Source: a virus
Strand: one strand, 5' to 3'
Virus record (IMG/VR): IMGVR_UViG_3300029319_000004
Coordinates: 1-64,000 of that record
DNA length: 64,000 nt
The position numbers and the translations under genes were made by a program. Positions within the stretch are counted from its first letter, which is position 1. Each line of letters opens with the position of its first letter. Under the pieces are notes generated by a model, which was given only the letters and a program-made list of their open reading frames with translations, was not told the origin of the DNA and made no database searches. Positions 1-64,000 of the stretch are shown one piece after another.

Positions 1-120
1 ACTGAAATCGCCAAGATCTTGTAATCATTAGGAAAACAAAAAACTTTCCCAAAACGCCAAAGTTGGCACGCGACTTGCAATATATATAGGGTGCAAGTCA
101 ACAACCCTGGAGAACCCAAC

Positions 121-972
121 ATGACGAACCTGCTTACCACCATCGCCGCCACCGCCATCATCCTCGACAAGTCCCAGCAGATGGAGCTAGTCGCCTTCGC
201 CACCTCGCCTCAGTGTAGCGACGACATCCGCGACGAGGCCCGCCGCCGCCTCGTCTCTTCCAACATTCGCTTGGCCCACAAGGTCGCCAAGAAGCATGTC
301 CGCACAGGCGTTGACTTCAACGACCTTCTCGCCTGCGCCACCGAGGGCATTCTCATCGCCATCGACAAGTTCGATGCCACCAAGCAGGCCAGCTTCACGA
401 CCTACGCTCGGATGTGGATGCGCGCCAAGTGTCAGGAGCATGTCCAGGCCAACGCCGGTACGCTCCACTGTGGCTCCCGCACTGCCAAGAAGCTGTGGTC
501 CTCTCTTCAGAAGGCCCGTAAGGTCATCGGCCAGGACGCCTCGCCAGAGGCCATCGCCGCTCACCTCGACCTCGACGTTGATGACGTCGCAGCCTGCCTG
601 CGTACCATGTCTTCTCGCGGTGTCAGCATCGACAAGCCTATCGGTGACGAGTCAGGAGCCACCATCGGTTCCATCATCCCTGATGGCGCTCTGCGCCAAG
701 ATGTCGCCATGGAGCGTACCCAGAACAGCGAGGCCATCCTTGAGGCCCTGACGGGCTTTGTGGACGGGCTCAAGCCCAACCACGCCGCCATCCTGCGCGG
801 CCGCATCATCAATGAGCTTCTCGGTGAGGAGCAGCAGTGCGCTAAGTCCTTTGGCGTGACCAAGCAGCGCGTTGGTCAGATTGAAAAGCAGCTTCGCACG
901 AAGTTGGCTGATCACTTCACCCGCTCCTTTGGTGCCGATGGTGTTAAGAGCATGATCCGCGCATCCTTCTAA
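121..972 (+). CDS. sigma-70 family RNA polymerase sigma factor (RpoH-like layout)
   Basis: A 283-residue sigma factor expected to bind host core RNA polymerase and redirect it to phage promoters. Residues 48-108 match sigma region 2 (NIRLAHKVAKKH, then DLLACATEGILIAIDKFD and FTTYARMWMRAKCQEHV), residues 140-200 resemble region 3 of the RpoH type, and 215-270 end in a helix-turn-helix (GVTKQRVGQIEKQLRTKL) like region 4. I chose the ATG at 121 because GGAGA lies seven bases upstream; a GTG at 91 is possible but has no ribosome site. Codons are strongly C/G-ending (38 of 60 bases at 301-360 are G or C), unlike the AT-rich rest, which suggests recent acquisition. It is distinct from the gp55-like sigma at 41501. 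Confidence 0.9.
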   Translation: MTNLLTTIAATAIILDKSQQMELVAFATSPQCSDDIRDEARRRLVSSNIRLAHKVAKKHVRTGVDFNDLLACATEGILIAIDKFDATKQASFTTYARMWMRAKCQEHVQANAGTLHCGSRTAKKLWSSLQKARKVIGQDASPEAIAAHLDLDVDDVAACLRTMSSRGVSIDKPIGDESGATIGSIIPDGALRQDVAMERTQNSEAILEALTGFVDGLKPNHAAILRGRIINELLGEEQQCAKSFGVTKQRVGQIEKQLRTKLADHFTRSFGADGVKSMIRASF

Positions 973-973
973 G

Positions 974-1234
974 ATGGGCGAGGACACAAAGAAAATGCAT
1001 GTAGGAGACGTCCTGACCCTTACAGGCAAGACCAAGCATGGAAAGAACAGAGTGAGAGAACAGGGGGCTCTGTGGGTAGTCTCAGAGCTTCACGTGGCCC
1101 AACGTCACGGTGTCCATCCAGAGGGCACACCGCTTGCACTTCTCAGAGCGATTGACAACGACAAGCACTGGCGATGGATACGCCAGACAGACGACCTTAA
1201 CTTCATGGTCGAGGAGACAAAAAATAATGAGTAA
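974..1234 (+). CDS. small conserved phage protein (GKTKHGKNR type)
   Basis: An 86-residue protein starting one base after the sigma factor stop, so probably co-transcribed with it. The segment VGDVLTLTGKTKHGKNRVRE near the N-terminus resembles small proteins I have seen in T4-like marine phages; their function is not known to me. No membrane segment, signal or metal site is visible. GC-rich like its neighbours. Confidence 0.75.
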   Translation: MGEDTKKMHVGDVLTLTGKTKHGKNRVREQGALWVVSELHVAQRHGVHPEGTPLALLRAIDNDKHWRWIRQTDDLNFMVEETKNNE

Positions 1235-1481
1235 AGATAGACTCAGCGCCATTGTGAGCGCCCTTCTAGGCCCTGCACCCCAAAAGGTAGAGGAAGTCGA
1301 GGCTACATGGTTTCTATGCGTTCCTGACGGCTCTGGAGGTGTTCAGCGTTATGACACCCCAAACCTTCAGCAGGTAGAGATCACCGCCCGACAATGGCTG
1401 GACACTGGCTGGCCTGTCTGGGTCGAGGATGACCAGGGCCGACACCTGCACCTAGCAGACAAGCCGAGGGAGCTTAACTAA
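1227..1481 (+). CDS. hypothetical protein
   Basis: An 84-residue protein whose ATG overlaps the end of the previous gene by eight bases, a sign of translational coupling. I chose this start over an upstream in-frame one because the upstream part would lie entirely inside the previous gene. Trp-rich (four in the second half), with no recognised domain. Unknown function. Confidence 0.7.
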   Translation: MSKDRLSAIVSALLGPAPQKVEEVEATWFLCVPDGSGGVQRYDTPNLQQVEITARQWLDTGWPVWVEDDQGRHLHLADKPRELN

Positions 1482-1681
1482 TGGACGTCAAAAAGGGATA
1501 CGGTCACAGCGACCCCTATGTGACCCTGTACCGCGTCCATTGGGTCGAGGCTAATGAAGAACAAAAATCTCATATCAAAGGCCCTAAAGCTGCCTTCAAG
1601 CATATGGAGAAGCTATTAGCCAGAGGTATTCCATCATGGATGACCCCTGTGCCATGGGAAGAAGATGACCTGCCCTTCTAG
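1481..1681 (+). CDS. hypothetical protein
   Basis: A 66-residue protein whose ATG shares one base with the preceding TAA (TAATG), typical of coupled phage genes. It ends in the acidic WEEDDLPF. No domain recognised. Last gene of the short sigma-factor operon; a hairpin follows its stop. Confidence 0.7.
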   Translation: MDVKKGYGHSDPYVTLYRVHWVEANEEQKSHIKGPKAAFKHMEKLLARGIPSWMTPVPWEEDDLPF

Positions 1682-1682
1682 C

Positions 1683-1705
1683 CTGGGTGTATTTTGCTCA
1701 CCCAG
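1683..1705 (+). terminator. hairpin after the sigma operon, possible weak terminator
   Basis: CTGGGTG and CACCCAG form a perfect seven-base stem with a nine-base loop two bases after a stop codon. No T-tract follows, so intrinsic termination would be weak; it could instead be an RNA-processing or stability hairpin. Confidence 0.35.
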
Positions 1706-2010
1706 TATTATGGTCCATTCAGGTCAGGGTTGGTACAAGGTATATTTATGCACCCTACCCCCTGCCATAAGGTGTGGTGGTAAACGTGTGCTAAAATACG
1801 TAACAAATATAGTACCCTAGCTACCCCTGCCCTAAAGTCTACCCTTTATTTTTATGCATTGGTGATTATGCATAGCCAAGACAAAGCACAGATTAGACAA
1901 AGTATAGACTTTATTTACTCAAATCCGTGCCTATAGTCACTTAAGAGCACATTCAAAACGCTAACGATTCCGCCTACTTAGTTTAGGTTTCGCTTAGGGG
2001 AGACAGAGAC
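1706..2010. other. non-coding gap of about 300 bases
   Basis: No credible gene is seen on either strand. The stretch has several CCCTA and CCCTGCC tracts in its first half and becomes AT-rich later. The last bases before the next start carry AGGGGAGA, a good ribosome site. It may hold a promoter for the next gene, but no clear -35/-10 pair could be assigned. Confidence 0.4.
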
Positions 2011-2244
2011 ATGGCCGAGGATGAAGAAATAAACAATGTGATCGACTTCACAGAGCACAAGTTATTGCGCCTAGAAGGCGAAGCAGCCCACAGGGGAGAC
2101 TTTAACCTGGCTTTGGCTATAGGAGCGGCTCTAAGGCGCTATAAAGAGGGCAAGGTGATGATCATTTTTAAGGATGGCGCACCCTACATGATAGCCCCTG
2201 ATGAGAGTTACATCCCAGACGAAGAAGAAGTCGATTTTACTTGA
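2011..2244 (+). CDS. small acidic hypothetical protein
   Basis: A 77-residue acidic protein with a strong ribosome site (AGGGGAGA) upstream. The central segment LALAIGAALRRYKEGK looks helical and the C-terminus is Asp/Glu-rich. Function unknown. It is separated from both neighbours by non-coding DNA, so it may be transcribed alone. Confidence 0.65.
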   Translation: MAEDEEINNVIDFTEHKLLRLEGEAAHRGDFNLALAIGAALRRYKEGKVMIIFKDGAPYMIAPDESYIPDEEEVDFT

Positions 2245-2357
2245 CAGTTTAACGTAATATTATCGCCAACTTAGCGATATGCGCGAGACAACATAAATAT
2301 TAACCTAAAACCCTCCACAGACCTTGAGCAAAAAACTTTAGCAAATACGCCTACATA

Positions 2358-2397
2358 GGGGGGGAGGGGGGAGAGGCCCCGAGTGTAAGTCCCCCCT
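2358..2397 (+). other. G-rich tract and hairpin upstream of a small coiled-coil gene
   Basis: Seven G, an A and six G are followed by a short loop and TCCCCCCT. AGGGGGGA at 2365-2372 pairs perfectly with TCCCCCCT at 2390-2397, giving an eight-base, almost all G:C stem with a 17-base loop. The sequence could terminate, attenuate or shield the downstream start. Confidence 0.5.
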
Positions 2398-2485
2398 AGC
2401 TATAGGGGTGTCCAAAGCGGGCCTTATACATTCACGATACGCAGACAATTTTGTGAGATTTGAGAAGCTAGGTAATACTTATAGT

Positions 2486-2665
2486 ATGGAAGAGCCAAGC
2501 CTAAGCGAAAGCGACAAGATCGAGCTAGTCAAAGTACTCAAAGAAGAGAATAAAAAGCTTAAAAGCGAGATAGCCAAGCTAAGGGAAAGAGAGCAACGCC
2601 TAGAGCAGCGCATTTCCGGGTTGGAAGTGGCAGCTGCTATTGGTAGGCGCGGCCCACCCTGGTAA
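2486..2665 (+). CDS. small coiled-coil protein
   Basis: A 59-residue protein, mostly one charged heptad-like helix (KEENKKLKSEIAKLREREQR), suggesting a dimeric coiled coil. The ATG at 2486 has only a poor AGGT upstream; a GTG at 2408, directly behind AGGGG, would add 26 residues. The start is therefore unsettled. Function unknown. Confidence 0.5.
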   Translation: MEEPSLSESDKIELVKVLKEENKKLKSEIAKLREREQRLEQRISGLEVAAAIGRRGPPW

Positions 2666-2678
2666 GGCCTATTTTTTT
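2644..2678 (+). terminator. possible intrinsic terminator overlapping a stop codon
   Basis: TAGGC at 2644 can pair with GCCTA at 2667, enclosing further complementary GGCC bases, and seven T follow. The stem is short, so this is a moderate-strength candidate. It would separate the early block from the packaged-protein island. Confidence 0.4.
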
Positions 2679-2812
2679 CCATATGTGAATAAAACAGTAA
2701 GCCAAAAAATACGCAAAAAAAATTTTATAGATAAGGGGTCGTTCAGAAAACAAAGTTAGTTTCTTTTGTGTAATAGACAACTAATTAATATGACCTGAAA
2801 GGAGAAACAGCC

Positions 2813-3319
2813 ATGAGTAGGTGGGGCAAGCCAATCAAAAACAAGAAGCGAAAAGATCCTAGGTATTTCTTAAATGAAAGTATTGAGCTAGATGAGGCAG
2901 ATAATGGTTTTGAGTATCAAGGATACCGACAAGGAAACGTGCCGGCAGCAAAAACACCATATGAACGCTATGCACAGCAAGGCTATGGAGAATTCGAAGG
3001 CGAACCGCCCATGGGGCCATATACGGATAAAGCAGCAGAACAAGCTATCCGTGACAAAGAATTTGGGGATGTTGTCGAAACAGACAGAGCGCTTCGAGCA
3101 TATGCTGATCTCGCTTTAGATAAAAGCCGGCCCTACCGATCTCGCCGCATTGGTCTTACAAGACTTGAGATTGCTGCGGGAGGAAGCGGTCAAACAGCTG
3201 CCAATGCGCAAGCTTTACTAGATGCCGTAAGAAAAGAATTACACAAACAAAAAATGAAAAATCGCGGAGGGCTATCTCCCGCATCACCTGAAGAGTCGGA
3301 AATGGACGCGCTTCCTTAA
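2813..3319 (+). CDS. hypothetical protein with class C leader (DPRYFLNE)
   Basis: A 168-residue protein with strong AAGGAG upstream. The N-terminus is basic (KPIKNKKRKDPRYFLNES) and ends in L-N-E at about residue 23, the same kind of tripeptide that closes the class A and B leaders. The rest is hydrophilic, with a Tyr/Gly/Pro-rich middle (about 35-70) and a helical alanine-rich part (100-150). I infer a virion-internal protein; the mature function is unknown. Confidence 0.7.
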   Translation: MSRWGKPIKNKKRKDPRYFLNESIELDEADNGFEYQGYRQGNVPAAKTPYERYAQQGYGEFEGEPPMGPYTDKAAEQAIRDKEFGDVVETDRALRAYADLALDKSRPYRSRRIGLTRLEIAAGGSGQTAANAQALLDAVRKELHKQKMKNRGGLSPASPEESEMDALP

Positions 3320-3329
3320 GGAAAAAGCA

Positions 3330-3752
3330 ATGAAACTAGATAACGAAAAGCTTAAGAATATGGTCATGGAAGTCATGATATCTATCCTAGAGGAAGACGA
3401 AGGCAAGATTATATGCCCTAATTGTGGCCATCATAATGATGCTGACGTTGATAAGTGTTCGAACTGCGGCCACTCTAGAAGCAAAGGCAACTGGAAAAAA
3501 GCAAAAAAAGAAGAAATGCAAGAAGCCTTACCAGCCGCTGCAGCTGCTTTAGGTACAGCCGCCAAAGGTTATGCGGCAGGTGAGGCAGCGGATAGTGTTG
3601 CTAGCAAAGGTATAAAAAAAGCAAAAGAAATGCTTCGTCTAAGCGATCCTAAATCAATGGATAAAGGATCCCGCATTGCTTTGCAAAAAATATCTAGACT
3701 AACCAAAAGAGTTGAAAGGATTGAAACCGCACTAAAGAGGATTTTACCATAA
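3330..3752 (+). CDS. zinc-ribbon protein with class B-like leader
   Basis: A 140-residue protein. Residues 1-22 form a class B-like helix ending in L-E-E. Residues 29-48 hold two CxxC knuckles (CPNCGHH and CSNCGHS), a typical zinc ribbon. An alanine/glycine-rich stretch (about 67-92) and a basic C-terminal helix follow. Zinc ribbons can bind nucleic acid or protein, so the partner is unknown. Its stop overlaps the next ATG by one base. Confidence 0.7.
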   Translation: MKLDNEKLKNMVMEVMISILEEDEGKIICPNCGHHNDADVDKCSNCGHSRSKGNWKKAKKEEMQEALPAAAAALGTAAKGYAAGEAADSVASKGIKKAKEMLRLSDPKSMDKGSRIALQKISRLTKRVERIETALKRILP

Positions 3753-5365
3753 TGAAAACAAAAGTACTTTTTGAAAACTGGCGCCACCATTTAAAAGAAG
3801 CTAAATCTGATCGCGAGATTTTAGATGCCGCGGCCAAAGCTTTGGATGTGTCGACCAAAGAATTAATCAGCATGGGTCCGCTTGAGGCAGAATTTGTAGC
3901 TGATTTTCTAGAAAAAAAAGGGCTTGATGACGCGATAAAGATACTTCGACGTCGATCCGAGGTGTGGGCTAGCGTCGACGCAGCTGAAGACGAAGCTTCT
4001 CGCGAGCGTCTTGCTCTTCGACAAAGAAGAGCAGATGCGCAAAAAGCCGGCCGATCGGAACCCCAAGACGGTGTAAGAGATCCGCTTAACCCTCTTGGGA
4101 CAGCGCCCATGGGTAGCGGTGAAGATCAATCCTTAGCAGATTATAAGGCCGGCCGCGTACAAAGAGCTATAGATAAGAAGAAAGCTAAGGAGCTTGCTGC
4201 AAAAAAAAGAAAAGCATTTTTGAGAGGCGCTCGGTCTAAAGCCTTTTTAGACCTCAAAAAATCGAAAGGACCTGCAACCTCTGCCCAGCCGGCTTCGAGG
4301 CCGCGGGTGCGGCCGTTGGAGGAAGAATCTTATCGCATGGTAAAAGATCCGATTAGCGGCAAGCGCAGAATGATGCGAAGCGATGAGCTTGGCGATGCCA
4401 TGGCGCAGGTTGATGATGAGCTGCCTTTGACAGCTGCTTTCCCTTGGATGCAAAGCGTTATCGACGATCTTAAAGACGACGAGTTTCCTGATAAGGAAAA
4501 AGCTATACAAGCTTTAGCAAAACAATTAGGCATGTCTATCAAAACTATGCCTTCTGACATGGATGAGGAACCAACAATGAGCGAAGTAAAGACAATATCG
4601 AAAAAGAAATTCGAAACAACTCTAGAGAACCTTGTGTTTGAAGAACTAGCTAGAGTTTTTATGGAACAAGAAAATCAACCTTCGGAAAAAGAATTGAAAG
4701 AAATTGCTGCGCGAATAATGAATTCCGTTAATAAAATTTTAAAATCAAAGAAAATATACACTCGGACCGGGCCAAGTGTCGGCAATTTTGAATATGACTA
4801 TGCTTTGGGAATAATGGGGGTGAAGCTTGGTAAAACAGTTTTAGAATTATCAAAAGTAGCCGGCTACAAGCTTGCGAGCCTTGAAAGTTTTGTTGCAAAA
4901 ATGCTCGCGAATATTCCTTCGAACCAGCTTAAAAAGTCTTCGGCCGTTGGTGGTAGCACTCCTTTTATGTTTGTTCCTTACAACGTATGGAAGCAACAAC
5001 AAATAGCAGCGCATAAATCGCTTATGAATCAACTTTCGAAAAAAAGAGCTGAAAAGAAAAAGAAGAGCAAAGGTAAGGACTCTCAAGGGGTTACAAGGAA
5101 AGATGTACTTAATTACCTAGACAGCGTTTTTCCTAATTTATCCAAAGATCAAAAAAGTCGACTTCTAGCTTTTGATGGATCCATAAGAAGAGTTGATGGT
5201 AAGAGTATTTTTACCCCTTCGGATAAAATGAAAAAAATGTTTCCTAACGCTAAGCCAGTTCAAGTCTCTGGGCCACGGATAAACGACGCAGATACATTAG
5301 CTATTTTAAAAGCCGCAGGTAAGCCAACAATGCCCACAACGCGTCGGACCGCCGGAGCGGATTAA
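3752..5365 (+). CDS. large class A leader protein with internal class B segment
   Basis: A 537-residue protein of unknown fold. It begins with the class A leader KVLFENWRHHLKE and is followed by helical, Arg/Lys/Ala-rich sequence up to about residue 200. A class B-like segment (TISKKKFETTLENLVFEE) lies near 282, directly after an in-frame ATG (residue 276) that has its own GAGGA. The C-terminal half (310-537) looks globular, with a basic patch near 430-445. It could be one precursor cut at several L-x-E sites, or two overlapping products. No enzyme motif is recognised. Confidence 0.75.
   Translation: MKTKVLFENWRHHLKEAKSDREILDAAAKALDVSTKELISMGPLEAEFVADFLEKKGLDDAIKILRRRSEVWASVDAAEDEASRERLALRQRRADAQKAGRSEPQDGVRDPLNPLGTAPMGSGEDQSLADYKAGRVQRAIDKKKAKELAAKKRKAFLRGARSKAFLDLKKSKGPATSAQPASRPRVRPLEEESYRMVKDPISGKRRMMRSDELGDAMAQVDDELPLTAAFPWMQSVIDDLKDDEFPDKEKAIQALAKQLGMSIKTMPSDMDEEPTMSEVKTISKKKFETTLENLVFEELARVFMEQENQPSEKELKEIAARIMNSVNKILKSKKIYTRTGPSVGNFEYDYALGIMGVKLGKTVLELSKVAGYKLASLESFVAKMLANIPSNQLKKSSAVGGSTPFMFVPYNVWKQQQIAAHKSLMNQLSKKRAEKKKKSKGKDSQGVTRKDVLNYLDSVFPNLSKDQKSRLLAFDGSIRRVDGKSIFTPSDKMKKMFPNAKPVQVSGPRINDADTLAILKAAGKPTMPTTRRTAGAD
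4565..4579 (+). promoter_or_regulatory. internal ribosome site and in-frame start
   Basis: GAGGA at 4565-4569 sits seven bases before an ATG at 4577 that is in frame with the surrounding gene and opens a class B-like segment. It could give a 262-residue C-terminal product. This is inference from spacing only. Confidence 0.45.
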
Positions 5366-5763
5366 TGAAAGTCAATAAAGCAAAGCTTAGAAAGCTGGTA
5401 GAGGAAAAAATTGGCGAAATCTTTTCCGAGGGAGATCTGTACGGTGGGGACTCGCCTTATGAAACAATGGGTGATCTTAAGTTTTCTGGCGCGCTCGATC
5501 AATCTGCCATGCCTGAGCAAGGACCTGCAGGTTTAATAAAGCAAGCAAAGGCAATTCTTGATAGTCTTCGACAAAATTCTTCTGCCGGCGTCTCTGGCGA
5601 GAAAGATGTTGCACTTAATCGTGTCTTAATTAGAAGAGACATAAGAGACCTAAGCGAGCTTTTAGATGAGCTTGAGGCTCACATGGGTGGTGGTCAATCC
5701 GAGCTTGAAGCTCGTGATCATGATGACTTCTCTTCTCAAAAAGAAAAATTTATGGCGCCATAG
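5365..5763 (+). CDS. hypothetical protein with class B leader
   Basis: A 132-residue protein whose ATG overlaps the preceding TAA. Leader MKVNKAKLRKLVEEKIGEIF is followed by S-E-G. The remaining part is acidic and largely helical (about 50-110, with RRDIRDLSELLDELEAHMGG). Resembles a small internal head protein by architecture; no domain recognised. Confidence 0.65.
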   Translation: MKVNKAKLRKLVEEKIGEIFSEGDLYGGDSPYETMGDLKFSGALDQSAMPEQGPAGLIKQAKAILDSLRQNSSAGVSGEKDVALNRVLIRRDIRDLSELLDELEAHMGGGQSELEARDHDDFSSQKEKFMAP

Positions 5764-5766
5764 TTT

Positions 5767-6099
5767 ATGGAAATAACCCTTGAACAGCTTCGACATATAA
5801 TTAAAATTGTCAAAGAAGGCCCTATCGAGGGTGGTATGGATGGCACAGGTGTTGGAGTACATCATGTGCAATCTGGTATAAGAATGCATCGCGGCCGAGG
5901 TCCTGAACGAGAGCGGCGCGTTGCCTCTGGTCAAGATACTCAAATCGACGAAGTCGATGCAGATGTGGGCGCAGACATGTACACCCTAACAACAACACTT
6001 GACGACGTGCCTGAACGTATCGCAAGAGGTCATGCAAAAACGCCTAGGACTGTCGACGACCCGGGTCACCCAATTTACATATACGAAGAAGATTTTTAG
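5767..6099 (+). CDS. hypothetical protein with class B leader
   Basis: A 110-residue protein starting three bases after the previous stop. The leader MEITLEQLRHIIKIVKEG is a short class B form. It is followed by a Gly/His/Arg-rich segment (about 20-50) and an acidic C-terminus. No domain recognised, and low-complexity composition suggests a flexible protein. Confidence 0.65.
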   Translation: MEITLEQLRHIIKIVKEGPIEGGMDGTGVGVHHVQSGIRMHRGRGPERERRVASGQDTQIDEVDADVGADMYTLTTTLDDVPERIARGHAKTPRTVDDPGHPIYIYEEDF

Positions 6100-6174
6100 G
6101 TTATAATAACCTACTTATAAAGAGAAAAAAATATTTTTTGGCTGCGCCTTTTTCATGGCACCAAGGAGAAACAA

Positions 6175-6366
6175 ATGAAAATCACACAAAAAGAATTAAA
6201 ACATATTGTACAAGAAGAACTTACATCGATTATTAATGAAGCTTTTCCTGATATTGGTCGCGACTATAAAAAAATACCTGTTAAGCCAACAATTGAGGAT
6301 ACACTTGAAGATATCTTAAGGCGCTTAAACACAATAGAAACTAAACTTAAAATAAAAAGAGGATAA
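6175..6366 (+). CDS. short class B leader protein
   Basis: A 63-residue protein with strong AAGGAG upstream. More than a third is the class B leader (MKITQKELKHIVQEELTSII, then N-E-A); the rest is a short charged helix. If cleaved after I-N-E, the mature peptide would be only about 40 residues. No known domain. Confidence 0.7.
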   Translation: MKITQKELKHIVQEELTSIINEAFPDIGRDYKKIPVKPTIEDTLEDILRRLNTIETKLKIKRG

Positions 6367-6370
6367 ACAA

Positions 6371-6493
6371 ATGAAATCATTATTTAAAAAACTAGCGAGC
6401 TTGTTCAAGAAAACGTGCTGCTGCGTAGAAAATGCATGCAAAAGTTGTTGCGCCTGTTGTAGCTGCAGCTGTGCCTCTTGCCCAGGGTCCTAA
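6371..6493 (+). CDS. 40-residue cysteine-rich peptide, metallothionein-like
   Basis: A 40-residue open frame starting five bases after the previous stop. A basic N-terminal helix (MKSLFKKLASLFKK) is followed by a tail with eleven cysteines in the last 25 residues, in CCC, CC and CxC arrangements. This spacing resembles metal-thiolate proteins, but there is no homology I can name. It could also be a disulfide-rich or membrane-active peptide. Upstream spacing fits the operon, yet no strong ribosome site is seen. Confidence 0.55.
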   Translation: MKSLFKKLASLFKKTCCCVENACKSCCACCSCSCASCPGS

Positions 6494-6507
6494 ACAAGAG
6501 CGCTCTA

Positions 6508-6795
6508 ATGAAAATTACAAAACAAGAATTACATCAAATAATATCTGAAGAGATCTCCGCTGCTGTGTTATCATTAGCAGAGTCAAAACTAGACAAGGTG
6601 AACTGGGATAGAATATCTTCAAGATATAAAGCTGTCTTGCTTCACAAAGGAGACGTCGACGCGAAAGATGTTGACAATATCGTACAACAAAAAATATCAG
6701 TTGCTAAAATGCAGCCAAATGGATTAGAAGATCTTAGAAAAGATGTGTTAAAAATATATAATTTTGACATAACAGACAACAAGGAGACAGCATGA
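6508..6795 (+). CDS. hypothetical protein with class B leader
   Basis: A 95-residue protein. I chose the ATG at 6508 because it opens a near-perfect class B leader (MKITKQELHQIISEEIS); upstream in-frame codons overlap the cysteine-rich gene. The body is helical and charged. It overlaps the next gene by four bases. Function unknown. Confidence 0.7.
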   Translation: MKITKQELHQIISEEISAAVLSLAESKLDKVNWDRISSRYKAVLLHKGDVDAKDVDNIVQQKISVAKMQPNGLEDLRKDVLKIYNFDITDNKETA

Positions 6796-7019
6796 ATATA
6801 TCAAAATCTAGATTGATACAAATTATTAAAGAAGAAATTGACATTTTTGAGGCCGAAAAAAAGGCTTTGCATGCAGGAGCTTCAAAATACGACAAAGACC
6901 ATCCAGGTAAAAGCTGTGATGAAGCTCATGGTGGCCTTACTCACGAAGAATACTCGGTCGACAGAAAACCAATGCTAACTCGTGAAGAGCAAAAAATGTT
7001 AAGCGAAATGGACTGGTAG
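6792..7019 (+). CDS. hypothetical protein with class B leader
   Basis: A 75-residue protein, coupled to its neighbour by an ATGA overlap. Leader MNISKSRLIQIIKEEIDIFE is followed by a His/Lys-rich segment (GASKYDKDHPGKSCDEAHGG) that looks like a possible metal-binding patch, though this is speculative. Confidence 0.7.
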   Translation: MNISKSRLIQIIKEEIDIFEAEKKALHAGASKYDKDHPGKSCDEAHGGLTHEEYSVDRKPMLTREEQKMLSEMDW

Positions 7020-7045
7020 CCTGTATATACCACAAGGAGAAAAAA

Positions 7046-7642
7046 ATGAAAATTAATAAAAAAATATTAGAAGCCTTAATCGAAGAAGAAATTCATACGC
7101 TTATTAAGGAAGGTTTTGCATCGTCTCTTGTGCGAGGGCTAACAAAAGGTGGAAAAAGAAGCAACTTTTTAACAGACTTTCTTTCCTCTACTTTAGTTCC
7201 TCAAGTGGCAAAAAATGCTCATACAGCTGCAAACGATTTAGTAAAAGCTCTAGAGGGAATGAAAAACAATCAACAGTTTTTAGCAATTGCTAGAGATAAA
7301 GATTCTGAGGGTCAACCTGCTTTACCAAATGTGCGAAGCGCGAGGGATGGAAAAAGAATATCTATTCATGGTATGCACAAAGCTGCTAAAGCGATGGTTA
7401 AAGATATAGAAATTATGGCCGCACAACTTGGAGCTGATGCTCCAAAGCTTTCTGGGGATGACGCGCCAGATGCTTCTGAACCTGAAGGCGCGCCTCAGGA
7501 TGCACCTCAGACGCCAGCAGAAGATGCACCAGCCGATGACCGCTTTGGCGGTATCGTTGAAGGGCAAACTATTGATGAATCCATTAACATGCTCAAAAAA
7601 AGAATTAAAGCAAAGTTTAAAAAACTAAAATCTATTTCTTAA
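7046..7642 (+). CDS. hypothetical protein with class B leader
   Basis: A 198-residue protein with a good AAGGAG. The class B leader (MKINKKILEALIEEEIHTLI, then K-E-G) precedes a helical domain (about 25-130). An Asp/Ala/Pro-rich linker (about 130-168) and a basic end follow. The 3' end overlaps the leftward gene at 7632 by 11 bases. Function unknown. Confidence 0.7.
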   Translation: MKINKKILEALIEEEIHTLIKEGFASSLVRGLTKGGKRSNFLTDFLSSTLVPQVAKNAHTAANDLVKALEGMKNNQQFLAIARDKDSEGQPALPNVRSARDGKRISIHGMHKAAKAMVKDIEIMAAQLGADAPKLSGDDAPDASEPEGAPQDAPQTPAEDAPADDRFGGIVEGQTIDESINMLKKRIKAKFKKLKSIS

Positions 7643-7925
7643 TTTTTAAGACAGTGTGAAAGGGTCTAAAAGACTTAGCATCAAAATATAGTGTTGCACC
7701 AACAGGATGCACATCAACAAATTTGATACCTGACCTGCATCTTTTAATTGCATTTGCTAAAACTGAATTACTAGCATAAATTGACGCTACTCCGTCTTCT
7801 TTAACTTCTAGTTTGTTCCAGTTAATGATTACTTCAGCATCCTCATCTCCCGAGGTGTTGAAGTATTTTTTTTGTAATTTGTCTAATGTTTGATTAAAAT
7901 TTTTATCGTCGCGACGAACAATCAT
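7632..7925 (-). CDS. hypothetical protein, leftward
   Basis: A 97-residue protein on the minus strand with AAGGAG just before its ATG. It has alternating hydrophobic and charged segments consistent with a small alpha/beta fold, and no motif I recognise. One of only four leftward genes, so it needs its own promoter, probably within 7926-8024, the gap it shares divergently with the lipoprotein gene. Confidence 0.7.
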   Translation of the reverse strand: MIVRRDDKNFNQTLDKLQKKYFNTSGDEDAEVIINWNKLEVKEDGVASIYASNSVLANAIKRCRSGIKFVDVHPVGATLYFDAKSFRPFHTVLKIKK

Positions 7926-8024
7926 GTGCGCTCCTTATGTCTTGTGTACATTATTAAAGATAAGAACTAGTTATTGATAAGACAATGAAAATATCATACA
8001 AAAATGAAATGTGAGGGCTCATGA

Positions 8025-9920
8025 ATGAGAAAGGCGATTATAGCTTGTTTGATGATGTTATCTGCGTGCAACTCGTGCTCAGAAGCGTTCATGAGCGAGC
8101 CGCCTGCCTACAATCCTGATGTTCCACAAGCTATAAATGATGTAGAAAGTCTAGAAGATGAAGACGCAAAAGAAGAAGTTGTTGACCCCTCTTCTGTATA
8201 TCCATTTCCAAACAATGAGTGCGTTCAGTGTCAGTGGTATTTTTGCCCACCACTAGATTCAGTTTGGCAAAAACAAATATGTATTGATCGATGTGAAGAC
8301 CCGCCAGTTATTTTATATGAGGGCACATGTGAACAATATTTACAGTGTGATCCACAGCAATATCTTTTAGAGCAGGTAGATTGTACAACAGAAGATGGAT
8401 ATCCTGGCACTCAAAACAAAGTTTGTAACAAGGGACAAATTCAGTATACTGACTGTGTAACTGACTGCGAAGAGGAGTCATGTAATTACATAGATGATGA
8501 TTGTGATGGTGAAATAGATGAGGGGCAACTGAATGAATGTAACGAGTGTGGAATCGTTCCGCCGGAACAGTGTAATGGTATTGATGATGACTGCAATGGT
8601 TTTACAGACGAAGACTTAATACAGCCTTGCTATACAGCTTGTGGAGCAGGATTTGAAACATGCTCGGATGGAAATTGGATATCTTGTACTGCTCCTCCAG
8701 AGTTAGAAGAGATATGTGATGGCCTGGATAATGATTGTGATGGTCAAATAGATGAGGATCTTGAGTGTGTATGCACAATACAGGACGTTGGTGTCTTGTT
8801 CCCTTGCGATGAAGATCCTCTTTTATGCGGCCAGGGATATAAAACTTGTCAGTGCATTGATGACACATGCACATCTTTTACTATGTCAGATTGCTTTGCT
8901 TTGTGTTATTGGCTGCCTGATAACAATCAGGTTTGTGATCCTCTTGTGGGAATGCCACTAGAACAAGAAAAATGTAATAACCATGACGATAACTGTAATC
9001 AAGAAATAGATGAAGATCTGTTTGCTTCGTGTTATACAGGACCTGAAGGCACATTGATGGTTGGGATATGTGAGCCTGGCTTGATGACATGTGATGCTGG
9101 CACCTGGGGTAGTTATGAAGAGGAGCAATTTATTCCATTTTACTGTGCTGGTGAAGTCGTACCACAAGAAGAAATTTGCAATGGCATCGATGATGACTGC
9201 GATGGTATTATTGACTGGGGCGAAGAAATGAAAGATACCGATGTTCTTTTTATCGTCGATTGGTCCGGATCCATGAATGATGAAATTGATGCAGTAATGA
9301 TCGCACTTAATCAATTTGCTCAAGATTTTAGTGACGAAGAAGTTATTAAGTGGGGTTTGATTCGTGGACCGGCAGCAATACCTCCTGATTACGATGACGA
9401 AAGATTAGAGTTTTATCAAGAACTAGTAGGGTTCAGCGACTTTCTTAGTTCAATGTCAAATTTAAATTCTGATTCTCCGTCAATGAATACATCTATGGAA
9501 ATGCTTTTAGATGCAATATATTTGTCTGTTAGTAACATTACATCTAATCTTTTTGCAGCCATAGCAGATTTTGAATGGCTAGGAATAGTTAGTCCAAATA
9601 TAAAAGTTGTAGATTCAGAGCCTTCATTAGATAATTTTACAGTGAATTGGAGGCCTGGAGCTGATAGGATAATAATTGTTTTTAGCGACGAACCTCCACA
9701 AAGCTATCTTGTTCCAGAACTGACTGTTGAAGATGTTAAAGGTGCTGTTTCTGGAACTCCTCAGTTAAAACTATTTACATTTTCTAAATCTAATCATAAA
9801 TCAAAGTGGGAAGAGATATCTATTGCTGGCAATGGCGAGTGGTACAAACTTACTAACAATCCTACTGAGATGTATGCTAGCTTAATAAGCATACTTGATG
9901 GCATATGTAAGGAAGAATAA
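8025..9920 (+). CDS. lipoprotein with MopE-type metal-binding repeats and a VWA domain
   Basis: A 631-residue predicted lipoprotein: MRKAIIACLMMLSAC has a lipobox with Cys15. Five repeats of the type CNGIDDDCDGxxDE start near residues 153, 183, 231, 316 and 385; this motif is known from MopE-like proteins of myxobacteria and relatives and is thought to bind metal. From about 405 a von Willebrand A domain begins, with an intact MIDAS start (DWSGS). The protein is very cysteine-rich, so it probably folds outside the cytoplasm. It may change the infected cell surface, or be captured host cargo. GAGGG lies eight bases upstream. Confidence 0.85.
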   Translation: MRKAIIACLMMLSACNSCSEAFMSEPPAYNPDVPQAINDVESLEDEDAKEEVVDPSSVYPFPNNECVQCQWYFCPPLDSVWQKQICIDRCEDPPVILYEGTCEQYLQCDPQQYLLEQVDCTTEDGYPGTQNKVCNKGQIQYTDCVTDCEEESCNYIDDDCDGEIDEGQLNECNECGIVPPEQCNGIDDDCNGFTDEDLIQPCYTACGAGFETCSDGNWISCTAPPELEEICDGLDNDCDGQIDEDLECVCTIQDVGVLFPCDEDPLLCGQGYKTCQCIDDTCTSFTMSDCFALCYWLPDNNQVCDPLVGMPLEQEKCNNHDDNCNQEIDEDLFASCYTGPEGTLMVGICEPGLMTCDAGTWGSYEEEQFIPFYCAGEVVPQEEICNGIDDDCDGIIDWGEEMKDTDVLFIVDWSGSMNDEIDAVMIALNQFAQDFSDEEVIKWGLIRGPAAIPPDYDDERLEFYQELVGFSDFLSSMSNLNSDSPSMNTSMEMLLDAIYLSVSNITSNLFAAIADFEWLGIVSPNIKVVDSEPSLDNFTVNWRPGADRIIIVFSDEPPQSYLVPELTVEDVKGAVSGTPQLKLFTFSKSNHKSKWEEISIAGNGEWYKLTNNPTEMYASLISILDGICKEE

Positions 9921-9921
9921 A

Positions 9922-10128
9922 ATGAAAAATAAAAAAGATCTTGAAGAAGAAAATAAAAAACTTATTGAAAAAAATAAAAAATTGCAAGATGAAGTAGATT
10001 CTTTGTGGGCAATGATGGATGAAATGACAAGATCAGACATAGAAAACTGGAAGCACTTATGGGATGATCTACAAAAAGACGTTGCCATCAGAGCTTTAAT
10101 GGTCAGCAAAAAAAAGGTTGATGCGTAA
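9922..10128 (+). CDS. small coiled-coil protein
   Basis: A 68-residue Lys/Glu-rich protein, with a coiled-coil N-terminal half (KDLEEENKKLIEKNKKLQDE). The ATG at 9922 follows AAGGAAG overlapping the end of the lipoprotein gene. Function unknown; it may be transcribed with the lipoprotein. Confidence 0.65.
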   Translation: MKNKKDLEEENKKLIEKNKKLQDEVDSLWAMMDEMTRSDIENWKHLWDDLQKDVAIRALMVSKKKVDA

Positions 10129-10137
10129 GGAACAATA

Positions 10138-10380
10138 ATGAAAAAAGTAATATTAATAGTTTTATTTATTTGTTTCTCAATGGCAATTAGTGTAAAAGCT
10201 AAACAGCCAAAATCTAAATTTTATGATTTTAACGAGCAACTTATTGACGGTGAGATTAAAAAACCAACAACACTCTATACAGACTCCAGAGAGCGTGTTA
10301 AATTTGATAGGCTGCTAAAGCTTAAAAAAAGCTTTTTACCAAAACTATTTAACACTGCTAAAGAAAAAGTTTTTAAGTAA
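10138..10380 (+). CDS. small exported protein
   Basis: An 80-residue protein with an evident signal peptide (KKVILIVLFICFSMAISVKA, cut likely after VKA). The mature part is basic and short. No lipobox and no domain recognised. It lies between two operon-like groups. Confidence 0.65.
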   Translation: MKKVILIVLFICFSMAISVKAKQPKSKFYDFNEQLIDGEIKKPTTLYTDSRERVKFDRLLKLKKSFLPKLFNTAKEKVFK

Positions 10381-10413
10381 ATAAAAACTATTTATTTGAC
10401 AAGGAGTTTTATT

Positions 10414-10896
10414 ATGAAGTTAATAATTGAGAACTGGCGTCGGTTTGTCAACGAGAACAAAGAAGAGGATGATAAACCATCTAGCAAAGACATTGAAAAT
10501 GCAATCAATGACAAGCTGGATGCTGAAGGTGGCGCTGCAGGTTTAGATCCTTTAGTTGCTGCGGCAAAAAAAATCGATCCAGAAGTTACAGAAGATGAAG
10601 TTAAGGAAATGCTGGATGCTATGTCCAACGTTGCCCAGCATAAAGAGGGCGACTACATTGACGAGGATGGATTGCAAGAGGCAGTTTCTATCTACCTAGA
10701 AGCAAAACAAGGCATACTTGAAGAGAAAGAAGGAAAAAAAGATGCTTGCTATCACAAGGTAAAAGCAAGATATACGAAAAAAAAAGACGGTAAAAAAGGC
10801 AAGTGGCCGTCAGCGTATGCATCTGGAGCTTTAGTTAAATGCAGAAAAGTTGGCGCAGCCAACTGGGGTGAAGGCGGAAAAAAGAAAAACAAATGA
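10414..10896 (+). CDS. class A leader protein with conserved basic C-terminal domain
   Basis: A 160-residue protein. The ATG at 10414 follows AAGGAG and opens the class A leader MKLIIENWRRFVNE. An acidic helical middle (15-110) leads to a C-terminal domain (about 112-155) with CYHKVKARY and WPSAYASGALVKCRK, a motif I know from many marine phage proteins without a proven function. The split between acidic and basic halves suggests a nucleoid or internal head protein. Confidence 0.8.
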   Translation: MKLIIENWRRFVNENKEEDDKPSSKDIENAINDKLDAEGGAAGLDPLVAAAKKIDPEVTEDEVKEMLDAMSNVAQHKEGDYIDEDGLQEAVSIYLEAKQGILEEKEGKKDACYHKVKARYTKKKDGKKGKWPSAYASGALVKCRKVGAANWGEGGKKKNK

Positions 10897-11642
10897 ATGA
10901 GGCAGATCCAAAAAAAGGAACTGGTAAGAAACCGAAAGGTTCTGGTCGACGTTTGTACACTGATGAGAATCCAAAAGATACAGTCAGCGTAAAATTTTCA
11001 ACCGTTCAAGATATAAAAGATACTCTGTCGAAACAGTCTTTTAAGTCTAAATCTCACAAGCGCCAATCACAAATAATAAATTTAATACACCAAAGAGTTA
11101 GGGTCGCTAAAGGAAGAACAAAAGACCCTGTTAAGAAAAAAAGACTTGCAGCTGCTTTTAAATATATTAGCAAAAGGAAAGAAGCAAGCAAGAGGAAAAC
11201 ACAAAGAATGAAAAACGAATCTTTATATTTAGAAAAAATTATATTAGAAGAACTAGAAAACATTCTTGATGAAAGATGTCAAAAGGGATATAAAACACAC
11301 CCCAAACGTAAGACTAAAAAAATGTTCGGGAGAACATACAGAAACTGCGTTAAAGCAGAGGGTGTCGAAGAAGATGATATTCTAGACGAAGAATTAGAAG
11401 AAGATCTTAATAAGTGGTTTAGACAAAACAAAGGAACAGGCTGGGTAGACTGCAATACTTGTCGAAAAGACAAGAAAACAGGTCGTAAAAAATGCAGCCC
11501 TTGTGGTCGTAAAAAACGCTCTGGTGGAAAAAGAAAAAGATATCCCGCGTGTCGTCCAACACCAGCTGCTTGTGGAAAAAGAGGTAAGTGGGGCAAAAAA
11601 TCTAAAGCTGAAAAAAGGCGAAAAAAGAAGAGGAAGCAGTAA
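10893..11642 (+). CDS. highly basic protein with internal class B segment
   Basis: A 249-residue, extremely Lys/Arg-rich protein overlapping the previous gene by four bases. Residues 1-100 are basic and helical. An in-frame ATG at residue 106 begins MKNESLYLEKIILEELENIL, a class B segment. The C-terminal 60 residues hold cysteine pairs (CNTCRKD, CSPCGRK) within Lys/Arg, plausibly a zinc-binding, DNA-contacting tail. Charge and context suggest DNA condensation in the head, but other nucleic-acid roles are open. Confidence 0.7.
   Translation: MNEADPKKGTGKKPKGSGRRLYTDENPKDTVSVKFSTVQDIKDTLSKQSFKSKSHKRQSQIINLIHQRVRVAKGRTKDPVKKKRLAAAFKYISKRKEASKRKTQRMKNESLYLEKIILEELENILDERCQKGYKTHPKRKTKKMFGRTYRNCVKAEGVEEDDILDEELEEDLNKWFRQNKGTGWVDCNTCRKDKKTGRKKCSPCGRKKRSGGKRKRYPACRPTPAACGKRGKWGKKSKAEKRRKKKRKQ
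11191..11210 (+). promoter_or_regulatory. internal ribosome site and in-frame start
   Basis: AGAGGA at 11191-11196 lies 11 bases before an in-frame ATG at 11208 that opens a class B segment. It could give a 144-residue product containing the cysteine-rich basic tail. Confidence 0.35.
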
Positions 11643-12643
11643 TGAAAATTACAAAATTTGAATTAGAAAAAATTATTAAAGAAGAAATTCAAGATTTGCA
11701 AGAAATTGATTTTTTAAAGAAAATTTTTGGAAAGTCTAAAGATACAAATGATACCGATGATGATTTTGGCGCCGAAGAAAAACAAACTAAAAAAATGTTA
11801 ACTCCGCCTCAAGCAGGACCGGTTAAGCTAAAGTACCCAATCGACTATTGTCGTAAATTAAGCAGAGATGCGCTAGAAGGCGATACCAAACATCCACAAT
11901 ATGCAAAATTTATGAAACGATGTCAAGAATTATCGCAAAATCGCGATCCAGATTTTATTGCGCGTCTTCAAGGTGAAGAAACCGCAGAATGGGCGCCTGG
12001 CTCATCAATGCCTTTTGGAGAGTTTCAGCGACAACATGGATCCTTGGAACAATTCAGTAGCAAACCGGTAAAAGCTGTAGAGCATGTGCTTGATATGGAA
12101 TTCGAAGGAGTAGCTGGCTATAAAGACAGTGCAGCACGATACGATGAATATATAAGTGGAGAATCTTCTTTTCGAAGAGATAAGGGCACAAGTATAAAGT
12201 CTAGTCGCTTCGCTGCTGATAATCTTTCTCTTCCTGGCGGAGGTTATAGTCAGCAGGCTCTCGATCAATATGGCGCCATGCAAGAAAAAATTACAAAATC
12301 ACAATTAAAACAAATTATTTTAGAAGAGTTAGACTCAACGCTAACTGAAATAAATGAAGAGCAAGCTTATTACGAGATGCTAGCTGAAGGTGAAACTATT
12401 GAAGAAGCTATGTATCGAGGCCGCAAAGTTAAACTAAACAAACCAATGCGTGGTGACGTTAAAAAATCTAAAGTTTATGTTAAAAACGCAAAAGGCAACG
12501 TTGTCAAGGTTAATTTTGGAGATAAAAAAATGAAGATTAAAAAGTCAAATCCAAAGCGACGCAAGTCATTCAGAGCTAGGCACAACTGCAAAAACCCCGG
12601 ACCTAAATGGAAAGCAAGATACTGGTCTTGCAAGGCATGGTAA
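11642..12643 (+). CDS. protein with two class B segments and basic C-terminal domain
   Basis: A 333-residue protein, ATG overlapping the preceding TAA. It starts with class B leader MKITKFELEKIIKEEIQDLQ and carries a second copy (KITKSQLKQIILEELDSTL) near residue 216, preceded by an in-frame ATG without a clear ribosome site. The last 75 residues form a basic domain (RGRKVKLNKPMRGDVKKSKV, then RARHNCKNPGPKWKARYWSC) that I recognise as recurrent in marine phages, function unproven. Two leaders in one chain suggest either a fusion of two cargo genes or a precursor processed twice. Confidence 0.75.
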   Translation: MKITKFELEKIIKEEIQDLQEIDFLKKIFGKSKDTNDTDDDFGAEEKQTKKMLTPPQAGPVKLKYPIDYCRKLSRDALEGDTKHPQYAKFMKRCQELSQNRDPDFIARLQGEETAEWAPGSSMPFGEFQRQHGSLEQFSSKPVKAVEHVLDMEFEGVAGYKDSAARYDEYISGESSFRRDKGTSIKSSRFAADNLSLPGGGYSQQALDQYGAMQEKITKSQLKQIILEELDSTLTEINEEQAYYEMLAEGETIEEAMYRGRKVKLNKPMRGDVKKSKVYVKNAKGNVVKVNFGDKKMKIKKSNPKRRKSFRARHNCKNPGPKWKARYWSCKAW

Positions 12644-12647
12644 AATT

Positions 12648-12902
12648 ATGAAAGAACTATTTGAAAATTTTAGAAAATTTATAAATGAAAAAAAATCTGT
12701 CAAACACGATTGAAGTACTCATGGCCATCGTCGGTCCGACGAGACAAAAGAAATTGGAGAAGTTATCAATCATTCGCTAACTGAAAGTGGCAAGATTGAA
12801 TTTTACGAAGTAAAGTTTGGAGATGTTACTGAGGTTTTGGCAGCAGAAGATTTTGTTTCTACAAAAGAACAAACACATGAACATCTAGCAAGAGAGATAT
12901 AA
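12648..12902 (+). pseudogene. class A leader gene interrupted by an in-frame TGA
   Basis: The class A leader MKELFENFRKFINE starts at 12648, but codon 22 (12711-12713) is TGA. The same frame stays open for 62 more codons and ends with TAA at 12900-12902, one base before the next gene. The downstream part encodes a plausible globular sequence (IEFYEVKFGDVTEVLAAEDF) with no own start codon and ribosome site. Either a nonsense mutation or sequencing error has broken it, the stop is read through, or only a 21-residue leader peptide is made. Confidence 0.65.
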
Positions 12903-12903
12903 A

Positions 12904-13329
12904 ATGAAAAAACTATTTGAGAATTTTAGAAATTTTATTAATGAGGTTGAAAAATTAGTCTGCCCTCCTGCAACACAAGATGTAGGCATTAATACAAAAA
13001 ATAGAAACTCAACTAGGCAGAATCATATGTATGGGCCTCTTAACGTTAACGAGCCAGGTGATTATTGGCAAAAGCTCGCACAAAAGTGGGAGACAACAGA
13101 AGAAGCAGCTAGAAAGTCAACCTGTGGTGTTTGTGTTGCATTCGATATATCACCTAGAATGGATGAATGCATGCCTGGGCCTGTTTCAGATGAGTCTGGT
13201 CGCTTAGGTTATTGTTGGATGCATCATTTTAAGTGTCACTCTGCTAGGTCCTGTGATACTTGGGCTATGGGTGGTCCGATTAAAGACGACAAAAAATCTC
13301 AACAATGGCAAGAAAAATCATCTATTTAA
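12904..13329 (+). CDS. cysteine/histidine-rich protein with class A leader
   Basis: A 141-residue protein starting one base after the previous frame closes. Leader MKKLFENFRNFINE is followed by a hydrophilic segment and, from about 85, a Cys/His/Trp-rich domain (TCGVCVAFD, LGYCWMHHFKCHSARSCDTW) that looks metal-binding or disulfide-rich. I have seen similar domains in phage proteins but know no function. Confidence 0.75.
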   Translation: MKKLFENFRNFINEVEKLVCPPATQDVGINTKNRNSTRQNHMYGPLNVNEPGDYWQKLAQKWETTEEAARKSTCGVCVAFDISPRMDECMPGPVSDESGRLGYCWMHHFKCHSARSCDTWAMGGPIKDDKKSQQWQEKSSI

Positions 13330-13340
13330 AAGGTAAACTT

Positions 13341-14048
13341 ATGCATTTAATATTTGAAAACTGGAGAAGATATCTTTTAACAGAGGATCGTCTTAAGCTT
13401 AAACCTGGCCCTAAAGGGTGGGATCTGTATGGCAAGTTAGTTGCAGACGCTTATATAGCTGCTCCAAAATATGACGAAAAAGCAGCTGAAAAGTTTAAAA
13501 AGTTAATTCCTTTTATCGATAACATGTACGAAAAAATACAAAGAGGAAAACAGGGAGTCAAAATAGAATTTGTAGAAGACGATCCTTATCCTGAAGGTGA
13601 TGAGCAGCTTCGTAGAGAAGTTGCCAGAACTGGAGTGTTAAAAGTTTTTAAAGGCGGCACACAACATCCTATTTTTAGCGTTAAGGATGATGACGATGAT
13701 CCTAATGAGCCAGACTCAAATGAAAAATTCAGAGCTATTCATGATGTAATGGCTCATATACAACATGCTGGGCATCAAGGAACTGGCTTTGATATGAAAG
13801 GCGAAATACAAGCTTATAATTCGCATTTACACACAATACCTCCTGATGCAGCTGGCGCGCTCTTTACCGAAGTTATTGGTCAGGCTGCAGTGTTTTTAAA
13901 TTATGGAGAATTTCCAGAACAAAAAATAGCTTTATTGCCTGGTTTTGATTATTTTAATCTTGGTGTAGTCGATGGTTACGATATTGTAAATAAACAATTA
14001 GTTAAAAAAGGCGAGGAGGCTGCAGATCAAGATGAAGGTTCTATTTGA
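13341..14048 (+). CDS. class A leader protein with conserved His/Glu-rich domain
   Basis: A 235-residue protein. The ATG at 13341 opens MHLIFENWRRYLLTE; an upstream in-frame ATG lies inside the previous gene. The body is globular, and its conserved-looking core has IHDVMAHIQHAGHQG followed by GEIQAYNSHLHTIPPDAAGA. The histidines and acids could form a metal site, although no known enzyme signature fits. The stop lies inside the next gene (17-base overlap). Confidence 0.7.
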   Translation: MHLIFENWRRYLLTEDRLKLKPGPKGWDLYGKLVADAYIAAPKYDEKAAEKFKKLIPFIDNMYEKIQRGKQGVKIEFVEDDPYPEGDEQLRREVARTGVLKVFKGGTQHPIFSVKDDDDDPNEPDSNEKFRAIHDVMAHIQHAGHQGTGFDMKGEIQAYNSHLHTIPPDAAGALFTEVIGQAAVFLNYGEFPEQKIALLPGFDYFNLGVVDGYDIVNKQLVKKGEEAADQDEGSI

Positions 14049-14415
14049 AAACTGGCGAAAATATATAAATGAGGCATGTTGTCCTGATAAAATTCCCAAC
14101 TCAAACGTTGATTTGCGCCTTATGCCTTCAAAAATACATGGCAAGGGAATATTTGCAGGAGAAAAAATTCTAAAAGGGACGGACTTGGGTGTGTCACACA
14201 TTAGAAGAAAAGGAATATGGACGATACCAGATTTAGGTCGATGGCACAACCATTCTGATAATCCAAGCTGTCATAATACTCTAGATGGGTCGATGAAAGA
14301 TAAAACATACACTAGAAACCTTATAGCCTCTAGAGATATTGAACCTGGAGAGGAAATTACGGTAAACTATAGACTACAGCCAGACCTTGAACAACCAGGA
14401 GCATGGGCTATATGA
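14032..14415 (+). CDS. SET-domain protein with class A leader
   Basis: A 127-residue protein: class A leader MKVLFENWRKYINE, then a compact SET domain. HGKGIFA (36-42) matches the SAM-binding start, WHNHSDNPSCHN (71-82) corresponds to the N-H-S-x-x-P-N signature, and GEEITVNY (106-113) to the E-E-[IL]-x-x-x-Y end. SET proteins transfer methyl groups from S-adenosylmethionine to lysines. The catalytic Tyr of GEEITVNY is present. The usual NHS is HNHSDNP, so the core is conserved. Substrate is unknown; a host protein is one possibility if it is injected. Confidence 0.8.
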   Translation: MKVLFENWRKYINEACCPDKIPNSNVDLRLMPSKIHGKGIFAGEKILKGTDLGVSHIRRKGIWTIPDLGRWHNHSDNPSCHNTLDGSMKDKTYTRNLIASRDIEPGEEITVNYRLQPDLEQPGAWAI

Positions 14416-15416
14416 AATTATTAATTGAAAACTGGAAGCGCTACTTAGAGGAGGAAGCTAGTCCTGCAGCACAAGGTCAAAAAAATATGACCTTAGTAGT
14501 GCCAAAATTTAGAATTTCTGAACAGTGGGGAACTCCGGGCTCTCAAGATAGAAAAATTATAGAGTTGTTTACTTCAAAAATAAAAGGCTCAACTTTAAAA
14601 GAGAAAATATCTTCTCTAAATGGTTTTGTATCAGAATGTGACGCCGCATGTGCTGCAACAAAAGAGGTATCAGAAATATTAGCAAATTTAGTTTTTTTAG
14701 ATTCTTTAGCATCCGTCATATACGATTTTAATCCAATGACAGGCGGCTTCCTATTCGAATCTTTAATAGCTGCGCTTCTTGGCGGAGAGGCTAAACAGGT
14801 TGAAACTGGCTCCGGAGCAGATCAGGATGTTACAGATGTTATTGACCATAATGGCCGTCCTTTAAGTTTAAAATTCTTTTTTGAAGGAGGATCACAATAT
14901 ATTCATGGGTCTTTTTGGAATTTAAAAAGAGATATAAAAAGACATAATCAACCCATGGTTTATTTAATTGGTTTAAAAAATAGAAATCACAAGGATAGAA
15001 AAGTTTTAGCTATTGATTTTTATGAATTTACAGTTGGCGATAATAAAGAAGGAATACGTGGAGATTATGATGTTGGTGACATAGGCTATGGAAATGGCTT
15101 GCCAATATCTTATATTATTGGTGCAAAGCCTAGGGGTCGTCCAAGACGAGGCGAGGAAGGAAAACCTAGACAAAGATTTAAAAAAACTAGTTATTATTTA
15201 GGCACTTTAGACTTTGGAGATAGAGATAAGATGATTGAAGTTGCGCAATCATACGCAAATAGATTAGGATCTTTAATGCTAGAAATTTATCAACAAATAG
15301 ACGAATTAAGCAAAAATGTCAATACATATTTCTTAGAATCTCCAGACGCAAAAGACGCTGCTATGGCAGCTCGTGCAAATGCTGAGACTCTTAAAAAAGA
15401 TGCAGAGGAACTGTAA
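14412..15416 (+). CDS. PD-(D/E)XK-like nuclease fold with class A leader
   Basis: A 334-residue protein. The chosen ATG at 14412 opens MKLLIENWKRYLEE and overlaps the SET gene by four bases. Residues 111-160 read GGFLFESLIAALLGG, then QDVTDV (138-143) and LSLKFF (151-156), matching the E...D...(S/E)xK layout of PD-(D/E)XK enzymes, with E116, D139/D142 and K154 as candidates. That fold cuts or repairs DNA. The normal acidic residue before x-K is Ser here, so activity is uncertain. The C-terminus is helical. Confidence 0.65.
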   Translation: MKLLIENWKRYLEEEASPAAQGQKNMTLVVPKFRISEQWGTPGSQDRKIIELFTSKIKGSTLKEKISSLNGFVSECDAACAATKEVSEILANLVFLDSLASVIYDFNPMTGGFLFESLIAALLGGEAKQVETGSGADQDVTDVIDHNGRPLSLKFFFEGGSQYIHGSFWNLKRDIKRHNQPMVYLIGLKNRNHKDRKVLAIDFYEFTVGDNKEGIRGDYDVGDIGYGNGLPISYIIGAKPRGRPRRGEEGKPRQRFKKTSYYLGTLDFGDRDKMIEVAQSYANRLGSLMLEIYQQIDELSKNVNTYFLESPDAKDAAMAARANAETLKKDAEEL

Positions 15417-15419
15417 TTA

Positions 15420-16949
15420 ATGAAGCTTTTATTCGAAAACTGGAGGAGGTTCATAAATGAAGACGAGGATGATGAAGAAAACGTTCTTGATCTTTCAAAA
15501 GAGCTTGATTCTGGGTTTTGTGATTTTAATCCTCTGATTAATCAATATGCACAATATTCTCCTGATAGTCTAGCTGAAATGTTAATATTTGTTGTCGCTA
15601 CTCAGCAAATGCGCTGGTATGATGTTGTTCCAAAGTTTCCTATAATGATGCAGCATATACGCGATAATGATATGTTGTTGAACCCAAGAGATGCCAAAGT
15701 TAATGAAAAAGGAAAAACTGTTTATAATATTCCAAAAGCTTTTGCACAACTAACTTTAGGCTTTCGAAAGAATGCAATTCAATCGATATGGCAAAGTCGA
15801 GAAATGATATTTTCTACAATGTCTCCTCTTTTTGCTAAGTACAACGCAGCTAGTGGTAATTCTCTAGAGAAAGAAGAGGCGGTGTTTCAAATTTATTTAG
15901 AATTAATCAAGCTTCCAGGTCTTGGTTTACCGAAGGCTGCTTTTGCATCGCAGCTGTTAATTGGACGACTAGGCTGCATTGATTCTATTAATTTAAACCT
16001 TTATAAAGGATTGGATCCTGAAGGCAAACTTATTACCTATGACAGCAAGGGCCGACCAACTTTTAAAACACCAGGCGTATCTAAAAAAGCAGGGATTGTA
16101 CAAGTTACAAAAGGTGGTGTAAAATTAGCTAAAGAATATGTTCAATTTTTAAAACAAATTGCCAAGCTAACAGGATCTACAGAAGCTAGTATTTCTAGAA
16201 AATTATGGGATTCTTGGGTTGAATTAGTGGCTCTAAAAATTAATAAAAAAGGTGATATTAATGTTATAATGCCGGGTGGAGAAAAATTTACCGTTCCCAA
16301 TGACTATTCAAAAAATATTAAAGGAGCAGAAACAAATCCCTCTGCTGCGTTTCGTAAACAATACATAGGAAAAATTACACCACAAGATGTGTCTAGGCAG
16401 CATTTTCCAAAACAAATGTATGAGGGGCTACGTAAGTGGTCTAATTATGTTGATAGATTATTAAATGAAAATGTTGAAATAGCGCCCCGGGGATCCCTAG
16501 CTGGTACGGGAGGAGATATTGGCACAGCAGTCCCTGGATCGATTGCATACATAATGCAAAGTTTTAAAAAATATAATAATGATGCAGAACCCGACGACAA
16601 GAGAGTTGCAAAAGCAGTAATGCATAGGAATGGAAAAATTCTTCTTTTAGTAAATGATAGGGGCTACGATTTACCGGGTGGACATTTAAAAAGGGGAGAG
16701 CACCCCATTGCTGGTTTAAAAAGAGAAGTTGAAGAAGAAACAGGGTTAACAATTCCAACTCCCGAAATAAAGGATTTATTTTTCATAAAAGGAAACAAAA
16801 GATTTTATTCGTGTCCTTTTATGAGAGATGACATTGTTTTAAGCGATGAGCATTCCTCATATGAATTTGTCGATATTGATGATTTAGACTCAATAGAGAT
16901 ATCAAAAAGTTTCAGACAGGCGATAAAAAAAGCTTTAGGTGTTGAATAA
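15420..16949 (+). CDS. class A leader, helix-hairpin-helix-like region and Nudix domain
   Basis: A 509-residue protein with three parts. MKLLFENWRRFINE is the class A leader. A helical domain (about 30-300) contains LPGLGLPKAAFASQLLIGRL near 165-184, which looks like the HhH of DNA glycosylases. A C-terminal Nudix domain (395-509) has the full box: G421-x5-E427 and REVEEETGL (435-443). Nudix enzymes cleave nucleoside diphosphate-linked compounds such as ADP-ribose, NAD or damaged dNTPs. The catalytic glycosylase Asp was not pinned down, so the middle domain may be non-catalytic. Confidence 0.75.
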   Translation: MKLLFENWRRFINEDEDDEENVLDLSKELDSGFCDFNPLINQYAQYSPDSLAEMLIFVVATQQMRWYDVVPKFPIMMQHIRDNDMLLNPRDAKVNEKGKTVYNIPKAFAQLTLGFRKNAIQSIWQSREMIFSTMSPLFAKYNAASGNSLEKEEAVFQIYLELIKLPGLGLPKAAFASQLLIGRLGCIDSINLNLYKGLDPEGKLITYDSKGRPTFKTPGVSKKAGIVQVTKGGVKLAKEYVQFLKQIAKLTGSTEASISRKLWDSWVELVALKINKKGDINVIMPGGEKFTVPNDYSKNIKGAETNPSAAFRKQYIGKITPQDVSRQHFPKQMYEGLRKWSNYVDRLLNENVEIAPRGSLAGTGGDIGTAVPGSIAYIMQSFKKYNNDAEPDDKRVAKAVMHRNGKILLLVNDRGYDLPGGHLKRGEHPIAGLKREVEEETGLTIPTPEIKDLFFIKGNKRFYSCPFMRDDIVLSDEHSSYEFVDIDDLDSIEISKSFRQAIKKALGVE

Positions 16950-17840
16950 ATGACAAAATCACAATTAAAATCAATTTTGATCCCTTTGATAGAAGATGTA
17001 CGCGCAAAACTTAGAGAGGCGTATTGTATTGATTCGGATGTTGATTGCAACAAAATAGGAAAAGCTAGGGTAATAAAGTATTCAAATATTTCATCTAACA
17101 ATCCAAAACAATATTATCATGATGTATATGTTCCCAAAATTGAATCAGCAATAAATACACCTGTAACCATTTACTCAGAATCCGCGATGACAACCAAGTA
17201 TGGTGTTCACCCCATGGGTTTTTTCGTTCAGAGAAAGATTATTGGTGTCTATGATGATATATTCTATTTGTATAAGGCAAAATATAACCCTAAGTCAATG
17301 AAAAACTTTCGTCCTTACTTAAAATATATTCTTTATCATGAATTTGGACACGCAATTGATGTAGCTCTAAACGACATATCGCAAACAGAAAAATATAAAT
17401 CTTCGATTAAAAAAGCTGCAAGAGGTGGAGTAATTTCAAACATGAACAGGAGTGATGCTGAATATTTTTCTCCTGATGAGGATTATGGCGTCTCTGAGCT
17501 TTGGGCTGAAATCTCTGCCATACAAGATCACTTTAATACTGCTTTTGTATTGAAAGATATAAAAAACTTATGTTTTGTAAAGAAAAATTATAAAAACGGC
17601 AACAGAATTTCCTGGAAAGAAGGTAGGCAAAAAGAAATTTTAAAACAAGCAGATCAAGCAAGGAAAAAAGGTAACTCACAAGAAGAATCACGACTTAAAG
17701 AACTAGCAAAAGAGTATGAAATAACAAAAGGTGATTTTTTATTACAGTCGCCGGCTGTACAAAGATTTTTAAATTGTAGTGACATGCCTGGTACACTGCA
17801 AAGATGGAAAACAATTGAATTGCAATTTAAAAAAGCATAA
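16950..17840 (+). CDS. zinc metallopeptidase-like protein (HEFGH) with class B leader
   Basis: A 296-residue protein beginning at the base after the Nudix gene stop. The N-terminus MTKSQLKSILIPLIEDV is a class B variant ending in L-R-E. Residues 130-134 are HEFGH, the HExxH zinc site, followed by A-I-D; a downstream Glu in ELWAEISAIQDHF is a candidate third ligand. Zincins with this pattern cleave proteins. The target and whether it acts in the virion or the cell are unknown. Confidence 0.7.
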   Translation: MTKSQLKSILIPLIEDVRAKLREAYCIDSDVDCNKIGKARVIKYSNISSNNPKQYYHDVYVPKIESAINTPVTIYSESAMTTKYGVHPMGFFVQRKIIGVYDDIFYLYKAKYNPKSMKNFRPYLKYILYHEFGHAIDVALNDISQTEKYKSSIKKAARGGVISNMNRSDAEYFSPDEDYGVSELWAEISAIQDHFNTAFVLKDIKNLCFVKKNYKNGNRISWKEGRQKEILKQADQARKKGNSQEESRLKELAKEYEITKGDFLLQSPAVQRFLNCSDMPGTLQRWKTIELQFKKA

Positions 17841-17860
17841 ATTAAAAACTATTTAAAGAC

Positions 17861-18250
17861 ATGAAACAAGAAACAAAACTACAATTACTTGATAAACTTA
17901 GAAAAGAAAATCCAGAACTTGTTAAAAAAATAATGACAGTAGAGGATTTATCTAATTATACAACCGAAAGAGAAGCATTTCGTGCGGCAAGAGGAAAAGG
18001 AATACTAAAATTTCTTTATACTGGTGCAGATGGAAAACGAAAACAAAAAACGACTCGTTTAAAAACAGAGACTGAAATGGCTCATTTAGAGGCCATGATT
18101 GAAAGAGCAAAAAAATCACAAACAACTGGTGAGCCTGCGGCAGAGCCCTTATTAGAGGCAAAAATAAGACCAAATGCTCTTAAGAAAATTATTCTTCAAG
18201 AAATTAATTCAGTCATTTCTGATATTTTGAAAAAAAAGAAAAATGCTTAA
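17861..18250 (+). CDS. hypothetical protein with class B-like C-terminus
   Basis: A 129-residue Lys/Glu-rich protein. The first 95 residues include a short beta-rich stretch (ILKFLYTGADGKRKQKTTRL). The last 30 read ALKKIILQEINSVISDILKK, the class B pattern at the C-terminus rather than the N-terminus. It overlaps the HAD gene by eight bases. Function unknown. Confidence 0.65.
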   Translation: MKQETKLQLLDKLRKENPELVKKIMTVEDLSNYTTEREAFRAARGKGILKFLYTGADGKRKQKTTRLKTETEMAHLEAMIERAKKSQTTGEPAAEPLLEAKIRPNALKKIILQEINSVISDILKKKKNA

Positions 18251-18803
18251 AAAATGGAAACAGTTTTTATCTGAATCTAAACTTCGTATTTTTGATTTTG
18301 ATGATACTTTAGTCAAAACTGACGCACGTGTTATAGTCACATATCCAGACGGAAAAGAAGAAAGCTTGACGCCTGGTGAATATGCAGTACACGAAATTGA
18401 CGAAGAAAATGAATACGACTTTAGTCAGTTCGAACAATCAAATCTTATAAACCCAAGAGAGATTGAAAAGGTTACAAACGTATTAAGAAATGTTCTAGGT
18501 GCTTCCGGTGACAGAGATATTGTTATTTTAACGGCTAGACCACCATCTTCGCAAAATGCAATATTAGACTATTTAAAAGAAATAGGTATTGATAGCCAGA
18601 CAATTGAGATTGTCCTTTTAAATTCATCAGATCCATATTCTAAATCAAACTGGATTGAGAATAAGATAGTTGATGGAGCTAACGACATATTATTTCTTGA
18701 TGATTCTGGCAAAAATGTCGACGCAGTAAAAGAGCTAAAAGCTAAATATCCAAATATTAAGCTTGATGCTAGAAAAGTCGACTATGCAGAGGAGATAGAA
18801 TAA
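18243..18803 (+). CDS. HAD-superfamily phosphatase with short class A-like leader
   Basis: A 186-residue protein. MLKKWKQFLSE is a shortened class A leader, followed directly by the HAD motif I RIFDFDDTL (nucleophile D18, acid D20). VILTARPP near residue 98 is motif II-like, and LFLDDSGKNVDAV near 156 is motif IV with the metal-binding Asp pair. HAD enzymes hydrolyse phosphate esters, in phages often nucleotide or nucleic-acid ends. The cap is small. Substrate unknown. Confidence 0.8.
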   Translation: MLKKWKQFLSESKLRIFDFDDTLVKTDARVIVTYPDGKEESLTPGEYAVHEIDEENEYDFSQFEQSNLINPREIEKVTNVLRNVLGASGDRDIVILTARPPSSQNAILDYLKEIGIDSQTIEIVLLNSSDPYSKSNWIENKIVDGANDILFLDDSGKNVDAVKELKAKYPNIKLDARKVDYAEEIE

Positions 18804-19664
18804 ATGGGATGGCTCACAAACAGATATAATAAAAAAACATCAAAAAAATACGGTTGGCTACCTTCTTGGTTTGGAGAGGATTTAGATAGCTTTGATTCAG
18901 ATTTAGAAGCAGCGATTAAAGCTTTTCAAAAAGACCATGATTTAAGTGCAGATGGAAAAGTCGGACCTATGACTTATAGAAGGGTGCTTCTAGCAAGACA
19001 AGTGGAAGAAGAAGAAAACAATCTTGTTGACTACATTTTAGTTAATGGCTCAAAAATTCATCTTGGTTGGGATGTTAAAATAAATTTGATGTCTAAAAAA
19101 TGTTATAGAACCTGGAAGAGAGAAAGAAGTCCAAACATGATCGTTACTCATTGGGACGCTACGACTTCAGCAGATAGATGCAAGCGAGTTTTAGAAAACA
19201 GAAATATCTCAACTCACTTTTGCATTGATAACGACGGTGTAATTCATCAATACGTCGACACTAACCATGTTGCTTGGCATGCTGGCAGAGTAAATTCAAA
19301 ATCTATAGGAATTGATTTTTCTAACGCTTATTATTTAAAGTACGCTGACTACTACGTAAAAAAAGGGCTCACAAAACGTCCCATCTGCAAAGACAGTGTT
19401 GTACATGGTGTTAAGCTTAAGCCTCATCTTGGATACTATAATGTTCAAATTGGAGCTTATAAAAAACTGCTTAATGTTTTGTGTGATCATTATGATATAA
19501 ATATAGATACCCCAAGAACAAAGTCAGGAGGCTTGTATACTGGAGTCGTCAAAGAAGCCGCAAATGGTAAATATAATGGGGTTGTTTGCCATTATCATTT
19601 AACAAGAGGAAAGATTGATTGCGCAGGTCTTAAGCTTGATAAGATTGTTGATGAGTTGAATTAA
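18804..19664 (+). CDS. endolysin: peptidoglycan-binding domain plus N-acetylmuramoyl-L-alanine amidase
   Basis: A 286-residue lysin. Residues 30-65 form a peptidoglycan-binding domain (AIKAFQKDHDLSADGKVGP). An Amidase_2 domain covers about 80-285: THWD (H116 as zinc ligand), STHFCID (137-142), VAWHAGRVNSKSIGID (157-172), and a C-terminal CHYHL segment with the further ligands. It cuts the amide between muramic acid and L-alanine to release phage. No signal peptide is seen, so a holin is needed; TM proteins follow within 1 kb. Its 3' end overlaps a leftward gene by 35 bases. Confidence 0.9.
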   Translation: MGWLTNRYNKKTSKKYGWLPSWFGEDLDSFDSDLEAAIKAFQKDHDLSADGKVGPMTYRRVLLARQVEEEENNLVDYILVNGSKIHLGWDVKINLMSKKCYRTWKRERSPNMIVTHWDATTSADRCKRVLENRNISTHFCIDNDGVIHQYVDTNHVAWHAGRVNSKSIGIDFSNAYYLKYADYYVKKGLTKRPICKDSVVHGVKLKPHLGYYNVQIGAYKKLLNVLCDHYDINIDTPRTKSGGLYTGVVKEAANGKYNGVVCHYHLTRGKIDCAGLKLDKIVDELN

Positions 19665-19839
19665 CCACTTCTATTTTTTTTGGAGAGGTAACTTTTTTTA
19701 AAGCATATCTTTTTGATATATTTTCGTTTAACCAAAATATTTCTAAGTGATCTGTTGCCCATTTTCTCATTATAATTCCAAGGGGTTTTTCTTTCGTGGA
19801 CAACATTCCCCTAAGCGTAACTAAATCGCCTACGTTCAT
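19630..19839 (-). CDS. small leftward hypothetical protein
   Basis: A 69-residue protein (VGDLVTLRG near the start, HLEIFWLNENISKRY in the middle) with beta-rich look similar to small SH3-like phage proteins. On the minus strand GGAG precedes the ATG by about eight bases. The opposing amidase gene overlaps its 3' end. Function unknown. Confidence 0.6.
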   Translation of the reverse strand: MNVGDLVTLRGMLSTKEKPLGIIMRKWATDHLEIFWLNENISKRYALKKVTSPKKIEVVNSTHQQSYQA

Positions 19840-19882
19840 TAGAGTTTCTCCGCACTATTTATTTTCAGGAGCATCTTGTAAA

Positions 19883-20092
19883 ATGCGTAAAACAAAATTT
19901 TGTGATAAATTTTTAATCTTATCAATAATGTTTTTTATAACTAGTTTGTTCATGGGTTCGTCTAGCGCCGGAGATGAAACAAAAAAGTCTGAAGAGTCTG
20001 TTGAGATACCTCAAATTCAACAACAACAGCAAATAATACACGAGAAGCTTACTAAGATAGAAACTAGTCTTAAACAAAATATTAGTGACTAA
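19883..20092 (+). CDS. small protein with signal peptide or membrane anchor
   Basis: A 69-residue protein: a hydrophobic segment (FLILSIMFFITSLFMGSSSA) with possible signal cleavage after SSA, then a Glu/Gln-rich helical tail. Sits between endolysin and another TM protein, so a role in lysis (for example spanin-like) is possible, though no lipobox Cys is present. Confidence 0.55.
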   Translation: MRKTKFCDKFLILSIMFFITSLFMGSSSAGDETKKSEESVEIPQIQQQQQIIHEKLTKIETSLKQNISD

Positions 20093-20100
20093 TTAACGTT

Positions 20101-20343
20101 ATGAGTCAATCTAATCAAGTTAGCACAATCAGGGACTGGTTTACTTTTGCTGTAGCCATAGTGGTCGCTATAGCCGGTGTTATTTTCTGGGTCCAGTCTG
20201 CCAGCAATCACAAATTTGAAAATGTCGAAAAAGAAATTTCTGAATTAAAAAGTGAAATTTCAAAAATTCGAGAGGACAACAGTAAAATTTTACGTGTTGT
20301 TGGCCGACTGGAAGGTCGCATTGGTCGATTAAAAAATAATTAA
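20101..20343 (+). CDS. membrane protein with one TM helix and coiled coil, lysis candidate
   Basis: An 80-residue protein: one transmembrane segment (about 12-32, FTFAVAIVVAIAGVIFWVQS) followed by a heptad-repeat coiled coil (KEISELKSEISKIREDN). This layout occurs in some spanins and holin-associated proteins. Its stop abuts the leftward gene at 20344. The specific role cannot be assigned. Confidence 0.65.
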   Translation: MSQSNQVSTIRDWFTFAVAIVVAIAGVIFWVQSASNHKFENVEKEISELKSEISKIREDNSKILRVVGRLEGRIGRLKNN

Positions 20344-20550
20344 TTATTTAGACCAATTTACTAAAAGTGACAAAAATTGAGTTGTCGCATTTAGTGTGGC
20401 TGTGCCAGCCAGCAAGCTTCCTCCTCCACACAGAGCTATGAGAAATAGATCTCCAACTATACCCGCGTAGAAGAAAAATAGAAAAAATAACATAATTGTA
20501 ATTGTTGCAATTACAATACCTGGATTCAATTTTGATTTTTTGTTTGTCAT
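20344..20550 (-). CDS. leftward two-TM protein, holin candidate
   Basis: A 68-residue protein with two hydrophobic segments (IVIATITIMLFFLFFFYAGI, then LFLIALCGGGSLLAGTATL), separated by a short turn, on the minus strand. AGGAAGGA precedes the ATG. Small two-TM proteins beside an endolysin are often holins, but no family match is seen and its opposite orientation is odd for a lysis gene. Confidence 0.6.
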   Translation of the reverse strand: MTNKKSKLNPGIVIATITIMLFFLFFFYAGIVGDLFLIALCGGGSLLAGTATLNATTQFLSLLVNWSK

Positions 20551-20608
20551 TATCCTTCCTTTGTTTAAAATATAGGCAAATTTGTAATATAGTCAAGCAA
20601 AATAAAAC

Positions 20609-20616
20609 TATTTATA
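20609..20616 (-). promoter_or_regulatory. possible T4-like late promoter (TATAAATA) on the minus strand
   Basis: The minus strand reads exactly TATAAATA, the T4 late promoter box recognised by gp55, about 58 bases upstream of the leftward gene's ATG. A gp55-like sigma is encoded at 41501. One match in an AT-rich genome can be chance, and the site also belongs to an 11-base word repeated elsewhere. Confidence 0.25.
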
Positions 20617-20619
20617 ATT

Positions 20620-21558
20620 ATGAATATTAAATCACTGGTTAACATCAACGACTCTCTCAACCCTAAACTATGGAATGCCGACGCTCTTAAGGAGCCTGTC
20701 AGAGGTAAATTAATAGAAATAGCTAATGAATTTTACGATAATTTAGATGTTCTAAAAAAAGCTTTGATTGATATTACGTTTACAGGTTCGTTAGCAAATT
20801 ACAATTACAATAATTCGTCTGACATAGACTTGCACTTAATAGTTGATTTTTCAAAAATAGATAACAACAAATTTTTAGTTGGTGAATATTTCAAAGCTAT
20901 GAGCACAAATTGGAATAAAATGCACGAAATAAAAATAAAAGGCTATGAAGTAGAAATTTATGTGCAGGATAGCGCCGAGCCCCACCATTCAACTGGTGTA
21001 TTTTCTTTATTGTCCAATAGCTGGACTAATAAGCCAGCTAAAAAAGAATTCAAACCAGACATGGAAGTAATTGACAAAAAAATAGATAATTTTGTTGAAA
21101 TGATTGATCATGTAGAAGAGCTTTATGACGATAAAAGTTATGAAGACGCTCATGAATTATCAAAAAAAATAATGAGTAAAATTAAAAAATTTCGTAAATC
21201 AGGCCTTGAAAGTGAAGGAGAGCTGTCTAACGAAAACATAGTTTTTAAATATCTAAGAAATAATAATGTTATTAAAACGTTAATAGATATGAGAAATATG
21301 TCATATGATAAGTTAATGTCTCTAAACGGAAATCCAGAAAAAATGTTTAAAGTATACTTATCTACAAGAGAAAAAAATAAAAGTTTTAATCGTTTAAACG
21401 AGTTAGAAAGATATCAAAGAAAAGTAAAACGCGGTCATATGAAAATGAAACGAAGAATAATTGGCACAGGTAAGCAAACAAAAGGTTCAAGCCCTTACAA
21501 AAAAAAGCCGTCTTTTAAAAGAGCAAAATCGGCGCCGCCTGGTGCAGGAGGATCTTAG
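20620..21558 (+). CDS. nucleotidyltransferase-fold protein (GS...DxD)
   Basis: A 312-residue protein. Residues 53-76 read TFTGSLANYNYNNSSDIDLH followed by L-I-V-D: the GS plus D68-x-D70 signature of the DNA-polymerase-beta-like nucleotidyltransferase superfamily (as in MNT/AbiEii and tRNA CCA enzymes). These enzymes transfer NMPs to RNA, proteins or antibiotics. The C-terminal 90 residues are basic with a Lys/Pro tail. It overlaps nothing, and is followed by a zincin gene after one base. Substrate unknown. Confidence 0.7.
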   Translation: MNIKSLVNINDSLNPKLWNADALKEPVRGKLIEIANEFYDNLDVLKKALIDITFTGSLANYNYNNSSDIDLHLIVDFSKIDNNKFLVGEYFKAMSTNWNKMHEIKIKGYEVEIYVQDSAEPHHSTGVFSLLSNSWTNKPAKKEFKPDMEVIDKKIDNFVEMIDHVEELYDDKSYEDAHELSKKIMSKIKKFRKSGLESEGELSNENIVFKYLRNNNVIKTLIDMRNMSYDKLMSLNGNPEKMFKVYLSTREKNKSFNRLNELERYQRKVKRGHMKMKRRIIGTGKQTKGSSPYKKKPSFKRAKSAPPGAGGS

Positions 21559-21559
21559 A

Positions 21560-22642
21560 ATGGCAGTAAAAGTTGTTGATGGTAGCAGTGTGCATAGAAA
21601 TTTTGATGGAATATTAAAATCTTTTCTTCCATATGCAAAAGACAAGCTAGGGTATAACAAACCAGTTGATATACAGCTAGTATCGGATCCTCACAATGCA
21701 AAAGATCCATTTGGAAAAACTGCTTACTATGACCCAAGCTTAATGAAGATAACTGTTTTTGTTGATAAGCGACATGTAAAAGATATTTTAAGATCAATTT
21801 CACATGAGCTAGTTCATCATAAACAAAACTGTGAAGGTAGGTTATACTCACCAGCAGGTGAAGGTTATGCGCAAAATGATCCTAATTTAAGAGAAATGGA
21901 AGCGGAAGCCTATTTAGAAGGTAACGGATTTCTTGTTAGAGATTTTGAAGACAAACTCAAAGGAGACAAACAAATGAGAAGCAGAGTCTTGGATGAAAAA
22001 ATTAAAAAAACTGTAAGAAAAATAATTGCAGAAGTTAATAAAATAGCAGAACAAGATGCTATGGAAATGGGTAATGAGCCTGCAGGTTCTATGGAGGATG
22101 ATTCTATTCAAGCAGCTTTAGAGCCTATTGTTGGCGCTGACAAAGTTGCAGAAGTTATGGCTGCTCTTGCTTCAGCTGGAGTTGAGCTTCCAATGAAAGA
22201 AGCTGATGTAAAAAATCCAGGACCCTACATTGATGGACCTAGGGCGAAAGCTGGTGTTGATGATGATGGTGATGGGGTTCCAAACAAAGCAGATAAAAAC
22301 TCCACCGATGGTGATATTCAAGAAAAAATGAAAAAAGATTCTCCTGACCGTCGACCTTCTGATACTCCTTCTGATCGTCTTAGACCGCTGGAGGAGAAAG
22401 ATGACAAAAAGGATGTCGAAGATGAAGAGCAGTACAATCTTCGCACTGCAAAATCTGTAGGCGAGAAAAAGCCAAAAGAAAAAAAGAAGCAGGTTGCAAA
22501 AGATGAGGGCCTTAAAGAAGATATGCATGAAGAGGACGAGGATGTTAAAGAAGGTCCCGCTGTATACATGCAAGAAAACTGGGTGCGCAAACCCTTAAAC
22601 GAGAGAATTTACAAAACACTAATCAAAAAATGGTGTAAATAA
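21560..22642 (+). CDS. zincin (HELVH) with internal class B segment and acidic, DxDxDG-bearing tail
   Basis: A 360-residue protein. AGGAGG precedes the chosen ATG. Residues 82-86 are HELVH and EMEAEAYLE (about 112-120) offers the third zinc ligand, as in small phage zincins. At residue 139 an in-frame ATG with its own AAAGGAGA opens a class B-like segment (LDEKIKKTVRKIIAEVNKIA). Further on, DDDGDGVPNKADKNSTDGD (about 234-252) resembles a thrombospondin-3-type calcium loop. The C-terminus is highly charged. Possibly two products from one gene. Confidence 0.7.
   Translation: MAVKVVDGSSVHRNFDGILKSFLPYAKDKLGYNKPVDIQLVSDPHNAKDPFGKTAYYDPSLMKITVFVDKRHVKDILRSISHELVHHKQNCEGRLYSPAGEGYAQNDPNLREMEAEAYLEGNGFLVRDFEDKLKGDKQMRSRVLDEKIKKTVRKIIAEVNKIAEQDAMEMGNEPAGSMEDDSIQAALEPIVGADKVAEVMAALASAGVELPMKEADVKNPGPYIDGPRAKAGVDDDGDGVPNKADKNSTDGDIQEKMKKDSPDRRPSDTPSDRLRPLEEKDDKKDVEDEEQYNLRTAKSVGEKKPKEKKKQVAKDEGLKEDMHEEDEDVKEGPAVYMQENWVRKPLNERIYKTLIKKWCK
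21959..21976 (+). promoter_or_regulatory. internal ribosome site and in-frame start
   Basis: AAAGGAGA at 21959-21966 lies about eight bases before an in-frame ATG at 21974 opening a class B segment. It is one of the strongest ribosome sites in the region and could give a 222-residue product lacking the zincin domain. Confidence 0.55.
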
Positions 22643-22653
22643 GGAGACTAATC

Positions 22654-22962
22654 ATGGCTAACCCCAGAAGAAGAAAACAAAGAAAACTTGCTAGACTGAA
22701 AGCTGTTAGAGTCAAGCAAGGACAAAGCTTAAGAGAGGCGATTGCAGAGGCTCAAGAGCCAGAAACTGCGCCGCCTGCTAAGCCAGAACCAAAGCCAGAG
22801 CCTGCACCTGAACCAGAGCCTGCAGATAAGCCTTCTGTTTCTGATGCTCCAGAGGCACCAAAGGTAAAAAAAAGTGCAAAGGCAAAGCCTGCTCCAAAGA
22901 AGGCTGCTCTAAAGAAATCTGCGCCAAAATCAGCATCAAAAAAAGCTAAAAAAGAGGAATAA
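22654..22962 (+). CDS. histone-H1-like basic, Lys/Ala/Pro-rich protein
   Basis: A 102-residue protein with a strong AAGGAG. A basic N-terminus (MANPRRRKQRKLARLK), an acidic Pro/Glu repeat (PEPKPEPAPEPEP) and a Lys/Ala-rich tail (KKSAKAKPAPKKAALKKSAP) resemble the C-terminal tails of histone H1 and bacterial H1-like proteins. It probably binds DNA, perhaps for packaging. Low-complexity, so homology is hard to prove. Confidence 0.65.
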   Translation: MANPRRRKQRKLARLKAVRVKQGQSLREAIAEAQEPETAPPAKPEPKPEPAPEPEPADKPSVSDAPEAPKVKKSAKAKPAPKKAALKKSAPKSASKKAKKEE

Positions 22963-22965
22963 AAC

Positions 22966-25293
22966 ATGGGCGGAGGATCTGGTGGACACATGTGGCATCC
23001 ATTTGATTGCCCTGATGTAAAAACTGGTAAAGACCTACTACTGACGTTTGAAAAAAGCGCAGAGTGGTTAAGTCAGAACGCCGCGTCTCTTAAAGTTGAT
23101 GGTGCTAATTTAAGTTTTCGTCTTATAAAGAACCCTAAAATGTCAACAGGATATGAGTTTGCTGTTGACAGAGGATCAACTTCTGGAGCTGCAGGGCCTT
23201 ATGATCTTGCTGGTGTTACAGCAAGGACTGCACACTTGCGCTTTGTTAACAAAAAAGACCCAAGCAAGCCACATGGTATGGTTGATGCTACTAGTAATCT
23301 TTTGAGTATTTTTAATCGAGCGCTTCCTTCTATCTTAGAAGAGCTAGAAAAAATTGGAATGCTAAAAGATGAAAACATGGGTCCTGAAGGATTATATTTT
23401 AACACTGAATATGTCAATATGGAAACTAATGTTAAAAAATATCCTTTTAATTTTATAGCACTTCATGGAGTAAGAAGGTTTAAGAGAGTTACTCCAAAGA
23501 AAAGAGCTTTCGAAGAAGTTTCACTACCTCAAGCTGTTATTGATTCTATTGCAAAAAAAGCACATGTGTGGGGTCAACAACACAATCCTCCTTTTAAAGT
23601 ATATGGAAACATACCAACTAATCTTAGCAAAAAACCGGACTGGAGGTCGACACTTAAAAAACAATTAGAAATTAATTTTGGAATACCTTCAGATGCCGAT
23701 GAAAACGAAAATCAAAAACCTATCAAAAAAACAGATAGTTTAGAAAATTGGCTTATCAATATTAAAAAAAATCCCATTAGGGATGTTGTGTCACTTAAGC
23801 CTGAAGCCGCAGAAAAACTAAGAATTCCAAGTTCTCAATTTCCAAATGCAAAAAAAATATATATGGCTGTTTTATCTGGCGCGCCACTTTTAGGCCCAGG
23901 AGGGTTAGTAAGCACTGTTGAGGATGCCGGTAAGATAGCTGATTGCACAGCTATGTGGGAAGCAACAAGAGTTGTTGGAAATGAATTTTTAGACGCATCA
24001 GAATCTGAAGATTTTGGGCCTCTTGTTAGAAGTCAAGGCGACGGAAAAGGAAAAGAAAGAGATCAAGAAGAGGGAATACGAATAGATCCTCAAGGTTGGT
24101 GTGGTAATACTTCATTTAAGTATTCTGGCCAATTTATTATAGATAATCTTTCTAGTGGCTTCGGTGTGTCTGAGAGTCTCTTGCGCGAGCAACAAGAAGG
24201 ATCACCCATAAAAAAAGTTATTGCTATTTACCCAGGTCGTTTTCACCCTCCCGGCAGACATCATGCTGCTGCATACAACTGGCTAAAGTCAAACTTTGGT
24301 GAAGAAGAAACTTATATTGCTACATCTGATAAAGTTGTTCCACCAAAATCTCCTTTTACGTTTGAAGAAAAAGAAATAATATGGTCTGGACATGGTGTAC
24401 CATCCGAGCGCGTTGTGAGAGTAAAAAATCCATATAAGGCTCAGGAAGTTTTAAATCAACATGATCCAGAAACTACTGCAGTCGTGTACATGGTGGGATC
24501 AAAAGACATGAAAGAAGATCCAAGATTTAGCAATGTTGGTGGAACTTTAAAGAGTGGCCGAGCCGCCTATTTAAAATCATTTGAAGAAGAAAAGCAAAAT
24601 CTACAACCTTTGTCCAAACATGGTTATTTAATTGAAGCCCCTCACATGTCTTTAGCTGTTCCTGGGTATGGAGAGATGTCTGGTACTACATTAAGACAAT
24701 TTTTAGCAGATTCTGATGCTGATGCGTTTAAAGCAGTTATGGGATTTTATGATGATCAAATTCATGAAATGATTAAAAAAGTCCTGAAGGAGGGAGAATC
24801 CAGATCAAATTTTTTAACAATGGAGTCCCTATTTTCTTTGGTTGACGAACTATTGTTAGAAAAACAAAGCATGTCTGATAAAGTTAGTAAAAAAATAAGT
24901 TATTTAATGAAAAAAGAAAAAAAACCACAGGATCAAGCAGTAGCGATTGCATTAAGCATGCGCGATAGAGGCGAGTTAGCAGAGCAAGAGCTAAATGAAC
25001 TAGATGTGGAAAAGGCAGAAGAGCAAATTACAAATATAATGGCTCGTCTTATGATGCAAGACCCTCAGCTTAAACAGTTGCCGGCGGATAGAATAACAGC
25101 AGCAGCAAGAGAGTTAGGTGAAATGTCTGCTGAGCAATTAGAACAAATAGCAAACACAGAAGCACCATCTGCTGATCAAAAAGCTTCTCAAATTGCACAA
25201 GATCTTAAAAGTGAAGCCTCTGGCGCAGGCGGCGGAGGAGTATCTGGATATGGGGCGCCCGCGTTTAGAAGAAGGAGAAAAACAAATGAATAA
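22966..25293 (+). CDS. fusion: KxDG ligase-like region plus NMN adenylyltransferase-like domain
   Basis: A 775-residue protein. Near the N-terminus SLKVDGANLSFRL (41-53) has KxDG, the lysine motif of ATP-dependent ligases and capping enzymes, though later ligase motifs were not securely placed. Residues 415-600 form a cytidylyltransferase-like fold: IAIYPGRFHPPGRHH (about 418-432) is the H-x-x-G-H-type nucleotide site and MSGTTLRQFL near 570 the S-x-T-x-[IL]-R motif, as in NadM/NadR that make NAD. The C-terminal 170 residues are helical and charged, with KVSKKISYLMKKEKKPQDQ. A NAD-linked nucleic acid or protein modification is plausible. Confidence 0.65.
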   Translation: MGGGSGGHMWHPFDCPDVKTGKDLLLTFEKSAEWLSQNAASLKVDGANLSFRLIKNPKMSTGYEFAVDRGSTSGAAGPYDLAGVTARTAHLRFVNKKDPSKPHGMVDATSNLLSIFNRALPSILEELEKIGMLKDENMGPEGLYFNTEYVNMETNVKKYPFNFIALHGVRRFKRVTPKKRAFEEVSLPQAVIDSIAKKAHVWGQQHNPPFKVYGNIPTNLSKKPDWRSTLKKQLEINFGIPSDADENENQKPIKKTDSLENWLINIKKNPIRDVVSLKPEAAEKLRIPSSQFPNAKKIYMAVLSGAPLLGPGGLVSTVEDAGKIADCTAMWEATRVVGNEFLDASESEDFGPLVRSQGDGKGKERDQEEGIRIDPQGWCGNTSFKYSGQFIIDNLSSGFGVSESLLREQQEGSPIKKVIAIYPGRFHPPGRHHAAAYNWLKSNFGEEETYIATSDKVVPPKSPFTFEEKEIIWSGHGVPSERVVRVKNPYKAQEVLNQHDPETTAVVYMVGSKDMKEDPRFSNVGGTLKSGRAAYLKSFEEEKQNLQPLSKHGYLIEAPHMSLAVPGYGEMSGTTLRQFLADSDADAFKAVMGFYDDQIHEMIKKVLKEGESRSNFLTMESLFSLVDELLLEKQSMSDKVSKKISYLMKKEKKPQDQAVAIALSMRDRGELAEQELNELDVEKAEEQITNIMARLMMQDPQLKQLPADRITAAARELGEMSAEQLEQIANTEAPSADQKASQIAQDLKSEASGAGGGGVSGYGAPAFRRRRKTNE

Positions 25294-26140
25294 AGATGAA
25301 GCACTTCAAGAATTTAAATTGAGAAGATTTATTCGCCAAGCGATTAAGCTTCGTCAACACAAATTGAACGAAGATCAAAAAAGAAATTTAATTGAAGAAC
25401 AAAAATTAAGAAAAGTTATTAAACACCTTTTAAGAGAGGGGGAGACGGATACAGATACTGAACCTGTACCATATAAATCAACTGCCATGAATCTTATTAA
25501 TGATGTTTTTGGTGAGATCTTGCCTGTTGTTAAAAAAGGTTTGCGCAAGCTAACATCAGATCCAGAAGAGCGTGTTAGTTATCTAGATCATGTTCTGAAT
25601 AAAATTAAAAACATGTTTGATGTTCTTAACGCTTCTCAAGAAGCAGGAATGGCACTGGCTGAACAAAGAATTGGAATTAAGATTGAAGACCCGGATGAAG
25701 AAGCAGAAGTTGGCGAAACGCCAGACTTTGACGATCCAGATGCTCCAGCGGAAGAAAAACCTAGTAAAGAAGAGGAGGAAGAGTCTGAGTTTCAAAAATT
25801 TGCGATTGCAGGTAAGGATGAAACCGGCGCACGAATTGCTTTTGACACAATTGCAGGATCTAATATTGAAGACAACATTAGAAAACTAGTAAGACTTCTT
25901 GGTGATGATGAGAAAAGAAAAGAGGCACAAGAGTATTTTCTTTATAACTTAAACTTGTTTGCCATTGGTTATGAAAAAGATTTGGCTAGTGAAATTGGTC
26001 AAGAGCCTGCGTTTACTGAGCCTACAATGCCAAAGCCTGCAGGGGCGCAAGTATCACCAGAGGCTGAAGGTGGGGGCATAGGCGAAGAAGAACCCATAGA
26101 AGACGAGCCAGAAGCTCCACCTGAGCTGCCAGGAATTTAA
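25286..26140 (+). CDS. hypothetical acidic protein, helical, class B-like N-terminus
   Basis: A 284-residue protein. The ATG at 25286 follows AAGGAGA and lies in the last bases of the fusion gene. Residues 1-45 are basic and helical (LRRFIRQAIKLRQHKLNED), then NLIEEQKLRKVIKHLLREG resembles class B. A long acidic Glu/Pro-rich linker (about 130-170) precedes a helical domain (170-240), ending in an acidic tail. The composition resembles a prohead core or scaffold protein; this is a guess. Confidence 0.6.
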   Translation: MNKDEALQEFKLRRFIRQAIKLRQHKLNEDQKRNLIEEQKLRKVIKHLLREGETDTDTEPVPYKSTAMNLINDVFGEILPVVKKGLRKLTSDPEERVSYLDHVLNKIKNMFDVLNASQEAGMALAEQRIGIKIEDPDEEAEVGETPDFDDPDAPAEEKPSKEEEEESEFQKFAIAGKDETGARIAFDTIAGSNIEDNIRKLVRLLGDDEKRKEAQEYFLYNLNLFAIGYEKDLASEIGQEPAFTEPTMPKPAGAQVSPEAEGGGIGEEEPIEDEPEAPPELPGI

Positions 26141-26141
26141 T

Positions 26142-26516
26142 ATGTGGGAATCAAAACGTTCCAGGCATAAAAAAAAACAAGATGAAGACAGCTATTATAG
26201 CATGTCAAATAAACTAAAACAAGAAGGAAGGGTCGACGAGAAGTTTGAAATTCAGTTGTCAATGTTAACTCTTGAGGAGATTTTAGCGCTTCGATTAGAG
26301 CTAGCTGCAAAAACTGTTAACTACAAATTGTATGGAACAAATATTTGGAATAATTTGCCAGAACTTGTAAAAGACGCAGTTTTAAAATACGCTTACGTTG
26401 CGGGAAAAACAAAGAACGAAATGGCAATGTTTTTGGGTATAGACAAAAGTCGATTAAGAAAACTACTTAAACAATATGATATACCTAATTACTTTATGAG
26501 GAAAACAAATGACTAA
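26142..26516 (+). CDS. small helix-turn-helix-like protein
   Basis: A 124-residue protein starting one base after the previous stop. A basic N-terminus is followed by a helical core (LTLEEILALRLELAAK), and the C-terminal part (KTKNEMAMFLGIDKSRLRKL) looks like a helix-turn-helix of the Fis/sigma-region-4 kind. It could bind DNA; no regulatory role is shown. Confidence 0.6.
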   Translation: MWESKRSRHKKKQDEDSYYSMSNKLKQEGRVDEKFEIQLSMLTLEEILALRLELAAKTVNYKLYGTNIWNNLPELVKDAVLKYAYVAGKTKNEMAMFLGIDKSRLRKLLKQYDIPNYFMRKTND

Positions 26517-27270
26517 ATCTTATAAACTTATTAAAGAAGAATTTGATTATGCAATGTCAAACATTCTTAACGAAGAGGTCGCAGTTGATGAAGCAACATT
26601 AGAAAATATTCAAATGTATATTCAAAAGTCTGAAGCAGCGACAAAGAGAAAAATACGATCTGTTCAAAAAGCGCTGGCTATACTTAATAAAGCTGATACT
26701 AGAAGAGATAGAGATGATGTGCTTAAAACAACATTAAAGCAAGCAGCCATGCTTTTTCAAGATATAGGCCCTTCAGTTCAAGACAGTATCCCAGCACAAA
26801 ATTGGAACAGTATTTCTACACGTACTGAAAAAAATCCAGAAATTTCAGAACAGTTTAAAAAATTATTTCCTCGTTTTCCTGCACGCAGGCAAATCGGGGC
26901 TGGGATTGTACGAAGAGTTTTTGCACGCGCCCGCAGCGTATATGGAGCTAATATAGATTATTTATTGGTGCCAATTTTACCTGATGCTGAAGTTCGGATA
27001 CCAGATGAAACACCTCCAAGACTAATTGAAGGTTACATTGTGCTTTTTAGAACATATATTCGAAAGCTTAATCAGCATCTTCAAGGTTTAAATAATTTTA
27101 AGAGCAAGTTAAGTGGTGGTGAATCAGCTGCAGCAGAACCTCAGCAACAAGCAGAGCCACAAGCAGCTGTTGAACCGGTTGAAGAACCGCAACAACAAGC
27201 CAAGCCTGCTGCCAAACCTGCAGGTGGTCAATCACTAGCTGATAAACTGAAAGGTCTAGAGGTAAGATAA
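26509..27270 (+). CDS. hypothetical protein, class B-like leader, Gln/Pro-rich tail
   Basis: A 253-residue protein overlapping the previous gene by eight bases. MTKSYKLIKEEFDYAMSNIL then N-E-E is a diverged class B leader. Residues 30-200 are helical. From about 205 the chain is Ala/Gln/Pro-rich (AEPQQQAEPQ), then a short basic end. Function unknown. Confidence 0.6.
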   Translation: MTKSYKLIKEEFDYAMSNILNEEVAVDEATLENIQMYIQKSEAATKRKIRSVQKALAILNKADTRRDRDDVLKTTLKQAAMLFQDIGPSVQDSIPAQNWNSISTRTEKNPEISEQFKKLFPRFPARRQIGAGIVRRVFARARSVYGANIDYLLVPILPDAEVRIPDETPPRLIEGYIVLFRTYIRKLNQHLQGLNNFKSKLSGGESAAAEPQQQAEPQAAVEPVEEPQQQAKPAAKPAGGQSLADKLKGLEVR

Positions 27271-27274
27271 AACT

Positions 27275-30200
27275 GTGTTTTTAAAAATAGAAAATTCGAA
27301 ACAACTTACAGAGCAGCGTCGTCCTACTGAGGAAGAGGAAGAGCAGATTAAGAATATGGCTAAAGGCCAAAGATCTGGAGAGGGCAGATTAGCAAGTTTC
27401 AAAGGGATAGATATTAGTGATGGTCAAACTTTGCCCAATCTAGTGATCATGAAAAAAACCGGCATAGTAACTTCTGGTCAGTTGAATGTGAAAGGAATAA
27501 ACGATTATATCAATACATGGATAAGCAAAAACAAAAATTACGACAAAGGCGATCGAGGTGCTAGAATTCAAGGCGCCAAGGCCTTTAAACGTGTAGTTAA
27601 TAAATTAAAAACAGGCACAACTGCAAAACAATATTTATACAATACCAATGGAAACGGCAAAAAAATTATTACAAAGCTAAATGAATTTATTAAAAAAGCT
27701 GAAGCCGTACAAAATCCTTCAAAGGAGGAACCAAAAGTGGATAGAAAATTTGATGATTGGACAGAGGCGAGCGACGCGATGTTGGCCGCAGGACATTTAT
27801 TTAGCTCCCTAGAAGTTGATGGCGTGTCATATGTTTATGATAAAGACCTGGCCCCTCAATACGGCGTGAAAACGGGCGATTTTGAAGCGGCGAATGCGAA
27901 CTACGTTAGTGCAAGTTTTGCAAACGAGCAGACGCTGGGGCAGGTATCCATGCCTGATGAGTCCGAAGAAGAAGAGGAAGTAACAGAAGGCAGTTATCTA
28001 TCTGCTGCCCAAATGAAAAAAGCAAAAGATGAGGTTGATGACGCAGCTGCGGATGAAAACTATCCTGGATTTAAACATAGATTTATGGAAACACCTGCAG
28101 GAAAAGTAACAAATCATATTTGGCGTGTCGTTTTAGAGCAAGATCAGATTGAAGACATCAATCCCGAGAATACACGGAAGGCCGCGAGAGCTGACTATAT
28201 GAAAATTCTTGGAATGGCAAAAAAGGCTTTGGGTGTAGAGTCCACGGAACCAACTGAGCCTCGCATAGGTTCTGGTCCAATTGCTGGTCAAACTACAACA
28301 GATGCGAAACGTTATCAAATAAAGGGCACAACAATCATTCTTGACAGCTGGAGTGAACTTGACACGCTCCTTAAGGATGACAAAGGAAAGAAGGCCTACC
28401 AAGACTCGACTCTGATAATAGTTAAAAGCTCAAAGGGCGAGACCGAGATGAGCGATTCTATTGTCCCAAAAGGCTTATCGAATACATTTACTAGACGAGG
28501 CTATTATGATTGGAACGAGAAAAAGATCGCTATCGATGGCTCGAAAGGCGCCTGGGTTAGACGTAGACGATCTGGCTCTGGAAAGAAAAGAGTTTACGGA
28601 ACATCACAGCGTTGGCGTCCAAGAGGAAAAGATCGAAGAGCACAATACAAGCAGTTTTACAAAGACCTTCAAAAAGCAGGTCTTTTGAAGCTTTTATTTA
28701 AAAAAGAAAAAATACGTCCGGACGAAATTAAAAAAGTTCTTGGCGAGGCAGTTGATGGTTTAGATTTTGCTTGGGGTAAATTACACAGAAATGCTTACAA
28801 AGAGCTTCTTAAGGTTGTGCAAGCTTCTGGCGCAAAATCAATTGAAGATTGGCGAGCGGGTAAAACTTCTGCAGACGAAGAGCCAAAAAAATCAGGTGAT
28901 AGCGCTGCAGCTGCAAGTGCAACTACTGAGAAAGAACTAGAAAGATTAAACATTAAAAGAAAAGCCACTTTTCAACGCTACGGGGGAGAATATACGCCGT
29001 TGACAGCAGAGCAGGTGGCAGATAAAGAATTTTTAAAAACTATCAGCCAAAGGTTTGGTGTTACACAAGCAGAGCTTAGTCAATTAATAGCAGGCCAAGA
29101 GGCAAAAACAGCAAATATTATGAAAGGCAAAAGAGCCGATCAACTAAAAAGAAAAAAAGCTGCTCTTACACTGGCTAGAGAAGTTAGAAAACTTAATGGA
29201 TACATTAATGGTACATTCAAGGATAATGAAATACGAGAATTAATTCAGAAGTATGCAAGCTCCGAAGAGTTTGGAAACACCGGTATAAAAAGAAACTTAA
29301 ACCTTCTTGCAACTAGATATCAAAAATTTTCTGGAAAAAGCTTGATTGATCATCTTGTTGATGATGGTCATCCTGAACTAGCCAATATGGTTAGGTATGG
29401 TGACCAAGCTGCGCTGGGCGCTGGCACATCTCAAGGTGTTCTTAGAGGCAGAGGAACTGACATAATAGATCCTGATCTTGACGACGATGCGGCCGCGCTT
29501 TTTAAAGCAGCTAGAGGTGCCGGTACAGATGAAGAAACTATTAAAAGAGTTATAATTAAGAACAAAAATAAACTAGTTCAGTTGGCCCAAGCCTATAGAA
29601 AATATACACAAGAGGATGCGCCTGGCGCTCCAATTACTGATGAGCATGCAAATCTTATTACAATGCTTTATGATGAGGCTGACGGCGATGAAGAAAAAGC
29701 GTTTGCTAGAAGAGTACAGAGAGCACTTAGAGCTAGCGCTGCTCAAATTGATACCAGTTTAAGAGAAGGAAAAAATCCAATGCCAAAAATTAATTTAAAA
29801 AAGCTAAAAGCTTTATTCAAAGAAGAGTATGACAGACGGCTCAAAGAGCAGTCGACAACTGGCGGAATGACTCTACCAAGCGGACAAGAGATTGGCGCAA
29901 TGTCAATTGATCCAGCAGACTTAGAGCAGATGCTTGATGAGCCGCATCCTGATTCTTCACAATTTGAACCTGTTTCGCAACAAACAACTAAAACTAGCAG
30001 TGGCTTGGTTTACACTCCTGAACGGAAAGCTTTTATTAGGTACATCAAAGGCCTGCGCAAGAGAGGTAAACTATCAAGAGCGCAAGAAATGAAATTAAGA
30101 CGCGCTGTTTTTAGCAGAAAATATACTCCAAAAGATATGGCTGGTAAAGAGATTACAAAACTTATCAACTCTCAAGTTGTAGCTAAGATGAATCACGATC

Positions 30201-30589
30201 AAATGGTTGCAAAACCTTTGGCTGGAATAGAAGGTGCATTAAGCGGAAAGAAAGCATCTGTAAGTGATCTTAAGGCTTCTCTTAAAAGATTGCAATCTGG
30301 CCCTCAAAATAATAGAACAAAAAGATCTATTGCTCGTGTAAAAAGAATGATTGCACGTGCTGAGCAAAGAGGATCAGATGTTGACGTTATGAAAATTGCA
30401 AATTCTGCTTTGGATAATCTTGGAAAATCTAAAACTGCAGCCGAAATGGAAGCTAGCTTAAAGAAAATGAAGAGTTCTAAAAATGCTAGCTCTGCTGAAA
30501 TGCAGAGAGCAATTGCTCGTGGTGAAAGAATGTTAGCTAGAAAACGTCAAGAAGAGAATCCATCTAAACAGGTTGCTAGAGATCTATAG
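27275..30589 (+). CDS. large protein with annexin-like repeats and internal class B segment
   Basis: A 1,104-residue protein beginning with GTG (an ATG at 27356 is an alternative). A Glu-rich start is followed by several lysine-rich domains. Around 650-706 and 736-780 are segments like annexin repeats: SGKSLIDHLVDDGHPELANM, then DDDAAALFKAARGAGTDEET with the calcium-loop-type GxGTDEExI. At residue 836 an in-frame ATG with its own AGAAGGA opens MPKINLKKLKALFKEEY (class B). The C-terminal 180 residues are basic helices. I infer a virion protein or effector; no enzyme motif is recognised. Confidence 0.7.
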   Translation: MFLKIENSKQLTEQRRPTEEEEEQIKNMAKGQRSGEGRLASFKGIDISDGQTLPNLVIMKKTGIVTSGQLNVKGINDYINTWISKNKNYDKGDRGARIQGAKAFKRVVNKLKTGTTAKQYLYNTNGNGKKIITKLNEFIKKAEAVQNPSKEEPKVDRKFDDWTEASDAMLAAGHLFSSLEVDGVSYVYDKDLAPQYGVKTGDFEAANANYVSASFANEQTLGQVSMPDESEEEEEVTEGSYLSAAQMKKAKDEVDDAAADENYPGFKHRFMETPAGKVTNHIWRVVLEQDQIEDINPENTRKAARADYMKILGMAKKALGVESTEPTEPRIGSGPIAGQTTTDAKRYQIKGTTIILDSWSELDTLLKDDKGKKAYQDSTLIIVKSSKGETEMSDSIVPKGLSNTFTRRGYYDWNEKKIAIDGSKGAWVRRRRSGSGKKRVYGTSQRWRPRGKDRRAQYKQFYKDLQKAGLLKLLFKKEKIRPDEIKKVLGEAVDGLDFAWGKLHRNAYKELLKVVQASGAKSIEDWRAGKTSADEEPKKSGDSAAAASATTEKELERLNIKRKATFQRYGGEYTPLTAEQVADKEFLKTISQRFGVTQAELSQLIAGQEAKTANIMKGKRADQLKRKKAALTLAREVRKLNGYINGTFKDNEIRELIQKYASSEEFGNTGIKRNLNLLATRYQKFSGKSLIDHLVDDGHPELANMVRYGDQAALGAGTSQGVLRGRGTDIIDPDLDDDAAALFKAARGAGTDEETIKRVIIKNKNKLVQLAQAYRKYTQEDAPGAPITDEHANLITMLYDEADGDEEKAFARRVQRALRASAAQIDTSLREGKNPMPKINLKKLKALFKEEYDRRLKEQSTTGGMTLPSGQEIGAMSIDPADLEQMLDEPHPDSSQFEPVSQQTTKTSSGLVYTPERKAFIRYIKGLRKRGKLSRAQEMKLRRAVFSRKYTPKDMAGKEITKLINSQVVAKMNHDQMVAKPLAGIEGALSGKKASVSDLKASLKRLQSGPQNNRTKRSIARVKRMIARAEQRGSDVDVMKIANSALDNLGKSKTAAEMEASLKKMKSSKNASSAEMQRAIARGERMLARKRQEENPSKQVARDL
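29764..29782 (+). promoter_or_regulatory. internal ribosome site and in-frame start
   Basis: AGAAGGA at 29764-29770 lies nine bases before an in-frame ATG at 29780 that opens a class B leader. A 269-residue product would carry the basic helical end of the long protein as a separate gene product. Confidence 0.5.
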
Positions 30590-30596
30590 GTGTATC

Positions 30597-30785
30597 ATGT
30601 GCATTATATGCGTTGATTTAGCTAAAGACAAACTTACTCCCCTAGAGGCTAGAAATAACCTAGGGGAGATGAGAAATTCAATTGAAAAAGATCATAGACT
30701 CGAAGTCTTAAAATTAATATGGAAAAAAGAAGAAGAACAAGAATATTATAATGAATGGAACGATAATAGTGACGCTTCTGATTAA
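30597..30785 (+). CDS. small Cys-containing protein
   Basis: A 62-residue protein. I chose the ATG at 30597 (MCIICVDLAKDKLTPLEARN) because the in-frame ATG at 30573 lies inside the long gene upstream. The CIIC near the N-terminus could form a metal or redox site. Its C-terminus is charged and helical. Last gene before the tmRNA. Confidence 0.6.
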   Translation: MCIICVDLAKDKLTPLEARNNLGEMRNSIEKDHRLEVLKLIWKKEEEQEYYNEWNDNSDASD

Positions 30786-30844
30786 ATAAAATTTTTTTCT
30801 TTAACATATTTAAATTTTATAGGATAATATACATAAATCTTTAT

Positions 30845-31193
30845 GGGGGTGAACTGGTTTCGACTGAGTATTGAAAATATAATGTGCAAGGCTGTGTGAG
30901 TGCGCACAGTAAAAACACTCAACTTTATAAACGCCAACGATAACGTTAGTTTTGATTACGCCCTAGCGGCTTAATCATGGGGAATGATAACGCCTTATTA
31001 ACCAAAGATAGTCCCGCCGACGGTGCCCTTCGGGGAGAGGTGGTCAAGTGGTTTTTCCAAGTTAGGCCCATAGGACAAACTTGGTGGTGCGCGGTGCTTG
31101 AGTTTGTCAGAGTCCAAATAACTGACTAACCTTGTGAATGACATTGTGTTAGATATATTTAGGACCCGGGTTCGACTCCCGGCACCTCCACCA
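30845..31193 (+). ncRNA. ssrA: tmRNA (ssrA), phage-encoded
   Basis: A 349-base transfer-messenger RNA. The ends form a seven-pair acceptor: GGGGGTG at 30845 with CACCTCC at 31183 (one G:T pair), discriminator A and encoded CCA at 31191-31193. The 5' part has the signature GGTTTCGAC, and the 3' part has a complete T arm with loop TTCGACT. Inside is a peptide-tag reading frame. tmRNA rescues ribosomes stalled on broken messages and marks products for degradation. The smpB partner is not in the window; host SmpB is probably used. Confidence 0.95.
30933..30974 (+). other. tmRNA tag reading frame
   Basis: Starting at the GCC resume codon, the frame reads ANDNVSFDYALAA and stops at TAA (30972-30974). 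The end YALAA and the start AND match bacterial tags, so host proteases should recognise it. The middle (NVSFD) gives a tag of 13 residues. Confidence 0.85.
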
Positions 31194-31226
31194 TATAAGT
31201 CATTTTAATTAAAAGGAGATAAAAAA

Positions 31227-31409
31227 ATGATGGATCAAAATCAAGCTTTAAATACTTTAGTTCAAGCAGTTAATTTAGCTCAGCAAAGAGGAGCTTACAA
31301 CCTTAAGGAAGCAGCAGTACTTTCTAGTGCTATTGAAGTCTTTACTCCTCCTGCAGAGGAAGCAAGTGAGACTGTTACTGAAGAGACTACTGTAGAAGAA
31401 ACTGAATAA
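31227..31409 (+). CDS. small acidic hypothetical protein
   Basis: A 60-residue protein with AAAGGAG upstream, 33 bases after the tmRNA. The N-terminal half is a helix (ALNTLVQAVNLAQQRGAYNL), the end Thr/Glu-rich. Such proteins are common in T4-like marine phages, role unknown. A second ATG three bases on is an equally good start. Confidence 0.65.
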   Translation: MMDQNQALNTLVQAVNLAQQRGAYNLKEAAVLSSAIEVFTPPAEEASETVTEETTVEETE

Positions 31410-31479
31410 ATTATTTAACTATTATTAATATATTATTATATAATTAATTAATTGCAGTCCTCTACCTAAGGAGAAGATA

Positions 31480-31641
31480 ATGTCTATGAAAGAAAATGAG
31501 CAAAAAATTAGTGATCTTAGAAGCAGTCTTAGTCGTCTCAAAGATGATATGGCTGAGGTAAGGTCAGAGCTAGCTAATTTTAAAAAGGCTGTGGCAGCAG
31601 ATATGACTCGTCTAGTAAAACTTCAACAACAGCAGAAGTGA
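31480..31641 (+). CDS. small coiled-coil protein
   Basis: A 53-residue protein after AAGGAG. Heptad-like spacing (ISDLRSSLSRLKDDMAEVRS) predicts a coiled coil across most of the chain. No other feature. It lies two genes after the tmRNA, four bases ahead of the next gene. Confidence 0.6.
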   Translation: MSMKENEQKISDLRSSLSRLKDDMAEVRSELANFKKAVAADMTRLVKLQQQQK

Positions 31642-31645
31642 TACT

Positions 31646-31942
31646 ATGACCGAAGTTATAAAAAGTGGAAAACCGTGGAAGAATGATTCTTTTCACAATA
31701 CGTTTGAAGAAGCTAATAATGTTAGAGAGAAATTACTAGCAATCTGGAACGACAGTGATTCTCACAAAGGAATGCAGGTCAAAGTTAAACGCATGCCTTC
31801 CAGAGATCAATTTGTTGTTAAAGTTCGGCTTCATCCAGACTTTGAACCAACTAAGGAAAAGCCTAAGAAAAATGGGAAAAATCGCAAACGAAATAAGAAA
31901 GATACAGGTGGAGGAAAATTTGACTCTTCCGCAAGTGTTTGA
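31646..31942 (+). CDS. basic hypothetical protein
   Basis: A 98-residue protein. The first 65 residues look like a small alpha/beta fold (QVKVKRMPSRDQFVVKVRL), and the tail is Lys/Asn-rich (KPKKNGKNRKRNKKDTGGG). The next gene starts inside this tail in another frame (71-base overlap). Confidence 0.6.
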   Translation: MTEVIKSGKPWKNDSFHNTFEEANNVREKLLAIWNDSDSHKGMQVKVKRMPSRDQFVVKVRLHPDFEPTKEKPKKNGKNRKRNKKDTGGGKFDSSASV

Positions 31943-32042
31943 AAAGTATCCACATTTGTCCCGTCTCCAGTATGAAGAGCTTCGTGAGGAGGGTCAGCTT
32001 AATGAGGACTCCTCCAAAGCGAAGCAGCTTCTTTTAGATTGA
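31872..32042 (+). CDS. small hypothetical protein overlapping its neighbour
   Basis: A 56-residue protein starting at an ATG inside the basic tail of the previous gene, in a different frame. It has a helix-rich sequence (LPQVFEKYPHLSRLQYEELR) that could be a small helix-turn-helix. It is the weaker of two overlapping genes, but its unique part beyond 31942 supports it. Confidence 0.5.
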   Translation: MGKIANEIRKIQVEENLTLPQVFEKYPHLSRLQYEELREEGQLNEDSSKAKQLLLD

Positions 32043-32081
32043 TTTACTCAGACGCTTGGGGTGCCTACTATACTAGTGTAT

Positions 32082-32161
32082 GGGACAGTATCTCCTCGCT
32101 CTTATAAAGCGTAGAAAGAGTAGTCGGTTACACGTGGGTTCAAACCCCACCTGTCCCACCA
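32082..32161 (+). tRNA. tRNA-like gene with normal acceptor and T arm but no clear D arm
   Basis: GGGACAG at 32082 pairs perfectly with CTGTCCC at 32151, followed by A and an encoded CCA. A perfect T arm is present (GTGGG / TTCAAAC / CCCAC at 32134-32150). Between them only 45 bases occur. A possible anticodon arm is CGCT / CTTATAA / AGCG at 32097-32111, which would give anticodon TAT, but the D arm is missing and a 22-base stretch follows. A competing CTCTT/AAGAG stem uses the same bases. Could be a minimal tRNA, a tRNA-like 3' end or a decayed gene. Confidence 0.55.
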
Positions 32162-32177
32162 TTAATGGAGGACGATA

Positions 32178-32387
32178 ATGAAAAGAAGCTTAACAATGTT
32201 TATTATTGCTGGAATATTTTTTGCTGGCTGTGCTGGTACGCAACCTAACGTTGCAACTGTCACTATCAATGTACATACCCAGCCCAGTATTCACTCTTTC
32301 TACACTTACGAAAGACGATGCAAAAAAAGAAACCCGCAAATTTATCAAAAAGTATGCAAGACAGTTTTAATCAAACATAAATCATGA
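32178..32387 (+). CDS. small lipoprotein
   Basis: A 69-residue protein with a lipoprotein signal: hydrophobic MFIIAGIFFAGCAGT with lipobox FAGC (Cys18). The mature part is about 50 residues with two further cysteines and a basic end. AATGGAGG lies upstream. Function unknown; surface or periplasmic location is likely. The stop overlaps the next ATG by four bases. Confidence 0.7.
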   Translation: MKRSLTMFIIAGIFFAGCAGTQPNVATVTINVHTQPSIHSFYTYERRCKKRNPQIYQKVCKTVLIKHKS

Positions 32388-32602
32388 GTGGCGTTAACAG
32401 ATATTTAGAAGAGTACGAAAAGTACAAACATGTTCAGCTTGAAATTGATATTGTTTACAATAAAAAATCACGCACTTCTGAGCGTATGGTTATCTTAGAG
32501 ATAAACAATGACGAGGACAAAGCGCAAGTAAAGAACCTTCGTACAGAAAATATTCAATATAAAACGCTACATTGGTGTAGGAAAAACCTAATTAAAGAGT
32601 GA
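32384..32602 (+). CDS. small hypothetical protein
   Basis: A 72-residue protein coupled by ATGA to the lipoprotein gene. Mixed charged sequence (SERMVILEINNDEDKAQVKN) with no known motif, probably a small alpha/beta fold. Confidence 0.6.
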   Translation: MSGVNRYLEEYEKYKHVQLEIDIVYNKKSRTSERMVILEINNDEDKAQVKNLRTENIQYKTLHWCRKNLIKE

Positions 32603-32603
32603 T

Positions 32604-32747
32604 ATGAAATACATTGTAAAATTTATGTCACGAGAAAAAGAAAAAGATATATTTACAATCAACCCGCCTATGTCGATCGACAGAGCACAAAAAATTTCAA
32701 GAGATTTACAGTTAATGGGAATGACAGCGTGGATTGAAAAGATTTAA
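32604..32747 (+). CDS. small hypothetical protein
   Basis: A 47-residue protein beginning one base after the previous stop. Sequence KYIVKFMSREKEKDIFTINP, then a helix and AWIEKI. Read in the third frame and too short to stand out; accepted because it fills the gap exactly and has normal codon use. Confidence 0.55.
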   Translation: MKYIVKFMSREKEKDIFTINPPMSIDRAQKISRDLQLMGMTAWIEKI

Positions 32748-32817
32748 CGAACTTTAGAGACAAACAAACTATATATTAGAGAAAGCTTTATAAGCTATAT
32801 TAAGGAGAACAAAACAA

Positions 32818-33288
32818 ATGGCAGATCGCAAAATTGAAAAAGCCCCTTTTAACGCGGTGAGAACATCAGTACTAGCAGTTTCCTCTGCAACGTCCCTAGG
32901 AGATTCAGACTGCGGACGTCTAATCGCAGTTACCGCTGGTAATTACAATATTAATCTACCAGCAGCAAAAGCAGGCAGAACTGTAAAGTTTTTAATTGCT
33001 GCATCAAGCACTGACAACATGACAATTAAAGTTATTGGAGATGACCACCTAATGGGTCGAGTAGCCGTAACAAGCACCACTGCAGACAACACTGGCATAC
33101 CGCAGGTTGTGGACGATATTTCTGGCGAGCTGGTTGAGTTAAACATCGATTCTAACGTGGCCACCACCGGTGGCCTCACTGGAGATGTTATTGATCTTTA
33201 CTGCGCAGTGGATGGAACTTGGATTGTTAATGCACACTTGCTAACTACCAACGGAAATCCTGGCACTATTGCCACAATGACCACTTAA
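32818..33288 (+). CDS. probable virion structural (decoration or fibre) protein
   Basis: A 156-residue, Ala/Thr/Gly/Val-rich beta protein with AAGGAGA upstream. The segment NYNINLPAAKAGRTVKFLIA resembles beta-sandwich domains frequent in phage capsid decorations and fibres. It has almost no cysteine and few aromatics, as in secreted or virion proteins. An isolated unit with a strong terminator after it suggests high expression. GC is higher than its neighbours. Exact position in the virion cannot be stated. Confidence 0.6.
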   Translation: MADRKIEKAPFNAVRTSVLAVSSATSLGDSDCGRLIAVTAGNYNINLPAAKAGRTVKFLIAASSTDNMTIKVIGDDHLMGRVAVTSTTADNTGIPQVVDDISGELVELNIDSNVATTGGLTGDVIDLYCAVDGTWIVNAHLLTTNGNPGTIATMTT

Positions 33289-33316
33289 GAAAACTAATCT
33301 TAATAGCTTATAGACT

Positions 33317-33350
33317 AAGACAGCCTTTTAACGAGGGCTGTCTTTTTTTT
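33317..33350 (+). terminator. strong intrinsic terminator
   Basis: AAGACAGCC at 33317-33325 pairs with GGCTGTCTT at 33336-33344 (nine pairs, ten-base loop), and the T-run continues to 33350. The clearest terminator of the window, isolating the structural gene from the methyltransferase. Confidence 0.9.
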
Positions 33351-33364
33351 TAACAGGATACAAC

Positions 33365-34000
33365 ATGAATGAACGATGGAGTCTGTGGCAAAGAAACGTA
33401 ATTGATCGTTTTAAAAACATGCCAGACGAAGAAATCAAAAAAGAGCTACAACGCACTGCACATCCTGTTGCTGTATGTATGGAACAATGGCAAGGCGACT
33501 TTAATATCAGCACGCTAATCCGAAACGCCAATGCCTTTAACGTTGAAAAAGTGTTTTACTTTGGCAGAAGACGATACGATCGTCGAGGTACAGTCGGTAC
33601 TCACAACTATACAGATATTCAGTTTCTTGATGGTGGATACGACCAGTTAGAGACACTAAAAAATCAATATACATTTGTAGGCGTCGATAACAACGTATCT
33701 CAGAAAACCTTTAAATTAGGCGAGTTTGATTGGAATACACTATCAAAACCACCGTTGATGATCTTCGGTGAGGAAGGCACTGGATTGACACAACAAGCTA
33801 TTCAAATGTGTCATATTCTATTAGAAATTCCTCAATATGGGTCTGTTCGCAGTCTGAATGTTGGCACAAGTTCTGGAATACTCTTATATGACTACGTGAA
33901 CTATCTAAAAAATTCCACAAATCAACATATGTTGCGGACAATGAAATATGATGAAACCTGTAGTGGACAGAATGAATCATGCCAACTAACTCTCCTTTAG
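33365..34000 (+). CDS. SpoU/TrmH-family RNA 2'-O-methyltransferase
   Basis: A 211-residue protein with the three SPOUT motifs: NISTLIRNANAF (47-58), LMIFGEEGTGLT (131-142) and IPQYGSVRSLNVGTSSGILL (155-174). The family methylates the ribose of tRNA or rRNA, using a knotted SAM site. The conserved Arg53 and the NVG-x-S core are present. Which RNA is modified is unknown; the nearby tRNA-like gene and tmRNA are possible targets. The start follows the terminator by 14 bases. The C-terminal third overlaps an opposing gene. Confidence 0.85.
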   Translation: MNERWSLWQRNVIDRFKNMPDEEIKKELQRTAHPVAVCMEQWQGDFNISTLIRNANAFNVEKVFYFGRRRYDRRGTVGTHNYTDIQFLDGGYDQLETLKNQYTFVGVDNNVSQKTFKLGEFDWNTLSKPPLMIFGEEGTGLTQQAIQMCHILLEIPQYGSVRSLNVGTSSGILLYDYVNYLKNSTNQHMLRTMKYDETCSGQNESCQLTLL

Positions 34001-34619
34001 AGTTTAATATTGGTGATCCCGACGCACCTCCTACTGTCGGTATGCTATAATGTGCATGCCCTTGGGTGTTTCCAAAAAAATGTCCCGTAAATAAAGGAAC
34101 CATGTTTCCATCTGAAATACCCATTGGGCTAGCTATATTATATACTTTTTCTCCATATTCTGGTCTTTTTGTCGACATAGGGATATGAGGAAGATCTAAA
34201 TTCTTTGACTTAAGAAGGCAAACATCAACATCTTTATTAGATTTTAATATACTAGCATGTCTGCTTTTTCCCTCTCTGTCAATAATTTTTAAAAATACAT
34301 GGCCACCTTGGCTTTTTATTCTTTTTTCGAACTCTCCTAAGTTGCAAACGTGCGCAGCAGTTAAAACAACTTTTTTATTTCCGTAAAGAACAACCGATCC
34401 AGAGCCAACTGAAAAAACTTCAGGCTCGATGCATGTTTGTTTTTCTTCATTGCACACACCAACCCAAGTTTCTACCTTAACAAAAGCTTTTCTTGCTGTT
34501 CTAATATTTGTTAGTATGGTTGTTTGACTTGCGCAACTATTTAATATGAAGCTAAGTAAAAATACTATTATTAACAGTAATAACTTGATGCGCATAACAC
34601 AAGTAACTAGTAAAAGCAT
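33798..34619 (-). CDS. trypsin-like serine protease, lipoprotein, leftward
   Basis: A 273-residue protein: a hydrophobic leader with lipobox LNSC (Cys29) and a trypsin-like domain. LTAAHVC (H90), DVDVCLL (D132) and GGASGSP (S200) form the catalytic triad of the HtrA/S1 group. The ATG at 34595 is an equally good start and gives a more typical signal. Residues 207-273 overlap the antisense SpoU gene by 203 bases, including the last strand of the protease fold. No PDZ domain. It probably acts in the periplasm or at the surface of the infected cell, and the substrate is unknown. Confidence 0.8.
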   Translation of the reverse strand: MLLLVTCVMRIKLLLLIIVFLLSFILNSCASQTTILTNIRTARKAFVKVETWVGVCNEEKQTCIEPEVFSVGSGSVVLYGNKKVVLTAAHVCNLGEFEKRIKSQGGHVFLKIIDREGKSRHASILKSNKDVDVCLLKSKNLDLPHIPMSTKRPEYGEKVYNIASPMGISDGNMVPLFTGHFFGNTQGHAHYSIPTVGGASGSPILNSKGELVGMIHSVHYRFHHISLSATYVDLWNFLDSSRSHIRVFQNLCQHSDCEQTHIEEFLIEYDTFE

Positions 34620-34631
34620 AAAGAGTAAAGT

Positions 34632-35942
34632 ATGAAAAAAACATATGTCCTTGATACTAACGTATTTTTGACGAACGCAAATTCAGTATTTGAATTTAAA
34701 AATAATGATATTGTAGTCCCGTTAAAAGTACTAGATGAAATTGATAAACACAAGAAAAGACAAGATGGCGTTGGTCTCAACGCTAGAAAAATAATAAGAA
34801 TATTAGACAACTTACGAAGCAAAGGTAATCTTCATAGAGGTGTTAGAATGGGAAGGGGGATGGGCATTTTATCCGTTAGAGGATATGATGTAGAAGATCT
34901 TCCACAAGGCTGTGATCTTGAAAGCGCAGACAATGAAATTATCACAACTGCGATTACAGAACACAAAAAAAATAAAAAAAGAAAAGTAATTGTTGTAACT
35001 CGTGATATTAATATGCGAGTTAAATGTGACTCTCTTGGTGTTCCAACTGAAGATTATGTTCCTAATCGAGTTGTCGAAGACGAAAGTAAATTATATTCAG
35101 GTTTTGTAAAACATTTAGTTGACGATCAGCTAATTGATCAGTTTTATGAAGGAGAAGAGATTATATTAGAAAAAGAAGATGGTAAGTTTTCTTCTAATGA
35201 ATTTGTGATGCTAGTGTCCAATAGTAATGATAAAAAAACAGCACTTGCTCGTTTTATAAATTACTCTTCACCGCTTAAAAAAATAAGAGATTATAAAGGC
35301 AAAGGACCATGGGGCCTTAATCCAAGAAATAAGGAACAAATGTTTGCGTTTGATCTTTTAATGGATGAGAATGTTCCAATAATAACTCTTATAGGAAAAG
35401 CCGGCTGTGGAAAAACTCTGCTAGCAATAGCTGCAGGCTTGGAGCAAGTTTTAGAAAAAGATATATATAAAAAGCTAGTTGTATCGCGACCTGTTCAGCC
35501 ACTAGGAAAAGATATTGGTTACTTACCTGGTACAATGGAAGAGAAGATGCGCCCTTGGCTTATGCCAATTCAGGACAACTTAGACTTTCTTATGAATGGT
35601 AAAAAAAGCAATATGGATATGTTTTTTGAAAATGGAACAATTCAAGTTGAAGCTTTAACTTATATAAGAGGTCGCTCAATTTCTAATGCGTTTATTATAA
35701 TTGATGAAGCACAAAATTTAACAATGCACGAATTAAAGACTATAATCACTAGAGTAGGAGAAAATACAAAAATTATTTTAACAGGTGACATCGAACAGAT
35801 TGATAGTGTTTACTTAGATGCAACTTCAAATGGTCTCTCTTACGCTGTAGAAAAATTTAAACCACACGAGATATCTGGCCATGTTACGCTTGTTAAAGGT
35901 GAAAGATCAAAAGTTGCAACGCTAGCTTCAAAGGTATTATAA
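34632..35942 (+). CDS. PIN domain fused to PhoH-like ATPase
   Basis: A 436-residue protein. N-terminal PIN domain (about 1-140) starts with TYVLDTNVFL and has EI.. and D residues typical of PIN nucleases (for example VVTRDINMRVKC). A PhoH-type ATPase follows: Walker A GKAGCGKT near 254-262 and Walker B IIDEAQNLT near 356-364. PIN-PhoH (PhoH2) proteins are RNA helicase-nucleases in bacteria, and PhoH-like genes are common in marine phages. It may act on phage or host RNA. ATG follows AAAGTAAAG. Confidence 0.85.
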   Translation: MKKTYVLDTNVFLTNANSVFEFKNNDIVVPLKVLDEIDKHKKRQDGVGLNARKIIRILDNLRSKGNLHRGVRMGRGMGILSVRGYDVEDLPQGCDLESADNEIITTAITEHKKNKKRKVIVVTRDINMRVKCDSLGVPTEDYVPNRVVEDESKLYSGFVKHLVDDQLIDQFYEGEEIILEKEDGKFSSNEFVMLVSNSNDKKTALARFINYSSPLKKIRDYKGKGPWGLNPRNKEQMFAFDLLMDENVPIITLIGKAGCGKTLLAIAAGLEQVLEKDIYKKLVVSRPVQPLGKDIGYLPGTMEEKMRPWLMPIQDNLDFLMNGKKSNMDMFFENGTIQVEALTYIRGRSISNAFIIIDEAQNLTMHELKTIITRVGENTKIILTGDIEQIDSVYLDATSNGLSYAVEKFKPHEISGHVTLVKGERSKVATLASKVL

Positions 35943-36232
35943 TGGAAACAATAAGTGCAAAAGAATTTGATAGAAACCCTAACCTCCCCTCTGTCGTAGA
36001 GCCCGATAACGATTTAAAAAATTTTTTAGTAGAATATACTGGAGAAACTTTAGATCCAAGCGATAGTCAGGTCACAGTAGAGATGATCGTTGAAGTCATG
36101 GCCAAAGAATTTCCAGAGTTTGTGTTGGCTTTGGCCGAAGAAAATTGGGTGCGTGGCTATCAACAAGCTCTAGACGATGTTGACACTGGTAGAAGCATGC
36201 TTGAAGGTGCCAACAATGATAAACAAGAGTAA
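35942..36232 (+). CDS. hypothetical phage protein
   Basis: A 96-residue acidic protein with ATG overlapping the previous TAA. NFLVEYTGETLDPSDSQVTV and NWVRGYQQALDDV are the notable segments. I have the impression of similar proteins in T4-like phages, function unknown. Overlaps the next gene by 17 bases. Confidence 0.65.
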   Translation: METISAKEFDRNPNLPSVVEPDNDLKNFLVEYTGETLDPSDSQVTVEMIVEVMAKEFPEFVLALAEENWVRGYQQALDDVDTGRSMLEGANNDKQE

Positions 36233-36920
36233 AATAAAAAGCTATATAAAGTCCCGTCGAAACAACATGGATCAGAAACTAATCAATGGCGTGTACGTCA
36301 TGATTAAGGATCCATTGCCGAAGAATGTATCAATTGACGATAGTATTTTAAAAATTACCAAACGCTTGCCAGATCATTTTTTACGGCTAGTTGATGTGAT
36401 TTACGTTGGAGATTTTGAATTTCTTAAAGAAAAAAATGCTAATGCAACATTTTTAGAAAACGCGATTTACATCACAAACGATCAAGATGATCAAAATGAT
36501 ATGCTAGACGATATTTTTCATGAGTTTGCACATGCTGTAGAGAAAGTAAACGAATATGAGATATATTCAGATGGGTCGATCGAAAGTGAGTTCTTAAGCA
36601 AAAGACACAAGCTAGAAGTTTTGCTAAACTACCAGGGTCTCAAAACAGATCAGTACAATTTTTCTAATCCTAATTTTGATGCAAATTTAGATAATTTTTT
36701 GTATAGAGAAGTAGGATATGAAAAGATACGAAACATTAGCTCAAATATGTTTTTAGGCGCTTACAGCGTAACATCGCTTTCTGAGTATTTTGCTACAAGT
36801 TTTGAAAATTACTATTTAAATGATAGAAAAATGGTGAAATTGATTACTCCAGCTGTTTTTAGAAAGTTGGAAATGTTAAACAAAAACGAGGAAAAAAATG
36901 AAACACAAAATTACTATTGA
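36216..36920 (+). CDS. zincin (HEFAH) metallopeptidase-like protein
   Basis: A 234-residue protein. I chose the ATG at 36216 (MINKSKIKSYIKSRRNNMDQ); an upstream in-frame ATG would overlap the previous gene further. Residues 102-106 are HEFAH, followed by AVE, and SEYFATSFENYY further on supplies a Glu as possible third zinc ligand. Architecture resembles the zincin at 16950, but no leader is present, so it may act in the cell, not in the virion. Confidence 0.65.
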   Translation: MINKSKIKSYIKSRRNNMDQKLINGVYVMIKDPLPKNVSIDDSILKITKRLPDHFLRLVDVIYVGDFEFLKEKNANATFLENAIYITNDQDDQNDMLDDIFHEFAHAVEKVNEYEIYSDGSIESEFLSKRHKLEVLLNYQGLKTDQYNFSNPNFDANLDNFLYREVGYEKIRNISSNMFLGAYSVTSLSEYFATSFENYYLNDRKMVKLITPAVFRKLEMLNKNEEKNETQNYY

Positions 36921-37257
36921 CAAAGAAAATAAAGTGCTTAAATTAAAAGTTACTATACCTAAAAAAAAATATCACAAAGATCCTAACATCTCTGACATTC
37001 GGTTTGAAGCTAAAGAAGCTTGGGACCTTGTCAAAGGTAAAAAAATAGAAGGCTATGTTGTAGAGTTTGCACAATCTTTAGTACAATTAGATAATTTTGC
37101 TCTTTTTCGTCATGAAGGAGAATTTGTTTTTCCCTTGAGAGAGTTGCCAAAAAAGACAGTTGCTTCTGCCAAGAAACCACTTGCTAAGAGAAACACTACA
37201 AAAAAGCCAAGAAGACCAAGAAAAGCTTCTAACAAGGCTGAGAATGCAAAAAACTAG
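36898..37257 (+). CDS. basic-tailed hypothetical protein
   Basis: A 119-residue protein overlapping the zincin by 23 bases. The first 85 residues are a mixed alpha/beta domain (KITIDKENKVLKLKVTIPKK), and the last 30 are Lys/Arg-rich (KRNTTKKPRRPRKASNK), suggesting nucleic acid binding. Function unknown. Confidence 0.6.
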   Translation: MKHKITIDKENKVLKLKVTIPKKKYHKDPNISDIRFEAKEAWDLVKGKKIEGYVVEFAQSLVQLDNFALFRHEGEFVFPLRELPKKTVASAKKPLAKRNTTKKPRRPRKASNKAENAKN

Positions 37258-38035
37258 AAATCACATTTCTTTTTCTGAAATAAAAATTTGGCAAGAGTGC
37301 CCGCACAAACACAAGTTATACTATATTGATGGCTTAAGAGTGTTCAAGGGCAACGAATATACTGCTTTTGGAAAAGCACTTCATGCAGTAAGCGAAAACT
37401 TTCTTGTCAAAGAAATGCAGCAAAGTCCTTCGGATTTTTTTGAAGCTGAGTTTTTAAATGAGCTTAAGGCCCTAAGCCAGGATGCTCCTGAATTAGAGCT
37501 TCGACCCACTCTTGTTAAGGAAATGCGTATACAAGGTAAAGATCTTGCGCCACTTATTAAGCCAGCTCTTGACAAGTACTTTGGTAAGTGTGAAATTTTT
37601 TCTGTTGAAGAAGAGATTTTACAAGAACTTCAGCAAAAAACTAATTTTAAAGGCTATATTGACCTGGTCGTGAAGAAAGAAGATCATTATTATATTATTG
37701 ATTGGAAGACTTGTAGTTGGGGATGGGACGCAAAAAGACGTTCTGATAAGATGACAACGTACCAGCTAGCATACTACAAGCACTTCTTTTGCGAAAAGCA
37801 CAATATTCCACTAGAAAATGTCTCTGTGTGCTTTGGTCTTCTTAAAAGAACTGCTAAAAAAGATAGAGCTGAAATATTTGAAATTTCTTGTGGCCCTAAA
37901 AAAATTAAAAATGCGCTTAAATTAATGGATACTGCGCTTTATAATATTAACAAACAAACTTTTGTTAAGAATAGACTCTCTTGCCATGGGAAGTTTGGTC
38001 AATGCGAGTTTTACAAAACAAACCACTGTAGGTAA
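37244..38035 (+). CDS. RecB-like PD-(D/E)XK nuclease with four-cysteine cluster
   Basis: A 263-residue protein. The ATG at 37244 is chosen since SFSEIKIWQECPHKHKLYYI (10-29) is the usual N-terminus of Cas4/AddB-type nucleases. GYIDLVVKK and IIDWKT hold the catalytic D and D-x-K. A C-terminal CHGKFGQCEFYKTNHC, with Cys19, gives four cysteines that could hold an iron-sulfur cluster. Likely a DNA exonuclease in phage replication or host-DNA breakdown. Confidence 0.8.
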   Translation: MQKTRNHISFSEIKIWQECPHKHKLYYIDGLRVFKGNEYTAFGKALHAVSENFLVKEMQQSPSDFFEAEFLNELKALSQDAPELELRPTLVKEMRIQGKDLAPLIKPALDKYFGKCEIFSVEEEILQELQQKTNFKGYIDLVVKKEDHYYIIDWKTCSWGWDAKRRSDKMTTYQLAYYKHFFCEKHNIPLENVSVCFGLLKRTAKKDRAEIFEISCGPKKIKNALKLMDTALYNINKQTFVKNRLSCHGKFGQCEFYKTNHCR

Positions 38036-38038
38036 TTT

Positions 38039-39295
38039 ATGAAAAAGATAAAGCTTTTGGTCTTATCAGACCATATGTTCTCTCCTTCTGGAGTAGGTAC
38101 TCAGACTAGGTATATGGTTGAAAGTCTTCTGGATACAGGTGACTATAGTGTCAGATATCTAGGCGGCGCTATAGGTCACAAGGAGTACGTTCCTCAGAAA
38201 ACTGATAAGTATGGTGATGACCTTATTATCTATCCTGTTGACGGATATGGTACGCCAGAGATTGTTAGATCTATATTACGCACGGAAAAACCAGATATTG
38301 TATGGTTTATGACAGATCCAAGATTTTGGGGTTGGCTGTGGGAAATGGAAGATGAAATTAGATCTTTAGTTCCAATGGTATATTATCATGTATGGGACAA
38401 TTATCCATATCCAGATTATAATGAACCTTTTTATTCTTCAAATGATGTAATTGCTGCCATATCAAAAGTTACTTATGATATTGTACAGAATGTTTCTCCC
38501 AGTGTTGAATCTCATTATATTCCTCATGCTGTAAATCCTGAAGTGTTTTTTCCAATGGATGAAGATGCTATTTTAAATTTTAAGAAAGAGCACATGGCAG
38601 ACGCAGAAAATAAGTTCATTGTTTTTTGGAATAACCGAAATGCTAGGCGAAAAATGCCTGGCAGTTTAATTTATTATTTTAGTAAATTTTTAGATAAGGT
38701 TGGTAGAGACAAAGCTCAGCTTATAATGCATACGGATCCATTTGACCAGCATGGTCCAAATTTAGAGGCGCTCCTGCATAAGTTTAATTTAATTAATGGA
38801 GAGGTAAAGTTATCCTCTGCTAAAGTAGAGCCTCAGCAGCTAGCTATGATGTATAATGTTGCAGATGTAACCATAAATATCTCAGACGCTGAGGGTTTTG
38901 GGCTATCAACGTTGGAATCTTTATCTTGTGGCACTCCAATCATTGTAAACATGACAGGCGGCTTGCAAGAACAGGTTACTGATGGAGATAACTGGTTTGG
39001 ATATGGAATAGAGCCAAACGCAAAAGCTATAATTGGATCACAAGATATACCTTATATCTTTGAAGATAGAGTTAACGAAGAAGATGTTGTTAATGCGCTT
39101 GTGCAAGCTTACGAAAACAAAGATCTTAAAAAAATGGGATCCGATGGACGACAGCATGTTGTTGAAAATTATGGTTTTGATAAGTTTTGCAAATCTTGGG
39201 ATGGTCTTCTTCGATCCGTTCATGATAGATATGGTTCTTGGGATACGAGAAATCATTATAATAGATGGGAATTTTTAGAGGTTAATAATGACTAA
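38039..39295 (+). CDS. GT-B glycosyltransferase, family 4-like
   Basis: A 418-residue protein. The start has a glycine-rich GxGxQT segment (SPSGVGTQTRYMV), and EGFGLSTLESLSCGTPIIVN (about 284-303) is the E-x-G-[FL] donor-binding motif of GT4 enzymes. It transfers a sugar from a nucleotide donor. In phages these modify DNA bases, capsid or host surface. It overlaps the second glycosyltransferase by eight bases, so the two probably act together. Confidence 0.85.
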   Translation: MKKIKLLVLSDHMFSPSGVGTQTRYMVESLLDTGDYSVRYLGGAIGHKEYVPQKTDKYGDDLIIYPVDGYGTPEIVRSILRTEKPDIVWFMTDPRFWGWLWEMEDEIRSLVPMVYYHVWDNYPYPDYNEPFYSSNDVIAAISKVTYDIVQNVSPSVESHYIPHAVNPEVFFPMDEDAILNFKKEHMADAENKFIVFWNNRNARRKMPGSLIYYFSKFLDKVGRDKAQLIMHTDPFDQHGPNLEALLHKFNLINGEVKLSSAKVEPQQLAMMYNVADVTINISDAEGFGLSTLESLSCGTPIIVNMTGGLQEQVTDGDNWFGYGIEPNAKAIIGSQDIPYIFEDRVNEEDVVNALVQAYENKDLKKMGSDGRQHVVENYGFDKFCKSWDGLLRSVHDRYGSWDTRNHYNRWEFLEVNND

Positions 39296-40544
39296 AAAGA
39301 AAGTTTTACTAAGATCGCCGCTCTTAACTCAATCCGGCTATGGAGAGCACGGAAGATTTGTTTTAAGATCTCTTCGAACAAGAGAAGATTTTTTTGATAT
39401 TTATCTTCATGCAACTGACTGGGGCAAGACTAGTTGGCGATGGGAAGATAGCGAAGAAAGAAATTTTATTGATGAGACTCTTCAAAAAACCATGAAATAC
39501 TCTCATGAACACGAAGGTAAGCCAGAATTCGATGCAACTATCCAAGTTACTATTCCAAATGAATGGGAGCCTGTTGCACCGATTAATATCGGAGTTACTG
39601 CCGGAATTGAAACTACAAAGCCTGCGCCTGTTTGGATTGAGCGTGGTAATTTCATGAACAGAATAATCACTGTCTCAGAACATTCGAAACAAGTTCATGA
39701 AAATGCCTCATATGAGGGAGCTAATCGTTTAACAGGCGAAGCAATGGTTTTAAAAAATACAACTGATATTGATGTTGTACACTATCCAGTAAAAACCAGA
39801 GATATTGATCCTGTTAATTTAGAACTTACAACAGATTTTAATTTTCTATCTGTTCAAATGATGGCGCCTAGAAAAAATACTGAACAATTGCTTCATGCTT
39901 TTTATCAACAATTTAAAGATGAAGATAATGTTGGTTTTATATTAAAGACTAACATTATGAAAAATTCTATTATTGATCGTCGTGCAACACTTAACAATCT
40001 TAAATCAATTTCAAAAGCTTATCCTGGTGCAAAATGTAAATTATATTTAGTTCATGGATTTATGACAGATAAGGAATTGAACGCCTTATATACTCATCCA
40101 AAAGTTAAAGCGTATATTACGTCAACGCATGGTGAGGGGTTTGGTTTGCCTCTTTTTGAAGCTGCATATAACGCTTTGCCTGTTATCGCTCCTAATTGGA
40201 GCGGTCATGTTGATTTTCTTTACAAGCCTACCAAACAAAAAAAAGGCAAGGTAAAAAACAAAGCTATGTTTTCAAAAATTAGCTACACTCTTGGATCAGT
40301 TAAACAAAAAAAATGGGCAGAATGGCCAAGCGTTATTGAGCCTGATTCTATGTGGGCTTATCCTGAAATGGGTTCGATTAAGATGTGTATGGATGAAGTA
40401 TACAAAGACCATGGTCGTTTTAAAAAACAAGCAAAAACACTTCAGTCATGGATTCTTGATGAATTTACTGAAGAAAAACAATATAATAAAATGATTGAAA
40501 GTATTATGAAATGTTTTGATCAAGAAGGAGAAAACAATGAATGA
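39288..40544 (+). CDS. GT-B glycosyltransferase
   Basis: A 418-residue protein. N-terminal SPLLTQSGYGEHGRFVLRSL and C-terminal HGEGFGLPLFEAAYNALPVI (about 282-301) are glycosyltransferase GT-B signatures. It has the same length as the preceding enzyme but sequence is diverged. Likely adds a second sugar or acts as a partner. No membrane segment. Ends just before a small gene (8-base overlap). Confidence 0.85.
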   Translation: MTKKKVLLRSPLLTQSGYGEHGRFVLRSLRTREDFFDIYLHATDWGKTSWRWEDSEERNFIDETLQKTMKYSHEHEGKPEFDATIQVTIPNEWEPVAPINIGVTAGIETTKPAPVWIERGNFMNRIITVSEHSKQVHENASYEGANRLTGEAMVLKNTTDIDVVHYPVKTRDIDPVNLELTTDFNFLSVQMMAPRKNTEQLLHAFYQQFKDEDNVGFILKTNIMKNSIIDRRATLNNLKSISKAYPGAKCKLYLVHGFMTDKELNALYTHPKVKAYITSTHGEGFGLPLFEAAYNALPVIAPNWSGHVDFLYKPTKQKKGKVKNKAMFSKISYTLGSVKQKKWAEWPSVIEPDSMWAYPEMGSIKMCMDEVYKDHGRFKKQAKTLQSWILDEFTEEKQYNKMIESIMKCFDQEGENNE

Positions 40545-40749
40545 AGTTAAAAGAGAGTTTAAGCTTTCAAATGAAGCTTTGGGAAGTTTAATGATGGCCC
40601 TTCAAAAATCTTTATTAGAACAAAGTGATATTGTTCCAGTGCTTCAAGGATTTAAATTTAGAGCAAGTGAAAATTTTGAGCTTTTTATTATGAATCCTCC
40701 AATTGTTAAGTTTGAAGATGAGGATTCTTATACAGAGAGCGAAGATTAA
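40537..40749 (+). CDS. small hypothetical protein
   Basis: A 70-residue protein following AAGGAGA. KLSNEALGSLMMALQKSLLE then an acidic tail (FEDEDSYTESED). The start at 40537 has the ribosome site, so I use it rather than an earlier in-frame ATG. Unknown. Confidence 0.6.
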   Translation: MNEVKREFKLSNEALGSLMMALQKSLLEQSDIVPVLQGFKFRASENFELFIMNPPIVKFEDEDSYTESED

Positions 40750-40750
40750 A

Positions 40751-40921
40751 ATGATTGATCTAAATAAGCAAGAGATTTGTGTATTGTCGAATTACTTAAA
40801 AAGAAATCTTCGTTATTTTTTTGAAAATAATTCTGAAAGACAATTTTGGAATGATGCTTATAACATTGATGAGCTAGAAACAATTCTAAAAAAATTAGAA
40901 AATGCCAAAGTACACATATAA
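40751..40921 (+). CDS. small hypothetical protein
   Basis: A 56-residue helical protein (MIDLNKQEICVLSNYLKRNL) starting one base after the previous stop. Its end overlaps the zinc-ribbon gene by 20 bases. Unknown. Confidence 0.55.
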   Translation: MIDLNKQEICVLSNYLKRNLRYFFENNSERQFWNDAYNIDELETILKKLENAKVHI

Positions 40922-41159
40922 ATGCACTAATTGTCAAGAAGTTATAGCTAGATACCACAGTTTTTCTGAGCGCTTAGTAGACTGTCCAGTGTGCAGTACA
41001 GAAGATTGTTTAAAAAGATTACCTTCAAACTTTTTGACAGATAAGCAAGACGATAAGCCTATCGTAGTAGGAAATATTGTTAAAGAATTTATTAATGAAA
41101 CAAAAGAAGCGCTTGAAGAGCAAAAGGAAAATTTAAGAAGTGATTGGAACAACGAGTAG
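40902..41159 (+). CDS. FmdB-type zinc ribbon protein
   Basis: An 85-residue protein. MPKYTYKCTNC and CPVCSTEDCLKRLPS (positions 8-11 and 28-36) form the two-CxxC knuckle of the FmdB/CxxC_CxxC_SSSS family seen in bacteria and phages. It probably binds zinc; some members are proposed regulators. The second half is helical and acidic. Precedes the membrane protein and late sigma genes. Confidence 0.75.
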   Translation: MPKYTYKCTNCQEVIARYHSFSERLVDCPVCSTEDCLKRLPSNFLTDKQDDKPIVVGNIVKEFINETKEALEEQKENLRSDWNNE

Positions 41160-41535
41160 AATATTAATATTTTTATCTGTTATCTTAAATGGAGTTTTGT
41201 TGTCATTTCTTTTTGGATTGGTGCCTTTCTTATTGTATGTAAGCGCAGTAATAAATCTAATTCTTTTGTGGTATGTAAAAAATGTTTTAAGTCAGACTGA
41301 AGCTGTACAAGATAATGTTTTAGAGATATTCGAAAAACTAGATGTATTTTCTGAGCACTTAGAGCAAGTTCATGCTATGGAGATGTTTTATGGCGAGCCT
41401 ATTCTTCAAGATCTCATAAATCATTCAAAACAACTAATAAATGATATTGTTGATATTCAGCAGCAGTATTACGATATTGATCAGGGATTGGAAGAGGAAT
41501 ATGACACAGAAGAAGACTCGCAGGAAAAAGAGTAA
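41140..41535 (+). CDS. membrane protein with two TM helices and coiled coil
   Basis: A 131-residue protein with GTG start inside the previous gene. Two hydrophobic helices (about 7-45, ILIFLSVILNGVLLSFLFGL then LLYVSAVINLILLWYV) are followed by a helical cytoplasmic part (50-120) and an acidic end. Function unknown. The next gene begins inside it. Confidence 0.6.
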   Translation: MIGTTSRILIFLSVILNGVLLSFLFGLVPFLLYVSAVINLILLWYVKNVLSQTEAVQDNVLEIFEKLDVFSEHLEQVHAMEMFYGEPILQDLINHSKQLINDIVDIQQQYYDIDQGLEEEYDTEEDSQEKE

Positions 41536-42196
41536 AAATCAGTATTTTACGAAAGTTCATGAAGAGGCGATCATCAAATATGCCCTCACTGATAGTCGTG
41601 CTATAAGATCAGAACTGTATGTTACATTGATAGGTCCAGCTTTTGATGAGCTTGTTGACAAAATAGTGTTTACTTACAAGTTTACAAATTTACCAAACAT
41701 AGATTATCTTAAGGACGATTGCAAAATTTGGCTTATGACTATTTTGGATAAATATGACCCTAATAGAAAATCAAAAGCTTTTTCTTATTTTAGCGTGATC
41801 ACAAAAAATTGGTTTATTCATAAAGTAAAACAAAACTCTAAGCAGCTAAAAAGAGATGTTAACTTAGATGATGCTGATAAAGATATAGAAAACTCCCTTG
41901 TAACTTATAATGGTTATGAAAACAACAGAGAAAATTTTGAGTTCTGGTCTCATCTTTTTGGAGAAATAGAGCAGTGGGAAAAGCTAAAACTAAAAGACAA
42001 TGAAAAAAAAGTTTTAGACGCTATTAAGATTTTGTTCGATAGTATTGATGAGATAGAAATTTTCAATAAAAAAGCTATTTACTTGTACATGAGAGAGATA
42101 ACTGGTTTAAACACTAAGCAGATAGTTAGTAATTTGAACAGGATAAGAAAAAGATATAGGGCGTTTAAAAAAGAATGGGAAAAGGGAAACATATAA
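41501..42196 (+). CDS. gp55-like late sigma factor
   Basis: A 231-residue protein. The region YLKDDCKIWLMTILDKYDPN followed by KAFSYFSVITKNWFIHKVKQ is the sigma region 2-like core of T4 gp55, which directs host RNA polymerase to late promoters with the sliding clamp. The ATG at 41501 opens the basic start MTQKKTRRKKSK. It has no region 4, as expected for gp55. The T4 partners gp33 and gp45 are not seen here. Its stop overlaps the next gene by 22 bases. Confidence 0.8.
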   Translation: MTQKKTRRKKSKNQYFTKVHEEAIIKYALTDSRAIRSELYVTLIGPAFDELVDKIVFTYKFTNLPNIDYLKDDCKIWLMTILDKYDPNRKSKAFSYFSVITKNWFIHKVKQNSKQLKRDVNLDDADKDIENSLVTYNGYENNRENFEFWSHLFGEIEQWEKLKLKDNEKKVLDAIKILFDSIDEIEIFNKKAIYLYMREITGLNTKQIVSNLNRIRKRYRAFKKEWEKGNI

Positions 42197-42474
42197 CTTC
42201 TGAAGAGTTTGTTAACAAGGCTATAGAGAATATTGAAAATGACAGAGCTTTAGCCACCGACTTACTGATACACCTAACAAGCTATATGAAGGCTTCCGAA
42301 GAACGACACTCTAGTTGTGGAGTTGTCGCTGCTAAATACCTTGAAACTTTACAAAGATCAAACGAACAACTAGTTAAGCTAGCTTCTTTACTCAACAGGA
42401 AAGAAACATCGCCTAAAGCTGGGTTGTCGACAATGGAAAAATCAGATATCTACGACTTAATAAATAAGGAGTAG
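42175..42474 (+). CDS. hypothetical helical protein
   Basis: A 99-residue helical protein (ALATDLLIHLTSYMKASEER) overlapping the late sigma gene. Sits between late sigma and tail hub. Unknown; a role in late gene control or tail assembly cannot be distinguished. Confidence 0.65.
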   Translation: MGKGKHITSEEFVNKAIENIENDRALATDLLIHLTSYMKASEERHSSCGVVAAKYLETLQRSNEQLVKLASLLNRKETSPKAGLSTMEKSDIYDLINKE

Positions 42475-42476
42475 TA

Positions 42477-45400
42477 ATGACTGAAAAAAAAATTACAACA
42501 ATATCTGATCCATGGGCGTCGTGGAAAGCGTATGATGATTCTGAGCTTTGTCCAGAATCATCCACAATTGATGAGTATATTGGAGATGACGTAAGTCTGT
42601 ATGAGCAGCTGCAGCAGTTAAATAGCGATAAATACACCTCCAATAATACTAGTTCCGGTAGGTCCACCAGCTATTCTCAGGGTGTTGTTATCTCTGTTCT
42701 TTCTGGTAAGCATGCTAACAACGATGCTTCAACGCTTGGAAGAGAAACAGGCGCATTAAACGTTCGTGGTACTCGTCCTGTGCACGAAGAGGTTTCTGTG
42801 TTAGAGGGCAAAGCTCCAGCCCTCAGGGTTAAAGTTAAGTTGTTTTGTGAGCATCAGCATTTACCATGGCCGGAAGATGATAAAGATATAAAAACTATAG
42901 ATCAATACCCAGAAGCTGTTGCATTTGATGCCAGCATTGACGAAAAAGCTGTGGTAGCACCAGGCAGTGCAATATGGGTAGCATTATACAATTCAGATGA
43001 TGTTCACAGTGGGATTATAGGTGTGATAGTCAATGCGCTTGATGCGAACAAACCATCGGTTTCTACCGTAGACATTTCACCAAAAGACGGATTTAAACCA
43101 AAGTGTACCTCACCATTAAACATTTCTGATGGTGGACAGAACTATGTTGCAGATACAGTTTCTATTTTAGACAATGGACCATTAGTTCGTAGAGTTAAGA
43201 AAAAAATTCCTCTGGGAGTTTTTGGAAATGGAACAGCCCAAACTAAATCTCATTTTGTTGCTAGTCTTTTAAACTCTGATCCATCAACAGTTCAAAATTT
43301 AGAGGGACCAGCAGATTCTTTTAAAAATGCTTTTATATGGGTTGGCCATCTTAAGAACAATGGATATTTAGACCATGTAGATAGGCCATCAACAATAGGC
43401 AGAGAAACTATCATTTATGCACCAAAGTATTTTACTACTGCCCATCCGTATGAAATTATATATTATTTACATGATAGATCAGGATTTGGATTTTGCTGGG
43501 TTGACGGTCCAAAAACTACAGTTGAGCAAGCTATAGCAAATGCCTCACTAGAAGGAAATGACTTCTCACAGATCATAGGTCCAGCTATAAAAAACCTTAG
43601 TTTACTAGGTAGAAATTTTATATTGGTTATACCCGAAATGATGCACTCTAGAGGTTACGGAACACCAATTGCAGATGCGTCAAGGATACAAAAATATACT
43701 CTTGGACAGGATGTTGGAAAAGGAAGTGTTGCACAATTTGATTTAGTGCAAAGAGTAAACCCAGAAGTTAGTGGTAACGAGGCAGCTCTAGCATCTTTAC
43801 GCGCTAATTTACAACAAAAATCTTATAATCAAGGTGGAAAAACTCTTGCGTCAATAAATCGATTTGTAGAAAGACAATATTCTACTTTTGATAATTCTTA
43901 TACTGGAGGTAACTTTTTTAATTTTGATGCAGAGGTGCAAAGCACAATTCAAGCTTACTTAGGAAATGATTTAGGAACTCCAAATATAACAATTGTAGCT
44001 GACGGACTATCTTCTGTAACTTTAGCAGCAATGTCAATTGCGCCTGAAAATGGTCTACCAGGTTTAAGCAGTGTTGCGAATCTAAAAAGAATTAATTATA
44101 TTACTGCTGAGGAAGATTTTGGATTATATTCTCCTACTTTTAGTAGTTTTCCATCTATTGCATTATTTGAAAATTTAGTTTCTGGCATATCTGATATGGA
44201 ATTTAATTACGTTACAAAATATTCTGCCACTCTAAAGAATAATTTATTTTTTAGTCATGTAAATTTAGATGGACACTTTAGAACAATGTTTAAGCCTGGA
44301 TCAAATGGTCGAATATTTTCTAAGCCGGCTTCTGTTGGCGGTGGAACAGCAGATACAGGAATTTGTTTGCATCTGTCGTCAAACAAAAGTTTGTATGGGC
44401 TTACAATCCACAATGAATCAACAATTAATACAGAATTATTAAGAATGCAGAAGCCTAGTTTAAGTAAGGTTTTACAATCAGAAATTCCAAATCACGCTGC
44501 ACAACTAAGCACAAAGCCCTCTGTAGCCGCGATGCTTGAAGCAGAGTCAAAAATTAACAGCTTGAATGGAAAAAATGAATTTTTTAACGGTTTTTTGTTT
44601 GATTTTGTCAATAGTTCATCCGGAGGCCTTACGGCTTCTAGTCAAGTGTGTCTTAACCCAGATTGGAAAATATTTTGTCGTGCAGAGGACCCAACAACAC
44701 CTGACGAAGCAAAGTTTGTAAACATGGAGGAGGGAAGCAGACTTCAAACAATGTACAGTGATTGGTACGAAAATTACAAAGAAATTGTAAAACAAGAAAT
44801 GATACAAGAAGCACTTGTAGAAGTTGCGCACATAAACAGAAATCTTAATCTTTTAGATCAATCTTTTGTAGATGTTGGAAAAATGATAGAAGATTTTAAA
44901 AAGTCACAAAAAAATTATGATGCCTTAGCAGATTATTATTCAACATTTAGATTTTCAGATTGGGATCCATCTGTGGACGCTACAAACACTAATGCAGAGT
45001 CAATTTTAAGATCTGACATAAGAAATTTTCATATGGTAGAGGTGCTTGAGTTAAAAAGAAAAAAACTACAGGAAATTTACGATCAATACACTTCTGCTCA
45101 AATATCTTCTTTCTCTGACCCTGATTGTGCAACTCCTGCAACTTCGCTTGGGTTGTTGAAAAATAACAATATTTCTGGATCTCAAACATCAAATGCCTTT
45201 ATTGAGTGCGGTAGGCTAAGATTGTCAAATCCTGCTCCATCCTCTTACGCAGAATTGTCTAATTATATACCCTTTTATCCAACAAAACAAGATTTTGTTG
45301 ATCTTAAAAAAAATGATATTCAACAAGTTGAGGGCTATAAACTACTAGGTTTTAAGTATTTAACAAGGAAAGCTAACAGCAAGATAAGTTACCTAAACTC

Positions 45401-46166
45401 AGCTCAAACAGGCACAAAAGTGTGGCAGTGTATTGTTCCTATAATTGAAAAAAGTTGGGAAAATGCATGTGTTATATCAAAATATATTCCTTTTAGAGCT
45501 GCTTTTGGTTTTAGAGCAGATCCAACACCAAATTTAAAAGATAGCTTATCTTTACATAATTTAGGACTTGCTATCGATGTTGATCCTGCCCTTAGTCCAT
45601 CAGGGAATGATAAGACATCTGGTATTTTTACTAACTCTTGGAAGCTTGGAATCGGAGGAAATTATGAAATTGACCAGCTTGGAATATTTTCAGAAAGGTT
45701 TTTTGATTTGAAAAATAATGTTTATAAATCTTCTATTTTTACCGGAGAGACATTAATTACTACTGATGATTGGGATAGTGCTTATGGTGCTCATCGCGAT
45801 AAAAGTATTGGTGATTATTTAACTGGAATGCATAAAGGAAATGTTGTTTGCCCACTAGAATCAAATCCTCTTCTGTGGGTATTAGTTTTTTGCGAAACAT
45901 CCGGAATGAAATGGTGTAATTCAACTTTTATGAGAAAAAGATATCGAGGGGGGCAGAGATGGTCTCCACTAGAATTAAAAAAAATTGATAGAATTTTTGG
46001 TATCAATAATGTTGTTAGAAGAGTTGAAGCTATATCACACCGATCAACAAAAGGAGAAGCTCTAAACAACCACATGCAATTTCAATGGTGGAGCAATCGT
46101 TCCACAATAAAATTTGACGAAATAAGACAAGCAGAAGAGATAAATGGAGTTCAGGGTAAGCCCTAA
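42477..46166 (+). CDS. tail/baseplate hub protein with M15 peptidase domain
   Basis: A 1,229-residue protein with AAGGAG upstream. The N-terminal 200 residues have an OB-like beta domain (APALRVKVKLFCEH, then VVAPGSAIWVALYN), as in gp5-type hubs. A middle domain (about 320-560) has NFILVIPEMMHSRGYGT and ITIVADGLSSVTLAAMSI, perhaps an alpha/beta hydrolase-like fold. A coiled coil follows near 770-870. The C-terminal domain (about 980-1200) carries SLHNLGLAID (1025-1034), the S-x-H-x-x-G-x-A-x-D zinc motif of M15 (VanY/L-Ala-D-Glu) peptidases. It should cut the cell wall at infection. Confidence 0.75.
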   Translation: MTEKKITTISDPWASWKAYDDSELCPESSTIDEYIGDDVSLYEQLQQLNSDKYTSNNTSSGRSTSYSQGVVISVLSGKHANNDASTLGRETGALNVRGTRPVHEEVSVLEGKAPALRVKVKLFCEHQHLPWPEDDKDIKTIDQYPEAVAFDASIDEKAVVAPGSAIWVALYNSDDVHSGIIGVIVNALDANKPSVSTVDISPKDGFKPKCTSPLNISDGGQNYVADTVSILDNGPLVRRVKKKIPLGVFGNGTAQTKSHFVASLLNSDPSTVQNLEGPADSFKNAFIWVGHLKNNGYLDHVDRPSTIGRETIIYAPKYFTTAHPYEIIYYLHDRSGFGFCWVDGPKTTVEQAIANASLEGNDFSQIIGPAIKNLSLLGRNFILVIPEMMHSRGYGTPIADASRIQKYTLGQDVGKGSVAQFDLVQRVNPEVSGNEAALASLRANLQQKSYNQGGKTLASINRFVERQYSTFDNSYTGGNFFNFDAEVQSTIQAYLGNDLGTPNITIVADGLSSVTLAAMSIAPENGLPGLSSVANLKRINYITAEEDFGLYSPTFSSFPSIALFENLVSGISDMEFNYVTKYSATLKNNLFFSHVNLDGHFRTMFKPGSNGRIFSKPASVGGGTADTGICLHLSSNKSLYGLTIHNESTINTELLRMQKPSLSKVLQSEIPNHAAQLSTKPSVAAMLEAESKINSLNGKNEFFNGFLFDFVNSSSGGLTASSQVCLNPDWKIFCRAEDPTTPDEAKFVNMEEGSRLQTMYSDWYENYKEIVKQEMIQEALVEVAHINRNLNLLDQSFVDVGKMIEDFKKSQKNYDALADYYSTFRFSDWDPSVDATNTNAESILRSDIRNFHMVEVLELKRKKLQEIYDQYTSAQISSFSDPDCATPATSLGLLKNNNISGSQTSNAFIECGRLRLSNPAPSSYAELSNYIPFYPTKQDFVDLKKNDIQQVEGYKLLGFKYLTRKANSKISYLNSAQTGTKVWQCIVPIIEKSWENACVISKYIPFRAAFGFRADPTPNLKDSLSLHNLGLAIDVDPALSPSGNDKTSGIFTNSWKLGIGGNYEIDQLGIFSERFFDLKNNVYKSSIFTGETLITTDDWDSAYGAHRDKSIGDYLTGMHKGNVVCPLESNPLLWVLVFCETSGMKWCNSTFMRKRYRGGQRWSPLELKKIDRIFGINNVVRRVEAISHRSTKGEALNNHMQFQWWSNRSTIKFDEIRQAEEINGVQGKP

Positions 46167-46182
46167 CGCAGAGGTTACATAA

Positions 46183-47481
46183 GTGTCATTAGATATTAAA
46201 ACAAGAGAATATAGTACATCTGTTAATGGTGATCTAAAAAAAGTTCATAGCGTGTCTGTCGTTGGCCCAGCAGGCCCAATCAAAACACTACAAACACAAG
46301 ATGTCAAAGAAGCTAATGATTTTGTATTAAAATCTCTGGATGAATATCCTAATGCAACAATAAATGGGGAAAATACAGATGAGTCTCCTTTTACTTCTGA
46401 TGCGCCTGCGTTTAAGCCCTCCAAGAAAATAAATGAAGATCCTCCAGGGCTGGCAAGTAGTGGCACAGCAATCAGTAACAAAGCTCCTACCCCTAATCTC
46501 AATAATCTTTCTAGTCGCTTGCCGCAAATAAGAAAATCTTCAAAGAAAAAAGCAGTTGATTTAAGTGGTTTGTCTGTTGAAAAACAAAGAATTTATAAAC
46601 AAAGTTCTAAACAAGAGCGCATAGATCGTGGTCTTATTGGTCCTTTTTGCGGAGAAACTATGGAGGCTGTGCCTAATAGGATAACAACAAAAGGAGAAAA
46701 AATTATTGGTAAATCACCAACTAGTCCAGCTTTTATTGTTTGTGGTCGTGATCGTCCAAGATCCACAGCTAGTGGATATGGCGGTAAAGGCCACACTCAA
46801 TCTAGTTGTATTGATTTGGTTGCTGGTCTGGGAGGCTATAAGCCAAAGCAAGTTGATTCTAGCGATAATCCAGTCTATACAGATCCAGATATGTTTATGG
46901 ACGCTGCAAGAGTTTACATATCTCAAAAAACAGATGTGGATGAAAATTTTGCAATCGGAAAAAAAGAAACATATTTTAGATCTAAAGCGAAATCTGCAAT
47001 TGCTGTGAAGGCAGATCATGTGAGAATTATTGGAAGAGAAAGTTTAAAATTAGTTACTTATACTGATAGAATGAATTCTCAAGGGGGAGAAATAAGATCT
47101 TGGTCTGGAATTGAATTAATGGCGAATAACGATGAAGACGGTCTTCAACCAATACCCCGTGGCGACAATCTAGCACTGGGATTAAGAAAACTTAGTGTTA
47201 ATGTGGAAAAATTAGCAAAAATTTTAAGTGGATTTATTGAATACCAAGGGGTATATAACGAACAGGTTGCTGAACATACACACGTTGCTCCTTTCTTTGC
47301 AAAGCCCACGCTTCCAGACCCTAACATTATTAAAGCCGGCTTGCAACAAAGCACTAATGCTTTTTCAAAAAGTCAAATGAGCATATTAAAAATTTTAACA
47401 AATTTAGCCGGCTTTAGACACAATTTTCTTGTTGAGAGCGGCAAGAGTTATATTAATAGTAGATACAACAAGGTTAATTAA
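46183..47481 (+). CDS. baseplate-associated structural protein
   Basis: A 432-residue protein with a GTG start and GAGG upstream. The N-terminal third is Pro/Ser-rich. A conserved-looking domain (about 275-330) reads VKADHVRIIGRESLKLVTYT, resembling tail proteins in marine T4-like phages. HTHVAPFF near 368 may be a metal or adhesion site. Position between the hub and the giant protein supports a baseplate role. Confidence 0.6.
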   Translation: MSLDIKTREYSTSVNGDLKKVHSVSVVGPAGPIKTLQTQDVKEANDFVLKSLDEYPNATINGENTDESPFTSDAPAFKPSKKINEDPPGLASSGTAISNKAPTPNLNNLSSRLPQIRKSSKKKAVDLSGLSVEKQRIYKQSSKQERIDRGLIGPFCGETMEAVPNRITTKGEKIIGKSPTSPAFIVCGRDRPRSTASGYGGKGHTQSSCIDLVAGLGGYKPKQVDSSDNPVYTDPDMFMDAARVYISQKTDVDENFAIGKKETYFRSKAKSAIAVKADHVRIIGRESLKLVTYTDRMNSQGGEIRSWSGIELMANNDEDGLQPIPRGDNLALGLRKLSVNVEKLAKILSGFIEYQGVYNEQVAEHTHVAPFFAKPTLPDPNIIKAGLQQSTNAFSKSQMSILKILTNLAGFRHNFLVESGKSYINSRYNKVN

Positions 47482-47486
47482 AATAC

Positions 47487-50400
47487 ATGTCTTTAACTGC
47501 AGCAAAACAAAATGAAGCAAAGTCATCGTTACTGGATATAAAAAAAATATTAGGACTTTTAATTCAGTCTGATTCTGAAATAGAAAAATTATCTGCGCTA
47601 ACAAGCATTGGAGTAGATTTTGATAGTTCAGGATATAATACCATCAAAGAAGATACTGATTCTCCTGATTCTACTTTCGAAAATGTAGCCTCCTCTCTGC
47701 TTTCTTTAATGACAGAGTCATCAAATCTTTTAGCAGCGCTTAACGATGTTAATCTAGAAGAGAAAGAAAGTTTAAGTCTTTTTACGGAAGGTGCATCAAC
47801 TTTAGCTGATATCATAGACAATATTGATCCAAAAGTATATCAAGATCCTAAATTATGGTTTAAGGGGTTTCCAACTGATTGGATTGGCAATGTGCAGCCA
47901 TCTTCATATGAAAGCCTAGTTAAGCAATTTTGCAGAAGGATGCAGTATGATGTCGAAGACGCTGGAGGTGTATCTAATTTTGATCCTAAGACTTTCTTAT
48001 TTCAAGCTTTATCTAATTCTTTAAAAAAATACTCATCTCTATTTGGAAAAAGTTATTTTAACAGAAGACCAATAGAAGCGCCTCCTGGCCCAATTGATAT
48101 CGCTCAAATGATGCCAGTTGATGAAAATTTAGAAACAAAATTTCTTCCAAAAAACATCAATGCGACTCACTATATTGGCGCCCTAGAGCCTGCAGTTAGT
48201 TCAGCAGGCGCAAGAGAAGAAGATTATTTACCTGTTAGATTGGCGCCAGGTGCGTATCCAACACCCTTAGCTAGTGGCTGGGATGATGAGGGATATAAAC
48301 TATTAAATAAACAAGGAAAATTAGTCAATCAGTCTCACCCTCGTGAAAATGGAATAGTTATTCCTATAGGAACACAAGTTTTTGTAACTGAAGTTGTTCT
48401 TGGTCTTTCTGGCGTGTGGGTAGGATTTATTCCTTTAGATTTAAGCGGTCAGCAAAAGTCTGCTTATGAAGCTGCAACTAAAAAAAATCAAAACATACTC
48501 TACACTCATGTAGATTATCTTAGAAGGTTTGCATCTTCAGATCCTATGGCAGTGTTATCTCAAACACTAATTCCTTATGATGGTCAAGATCCTAGAGCTA
48601 GTACCATGCAAGGTGCTTCTCTTATAAAACCTGATTCAAATCTAAACTGGACAACTTTGGGCTATGGCGATGTTCACTTAGCCTATTATAACTTTTTAGA
48701 ACACAATAATAAATATCCAATTTATTTAGACGCAGATGATAATCCATCTGTTAGCGAACCTGATAATCTTGAAGCTATAGGTGCAATGTTTTCTAGGCCT
48801 CGTGGAAAATTTTCGGAAGGTTATTATTATTTTGCAACTCTTGATACAACTCGTCCAACAGTTGGAGAACTTTTAGAAAGCATTTCTCCTGGGCCTGGTG
48901 TAGAAAATTCAAACGAAATGAGAGAGGCGAAAGAAGAAGCAGCAACTAATGCAATTAGTGAATTAACGCCTCAGGCAATAAAAATTATTTTAGAATATGC
49001 TGGAAAACAAATTCCAGACGACCTTCTCAGTTTTGAATCATACTATATTGCTCCTGTAGCTCAAAACTTATCAACGCGTGGTGGAGAAAACAATGCAAGA
49101 ATTCTTTTTGCGATGCCAGCACAAGTAGTCGACGCGCTTCCGAATTCGAAAAACATATATTATGATGATTTTAATTCTGATCTAAAAGACACTTTTAACG
49201 GTAAAGATTACACATTTACAATAAAAATATCTGATATTCCAAAAATATCTGAAAAACTAGTTCAGTTTTTAGAAAATATTAAATCAAAATTAGATACGTT
49301 TACTCAAGAGGGTGGGGCTATAAAAAATCCTAATGGAATTGATTATAATATCGAATCTCAAATAACAAGGATTGAAGAGTTCCCCATAATATTAAATGAT
49401 TTTTTGCAAAGGCAAAGCACAGCTGGAGAAAGAGATGTTTTGTCTGAGCATCTTTCTTTAGGGACAAACATTGAGGGAGAAGCATTAATACAGTTTGGAA
49501 TAAGAGACAATGGACAAGTTGGAGGGCAAGTAAGACAGACAGTATCTTTTGTTCTTTATAGTCCAGATCCAGATAGACTAGTACAGTCGAACAGGAAAGA
49601 GTTTGTTACCTTAGATCCTTATTTAATTGATGAAGAAAAAAATGGTTTAGCAGTGCCAACTAGGACTGGAGTTGTACTAACGAAGGCGCTACCTTGGTTG
49701 AGAGATAAATTTCTTGATGCTGAAGGTGCAAGGACTCTTCACTATTTCATGTCTCATAGAAACTTAATTGAGTTTGATTCTGAAACAGGCGCAGACTTGA
49801 GACTAAATGAGTGGGTTAAGTTTTTGCAGGCATATACTGTTCCTCCGTTATTAATAAAGTTATCAAAGGAAAAATCTACATCACCAGAGCAAATAGACTG
49901 TAAAAAGCTAGTTGATGATTTATTGAATTCTCCCAGCGTTGTTGGGCCAAAAGATAAAAAGTTAAGAGAGCTTGTAGAAAAAAGATGCGGTAAAGAGTAT
50001 CTTGAAGCGGTTCTGCAAGATACAGATGCTAGTGATTCTGAATCATCAGAAAAAGCCTTAGAATTTAAACAAAAAGCCTCTCAAAACCCTGGCTCCTTTG
50101 GCAATTCTAAAGCAGCTGCTCATTTAACTTTATTATATAGACAGTTTCTTCATAAGCTTGACCCACAGGGTTTAATTGCTTTATTGATGGCATGTCTGCA
50201 GGAACAATTAGGTATTCCGCTAACAGCAGAAGCGCTTTGTGAGGTTGCAATAGAAAAACTTATTGAAGCAGCTGGGGTTGAAGAAATTAAAAAAACAATT
50301 GTAAAAGCAGTGCCTGAACTTGCTTTGTTTTTTCCCGAGCTTCGTGTCGCTGAAAGGCTTGGCGACATTAGTGTAATGAACCCTGATCCCTATGATTATG

Positions 50401-53400
50401 ACAACTCATCTGAAAATTTCGCTGCTTCTTTCGGCGAAATAATGTACCCCAGCGAAAGTGAATATGAGGATACGCTAGGAGAGGATGGAACTAGTATTTT
50501 TCAAAAAGAACATATTATAAATCAAAATATATATACTAATGCTCCAATTGCTGCAGGCGTAAAGCTTTCAAATCCTAAGTTTCCCCAAGACAAAATAATT
50601 TTTATTGCGAAATTAGAAAGAGTTGGGTATCCTATACCTCTTGTTCCAACTTCAAAAACTAATTCTATTTCTGGAGGGGGACTTTCATATCTTGCAGAAA
50701 AACAACAAATATATCTCGATAAAGGATACAGCGAGTATGAAGCAAGAGCCGCTATGGTACGAGATGGAGATTTAGAAGTTCATGAAGAGTTTTTAAATAG
50801 AGACATTGAAATTAATCCATACGAAGCAGCTCAAAATAAGCTTCAAGGAGCAGAGAGCGCCTTTTCTGACATAAGTGATGCATTTTACAATGCAGGTCAG
50901 CGAATGAATAATCTTCCGCCAGGCACTGACGTGCTTTTAGGAACAGGAGGATCTGAATTATTAAACGCAGTTGGAGCAACTGCTGAAAGTGCAGAGCAGT
51001 TCTTGGGATATTTAAAAAGAATTATTGACCTTCAACAACTTTGTGAATTATTGGTTGGTCCAATACTTCAAGCACCAGGATTGTTATTTTCGGATCCTAA
51101 CAGTTTTGTAAGTAATTGGGAAAATTGGGCGGCTAATTTAAAAGATTCACTAATCAGGCAGTTTAAGCCACCAGATTTTAATATTCCTAAGCTAGGGTTG
51201 CCAGATGAGTTGTCAACTGACGATTTGATTGGTGATTATGCTACAAAACTTGAACAACTAATTGTTGGTGCGATTGGAATGATTTTAGGAGAAATTTTAA
51301 ATCTTCTACTAAAAGAGCTTTTAGAGAAATGCTTTAATAATCCTCAAGACAATGACTCAACAGGACCTCGGCCTGTTGGATCTGAGCCATCAATCCCACT
51401 TCCAATCATAGATGACTTAAGCACTCGTTTGCCATCGGGAGCAACACGACCAGATTGGCCAGGTTGGTGGGCTGATATGATTGGCATATTGTCTAACCAG
51501 CAGTTATGTCGATTGTTAAAATTTAACGCAACCAGAGAAGAAATAGATATTGTTCTTGATAGAACAGATAAAAAATGGCCAGAATGCTGGGAAGCCGGAA
51601 TGGACAACTCTGCAGACGTTCAGATTACGTTTAAGCAGGCTGGTGATCGAATGCGTGCTACTGGAGATTTAGATATATGCGACGCAATTCAAGCATTAAC
51701 TCCTATTTTAGTTACTGCATGTGATGCAAAATATGATTATGATGCTCGTTGTGCTGAATTGCAAATGAACGGCCTAACCAAAGAAGAGTGTGATGAGCAA
51801 ATAAGACAAGAAATAGAGGATTTAAAAAACAAATTAAAATTGTTTTCTAGTAAATTATTTCCTGGGGAAGATGACACTTTTGCAGGGGTACCCGAACCTT
51901 GCGGTCCAGATGGTTATTTTGTTTTACCGCCCATGATGGAAAATACAATGGGTAGGATAACGGACAACTATTTGCGTGCAGTAAAAAGATCTGTTTTGGA
52001 TGATTTAACAACTATGGAGTTTTTCTCAGTTCCTCCTAAGGCATATGAAGCTATTAATGATCCCGAAATTCTACAGTCAACTTACAACCTAGCATTGAAA
52101 GCTACTTCTCAGGGAGCTTCGAAAGAAATAAATGCAGTAATGCCTATTCAAAAGCACTCTTTTTTGACCCAGATGGGTCTCTTCGAGCCGCGTGATTATG
52201 AGAATCTTGATGTAAATGAAAGCCCTACGCACCTGCCATTAACCTATTCGACTGTTGGTTACAATCTTTATCTTTTTAAAATTGGCGCAAATCAAAGCGA
52301 TATTACATCTGAGGAAGTAGAAACCATAAGTGCTGATGATTGGTTTGGACATCCTCCAGAGGGATTTATAAATTCTAAAACATATCAAGACACACTCCGC
52401 TCAGGAGATGGAACTTTAGTTCTTCCAGCTTGTTCATGGAATTCTACAATACCAAATCCTCATTCTAAAAATAACATACCTCAACTATCACAAGTTACTG
52501 GTGCCACAAACTTTTTATCTGCATTAAGTATTTTTAATATGTCTCTCAATAATCAAAATACTAATATTAGTGATGCATCTGAGCTTAACGTTGTTCTTAA
52601 CAATATTGAAGATCAAGTAGAAATATTACAAGATATTTTTGAAAATTCATTTTTAGGTTCGGAGATGTTTAATGTTTTTATAGAAGATGAACTATCAGAG
52701 GAACTCTTTGGTCAAAGAGTTTACAATCTTACAAAAGAATCAGAAGAATTTATAAAAGCTAATCGCCTTGGGTTTATTGAACTTAAAACAACTGATGATT
52801 TAAATTATGACTTGCCAGCCTCACTTGGAGGAATTGGTGCAGCCGGAACTAAAAAATATTGGGGATACTGGGAGCCTGGAGCAAGTTATATGGGAGATGC
52901 TACGAATGAGTATTCCGGAGCAAACTATTTCTCATCTAACGTTGGTCTCTTCAAAACTCTTACTGAAGAAGAAAAAGAGCACATGCTTAAATTAAGATCT
53001 AATGCTTTTGATGATCGATTAGCTGCCAATCTAAAGTTATTAAATAACTTTGCGCCAGGAATTTTTCCTGTTACTAGGTTTGAAGAAATAAAAAACTTTT
53101 TGGTTCAATACGCGCCAGATGATATTTATTCAGTTCTAAAAGAAATTCTTCCTGGTCCACCAACGGAAGCACAATCTAAAAAATCTGCGGCCCTTCTTTT
53201 GACTCACACTGAGTTTGAACTTATTCAAAAAAGAAAAAGATCTATAAGTCCAGAAATTAATGTCGATGCAGGCATGAGAATGCTTAATGAAAGCATGCTT
53301 GATATGATTACTTTAGATACTCCAATGAGTGACTTATTTGCCATATCTGAAGACAGAGAGCAAAAATTTAAAAAATTTCTTGGCCGGTTGCTTGCCGACC

Positions 53401-56400
53401 AGAAAAACGCAAAAAATGCTGCTAAAATGCCAAAGAAATTAGCTAATATGGCTGAGGGTGGCGAGCCGCATTTTGCTTTCTTGCAAATGATGGCAAGCTT
53501 TATTGGCTGTGATATGTCAAGTATCCCATTGGAAGTGCTAGGTGTAGATGTGGCACAATTAGTTCAGTTCACAACAGATGATATTCCGGTTACTGATCAT
53601 GAAAAAGTAGACAGTGGAGTTAACATTGAAGAAGGTGGTGGTAGAATTCACTACTATAAACAAGATGTAAAGAAAGCTAGTTGGCAGTATAAGTTTTACA
53701 GATGGATTACTAACCACTCAGATTTTCACATTCAAACACTTTGGGAGCAAGATCTTCCATCTTATTCAGTAGGGGGAGGAGTATATCAAGAGGAGTTTTT
53801 AGTTGATAAAGAAGGAAACCATAGCGGCGATACAGCTCACCACTACTTTGTTTCCAATGTAAGTGTTGGAGATTCACCAATATTTAAAGCGATTCGTCAA
53901 ATTGCACTACATGCTAGGAGCAGTGATGAAAATCTCCTACAAGCTTTTACTCATATGCCAATTGGAAAAGCTACTGGCTTAACACCAGAAAGGTTAAATA
54001 AAATATTACCAAACTGGACTGGTTTTTTTGGATTAATTGAGGGTGTATTTTTGGATAAAACACCAGGACTACTTGCAGACTCAATGAGGACAAATTTCGG
54101 CAACGACCACACAGACCTGGATCCAGGGATATACATGGGCTATATCCAAGATATTTTTCGAGTGCCTCAAGTAGAGGTTTCTGCATTGGCTTTAAAAACA
54201 ATGCATCGAGGAAATAATCCTTTAGAAAATACTGATTTATGCGAAATGGTTCCCGCTCTTTCAAAAAAGCCTGTTAGCGAAGCTTTGATTACAATGTTTG
54301 ATAATCCTTCAGAAACAGAAGTTTTTTCTCGTGGTCTTTATGAGAGAAGCACAATTTTAACACCAGGCGATCCATACAGTCTTACTGGAACTCCGTACAA
54401 GCGAACATTTAATAATCTTACATTCATATCAGAACAAGTTCCAGGACTTACAGAATCTCCTAGAGCTTGGTATGGAAATACTAATTTTAATCCAAACATT
54501 TTTTATTTTGATATGCCATTGAAAAGGTCTACAACCCTAGCTCAAGCTTCTAGTGTTTCAAAAAGACTTTTAGACTCACTAGCTACACCAAGTCAAGTAT
54601 CAAATGCGGGAACGCCATCTGCTTCAGATTTGCCTCTTGTGGCATTATCAGGAATGCGAAGTTCTGCATTAAATAAAATTTTGATTTATCAAGAGATCCC
54701 TTTGGGCTCTGTTCACACACAAAAAGCCTTTAGCAACGATATAAAAGATTCTTATTTTATAACAAAATCAAAAGTCGTCTCAGTAGAGGGTGTTGATTCA
54801 AAATCATTTATATTAAGCGATTCCCAGCCAAATAGAGTCAGCCCTATAAAACAAGAAAGTCAGTTAATAAATCCAGAGTATAGTTTTAACATTTTTGAAG
54901 ATTATGATGATGATGTTAAAAAATTAATTTATGATGTTGTTGAGAAAGCAAAAATTAAATATCTTGATGCATCTTATTTAAATCAGCCGTTCCCTGAGCA
55001 AAATTTTTCTTGGGGGTTTGGAGAAGTTAGTGCATCTGATAGAAAATATGATACTCCATCAATTTTTGCTAGTCTAGTGATGTCAAAGCTACAAGATATG
55101 ATGGATGAGTATGCTGATGGGCCAGGGACAGAAGATTCTACACCAGACTATATTGAGCGTTTTCTGCCCTGGATTTTCAAAAACCGAGAATTTTCTGCTT
55201 GTAGGTTAGCGTATTCAAATAAAGTTTTTGGAAAATTAAGATTTTCAAGATTAAATCACAAAAATTTTATGACATCGATGTGGAAAAAAATTCTTAAATC
55301 TCCTCTATCAACACCAAGAACAAATAAGCAGTGTGAAGACGTTTTAGATTCTATAAGCAGAACAAGTCAAGACACAGAAAAAACAGAAACTGATTTTTTT
55401 CAAATAGATAAAATTAAACCTCAAATTGTTGAATTTTATAAAAAATCTGTCTGTGCTGATGTTTATGATCAGTCAACTGACGTGTATAACTCTACTCATC
55501 GTGCCTTAATAGAAGGCGCAGTATCCTTAATGATTAAAATTCATGTTTTAGAGATGTGTTTAGCAGGAATAATAGCTTGGGATTGTTATAATCTAAGTGA
55601 TGTATTTTCTGAAAGAATAATTTCTAATATAATCACTAAAAGATTGAGAGAATTATTTGACGGCGATTCAGAAGAGTATGAGGACTTTTTGTTGTTTGCT
55701 GAAAACATAGCTAGAAAAGAAACAAATGTAGTTAGTTTTGCCGCAAGAACTCAAGTTAAAAATCAAACAGGTCTGGAGTATCTCATACAAAAAGAAGCGG
55801 AAAATATTGATTCAATTGTAAGACCAATGTTTAGAAATTCTAGACCAATGAATACTAATTTATCTCTAAATGTTGTTGACTCCTCTGATGACAGTCTTTT
55901 GAAAGAGTTGGCAGCTGTTAGTTTGAGACAAAATGTTGCAAAAAAAGTTTTTCAATGTGAAGATGTGCCAAATATATTAGTAAATCAAGCTTTAAGTTCA
56001 TACCCGCCAATATCAGATGACGATGTAAAGAATGACGCAGAAAGATTATTAAAAATAGAAGAGGAATCGCTTTATTTTAATTCATTCTCAGAAAGAGATA
56101 TAACTTATCCTGCTATAAATCATTTTGTTGACAATCATTATACTCATAATTATTACGATGCCGTGCTACAAAATAGATATCATTATACACGCGGGCTATA
56201 TGAAAGCATGGATGGTCTGTCGACAGAACACGATTTAAAACTAGTATATTCAAGTAAACCAACTAATGATCCTGAAACTGCAATGGATTTTTCAAGCTTG
56301 TTGTCCAAGCTTTCACAGAGAAATTTCTTACATTCAGTTCCATTAAATTATTTTCCCGAAGCAACTCTAACTGAACCGAGAGAAATGCAAAACCTTGTTC

Positions 56401-58541
56401 TTTGCGAAACTCCAACAAACAGTGGAGGAAATATAGAACCAGATTTTCTAAGAGTAGAAGAGTTCTATGAGCACATGTCAAAAATTAATGTTTTGCCAGC
56501 AGCAGAATTTTTAAGATCAAAATTAATGTGCGACCCTTCCCAGTTTATAAATCAGCATGAATTTATGATTGGCAATGGTCTAAACAGTAAAATGGGAAAT
56601 TTTATATTTCAACCATATGTTAAATTGGTTGACCAGGATGACAGAAGTTTTAAATCTAGAAAAGGACAAGATTTAGAACCTTGCGATATTGATGATAAAA
56701 CACAAGGAAGCATTGTTGAAGCAGAGACTTTAATGCCAGCAGGACCCATCTTAGAAGACATAAGGAATGAAGATAATCCTTATAGTGCTTACATTTTTGA
56801 TGTTGTTCCTCTTTCTATCTTCAATTGGTTCATGGGTGAAGCTTTAATTCCTTGGCTTAATCAGCCAGAAAACCAAGACATTAATGTTTTATATAAAGAT
56901 CATGGAATGAAATTATTTTTCAAAGATGTTAAATTTGGCATGAGAATGGTATATGTTAGTTCTTTTGGTCCTTTAGTGTCCACTAATAGTTTAAAAACTA
57001 ATATTATACAAGAGTTAAAAAATACATTTGGTGACGAAGCCTTTAAAAGATCAAAAGCTGGATTAGTTTCTAGAATATATTCTTTAGAAAATCGCAGATA
57101 TCAGACGGCAGAAAAAAACGGACAGCCTTATACGTTTCCTGGCAGTGATCTAAGCATTAGAAAGATTCCTCAATTAATGCATGAACTTCATATACCTATG
57201 GCTTCATATGAGGAATCATTAGAAATAACTAGAAATTCTGTGTATTTTAAAGATTCTGATAACTCAAGAGGGTCAAAAGTTTTTGATACGCAAGAGTTTT
57301 GTTACGGCCCAGTTCAAATCCCCGGCTCTGTAGAAACATTCGATATAAGGGACTTAGCGAATAAAGAAAATGAAGCGCTTCTTAAGTCTTTAGTACACAT
57401 ACCGAGTAATTTTTACTTTAAACACTTCGCAAACAGGGCTATCAATCAAATACAAGGATCACCTGAATTTAAACTTTTATTTGAGCATGTTTTTCCGATA
57501 AAAAGGTACATGGCTCTAGCTTATTTGTATGCTAATGACACTATGCTTGAAAATAGATCAGGAGATTCGAATCTTTTGGCTCAGACAAAAAGCACTATTT
57601 TTGACATTATAAAATCTCTAAAAGCATCATCAGGCAATGATTACACCTTTATAACAGAATCTTCTAAAAACAAACTTGAGATTGATTTAAATGCAGAAAG
57701 AACTGGAACAACTGGTAAAGAAGAGTCCCTAACAGATCAAATAAAAATGATTATTTTTAAAACATTGCTTCTTCTTCTAAAGGGCTTTGTTGAGATTACT
57801 GATCCTGCTATTATAACTGCGAAGTCTATTATTGACATCGGTAAGGCAATCTATGAAGCAGTAATTATTGCTGTTGAAACAGGGTTTAACGCTGCAAAAC
57901 AAGGATTTCAAGCGGTTATTGATGCTGCAAATAGTGCAAAAGTTCAATTAGAGGTATCAATAGCTGTTTCTGGTCCTCCGTTAGAACAAGCATACAACCC
58001 ACTAGCGCAAGCTCTAGGAGAAAAAGCCGCAGACGCAGTGCCAAATTTTGATGTCAGTAAGGAAAAAGTAACGGAATGGGAAATTGAAGTAAATGAAAGT
58101 TTTGAAATTCCTCCTGATTTGGGTATTGAGCAGGAACAATGGGAGGATTTTGTTGAATTAGCATCTGACCTTAAGAGCACAATTGATGAGCTTAAAAAAG
58201 TTGATGAAGAACTAAAAAAAGCAGAGAAAGACAAAGAAGATTTAGAAAAAGAATATGAAAAGATAATGAACGGTGAAGATGGAAAAGGAGGAATAAAAGG
58301 CGAAATGGAAAAAGTTTTTGGATCTAATTTTCTTCTTCCGGCAACCTGGGCAGCTCTTCTGCCATCAATGACACCATATGGCGGAGGAATCATCCCGCCG
58401 CCACTTTTCATAGGCCCCCCTGGAACTTTTCCAGGTATAATATATTTAGTTTTAGTAATGTCGGGCGCTTATGAAGATTTATTTGCTGAAGAGTCCTTAA
58501 ACAACTCAAGTGATGATCCTAATTGTGATGATGAATTGTAA
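47487..58541 (+). CDS. giant baseplate/tail structural protein
   Basis: A 3,684-residue protein, about 17% of the window, one uninterrupted reading frame. No transmembrane signal at the start. Mixed alpha/beta domains; several hydrophobic helical segments (for example QLIVGAIGMILGEILNLLLK near 1257-1276 and IIFKTLLLLLKGFVE near 3423) and a Lys/Glu coiled coil near 3570-3610 (ELKKVDEELKKAEKDKEDLE). The end is hydrophobic (PPPLFIGPPGTFPGIIYLVL), then acidic. No enzyme motif is found. Length and position between hub and gp25 suggest a baseplate wedge or a host-contact arm. Confidence 0.65.
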   Translation: MSLTAAKQNEAKSSLLDIKKILGLLIQSDSEIEKLSALTSIGVDFDSSGYNTIKEDTDSPDSTFENVASSLLSLMTESSNLLAALNDVNLEEKESLSLFTEGASTLADIIDNIDPKVYQDPKLWFKGFPTDWIGNVQPSSYESLVKQFCRRMQYDVEDAGGVSNFDPKTFLFQALSNSLKKYSSLFGKSYFNRRPIEAPPGPIDIAQMMPVDENLETKFLPKNINATHYIGALEPAVSSAGAREEDYLPVRLAPGAYPTPLASGWDDEGYKLLNKQGKLVNQSHPRENGIVIPIGTQVFVTEVVLGLSGVWVGFIPLDLSGQQKSAYEAATKKNQNILYTHVDYLRRFASSDPMAVLSQTLIPYDGQDPRASTMQGASLIKPDSNLNWTTLGYGDVHLAYYNFLEHNNKYPIYLDADDNPSVSEPDNLEAIGAMFSRPRGKFSEGYYYFATLDTTRPTVGELLESISPGPGVENSNEMREAKEEAATNAISELTPQAIKIILEYAGKQIPDDLLSFESYYIAPVAQNLSTRGGENNARILFAMPAQVVDALPNSKNIYYDDFNSDLKDTFNGKDYTFTIKISDIPKISEKLVQFLENIKSKLDTFTQEGGAIKNPNGIDYNIESQITRIEEFPIILNDFLQRQSTAGERDVLSEHLSLGTNIEGEALIQFGIRDNGQVGGQVRQTVSFVLYSPDPDRLVQSNRKEFVTLDPYLIDEEKNGLAVPTRTGVVLTKALPWLRDKFLDAEGARTLHYFMSHRNLIEFDSETGADLRLNEWVKFLQAYTVPPLLIKLSKEKSTSPEQIDCKKLVDDLLNSPSVVGPKDKKLRELVEKRCGKEYLEAVLQDTDASDSESSEKALEFKQKASQNPGSFGNSKAAAHLTLLYRQFLHKLDPQGLIALLMACLQEQLGIPLTAEALCEVAIEKLIEAAGVEEIKKTIVKAVPELALFFPELRVAERLGDISVMNPDPYDYDNSSENFAASFGEIMYPSESEYEDTLGEDGTSIFQKEHIINQNIYTNAPIAAGVKLSNPKFPQDKIIFIAKLERVGYPIPLVPTSKTNSISGGGLSYLAEKQQIYLDKGYSEYEARAAMVRDGDLEVHEEFLNRDIEINPYEAAQNKLQGAESAFSDISDAFYNAGQRMNNLPPGTDVLLGTGGSELLNAVGATAESAEQFLGYLKRIIDLQQLCELLVGPILQAPGLLFSDPNSFVSNWENWAANLKDSLIRQFKPPDFNIPKLGLPDELSTDDLIGDYATKLEQLIVGAIGMILGEILNLLLKELLEKCFNNPQDNDSTGPRPVGSEPSIPLPIIDDLSTRLPSGATRPDWPGWWADMIGILSNQQLCRLLKFNATREEIDIVLDRTDKKWPECWEAGMDNSADVQITFKQAGDRMRATGDLDICDAIQALTPILVTACDAKYDYDARCAELQMNGLTKEECDEQIRQEIEDLKNKLKLFSSKLFPGEDDTFAGVPEPCGPDGYFVLPPMMENTMGRITDNYLRAVKRSVLDDLTTMEFFSVPPKAYEAINDPEILQSTYNLALKATSQGASKEINAVMPIQKHSFLTQMGLFEPRDYENLDVNESPTHLPLTYSTVGYNLYLFKIGANQSDITSEEVETISADDWFGHPPEGFINSKTYQDTLRSGDGTLVLPACSWNSTIPNPHSKNNIPQLSQVTGATNFLSALSIFNMSLNNQNTNISDASELNVVLNNIEDQVEILQDIFENSFLGSEMFNVFIEDELSEELFGQRVYNLTKESEEFIKANRLGFIELKTTDDLNYDLPASLGGIGAAGTKKYWGYWEPGASYMGDATNEYSGANYFSSNVGLFKTLTEEEKEHMLKLRSNAFDDRLAANLKLLNNFAPGIFPVTRFEEIKNFLVQYAPDDIYSVLKEILPGPPTEAQSKKSAALLLTHTEFELIQKRKRSISPEINVDAGMRMLNESMLDMITLDTPMSDLFAISEDREQKFKKFLGRLLADQKNAKNAAKMPKKLANMAEGGEPHFAFLQMMASFIGCDMSSIPLEVLGVDVAQLVQFTTDDIPVTDHEKVDSGVNIEEGGGRIHYYKQDVKKASWQYKFYRWITNHSDFHIQTLWEQDLPSYSVGGGVYQEEFLVDKEGNHSGDTAHHYFVSNVSVGDSPIFKAIRQIALHARSSDENLLQAFTHMPIGKATGLTPERLNKILPNWTGFFGLIEGVFLDKTPGLLADSMRTNFGNDHTDLDPGIYMGYIQDIFRVPQVEVSALALKTMHRGNNPLENTDLCEMVPALSKKPVSEALITMFDNPSETEVFSRGLYERSTILTPGDPYSLTGTPYKRTFNNLTFISEQVPGLTESPRAWYGNTNFNPNIFYFDMPLKRSTTLAQASSVSKRLLDSLATPSQVSNAGTPSASDLPLVALSGMRSSALNKILIYQEIPLGSVHTQKAFSNDIKDSYFITKSKVVSVEGVDSKSFILSDSQPNRVSPIKQESQLINPEYSFNIFEDYDDDVKKLIYDVVEKAKIKYLDASYLNQPFPEQNFSWGFGEVSASDRKYDTPSIFASLVMSKLQDMMDEYADGPGTEDSTPDYIERFLPWIFKNREFSACRLAYSNKVFGKLRFSRLNHKNFMTSMWKKILKSPLSTPRTNKQCEDVLDSISRTSQDTEKTETDFFQIDKIKPQIVEFYKKSVCADVYDQSTDVYNSTHRALIEGAVSLMIKIHVLEMCLAGIIAWDCYNLSDVFSERIISNIITKRLRELFDGDSEEYEDFLLFAENIARKETNVVSFAARTQVKNQTGLEYLIQKEAENIDSIVRPMFRNSRPMNTNLSLNVVDSSDDSLLKELAAVSLRQNVAKKVFQCEDVPNILVNQALSSYPPISDDDVKNDAERLLKIEEESLYFNSFSERDITYPAINHFVDNHYTHNYYDAVLQNRYHYTRGLYESMDGLSTEHDLKLVYSSKPTNDPETAMDFSSLLSKLSQRNFLHSVPLNYFPEATLTEPREMQNLVLCETPTNSGGNIEPDFLRVEEFYEHMSKINVLPAAEFLRSKLMCDPSQFINQHEFMIGNGLNSKMGNFIFQPYVKLVDQDDRSFKSRKGQDLEPCDIDDKTQGSIVEAETLMPAGPILEDIRNEDNPYSAYIFDVVPLSIFNWFMGEALIPWLNQPENQDINVLYKDHGMKLFFKDVKFGMRMVYVSSFGPLVSTNSLKTNIIQELKNTFGDEAFKRSKAGLVSRIYSLENRRYQTAEKNGQPYTFPGSDLSIRKIPQLMHELHIPMASYEESLEITRNSVYFKDSDNSRGSKVFDTQEFCYGPVQIPGSVETFDIRDLANKENEALLKSLVHIPSNFYFKHFANRAINQIQGSPEFKLLFEHVFPIKRYMALAYLYANDTMLENRSGDSNLLAQTKSTIFDIIKSLKASSGNDYTFITESSKNKLEIDLNAERTGTTGKEESLTDQIKMIIFKTLLLLLKGFVEITDPAIITAKSIIDIGKAIYEAVIIAVETGFNAAKQGFQAVIDAANSAKVQLEVSIAVSGPPLEQAYNPLAQALGEKAADAVPNFDVSKEKVTEWEIEVNESFEIPPDLGIEQEQWEDFVELASDLKSTIDELKKVDEELKKAEKDKEDLEKEYEKIMNGEDGKGGIKGEMEKVFGSNFLLPATWAALLPSMTPYGGGIIPPPLFIGPPGTFPGIIYLVLVMSGAYEDLFAEESLNNSSDDPNCDDEL

Positions 58542-58572
58542 TAGTAACTAATTAAATAAAAGAGGGATTAAC

Positions 58573-58971
58573 ATGCAAGGAATTGGACCAGCTTTACCTT
58601 TAACAAGAGATTCTAGTTTTGGGGTTTTTGCTCTCATTACTGATTACGAAGCAGAAATAAGACAAAATTTTAAAAACCTAGTATTGACTAGTCCCGGCGA
58701 ACGAATGATGAATACTGATTTTGGTGTTGGAATAAGAAATATTTTATTCGAAAACTACATCACAGCAAAAACTGTATTTAAACAAAGACTAGACTCTCAA
58801 GTAAGAAGGTACATGCCTTTTATAAATATTCAAGACGTTATTTTTCAAAGCAATGATGAAAATCAAGTGCCCTTAGAGGAAAGAAATATTTTATCCATAA
58901 AGATTATCTTCTCTGTTCCTGATTTAAATTTAAATTCTTCAATAATTGTCAACACAGAGGTGGAAAATTAA
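58573..58971 (+). CDS. gp25-like baseplate wedge protein
   Basis: A 132-residue protein with the gp25 core: EIRQNFKNLVLTSPGERMMN followed by DFGVGIRNILFE (about 28-60). In T4, gp25 joins baseplate wedges, and relatives (TssE) form type VI secretion baseplates. Length is normal. Upstream has AGAGGGATT. The stop overlaps the next ATG by one base, in the order seen in T4-like phages. Confidence 0.9.
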   Translation: MQGIGPALPLTRDSSFGVFALITDYEAEIRQNFKNLVLTSPGERMMNTDFGVGIRNILFENYITAKTVFKQRLDSQVRRYMPFINIQDVIFQSNDENQVPLEERNILSIKIIFSVPDLNLNSSIIVNTEVEN

Positions 58972-60770
58972 TGAGTAAAATGAACAAAAAACTAATCAGA
59001 TACACTGATAGAGATTTTAATACGATAAAAGAAAGTCTTGTAAATTATGCAAAAAGATATTATCCTAATGTTTATCAAGATTTTTCTGAGGCCTCATTCG
59101 GGTCTTTAATGTTGGATACCGTGTCTTATGTTGGAGATGTGCTTTCATTTTACTTAGATTATCAAGTTAACGAATCTTTTATTGACACAGCAACAGAGTA
59201 TGACAATGTTTTAAGGCTTGGAGAACAAGTTGGATACTATCCATCATTAAGGTCTCCATCATTCGGAATAGTTTCTTTATATGTTCTTGTTCCCACCAGC
59301 CCAAACGGCAGCGGCCCAGACACAGACTATCTTCCAATAATTACTAAAGGAAGCAAATATTCTACTATTGCTGGAGATACTTTTGAGCTTACAGAAGACG
59401 TTGATTTTTCAAACCCCAACAATGAAGTTGTGGCAGGGACTGAGGAGCAACAAGGTGGTGGAGCAACATCATTTGTTGTAAAAGCGTATGGAAAAGTTAT
59501 TTCTGGAGAATTAAAAGAACAAAATATAACTGTTGGCGATTTTTCAAGATTTTTAACTGTGTCTCTTGCAGATGAAAATATTACTGAAATTGTTTCTGTT
59601 ACAGATACTGAAGGACATGAGTATTTTCAAGTTCCATTCTTATCTCACGATACGGTCTTTAGAACAGTTATAAATAAAGATCCAGCTACAAGATCCAAAG
59701 CTCCTAGTATTTTAGTAACCACTGCAGTTCCTAGAAGATTTATTAGCTTTGTAAGAGACCAAAGAGTTCATTTAAAATTTGGATATGGCTCTGAATCTTC
59801 TTTAAGAACAGACAATACAACTCACCCATCAAATGTAGTTTTAAAAATGCACGGTCGGGATTACGAAACTGACACTGGGTTTGATCCATCTAAATTATTA
59901 GAAAGTGACAAATTTGGTATCGCGCCGGCAAACACTGTCCTTAACGTTGTTTATCGTGCAAATACTTCTGATAATTCAAATACCGCAACTGATAGTATTT
60001 CATTTATTGGAGATCAGACGTTTATTTTTCCCGAGTCTGCGGATAATTTAGAAAAAATTGATTTTGTAAGAGGTAGTTTAGAAGTCTCCAATGAGTTTCC
60101 AATAGTAGGAGATGTTAGCATCCCAACAACTTCTGAGTTGAAGCAAAGAATAAATGATCTTTTTGCAACACAAAACCGTGCTGTTACTGAAGAAGACTAT
60201 AGATCTCTTATTTATAGAATGCCAGCTAAATTTGGAAAAGTAAAAAGAGCAAAAATTGTTAGAGATCAGGATTCTTTTAAGAGAAACTTAAATTTGTATA
60301 TTGCCTCTGAAGATGAAGATAGAAATCTTATTACTTCAAATGCTGTAATAAAAAACAATTTAAAAACTTTTTTGCAACACTACAAAATGGTTAATGACAC
60401 TATTGACATTCTTGATGCTAAGATTGTAAACGTTGGAATTGAATTTGTTGCGGTTATTAATACCGATCAAGACAAGTATCAAGCTCTTAGTGCAGCAATA
60501 AAAACGCTGCAAAACGAAATGTTTGCAGAAAAATATGACATAGGACAGCCAATATATATAACAAACATATATGATATGTTAAACAATTTAGATGAAATTG
60601 TTGATGTTGTTGATGTCAGAATAGTCCCTAAAACAACTGGGCTTTATTCAGATTTCTCTCTCAATATTAATGAATATGTTTCAGCAGACGGTAGAATTTT
60701 ATACGCTCCTGAAGATGTTATATACGAAATCAAATATCCTAATAGAGACATTAAGGGGACCATAAGATAA
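58971..60770 (+). CDS. gp6/J-like baseplate wedge protein
   Basis: A 599-residue protein similar in layout to T4 gp6 and the baseplate J family: N-terminal DFSEASFGSLMLDTVSYVGD, a middle beta domain, and TEEDYRSLIYRMPAKFGKVK (about 404-423), the hallmark of baseplate J. It forms the ring that holds the wedges. It follows gp25 as expected and overlaps it by one base. Confidence 0.85.
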   Translation: MSKMNKKLIRYTDRDFNTIKESLVNYAKRYYPNVYQDFSEASFGSLMLDTVSYVGDVLSFYLDYQVNESFIDTATEYDNVLRLGEQVGYYPSLRSPSFGIVSLYVLVPTSPNGSGPDTDYLPIITKGSKYSTIAGDTFELTEDVDFSNPNNEVVAGTEEQQGGGATSFVVKAYGKVISGELKEQNITVGDFSRFLTVSLADENITEIVSVTDTEGHEYFQVPFLSHDTVFRTVINKDPATRSKAPSILVTTAVPRRFISFVRDQRVHLKFGYGSESSLRTDNTTHPSNVVLKMHGRDYETDTGFDPSKLLESDKFGIAPANTVLNVVYRANTSDNSNTATDSISFIGDQTFIFPESADNLEKIDFVRGSLEVSNEFPIVGDVSIPTTSELKQRINDLFATQNRAVTEEDYRSLIYRMPAKFGKVKRAKIVRDQDSFKRNLNLYIASEDEDRNLITSNAVIKNNLKTFLQHYKMVNDTIDILDAKIVNVGIEFVAVINTDQDKYQALSAAIKTLQNEMFAEKYDIGQPIYITNIYDMLNNLDEIVDVVDVRIVPKTTGLYSDFSLNINEYVSADGRILYAPEDVIYEIKYPNRDIKGTIR

Positions 60771-62617
60771 TGGCGATCAAAAGATACTATGCAGAGGCCG
60801 ATAATACAATAACAAATGCATTTGACACCGTGTTGTCTCAAAGAGGAACAGGATCCAATGCAGGGGCAAATGATGTTTTAGAAACATTTTCAATTTACGG
60901 CCAATACAGTACTAGCTCTACAGAGCTTTCTAGAATTCTAATAAAGTTTCCTGTTACTGGGACAACTAGTGTTAAAGCCGATAGAGATGCGTCAAACCTG
61001 CCTGCGTCTGGTAGTGTTAAATTTTATTTAAAAATGTTTAACGCTAGACATCAAGAGCAGCTGCCTGAAAATTTAATTCTTAGTATTTTTCCAGTTGCGA
61101 GGAACTGGGAAGAAGGAACAGGCATTGACCTTGTTAATCATGCTGATAAAACAAAAGATGTTATCCCTGGCTCGAATTGGGTCAATAGAACAAAAGGTGT
61201 TGCTTGGGTTCGAAATGGTGGAGATTATATTTCTGGAAGTGCAAACTCAGCAGTGTGGTCTACGGCCAGTTTTGTTACTGGATCCGAAGATCTAGAAGTT
61301 GATGTTACTGATGTGGTAGAAGAATGGATAAGCTCTACAGAAGTAAAGGCTACAGCGACAATAACCTTTACTGAAAAACCGCATGAAGCAACAACAATTA
61401 CCTTAGTTGATGGTGATGGAACATCTGCAACGTTCGAGATTGACGATAACGAAGATGGTGTTGTCGCTGGCAATATTGCCATGAACCCCGCTTCAGACGA
61501 CGCCGCAGGAATGGCTACGATTTTATTTCAAAAAGTAAATGCATCCGCATTGAAAATCACAGCGACTAACCCATCATCTGGCCAGGTTGTCTTAACACAG
61601 GATACAGCAGGGCGAGTTGGAAATACTACAATTACTTATAGTAATTCTACTAGTTGGAGCGACAATACATCAGGTACTTTACCAACAGCTTTTACCGGAG
61701 GCACCGGCGTAGTTAACTATGGTTTTGGAATCATGGTCACAAGCAGCCAGGAAGCTTATCGCGCAACGGCAGACTCTGGGTCTGAGTTGCAAAACACAGA
61801 TGGAATAACTAAGTCAACCTATACTAAAAGATTTTATTCTAGGAGTTCTGAATATTTCTTTAGAAGGCCTGTAATTGAGGCTCGCTGGGAAGATAGAATC
61901 AGTGATGACAGAAATAAGTTTTTTGCTAGTAGTTCTCTGTGCAGCACACAAAATACTCAAAGCGTCTACTTGTATAATTATATTGATGGAGTATTAACTA
62001 ACTTACCTGACGAATCAGTTACAATTAATTTTTATGCTAGCTCTGGATCATTGCCAAGTGGCTCTTCTATCGCCAATACAACAGCCACAAAAGTTAGCAC
62101 TGGAATATATCGAGCTGCTTTGGCGATAAACACTACCGAGTCAGTTTTGCATGATGTTTGGTCAGAGACTGATGGAGGAAGTGTATACCATACAGGCACA
62201 ATTTCTGTGCGAACACGAAGTGCTAGCGATTCAAATAAAATTGGTGATTTTATTAGCAATATAACAAACTTAAAAGATACATACAAAAGAACTGAAAATG
62301 CAAGAATAAAAGTTTTTGTTAGAAGAAGGAATGAGTGCCCTACTGTGTACACAGTGGCTACTAGTGTTGCAGAGGGAGAGACAATTGTTAGTGCATCGTA
62401 CTCTGTCGTAAGAGATATAGATAATAAGATAATTTTTCAGCATAGCACAGGCAGTTCAGATAGACATACATTCTTATCGTATGATAATTCTGGTAGTTAT
62501 TTTGATTTTGATATGTCGTTGCTAGAGGCTGGATATATGTATGGGTTTAAGTTTGCTTATTATGCCGCCGGAAAGTGGAGAGAGCAAGAAGAACTGTTTA
62601 AATTTAGAGTAGAATAA
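60770..62617 (+). CDS. tail structural protein with an inserted beta domain
   Basis: A 615-residue protein. The N-terminal part (KRYYAEADNTITNAFDTVLS, then ELSRILIKFPVT and VTDVVEEWIS) resembles DNRLRE-like structural domains in phage tails. Residues about 190-315 are an extra Ala/Thr-rich beta domain (TATITFTEKPHEATTITLVD) that interrupts it; VNYGFGIMVTSSQEAY continues the first fold. The C-terminal half has more beta repeats. The ATG overlaps the preceding TAA by one base. Likely a tail collar or fibre attachment protein. Confidence 0.7.
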   Translation: MAIKRYYAEADNTITNAFDTVLSQRGTGSNAGANDVLETFSIYGQYSTSSTELSRILIKFPVTGTTSVKADRDASNLPASGSVKFYLKMFNARHQEQLPENLILSIFPVARNWEEGTGIDLVNHADKTKDVIPGSNWVNRTKGVAWVRNGGDYISGSANSAVWSTASFVTGSEDLEVDVTDVVEEWISSTEVKATATITFTEKPHEATTITLVDGDGTSATFEIDDNEDGVVAGNIAMNPASDDAAGMATILFQKVNASALKITATNPSSGQVVLTQDTAGRVGNTTITYSNSTSWSDNTSGTLPTAFTGGTGVVNYGFGIMVTSSQEAYRATADSGSELQNTDGITKSTYTKRFYSRSSEYFFRRPVIEARWEDRISDDRNKFFASSSLCSTQNTQSVYLYNYIDGVLTNLPDESVTINFYASSGSLPSGSSIANTTATKVSTGIYRAALAINTTESVLHDVWSETDGGSVYHTGTISVRTRSASDSNKIGDFISNITNLKDTYKRTENARIKVFVRRRNECPTVYTVATSVAEGETIVSASYSVVRDIDNKIIFQHSTGSSDRHTFLSYDNSGSYFDFDMSLLEAGYMYGFKFAYYAAGKWREQEELFKFRVE

Positions 62618-62640
62618 TAATTACATGTGGGCACTTAAAT

Positions 62641-64000
62641 GAGTACAAAAGATCTTTTTGATAAAGGCTATTCTTTAAACTTTTTAAAGAACAAGTCTCT
62701 TACGGACTACAGAGAAGATGTAGAGTCGCCCAGATATATCGATGCTTATATCAAAAAAAGAGAAAGATTTTTTCCTGATGTAAATTATGCCACTGCTTCT
62801 AATTTCGCTGCATATGGATTAGCAGAGGAATATTACAAGCAATCTATAGAAAGAATATATAAAACATATCCTTACGATGGATCTTTAGCAGAAAAATTAG
62901 AGTGGGAAAATGAAAGCACCTATTTAGATCTTTTTATTTTTGAAAACGAATACCCTAGATCAACTGGCTATATTGTTTTTAACAGCAGTTCTTACTCGTA
63001 TACAGACACCAAAACAGGCAATTTCTATAGCAGTAGCGCCCCTCAATATGTTTACTTTTATGGAAATCCTCACGCTGATGTTAGCGGAAACTTTAAAGAG
63101 CCACCAACAGCTGGCCCTTCAGGAGTCGGTGTTTCCAAAGCCAATGTTTATGAAACAGGCAGTCAAAGAACTTCTAATCTTGAAATTGATTTAGAAAAAG
63201 GGATTACAGTAGAATTTTGGCTTAAAAAAACTTCTTGGGCAACACAAAATGCAGCTGCCGAGGTTTTATTTAGTAACATAACAGACGAAACCAGTACAGA
63301 AACTAGGTTTTGGATTTCTTCTTCAAACACCGCTAAAGGAAAAATTACAGCAGAGCTATTTTCCACTCCAGTCATAGCGACTTTTGAACACGACACAGGT
63401 TTATCTGACATAGGAGATGGAGCTTGGCATCACTACGCAGTAACAGTTAAAAGATCTGGAAATACAAATGTTAGTAATTTGTATGTCGATGGAGTCCACA
63501 AATCAAAAAAAACATCTGGAGCAGGTGGTACATTTACTAACATTACTGCATCAACTGTCGCCGCTATTGGGGCGATATCAAAAGATGTTGATGGTTTTTA
63601 CGGCGCAGGATATGGAAATGTTGTTGGATGCTCCTTCGATGAATTTAGATACTGGAAAACAGAAAGGAACGCACAGCAAATTGGCAGACACTTCAGAGAT
63701 CAAATTGGCGGCGGAACAAATACAGACAACGTTAAGTATGATAAGACACACAATCCTGTAGATTTAGGAGTATATTTTAAATTTAACGAGGGAATAACTG
63801 GTGATAGTTCAATCGACTCCACAGTTTTAGATTACTCTGGTCGCATATCTAATGGAACTTTTGTAAACTATCAAAGTAGCTCATCTAGAAATACTGGATC
63901 AGCAATGGTTTCTGCTAGCGTGGCTGAGCGTGAATTTAAAGATCCTATTATATACTCGTCTCATCCAAGTGTTATTAGTCTAATACAGGAGAAAACAAGA
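62641..64000 (+). CDS. LamG/concanavalin-like tail adhesin, truncated at the window end
   Basis: Open frame from ATG at 62641 that runs past the right edge (453 complete codons visible). An N-terminal helical region (1-100) is followed by a beta-rich stretch, then a LamG/concanavalin-like lectin fold (about 178-355): EKGITVEFWLKK, GAWHHYAVTVKRSGNTNVSN and CSFDEFRYW are typical strands. It probably binds a sugar on the host surface. Whole length and C-terminus are unknown. Confidence 0.8.

What the first reader, a model, noticed from the sequence alone, without database searches (positions are those of the whole stretch)
10414..18803. Class A leader set on at least eight consecutive diverse genes
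Genes at 10414, 12648, 12904, 13341, 14032, 14412, 15420 and 18243 (plus 3752) start with variants of FENW-[RK]-[RK]-[FY]-[IL]-x-E. Conservation is confined to the first 11-16 residues and the following sequences differ completely, which looks like a modular tag copied or maintained by selection, not shared ancestry of the whole proteins.
Basis: seen in the sequence. Interest (0 to 1): 0.75.

Follow-up and report, generated by a model that had tools for sequence, protein, structure and literature searches.

The report
Capsid-targeting tags on phage cargo genes
Seven or eight unrelated genes in this large uncultured phage start with the same 14-residue address tag, which matches the T4 signal that loads proteins into the forming head and is then cut off, so these genes probably encode proteins the phage carries in its head and injects into its host.

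Summary
Seven genes (3752, 10414, 12904, 13341, 14032, 14412, 15420) carry the tag. A profile scores them 20-37 bits; no other stretch of the called genes of the 180,711-bp phage record exceeds 6.6. 18243 has a shortened form. 12648 is interrupted by TGA after 21 codons. The genes are not strictly consecutive. The tag (consensus MKLLLENWRKYLNE) sits on about 210 ORFs and about 135 unrelated passenger families in uncultured viral contigs.

Its fixed positions, aromatic-x-x-aromatic-[IL]-x-E, coincide with those shown by T4 mutagenesis to direct internal protein III into the prohead (Y4, F7) and allow gp21 processing (I8, E10). The phage encodes a gp21-like protease and a gp23-like capsid protein with an L-x-E site.

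Best explanation: a capsid-targeting propeptide that loads cargo (SET, Nudix, HAD, HiPIP-like proteins) into the prohead and is removed after E14. No virion proteomics exist, so loading and cleavage are inferred.

New features: a leader class absent from ten named phage records tested; exchange with a second tag class or a C-terminal position within one protein family; and, in relatives, a 26-nt DNA cassette starting exactly at ATG before 19 unrelated passenger families.

The parts
3752..3799 (+). class A leader MKTKVLFENWRHHLKE on a 537-aa gene (3752-5365), no family hit
   Evidence: 26.3 bits; Pfam and PHROGs silent
10414..10455 (+). class A leader MKLIIENWRRFVNE on a 160-aa Lys-rich gene (10414-10896)
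   Evidence: 33.2 bits; passenger matches phrog_727 E 2e-17, unknown function
12648..12689 (+). class A leader MKELFENFRKFINE on an interrupted gene (TGA after 21 codons)
12904..12945 (+). class A leader MKKLFENFRNFINE on a 141-aa Cys-rich gene (12904-13329); relatives annotated high potential iron-sulfur protein
   Evidence: 19.7 bits
13341..13385 (+). class A leader MHLIFENWRRYLLTE (one-residue insertion keeping L-x-E) on a 235-aa gene; domain shared with Rhodococcus phage E3 gp205 structural protein
   Evidence: 30.1 bits
14032..14073 (+). class A leader MKVLFENWRKYINE on a 127-aa SET-domain gene (14032-14415)
   Evidence: PF00856, 2e-12; 32.4 bits
14412..14453 (+). class A leader MKLLIENWKRYLEE on a 334-aa gene (14412-15416), weakly restriction-endonuclease-like fold
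   Evidence: (30.9 bits); leader modelled as a low-confidence helix (2-15) followed by a low-confidence linker
15420..15461 (+). class A leader MKLLFENWRRFINE on a 509-aa gene ending in a NUDIX domain (15420-16949)
   Evidence: PF00293, 1e-9; 36.5 bits
18243..18275 (+). shortened class A leader MLKKWKQFLSE on a 186-aa HAD-family gene (18243-18803)
   Evidence: TIGR01509, 3e-7
6175..6219 (+). associated second tag (class B, MKITQKELKHIVQEE)
6508..6552 (+). class B tag MKITKQELHQIISEE
6792..6836 (+). class B tag MNISKSRLIQIIKEE
7046..7090 (+). class B tag MKINKKILEALIEEE
11642..11686 (+). class B tag MKITKFELEKIIKEE on a basic protein that also holds an internal copy (KITKSQLKQIILEEL)

Best explanation
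The leader is a capsid-targeting propeptide of the T4 kind. While the prohead forms, the short N-terminal helix (MKLLxENWRK[FY]) binds the prohead core, most likely the scaffold, and carries any protein fused behind it inside. The phage's gp21-like protease then cuts after the glutamate of [IL]-x-E, releasing the mature passenger, which stays with the DNA and is injected into the next host. Shown here: the tag, its conservation, its wide distribution on unrelated cargo, the presence of a gp21-like protease, a gp23-like capsid protein and a T4-like portal, and exchange of the tag with another tag or to the C-terminus. Inferred: binding to the core, cleavage, packaging and injection.
For: (1) The invariant positions W8, [FY]11, [IL]12, E14 align without gaps with T4 IPIII MKTY4QEF7I8AE10 (T4 sequence read), where residues 4 and 7 were shown to target and 8 and 10 to allow processing (PMC9026906). 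gp21 cuts after L/I-x-E. (2) In 94 leaders not selected by the scan pattern, [ILVM]-x-E follows within 12 residues in 72 (28 expected on shuffling), at the exact spacing in 51 (2.8 expected); spacing shifts of 1-4 residues keep the motif. (3) This record has a phrog_207 head maturation protease (E 9e-60), gp23-like major head protein and portal. Related records have the protease in 12 of 21 and in all six longer than 139 kb. The capsid proteins keep LL[KR]E at the place matching the T4 gp23 cut. (4) In 10 loci a class A gene lies within about 1.6 kb of the protease, in eight of them upstream, in the portal-protease interval where T4 has core genes 67 and 68 (T4 order). (5) Passengers are early-effector-like: SAM lyase, Zeta-toxin kinases, GNAT, SET, NUDIX, nuclease, M23, amidase. 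(6) An 800-aa family carries class A at the N-terminus, or class B, or a class-A-like tag at the C-terminus; T4 Alt is also processed at its C-terminus (PMC9026906).
Against: No virion proteomics, N-terminal sequencing or targeting assay exists for these uncultured phages. The leader is too short to prove homology to the T4 signal (T4 IPIII scores -27 bits on the class A matrix), so the match is of key positions only. The residue after the cut differs from the T4 internal proteins read here (A after the E in IPII and IPIII); here E is commonest (23%). 22 of the 94 unbiased leaders have no [ILVM]-x-E site in range; some are marginal matches.
Confidence: 0.85

Rival explanations
1. The conserved element acts as nucleic acid: a start-codon DNA or RNA element (translation control or a recombination site), and the peptide is a by-product.
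For: In relatives 24-26 nt from ATG are identical in 28 genes with unrelated flanks; an orphan copy is followed at once by a stop and the next start (L084:3537).
Against: In this window synonymous sites are saturated while residues are kept; other lineages encode the same peptide with different codons; the motif is kept at protein C-termini; the L-x-E site is kept when spacing changes.
Confidence: 0.07
2. A docking peptide for some other phage or host assembly (replication complex, host protease, membrane), not the capsid.
For: Function was not tested; short amphipathic helices commonly serve docking.
Against: Does not predict the gp21-type site, the agreement with T4 targeting and processing residues, or the placement beside head protease genes.
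Confidence: 0.07
3. Remnant of gene duplication: the genes descend from one ancestor and only the N-terminus stayed alike.
For: The genes cluster, and the tags look alike.
Against: Passengers belong to unrelated folds (SET, NUDIX, HAD, Cys-rich), and passenger homologues elsewhere lack the leader.
Confidence: 0.01

Closest known systems
T4 capsid targeting sequence of internal proteins IPI-IPIII and Alt, processed by gp21
   Same: Short N-terminal propeptide starting MK (IPs); aromatic-x-x-aromatic-[IL]-x-E; diverse cargo sharing only the tag; gp21-type protease in the genome; a cargo family with C-terminal tags, as Alt has C-terminal processing
   Different: 14 not 10 residues with an ENW core absent from T4; far wider cargo; a second interchangeable tag class; C-terminal copies resembling the N-terminal tag; a 26-nt DNA cassette in relatives. 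Packaging not shown
P1 DarB N-terminal capsid signal
   Same: N-terminal residues carry a protein into the head for injection (PMC9024508)
   Different: P1 has no separate scaffold; its signal lies in a 250-kDa protein and is not described as a multi-gene tag. Sequences not compared here
SPN3US ejection-protein propeptides
   Same: Head proteins cut by a prohead protease and ejected (PMC5694885, PMC10052503 abstracts)
   Different: Not compared by sequence here; the papers were seen as abstracts only

Membership tests
T4-type capsid targeting sequence (CTS) | N-terminal propeptide of 10-19 residues on otherwise unrelated proteins | tested here: met
   14-15 residues (16 at 3752, 11 at 18243) on about 135 passenger families
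T4-type capsid targeting sequence (CTS) | targeting residues: aromatics at IPIII positions 4 and 7 | tested here: met
   W8 in 97% and F/Y11 in 96% of 185 leaders without insertion, same spacing (partly selected by the motif used)
T4-type capsid targeting sequence (CTS) | processing site [LI]-x-E with D excluded at the last position | tested here: met
   unbiased set: E 62, D 3 of 108 at the site; L/I dominant two residues before
T4-type capsid targeting sequence (CTS) | gp21-type prohead protease in the same genome | tested here: met
   phrog_207 E 9e-60; 12 of 21 related records
T4-type capsid targeting sequence (CTS) | detectable sequence homology to known CTS | tested here: inconclusive
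   T4 IPIII scores -27 bits on the class A matrix; ten named phage records, T4 included, have no pattern match
T4-type capsid targeting sequence (CTS) | cleavage, packaging and injection of the tagged protein | not testable with these tools
   no virion data for these uncultured phages
P1 DarB signal | first 30 residues sufficient for packaging | not tested
   from PMC9024508 only

The most novel reading that the evidence does not exclude
These marine T4-like phages run a cargo-capture system: a roughly 26-nt start-codon DNA cassette is spread by recombination onto newly acquired genes and enlists them as injected proteins. It comes with two interchangeable address tags (A and B) that can also sit at the C-terminus.
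Probability: 0.35. Interest if true: 0.78.

Novelty: new variant of a known kind. Interest (0 to 1): 0.62.

Why it matters
If right, a 14-residue word read from sequence alone predicts which of hundreds of unknown phage genes are carried in the head and injected. That gives a list of candidate host-takeover and counter-defence proteins, including about 130 mostly unannotated families, and makes testable how phages recruit new injected proteins.

Tried and rejected
Mimicry of the capsid protein's own N-terminal arm (LLxKWxxTGLLEG): the matrix does not favour it, as the best MCP window ranks about 100th of 52,000. Fold search with 14412: only weak hits to DpnI and HincII (best E 0.01), nuclease not claimed. 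AlphaFold model of 13341 too poor to use (pLDDT 46). Isolated phages with the tag: none among the ten named records tested (T4, S-SSM7, immuto, Mel-JY01, RM378, E3, DSL-LC01, three uncultured assemblies). 11 apparent leaders were internal starts of the T4-like portal (MTFENWQVCHF) and were excluded. Passenger searches against named phages found no relative for 15420 and the 800-aa family. Literature searches found the T4 and P1 signals but no description of this leader; the library holds only open papers.

Full report
WHAT IS THERE. The window is bases 1-64000 of a 180,711-base virus record. Gene calling over the record and a scan for the motif give seven intact class A leaders: 3752, 10414, 12904, 13341, 14032, 14412, 15420. 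A matrix built from 211 leaders of related contigs scores them 19.7-36.5 bits, and nothing else in the called genes exceeds 6.6 bits. The gene at 18243 has a shortened form; its relatives in L031 and L039 carry the full leader before the same domain. The leader at 12648 is followed by TGA after 21 codons, and the open stretch behind it encodes a relative of a small protein found elsewhere without this leader. The genes are interspersed with genes bearing a second tag, class B (MKITKxxLxxIIKEE), at 6175, 6508, 6792, 7046 and 11642.

CHANCE, SELECTION, COPYING. In the window, where two leaders share a residue, they use the same codon 60 times in 140 against 72.9 expected from genome codon usage. 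Nucleotide identity is 64% within the leader and 29-30% just outside. The peptide is therefore held by selection and the copies are old. In relatives the picture differs: the 26 nt ATGAAACTCCTACTTGAAAATTGGCG are nearly invariant in 28 leaders on 20 contigs before 19 passenger families (24 nt identical in all 28), where codon usage predicts 0.04. Identity upstream is about 0.3 right up to the start codon apart from an A-rich last base, and it falls after nt 26 to what the peptide requires. One copy stands alone, closed by a stop and followed by another gene's start (L084:3537).

DISTRIBUTION. In whole bacterial and archaeal genomes (257 billion bases) it hit three: one contig with several tagged genes, one with the T4-like head gene cluster including the protease, and one stretch of a WOR-3 bin with unclear surroundings. 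About 210 distinct leaders and about 135 passenger families were collected. An alignment of 128 representatives keeps only M1, K2, E6, N7, W8 and E14 (the collection was selected by motif). Ten named phage records, T4 and a cyanophage included, have no match.

WHAT IT MATCHES. T4 internal proteins enter the prohead through a 10-residue propeptide. Mutagenesis placed targeting at residues 4 and 7 and processing at 8 and 10, and gp21 cuts after L/I-x-E (PMC9026906). T4 IPIII reads MKTYQEFIAE; the new leader reads MKLLLENWRKYLNE. Aligned at the right end, Y4, F7, I8 and E10 fall on W8, [FY]11, [IL]12 and E14. To avoid circularity I examined 94 leaders not caught by the scan pattern: 72 have [ILVM]-x-E within 12 residues of W-R (28.3 on shuffling) and 51 at the exact spacing (2.8 on shuffling). 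Where spacing shifts by 1-4 residues the motif moves with it, as expected of a protease site tied loosely to a docking helix.

MACHINERY. The record encodes a head maturation protease (phrog_207, E 9e-60), major head protein (phrog_138) and portal (phrog_213). Of 21 related records, 12 hold the protease, including all six above 139 kb; 9 hold the gp23-like protein; the rest are shorter pieces. The related capsid proteins keep LL[KR]E at the position of the T4 gp23 cut. In ten loci a class A gene lies within about 1.6 kb of the protease: eight upstream, in the region where T4 has core genes 67 and 68, and two just downstream. My rough estimate is that about four would be expected if placement were random.

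CARGO. In the window: SET (14032), NUDIX (15420), HAD (18243); a Cys-rich protein whose relatives are annotated high potential iron-sulfur protein (12904); a domain shared with Rhodococcus phage E3 gp205, annotated structural protein, and with mycobacteriophages (13341); a Lys-rich protein (10414). In relatives: Zeta-toxin kinases, GNAT, SAM lyase, RNase_T, M23, amidase. Homology to leaderless relatives begins after or near the end of the leader. The model of 14412 shows a helix at 2-15, then a low-confidence linker, then the domain.

SWAPS. An 800-aa family has class A at the N-terminus in L024, L028, L033 and L124, class B in L114 (32% identity, E 2e-71, over the body), and no N-terminal class A but a C-terminal tag (NE[SN]hVxxW[KR]x[FY]L at the very end) in most others; L011 has both ends. 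Tag-like C-termini occur in 18 of 788 ORFs against 10 of 13,446 internal windows. The 14412 family has class A in the window and L091, a degraded form in L011, and MSDLKSILNEE in L012 and L013. This positional and class exchange fits an address tag better than any structural role.

LIMITS. No step of packaging, cleavage or injection was observed. The E-rich residue after the cut differs from T4. Homology of the tag itself to the T4 signal cannot be proved from 10-14 residues. Contigs are largely fragments, so counts are lower bounds. The motif used to collect leaders inflates the conservation figures; the unbiased subset is the one to rely on.

Noticed in passing
window 10893-12643; L013:7599-8990: Lys-rich proteins made of several small basic modules separated by acidic LxxIIxEELxxxL stretches, looking like polyproteins that a prohead protease could cut into DNA-associated peptides.
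   Followed up: partly
window 21560-22642: HExxH-bearing protein whose last 25 residues (MQENWVRKPLNERIYKTLIKKWCK) resemble a C-terminal class A tag.
   Followed up: no
window 17861-18250: C-terminus IRPNALKKIILQEINSVISDILKKKKNA resembles a class B tag placed at the end of the protein.
   Followed up: no
L084:3537: Orphan 26-nt leader cassette followed by a stop and at once by the start of the next gene.
   Followed up: partly
26-nt cassette in 20 contigs (e.g. L084:1300, L066, L015): The cassette contains CTCCT, complementary to a Shine-Dalgarno core; possible translational effect not examined.
   Followed up: no
record 156440-158182 (L009:13440-15182): Own paralogue of the 14412 passenger (28% identity in the alignment) with an unrelated N-terminus.
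   Followed up: partly
record 170749-175404 (L010): Many tiny genes starting MKVGDLV/MKVGDIV, a separate repeated N-terminus probably reflecting one small-domain family.
   Followed up: no
window 8025-9920: 631-aa protein with repeated CNGIDDDCDGxxDE motifs and a DTDVLFIVDWSGSM stretch; an analogue lies in the L011 array.
   Followed up: no
window 16950-17840 and 18804-19664: A YHEFGHA putative metalloprotease and an Amidase_2 plus peptidoglycan-binding protein beside the tagged genes; an amidase-like protein in L082 carries class A.
   Followed up: partly
window 30845-31193: Phage-encoded tmRNA with tag ANDNVSFDYALAA.
   Followed up: no
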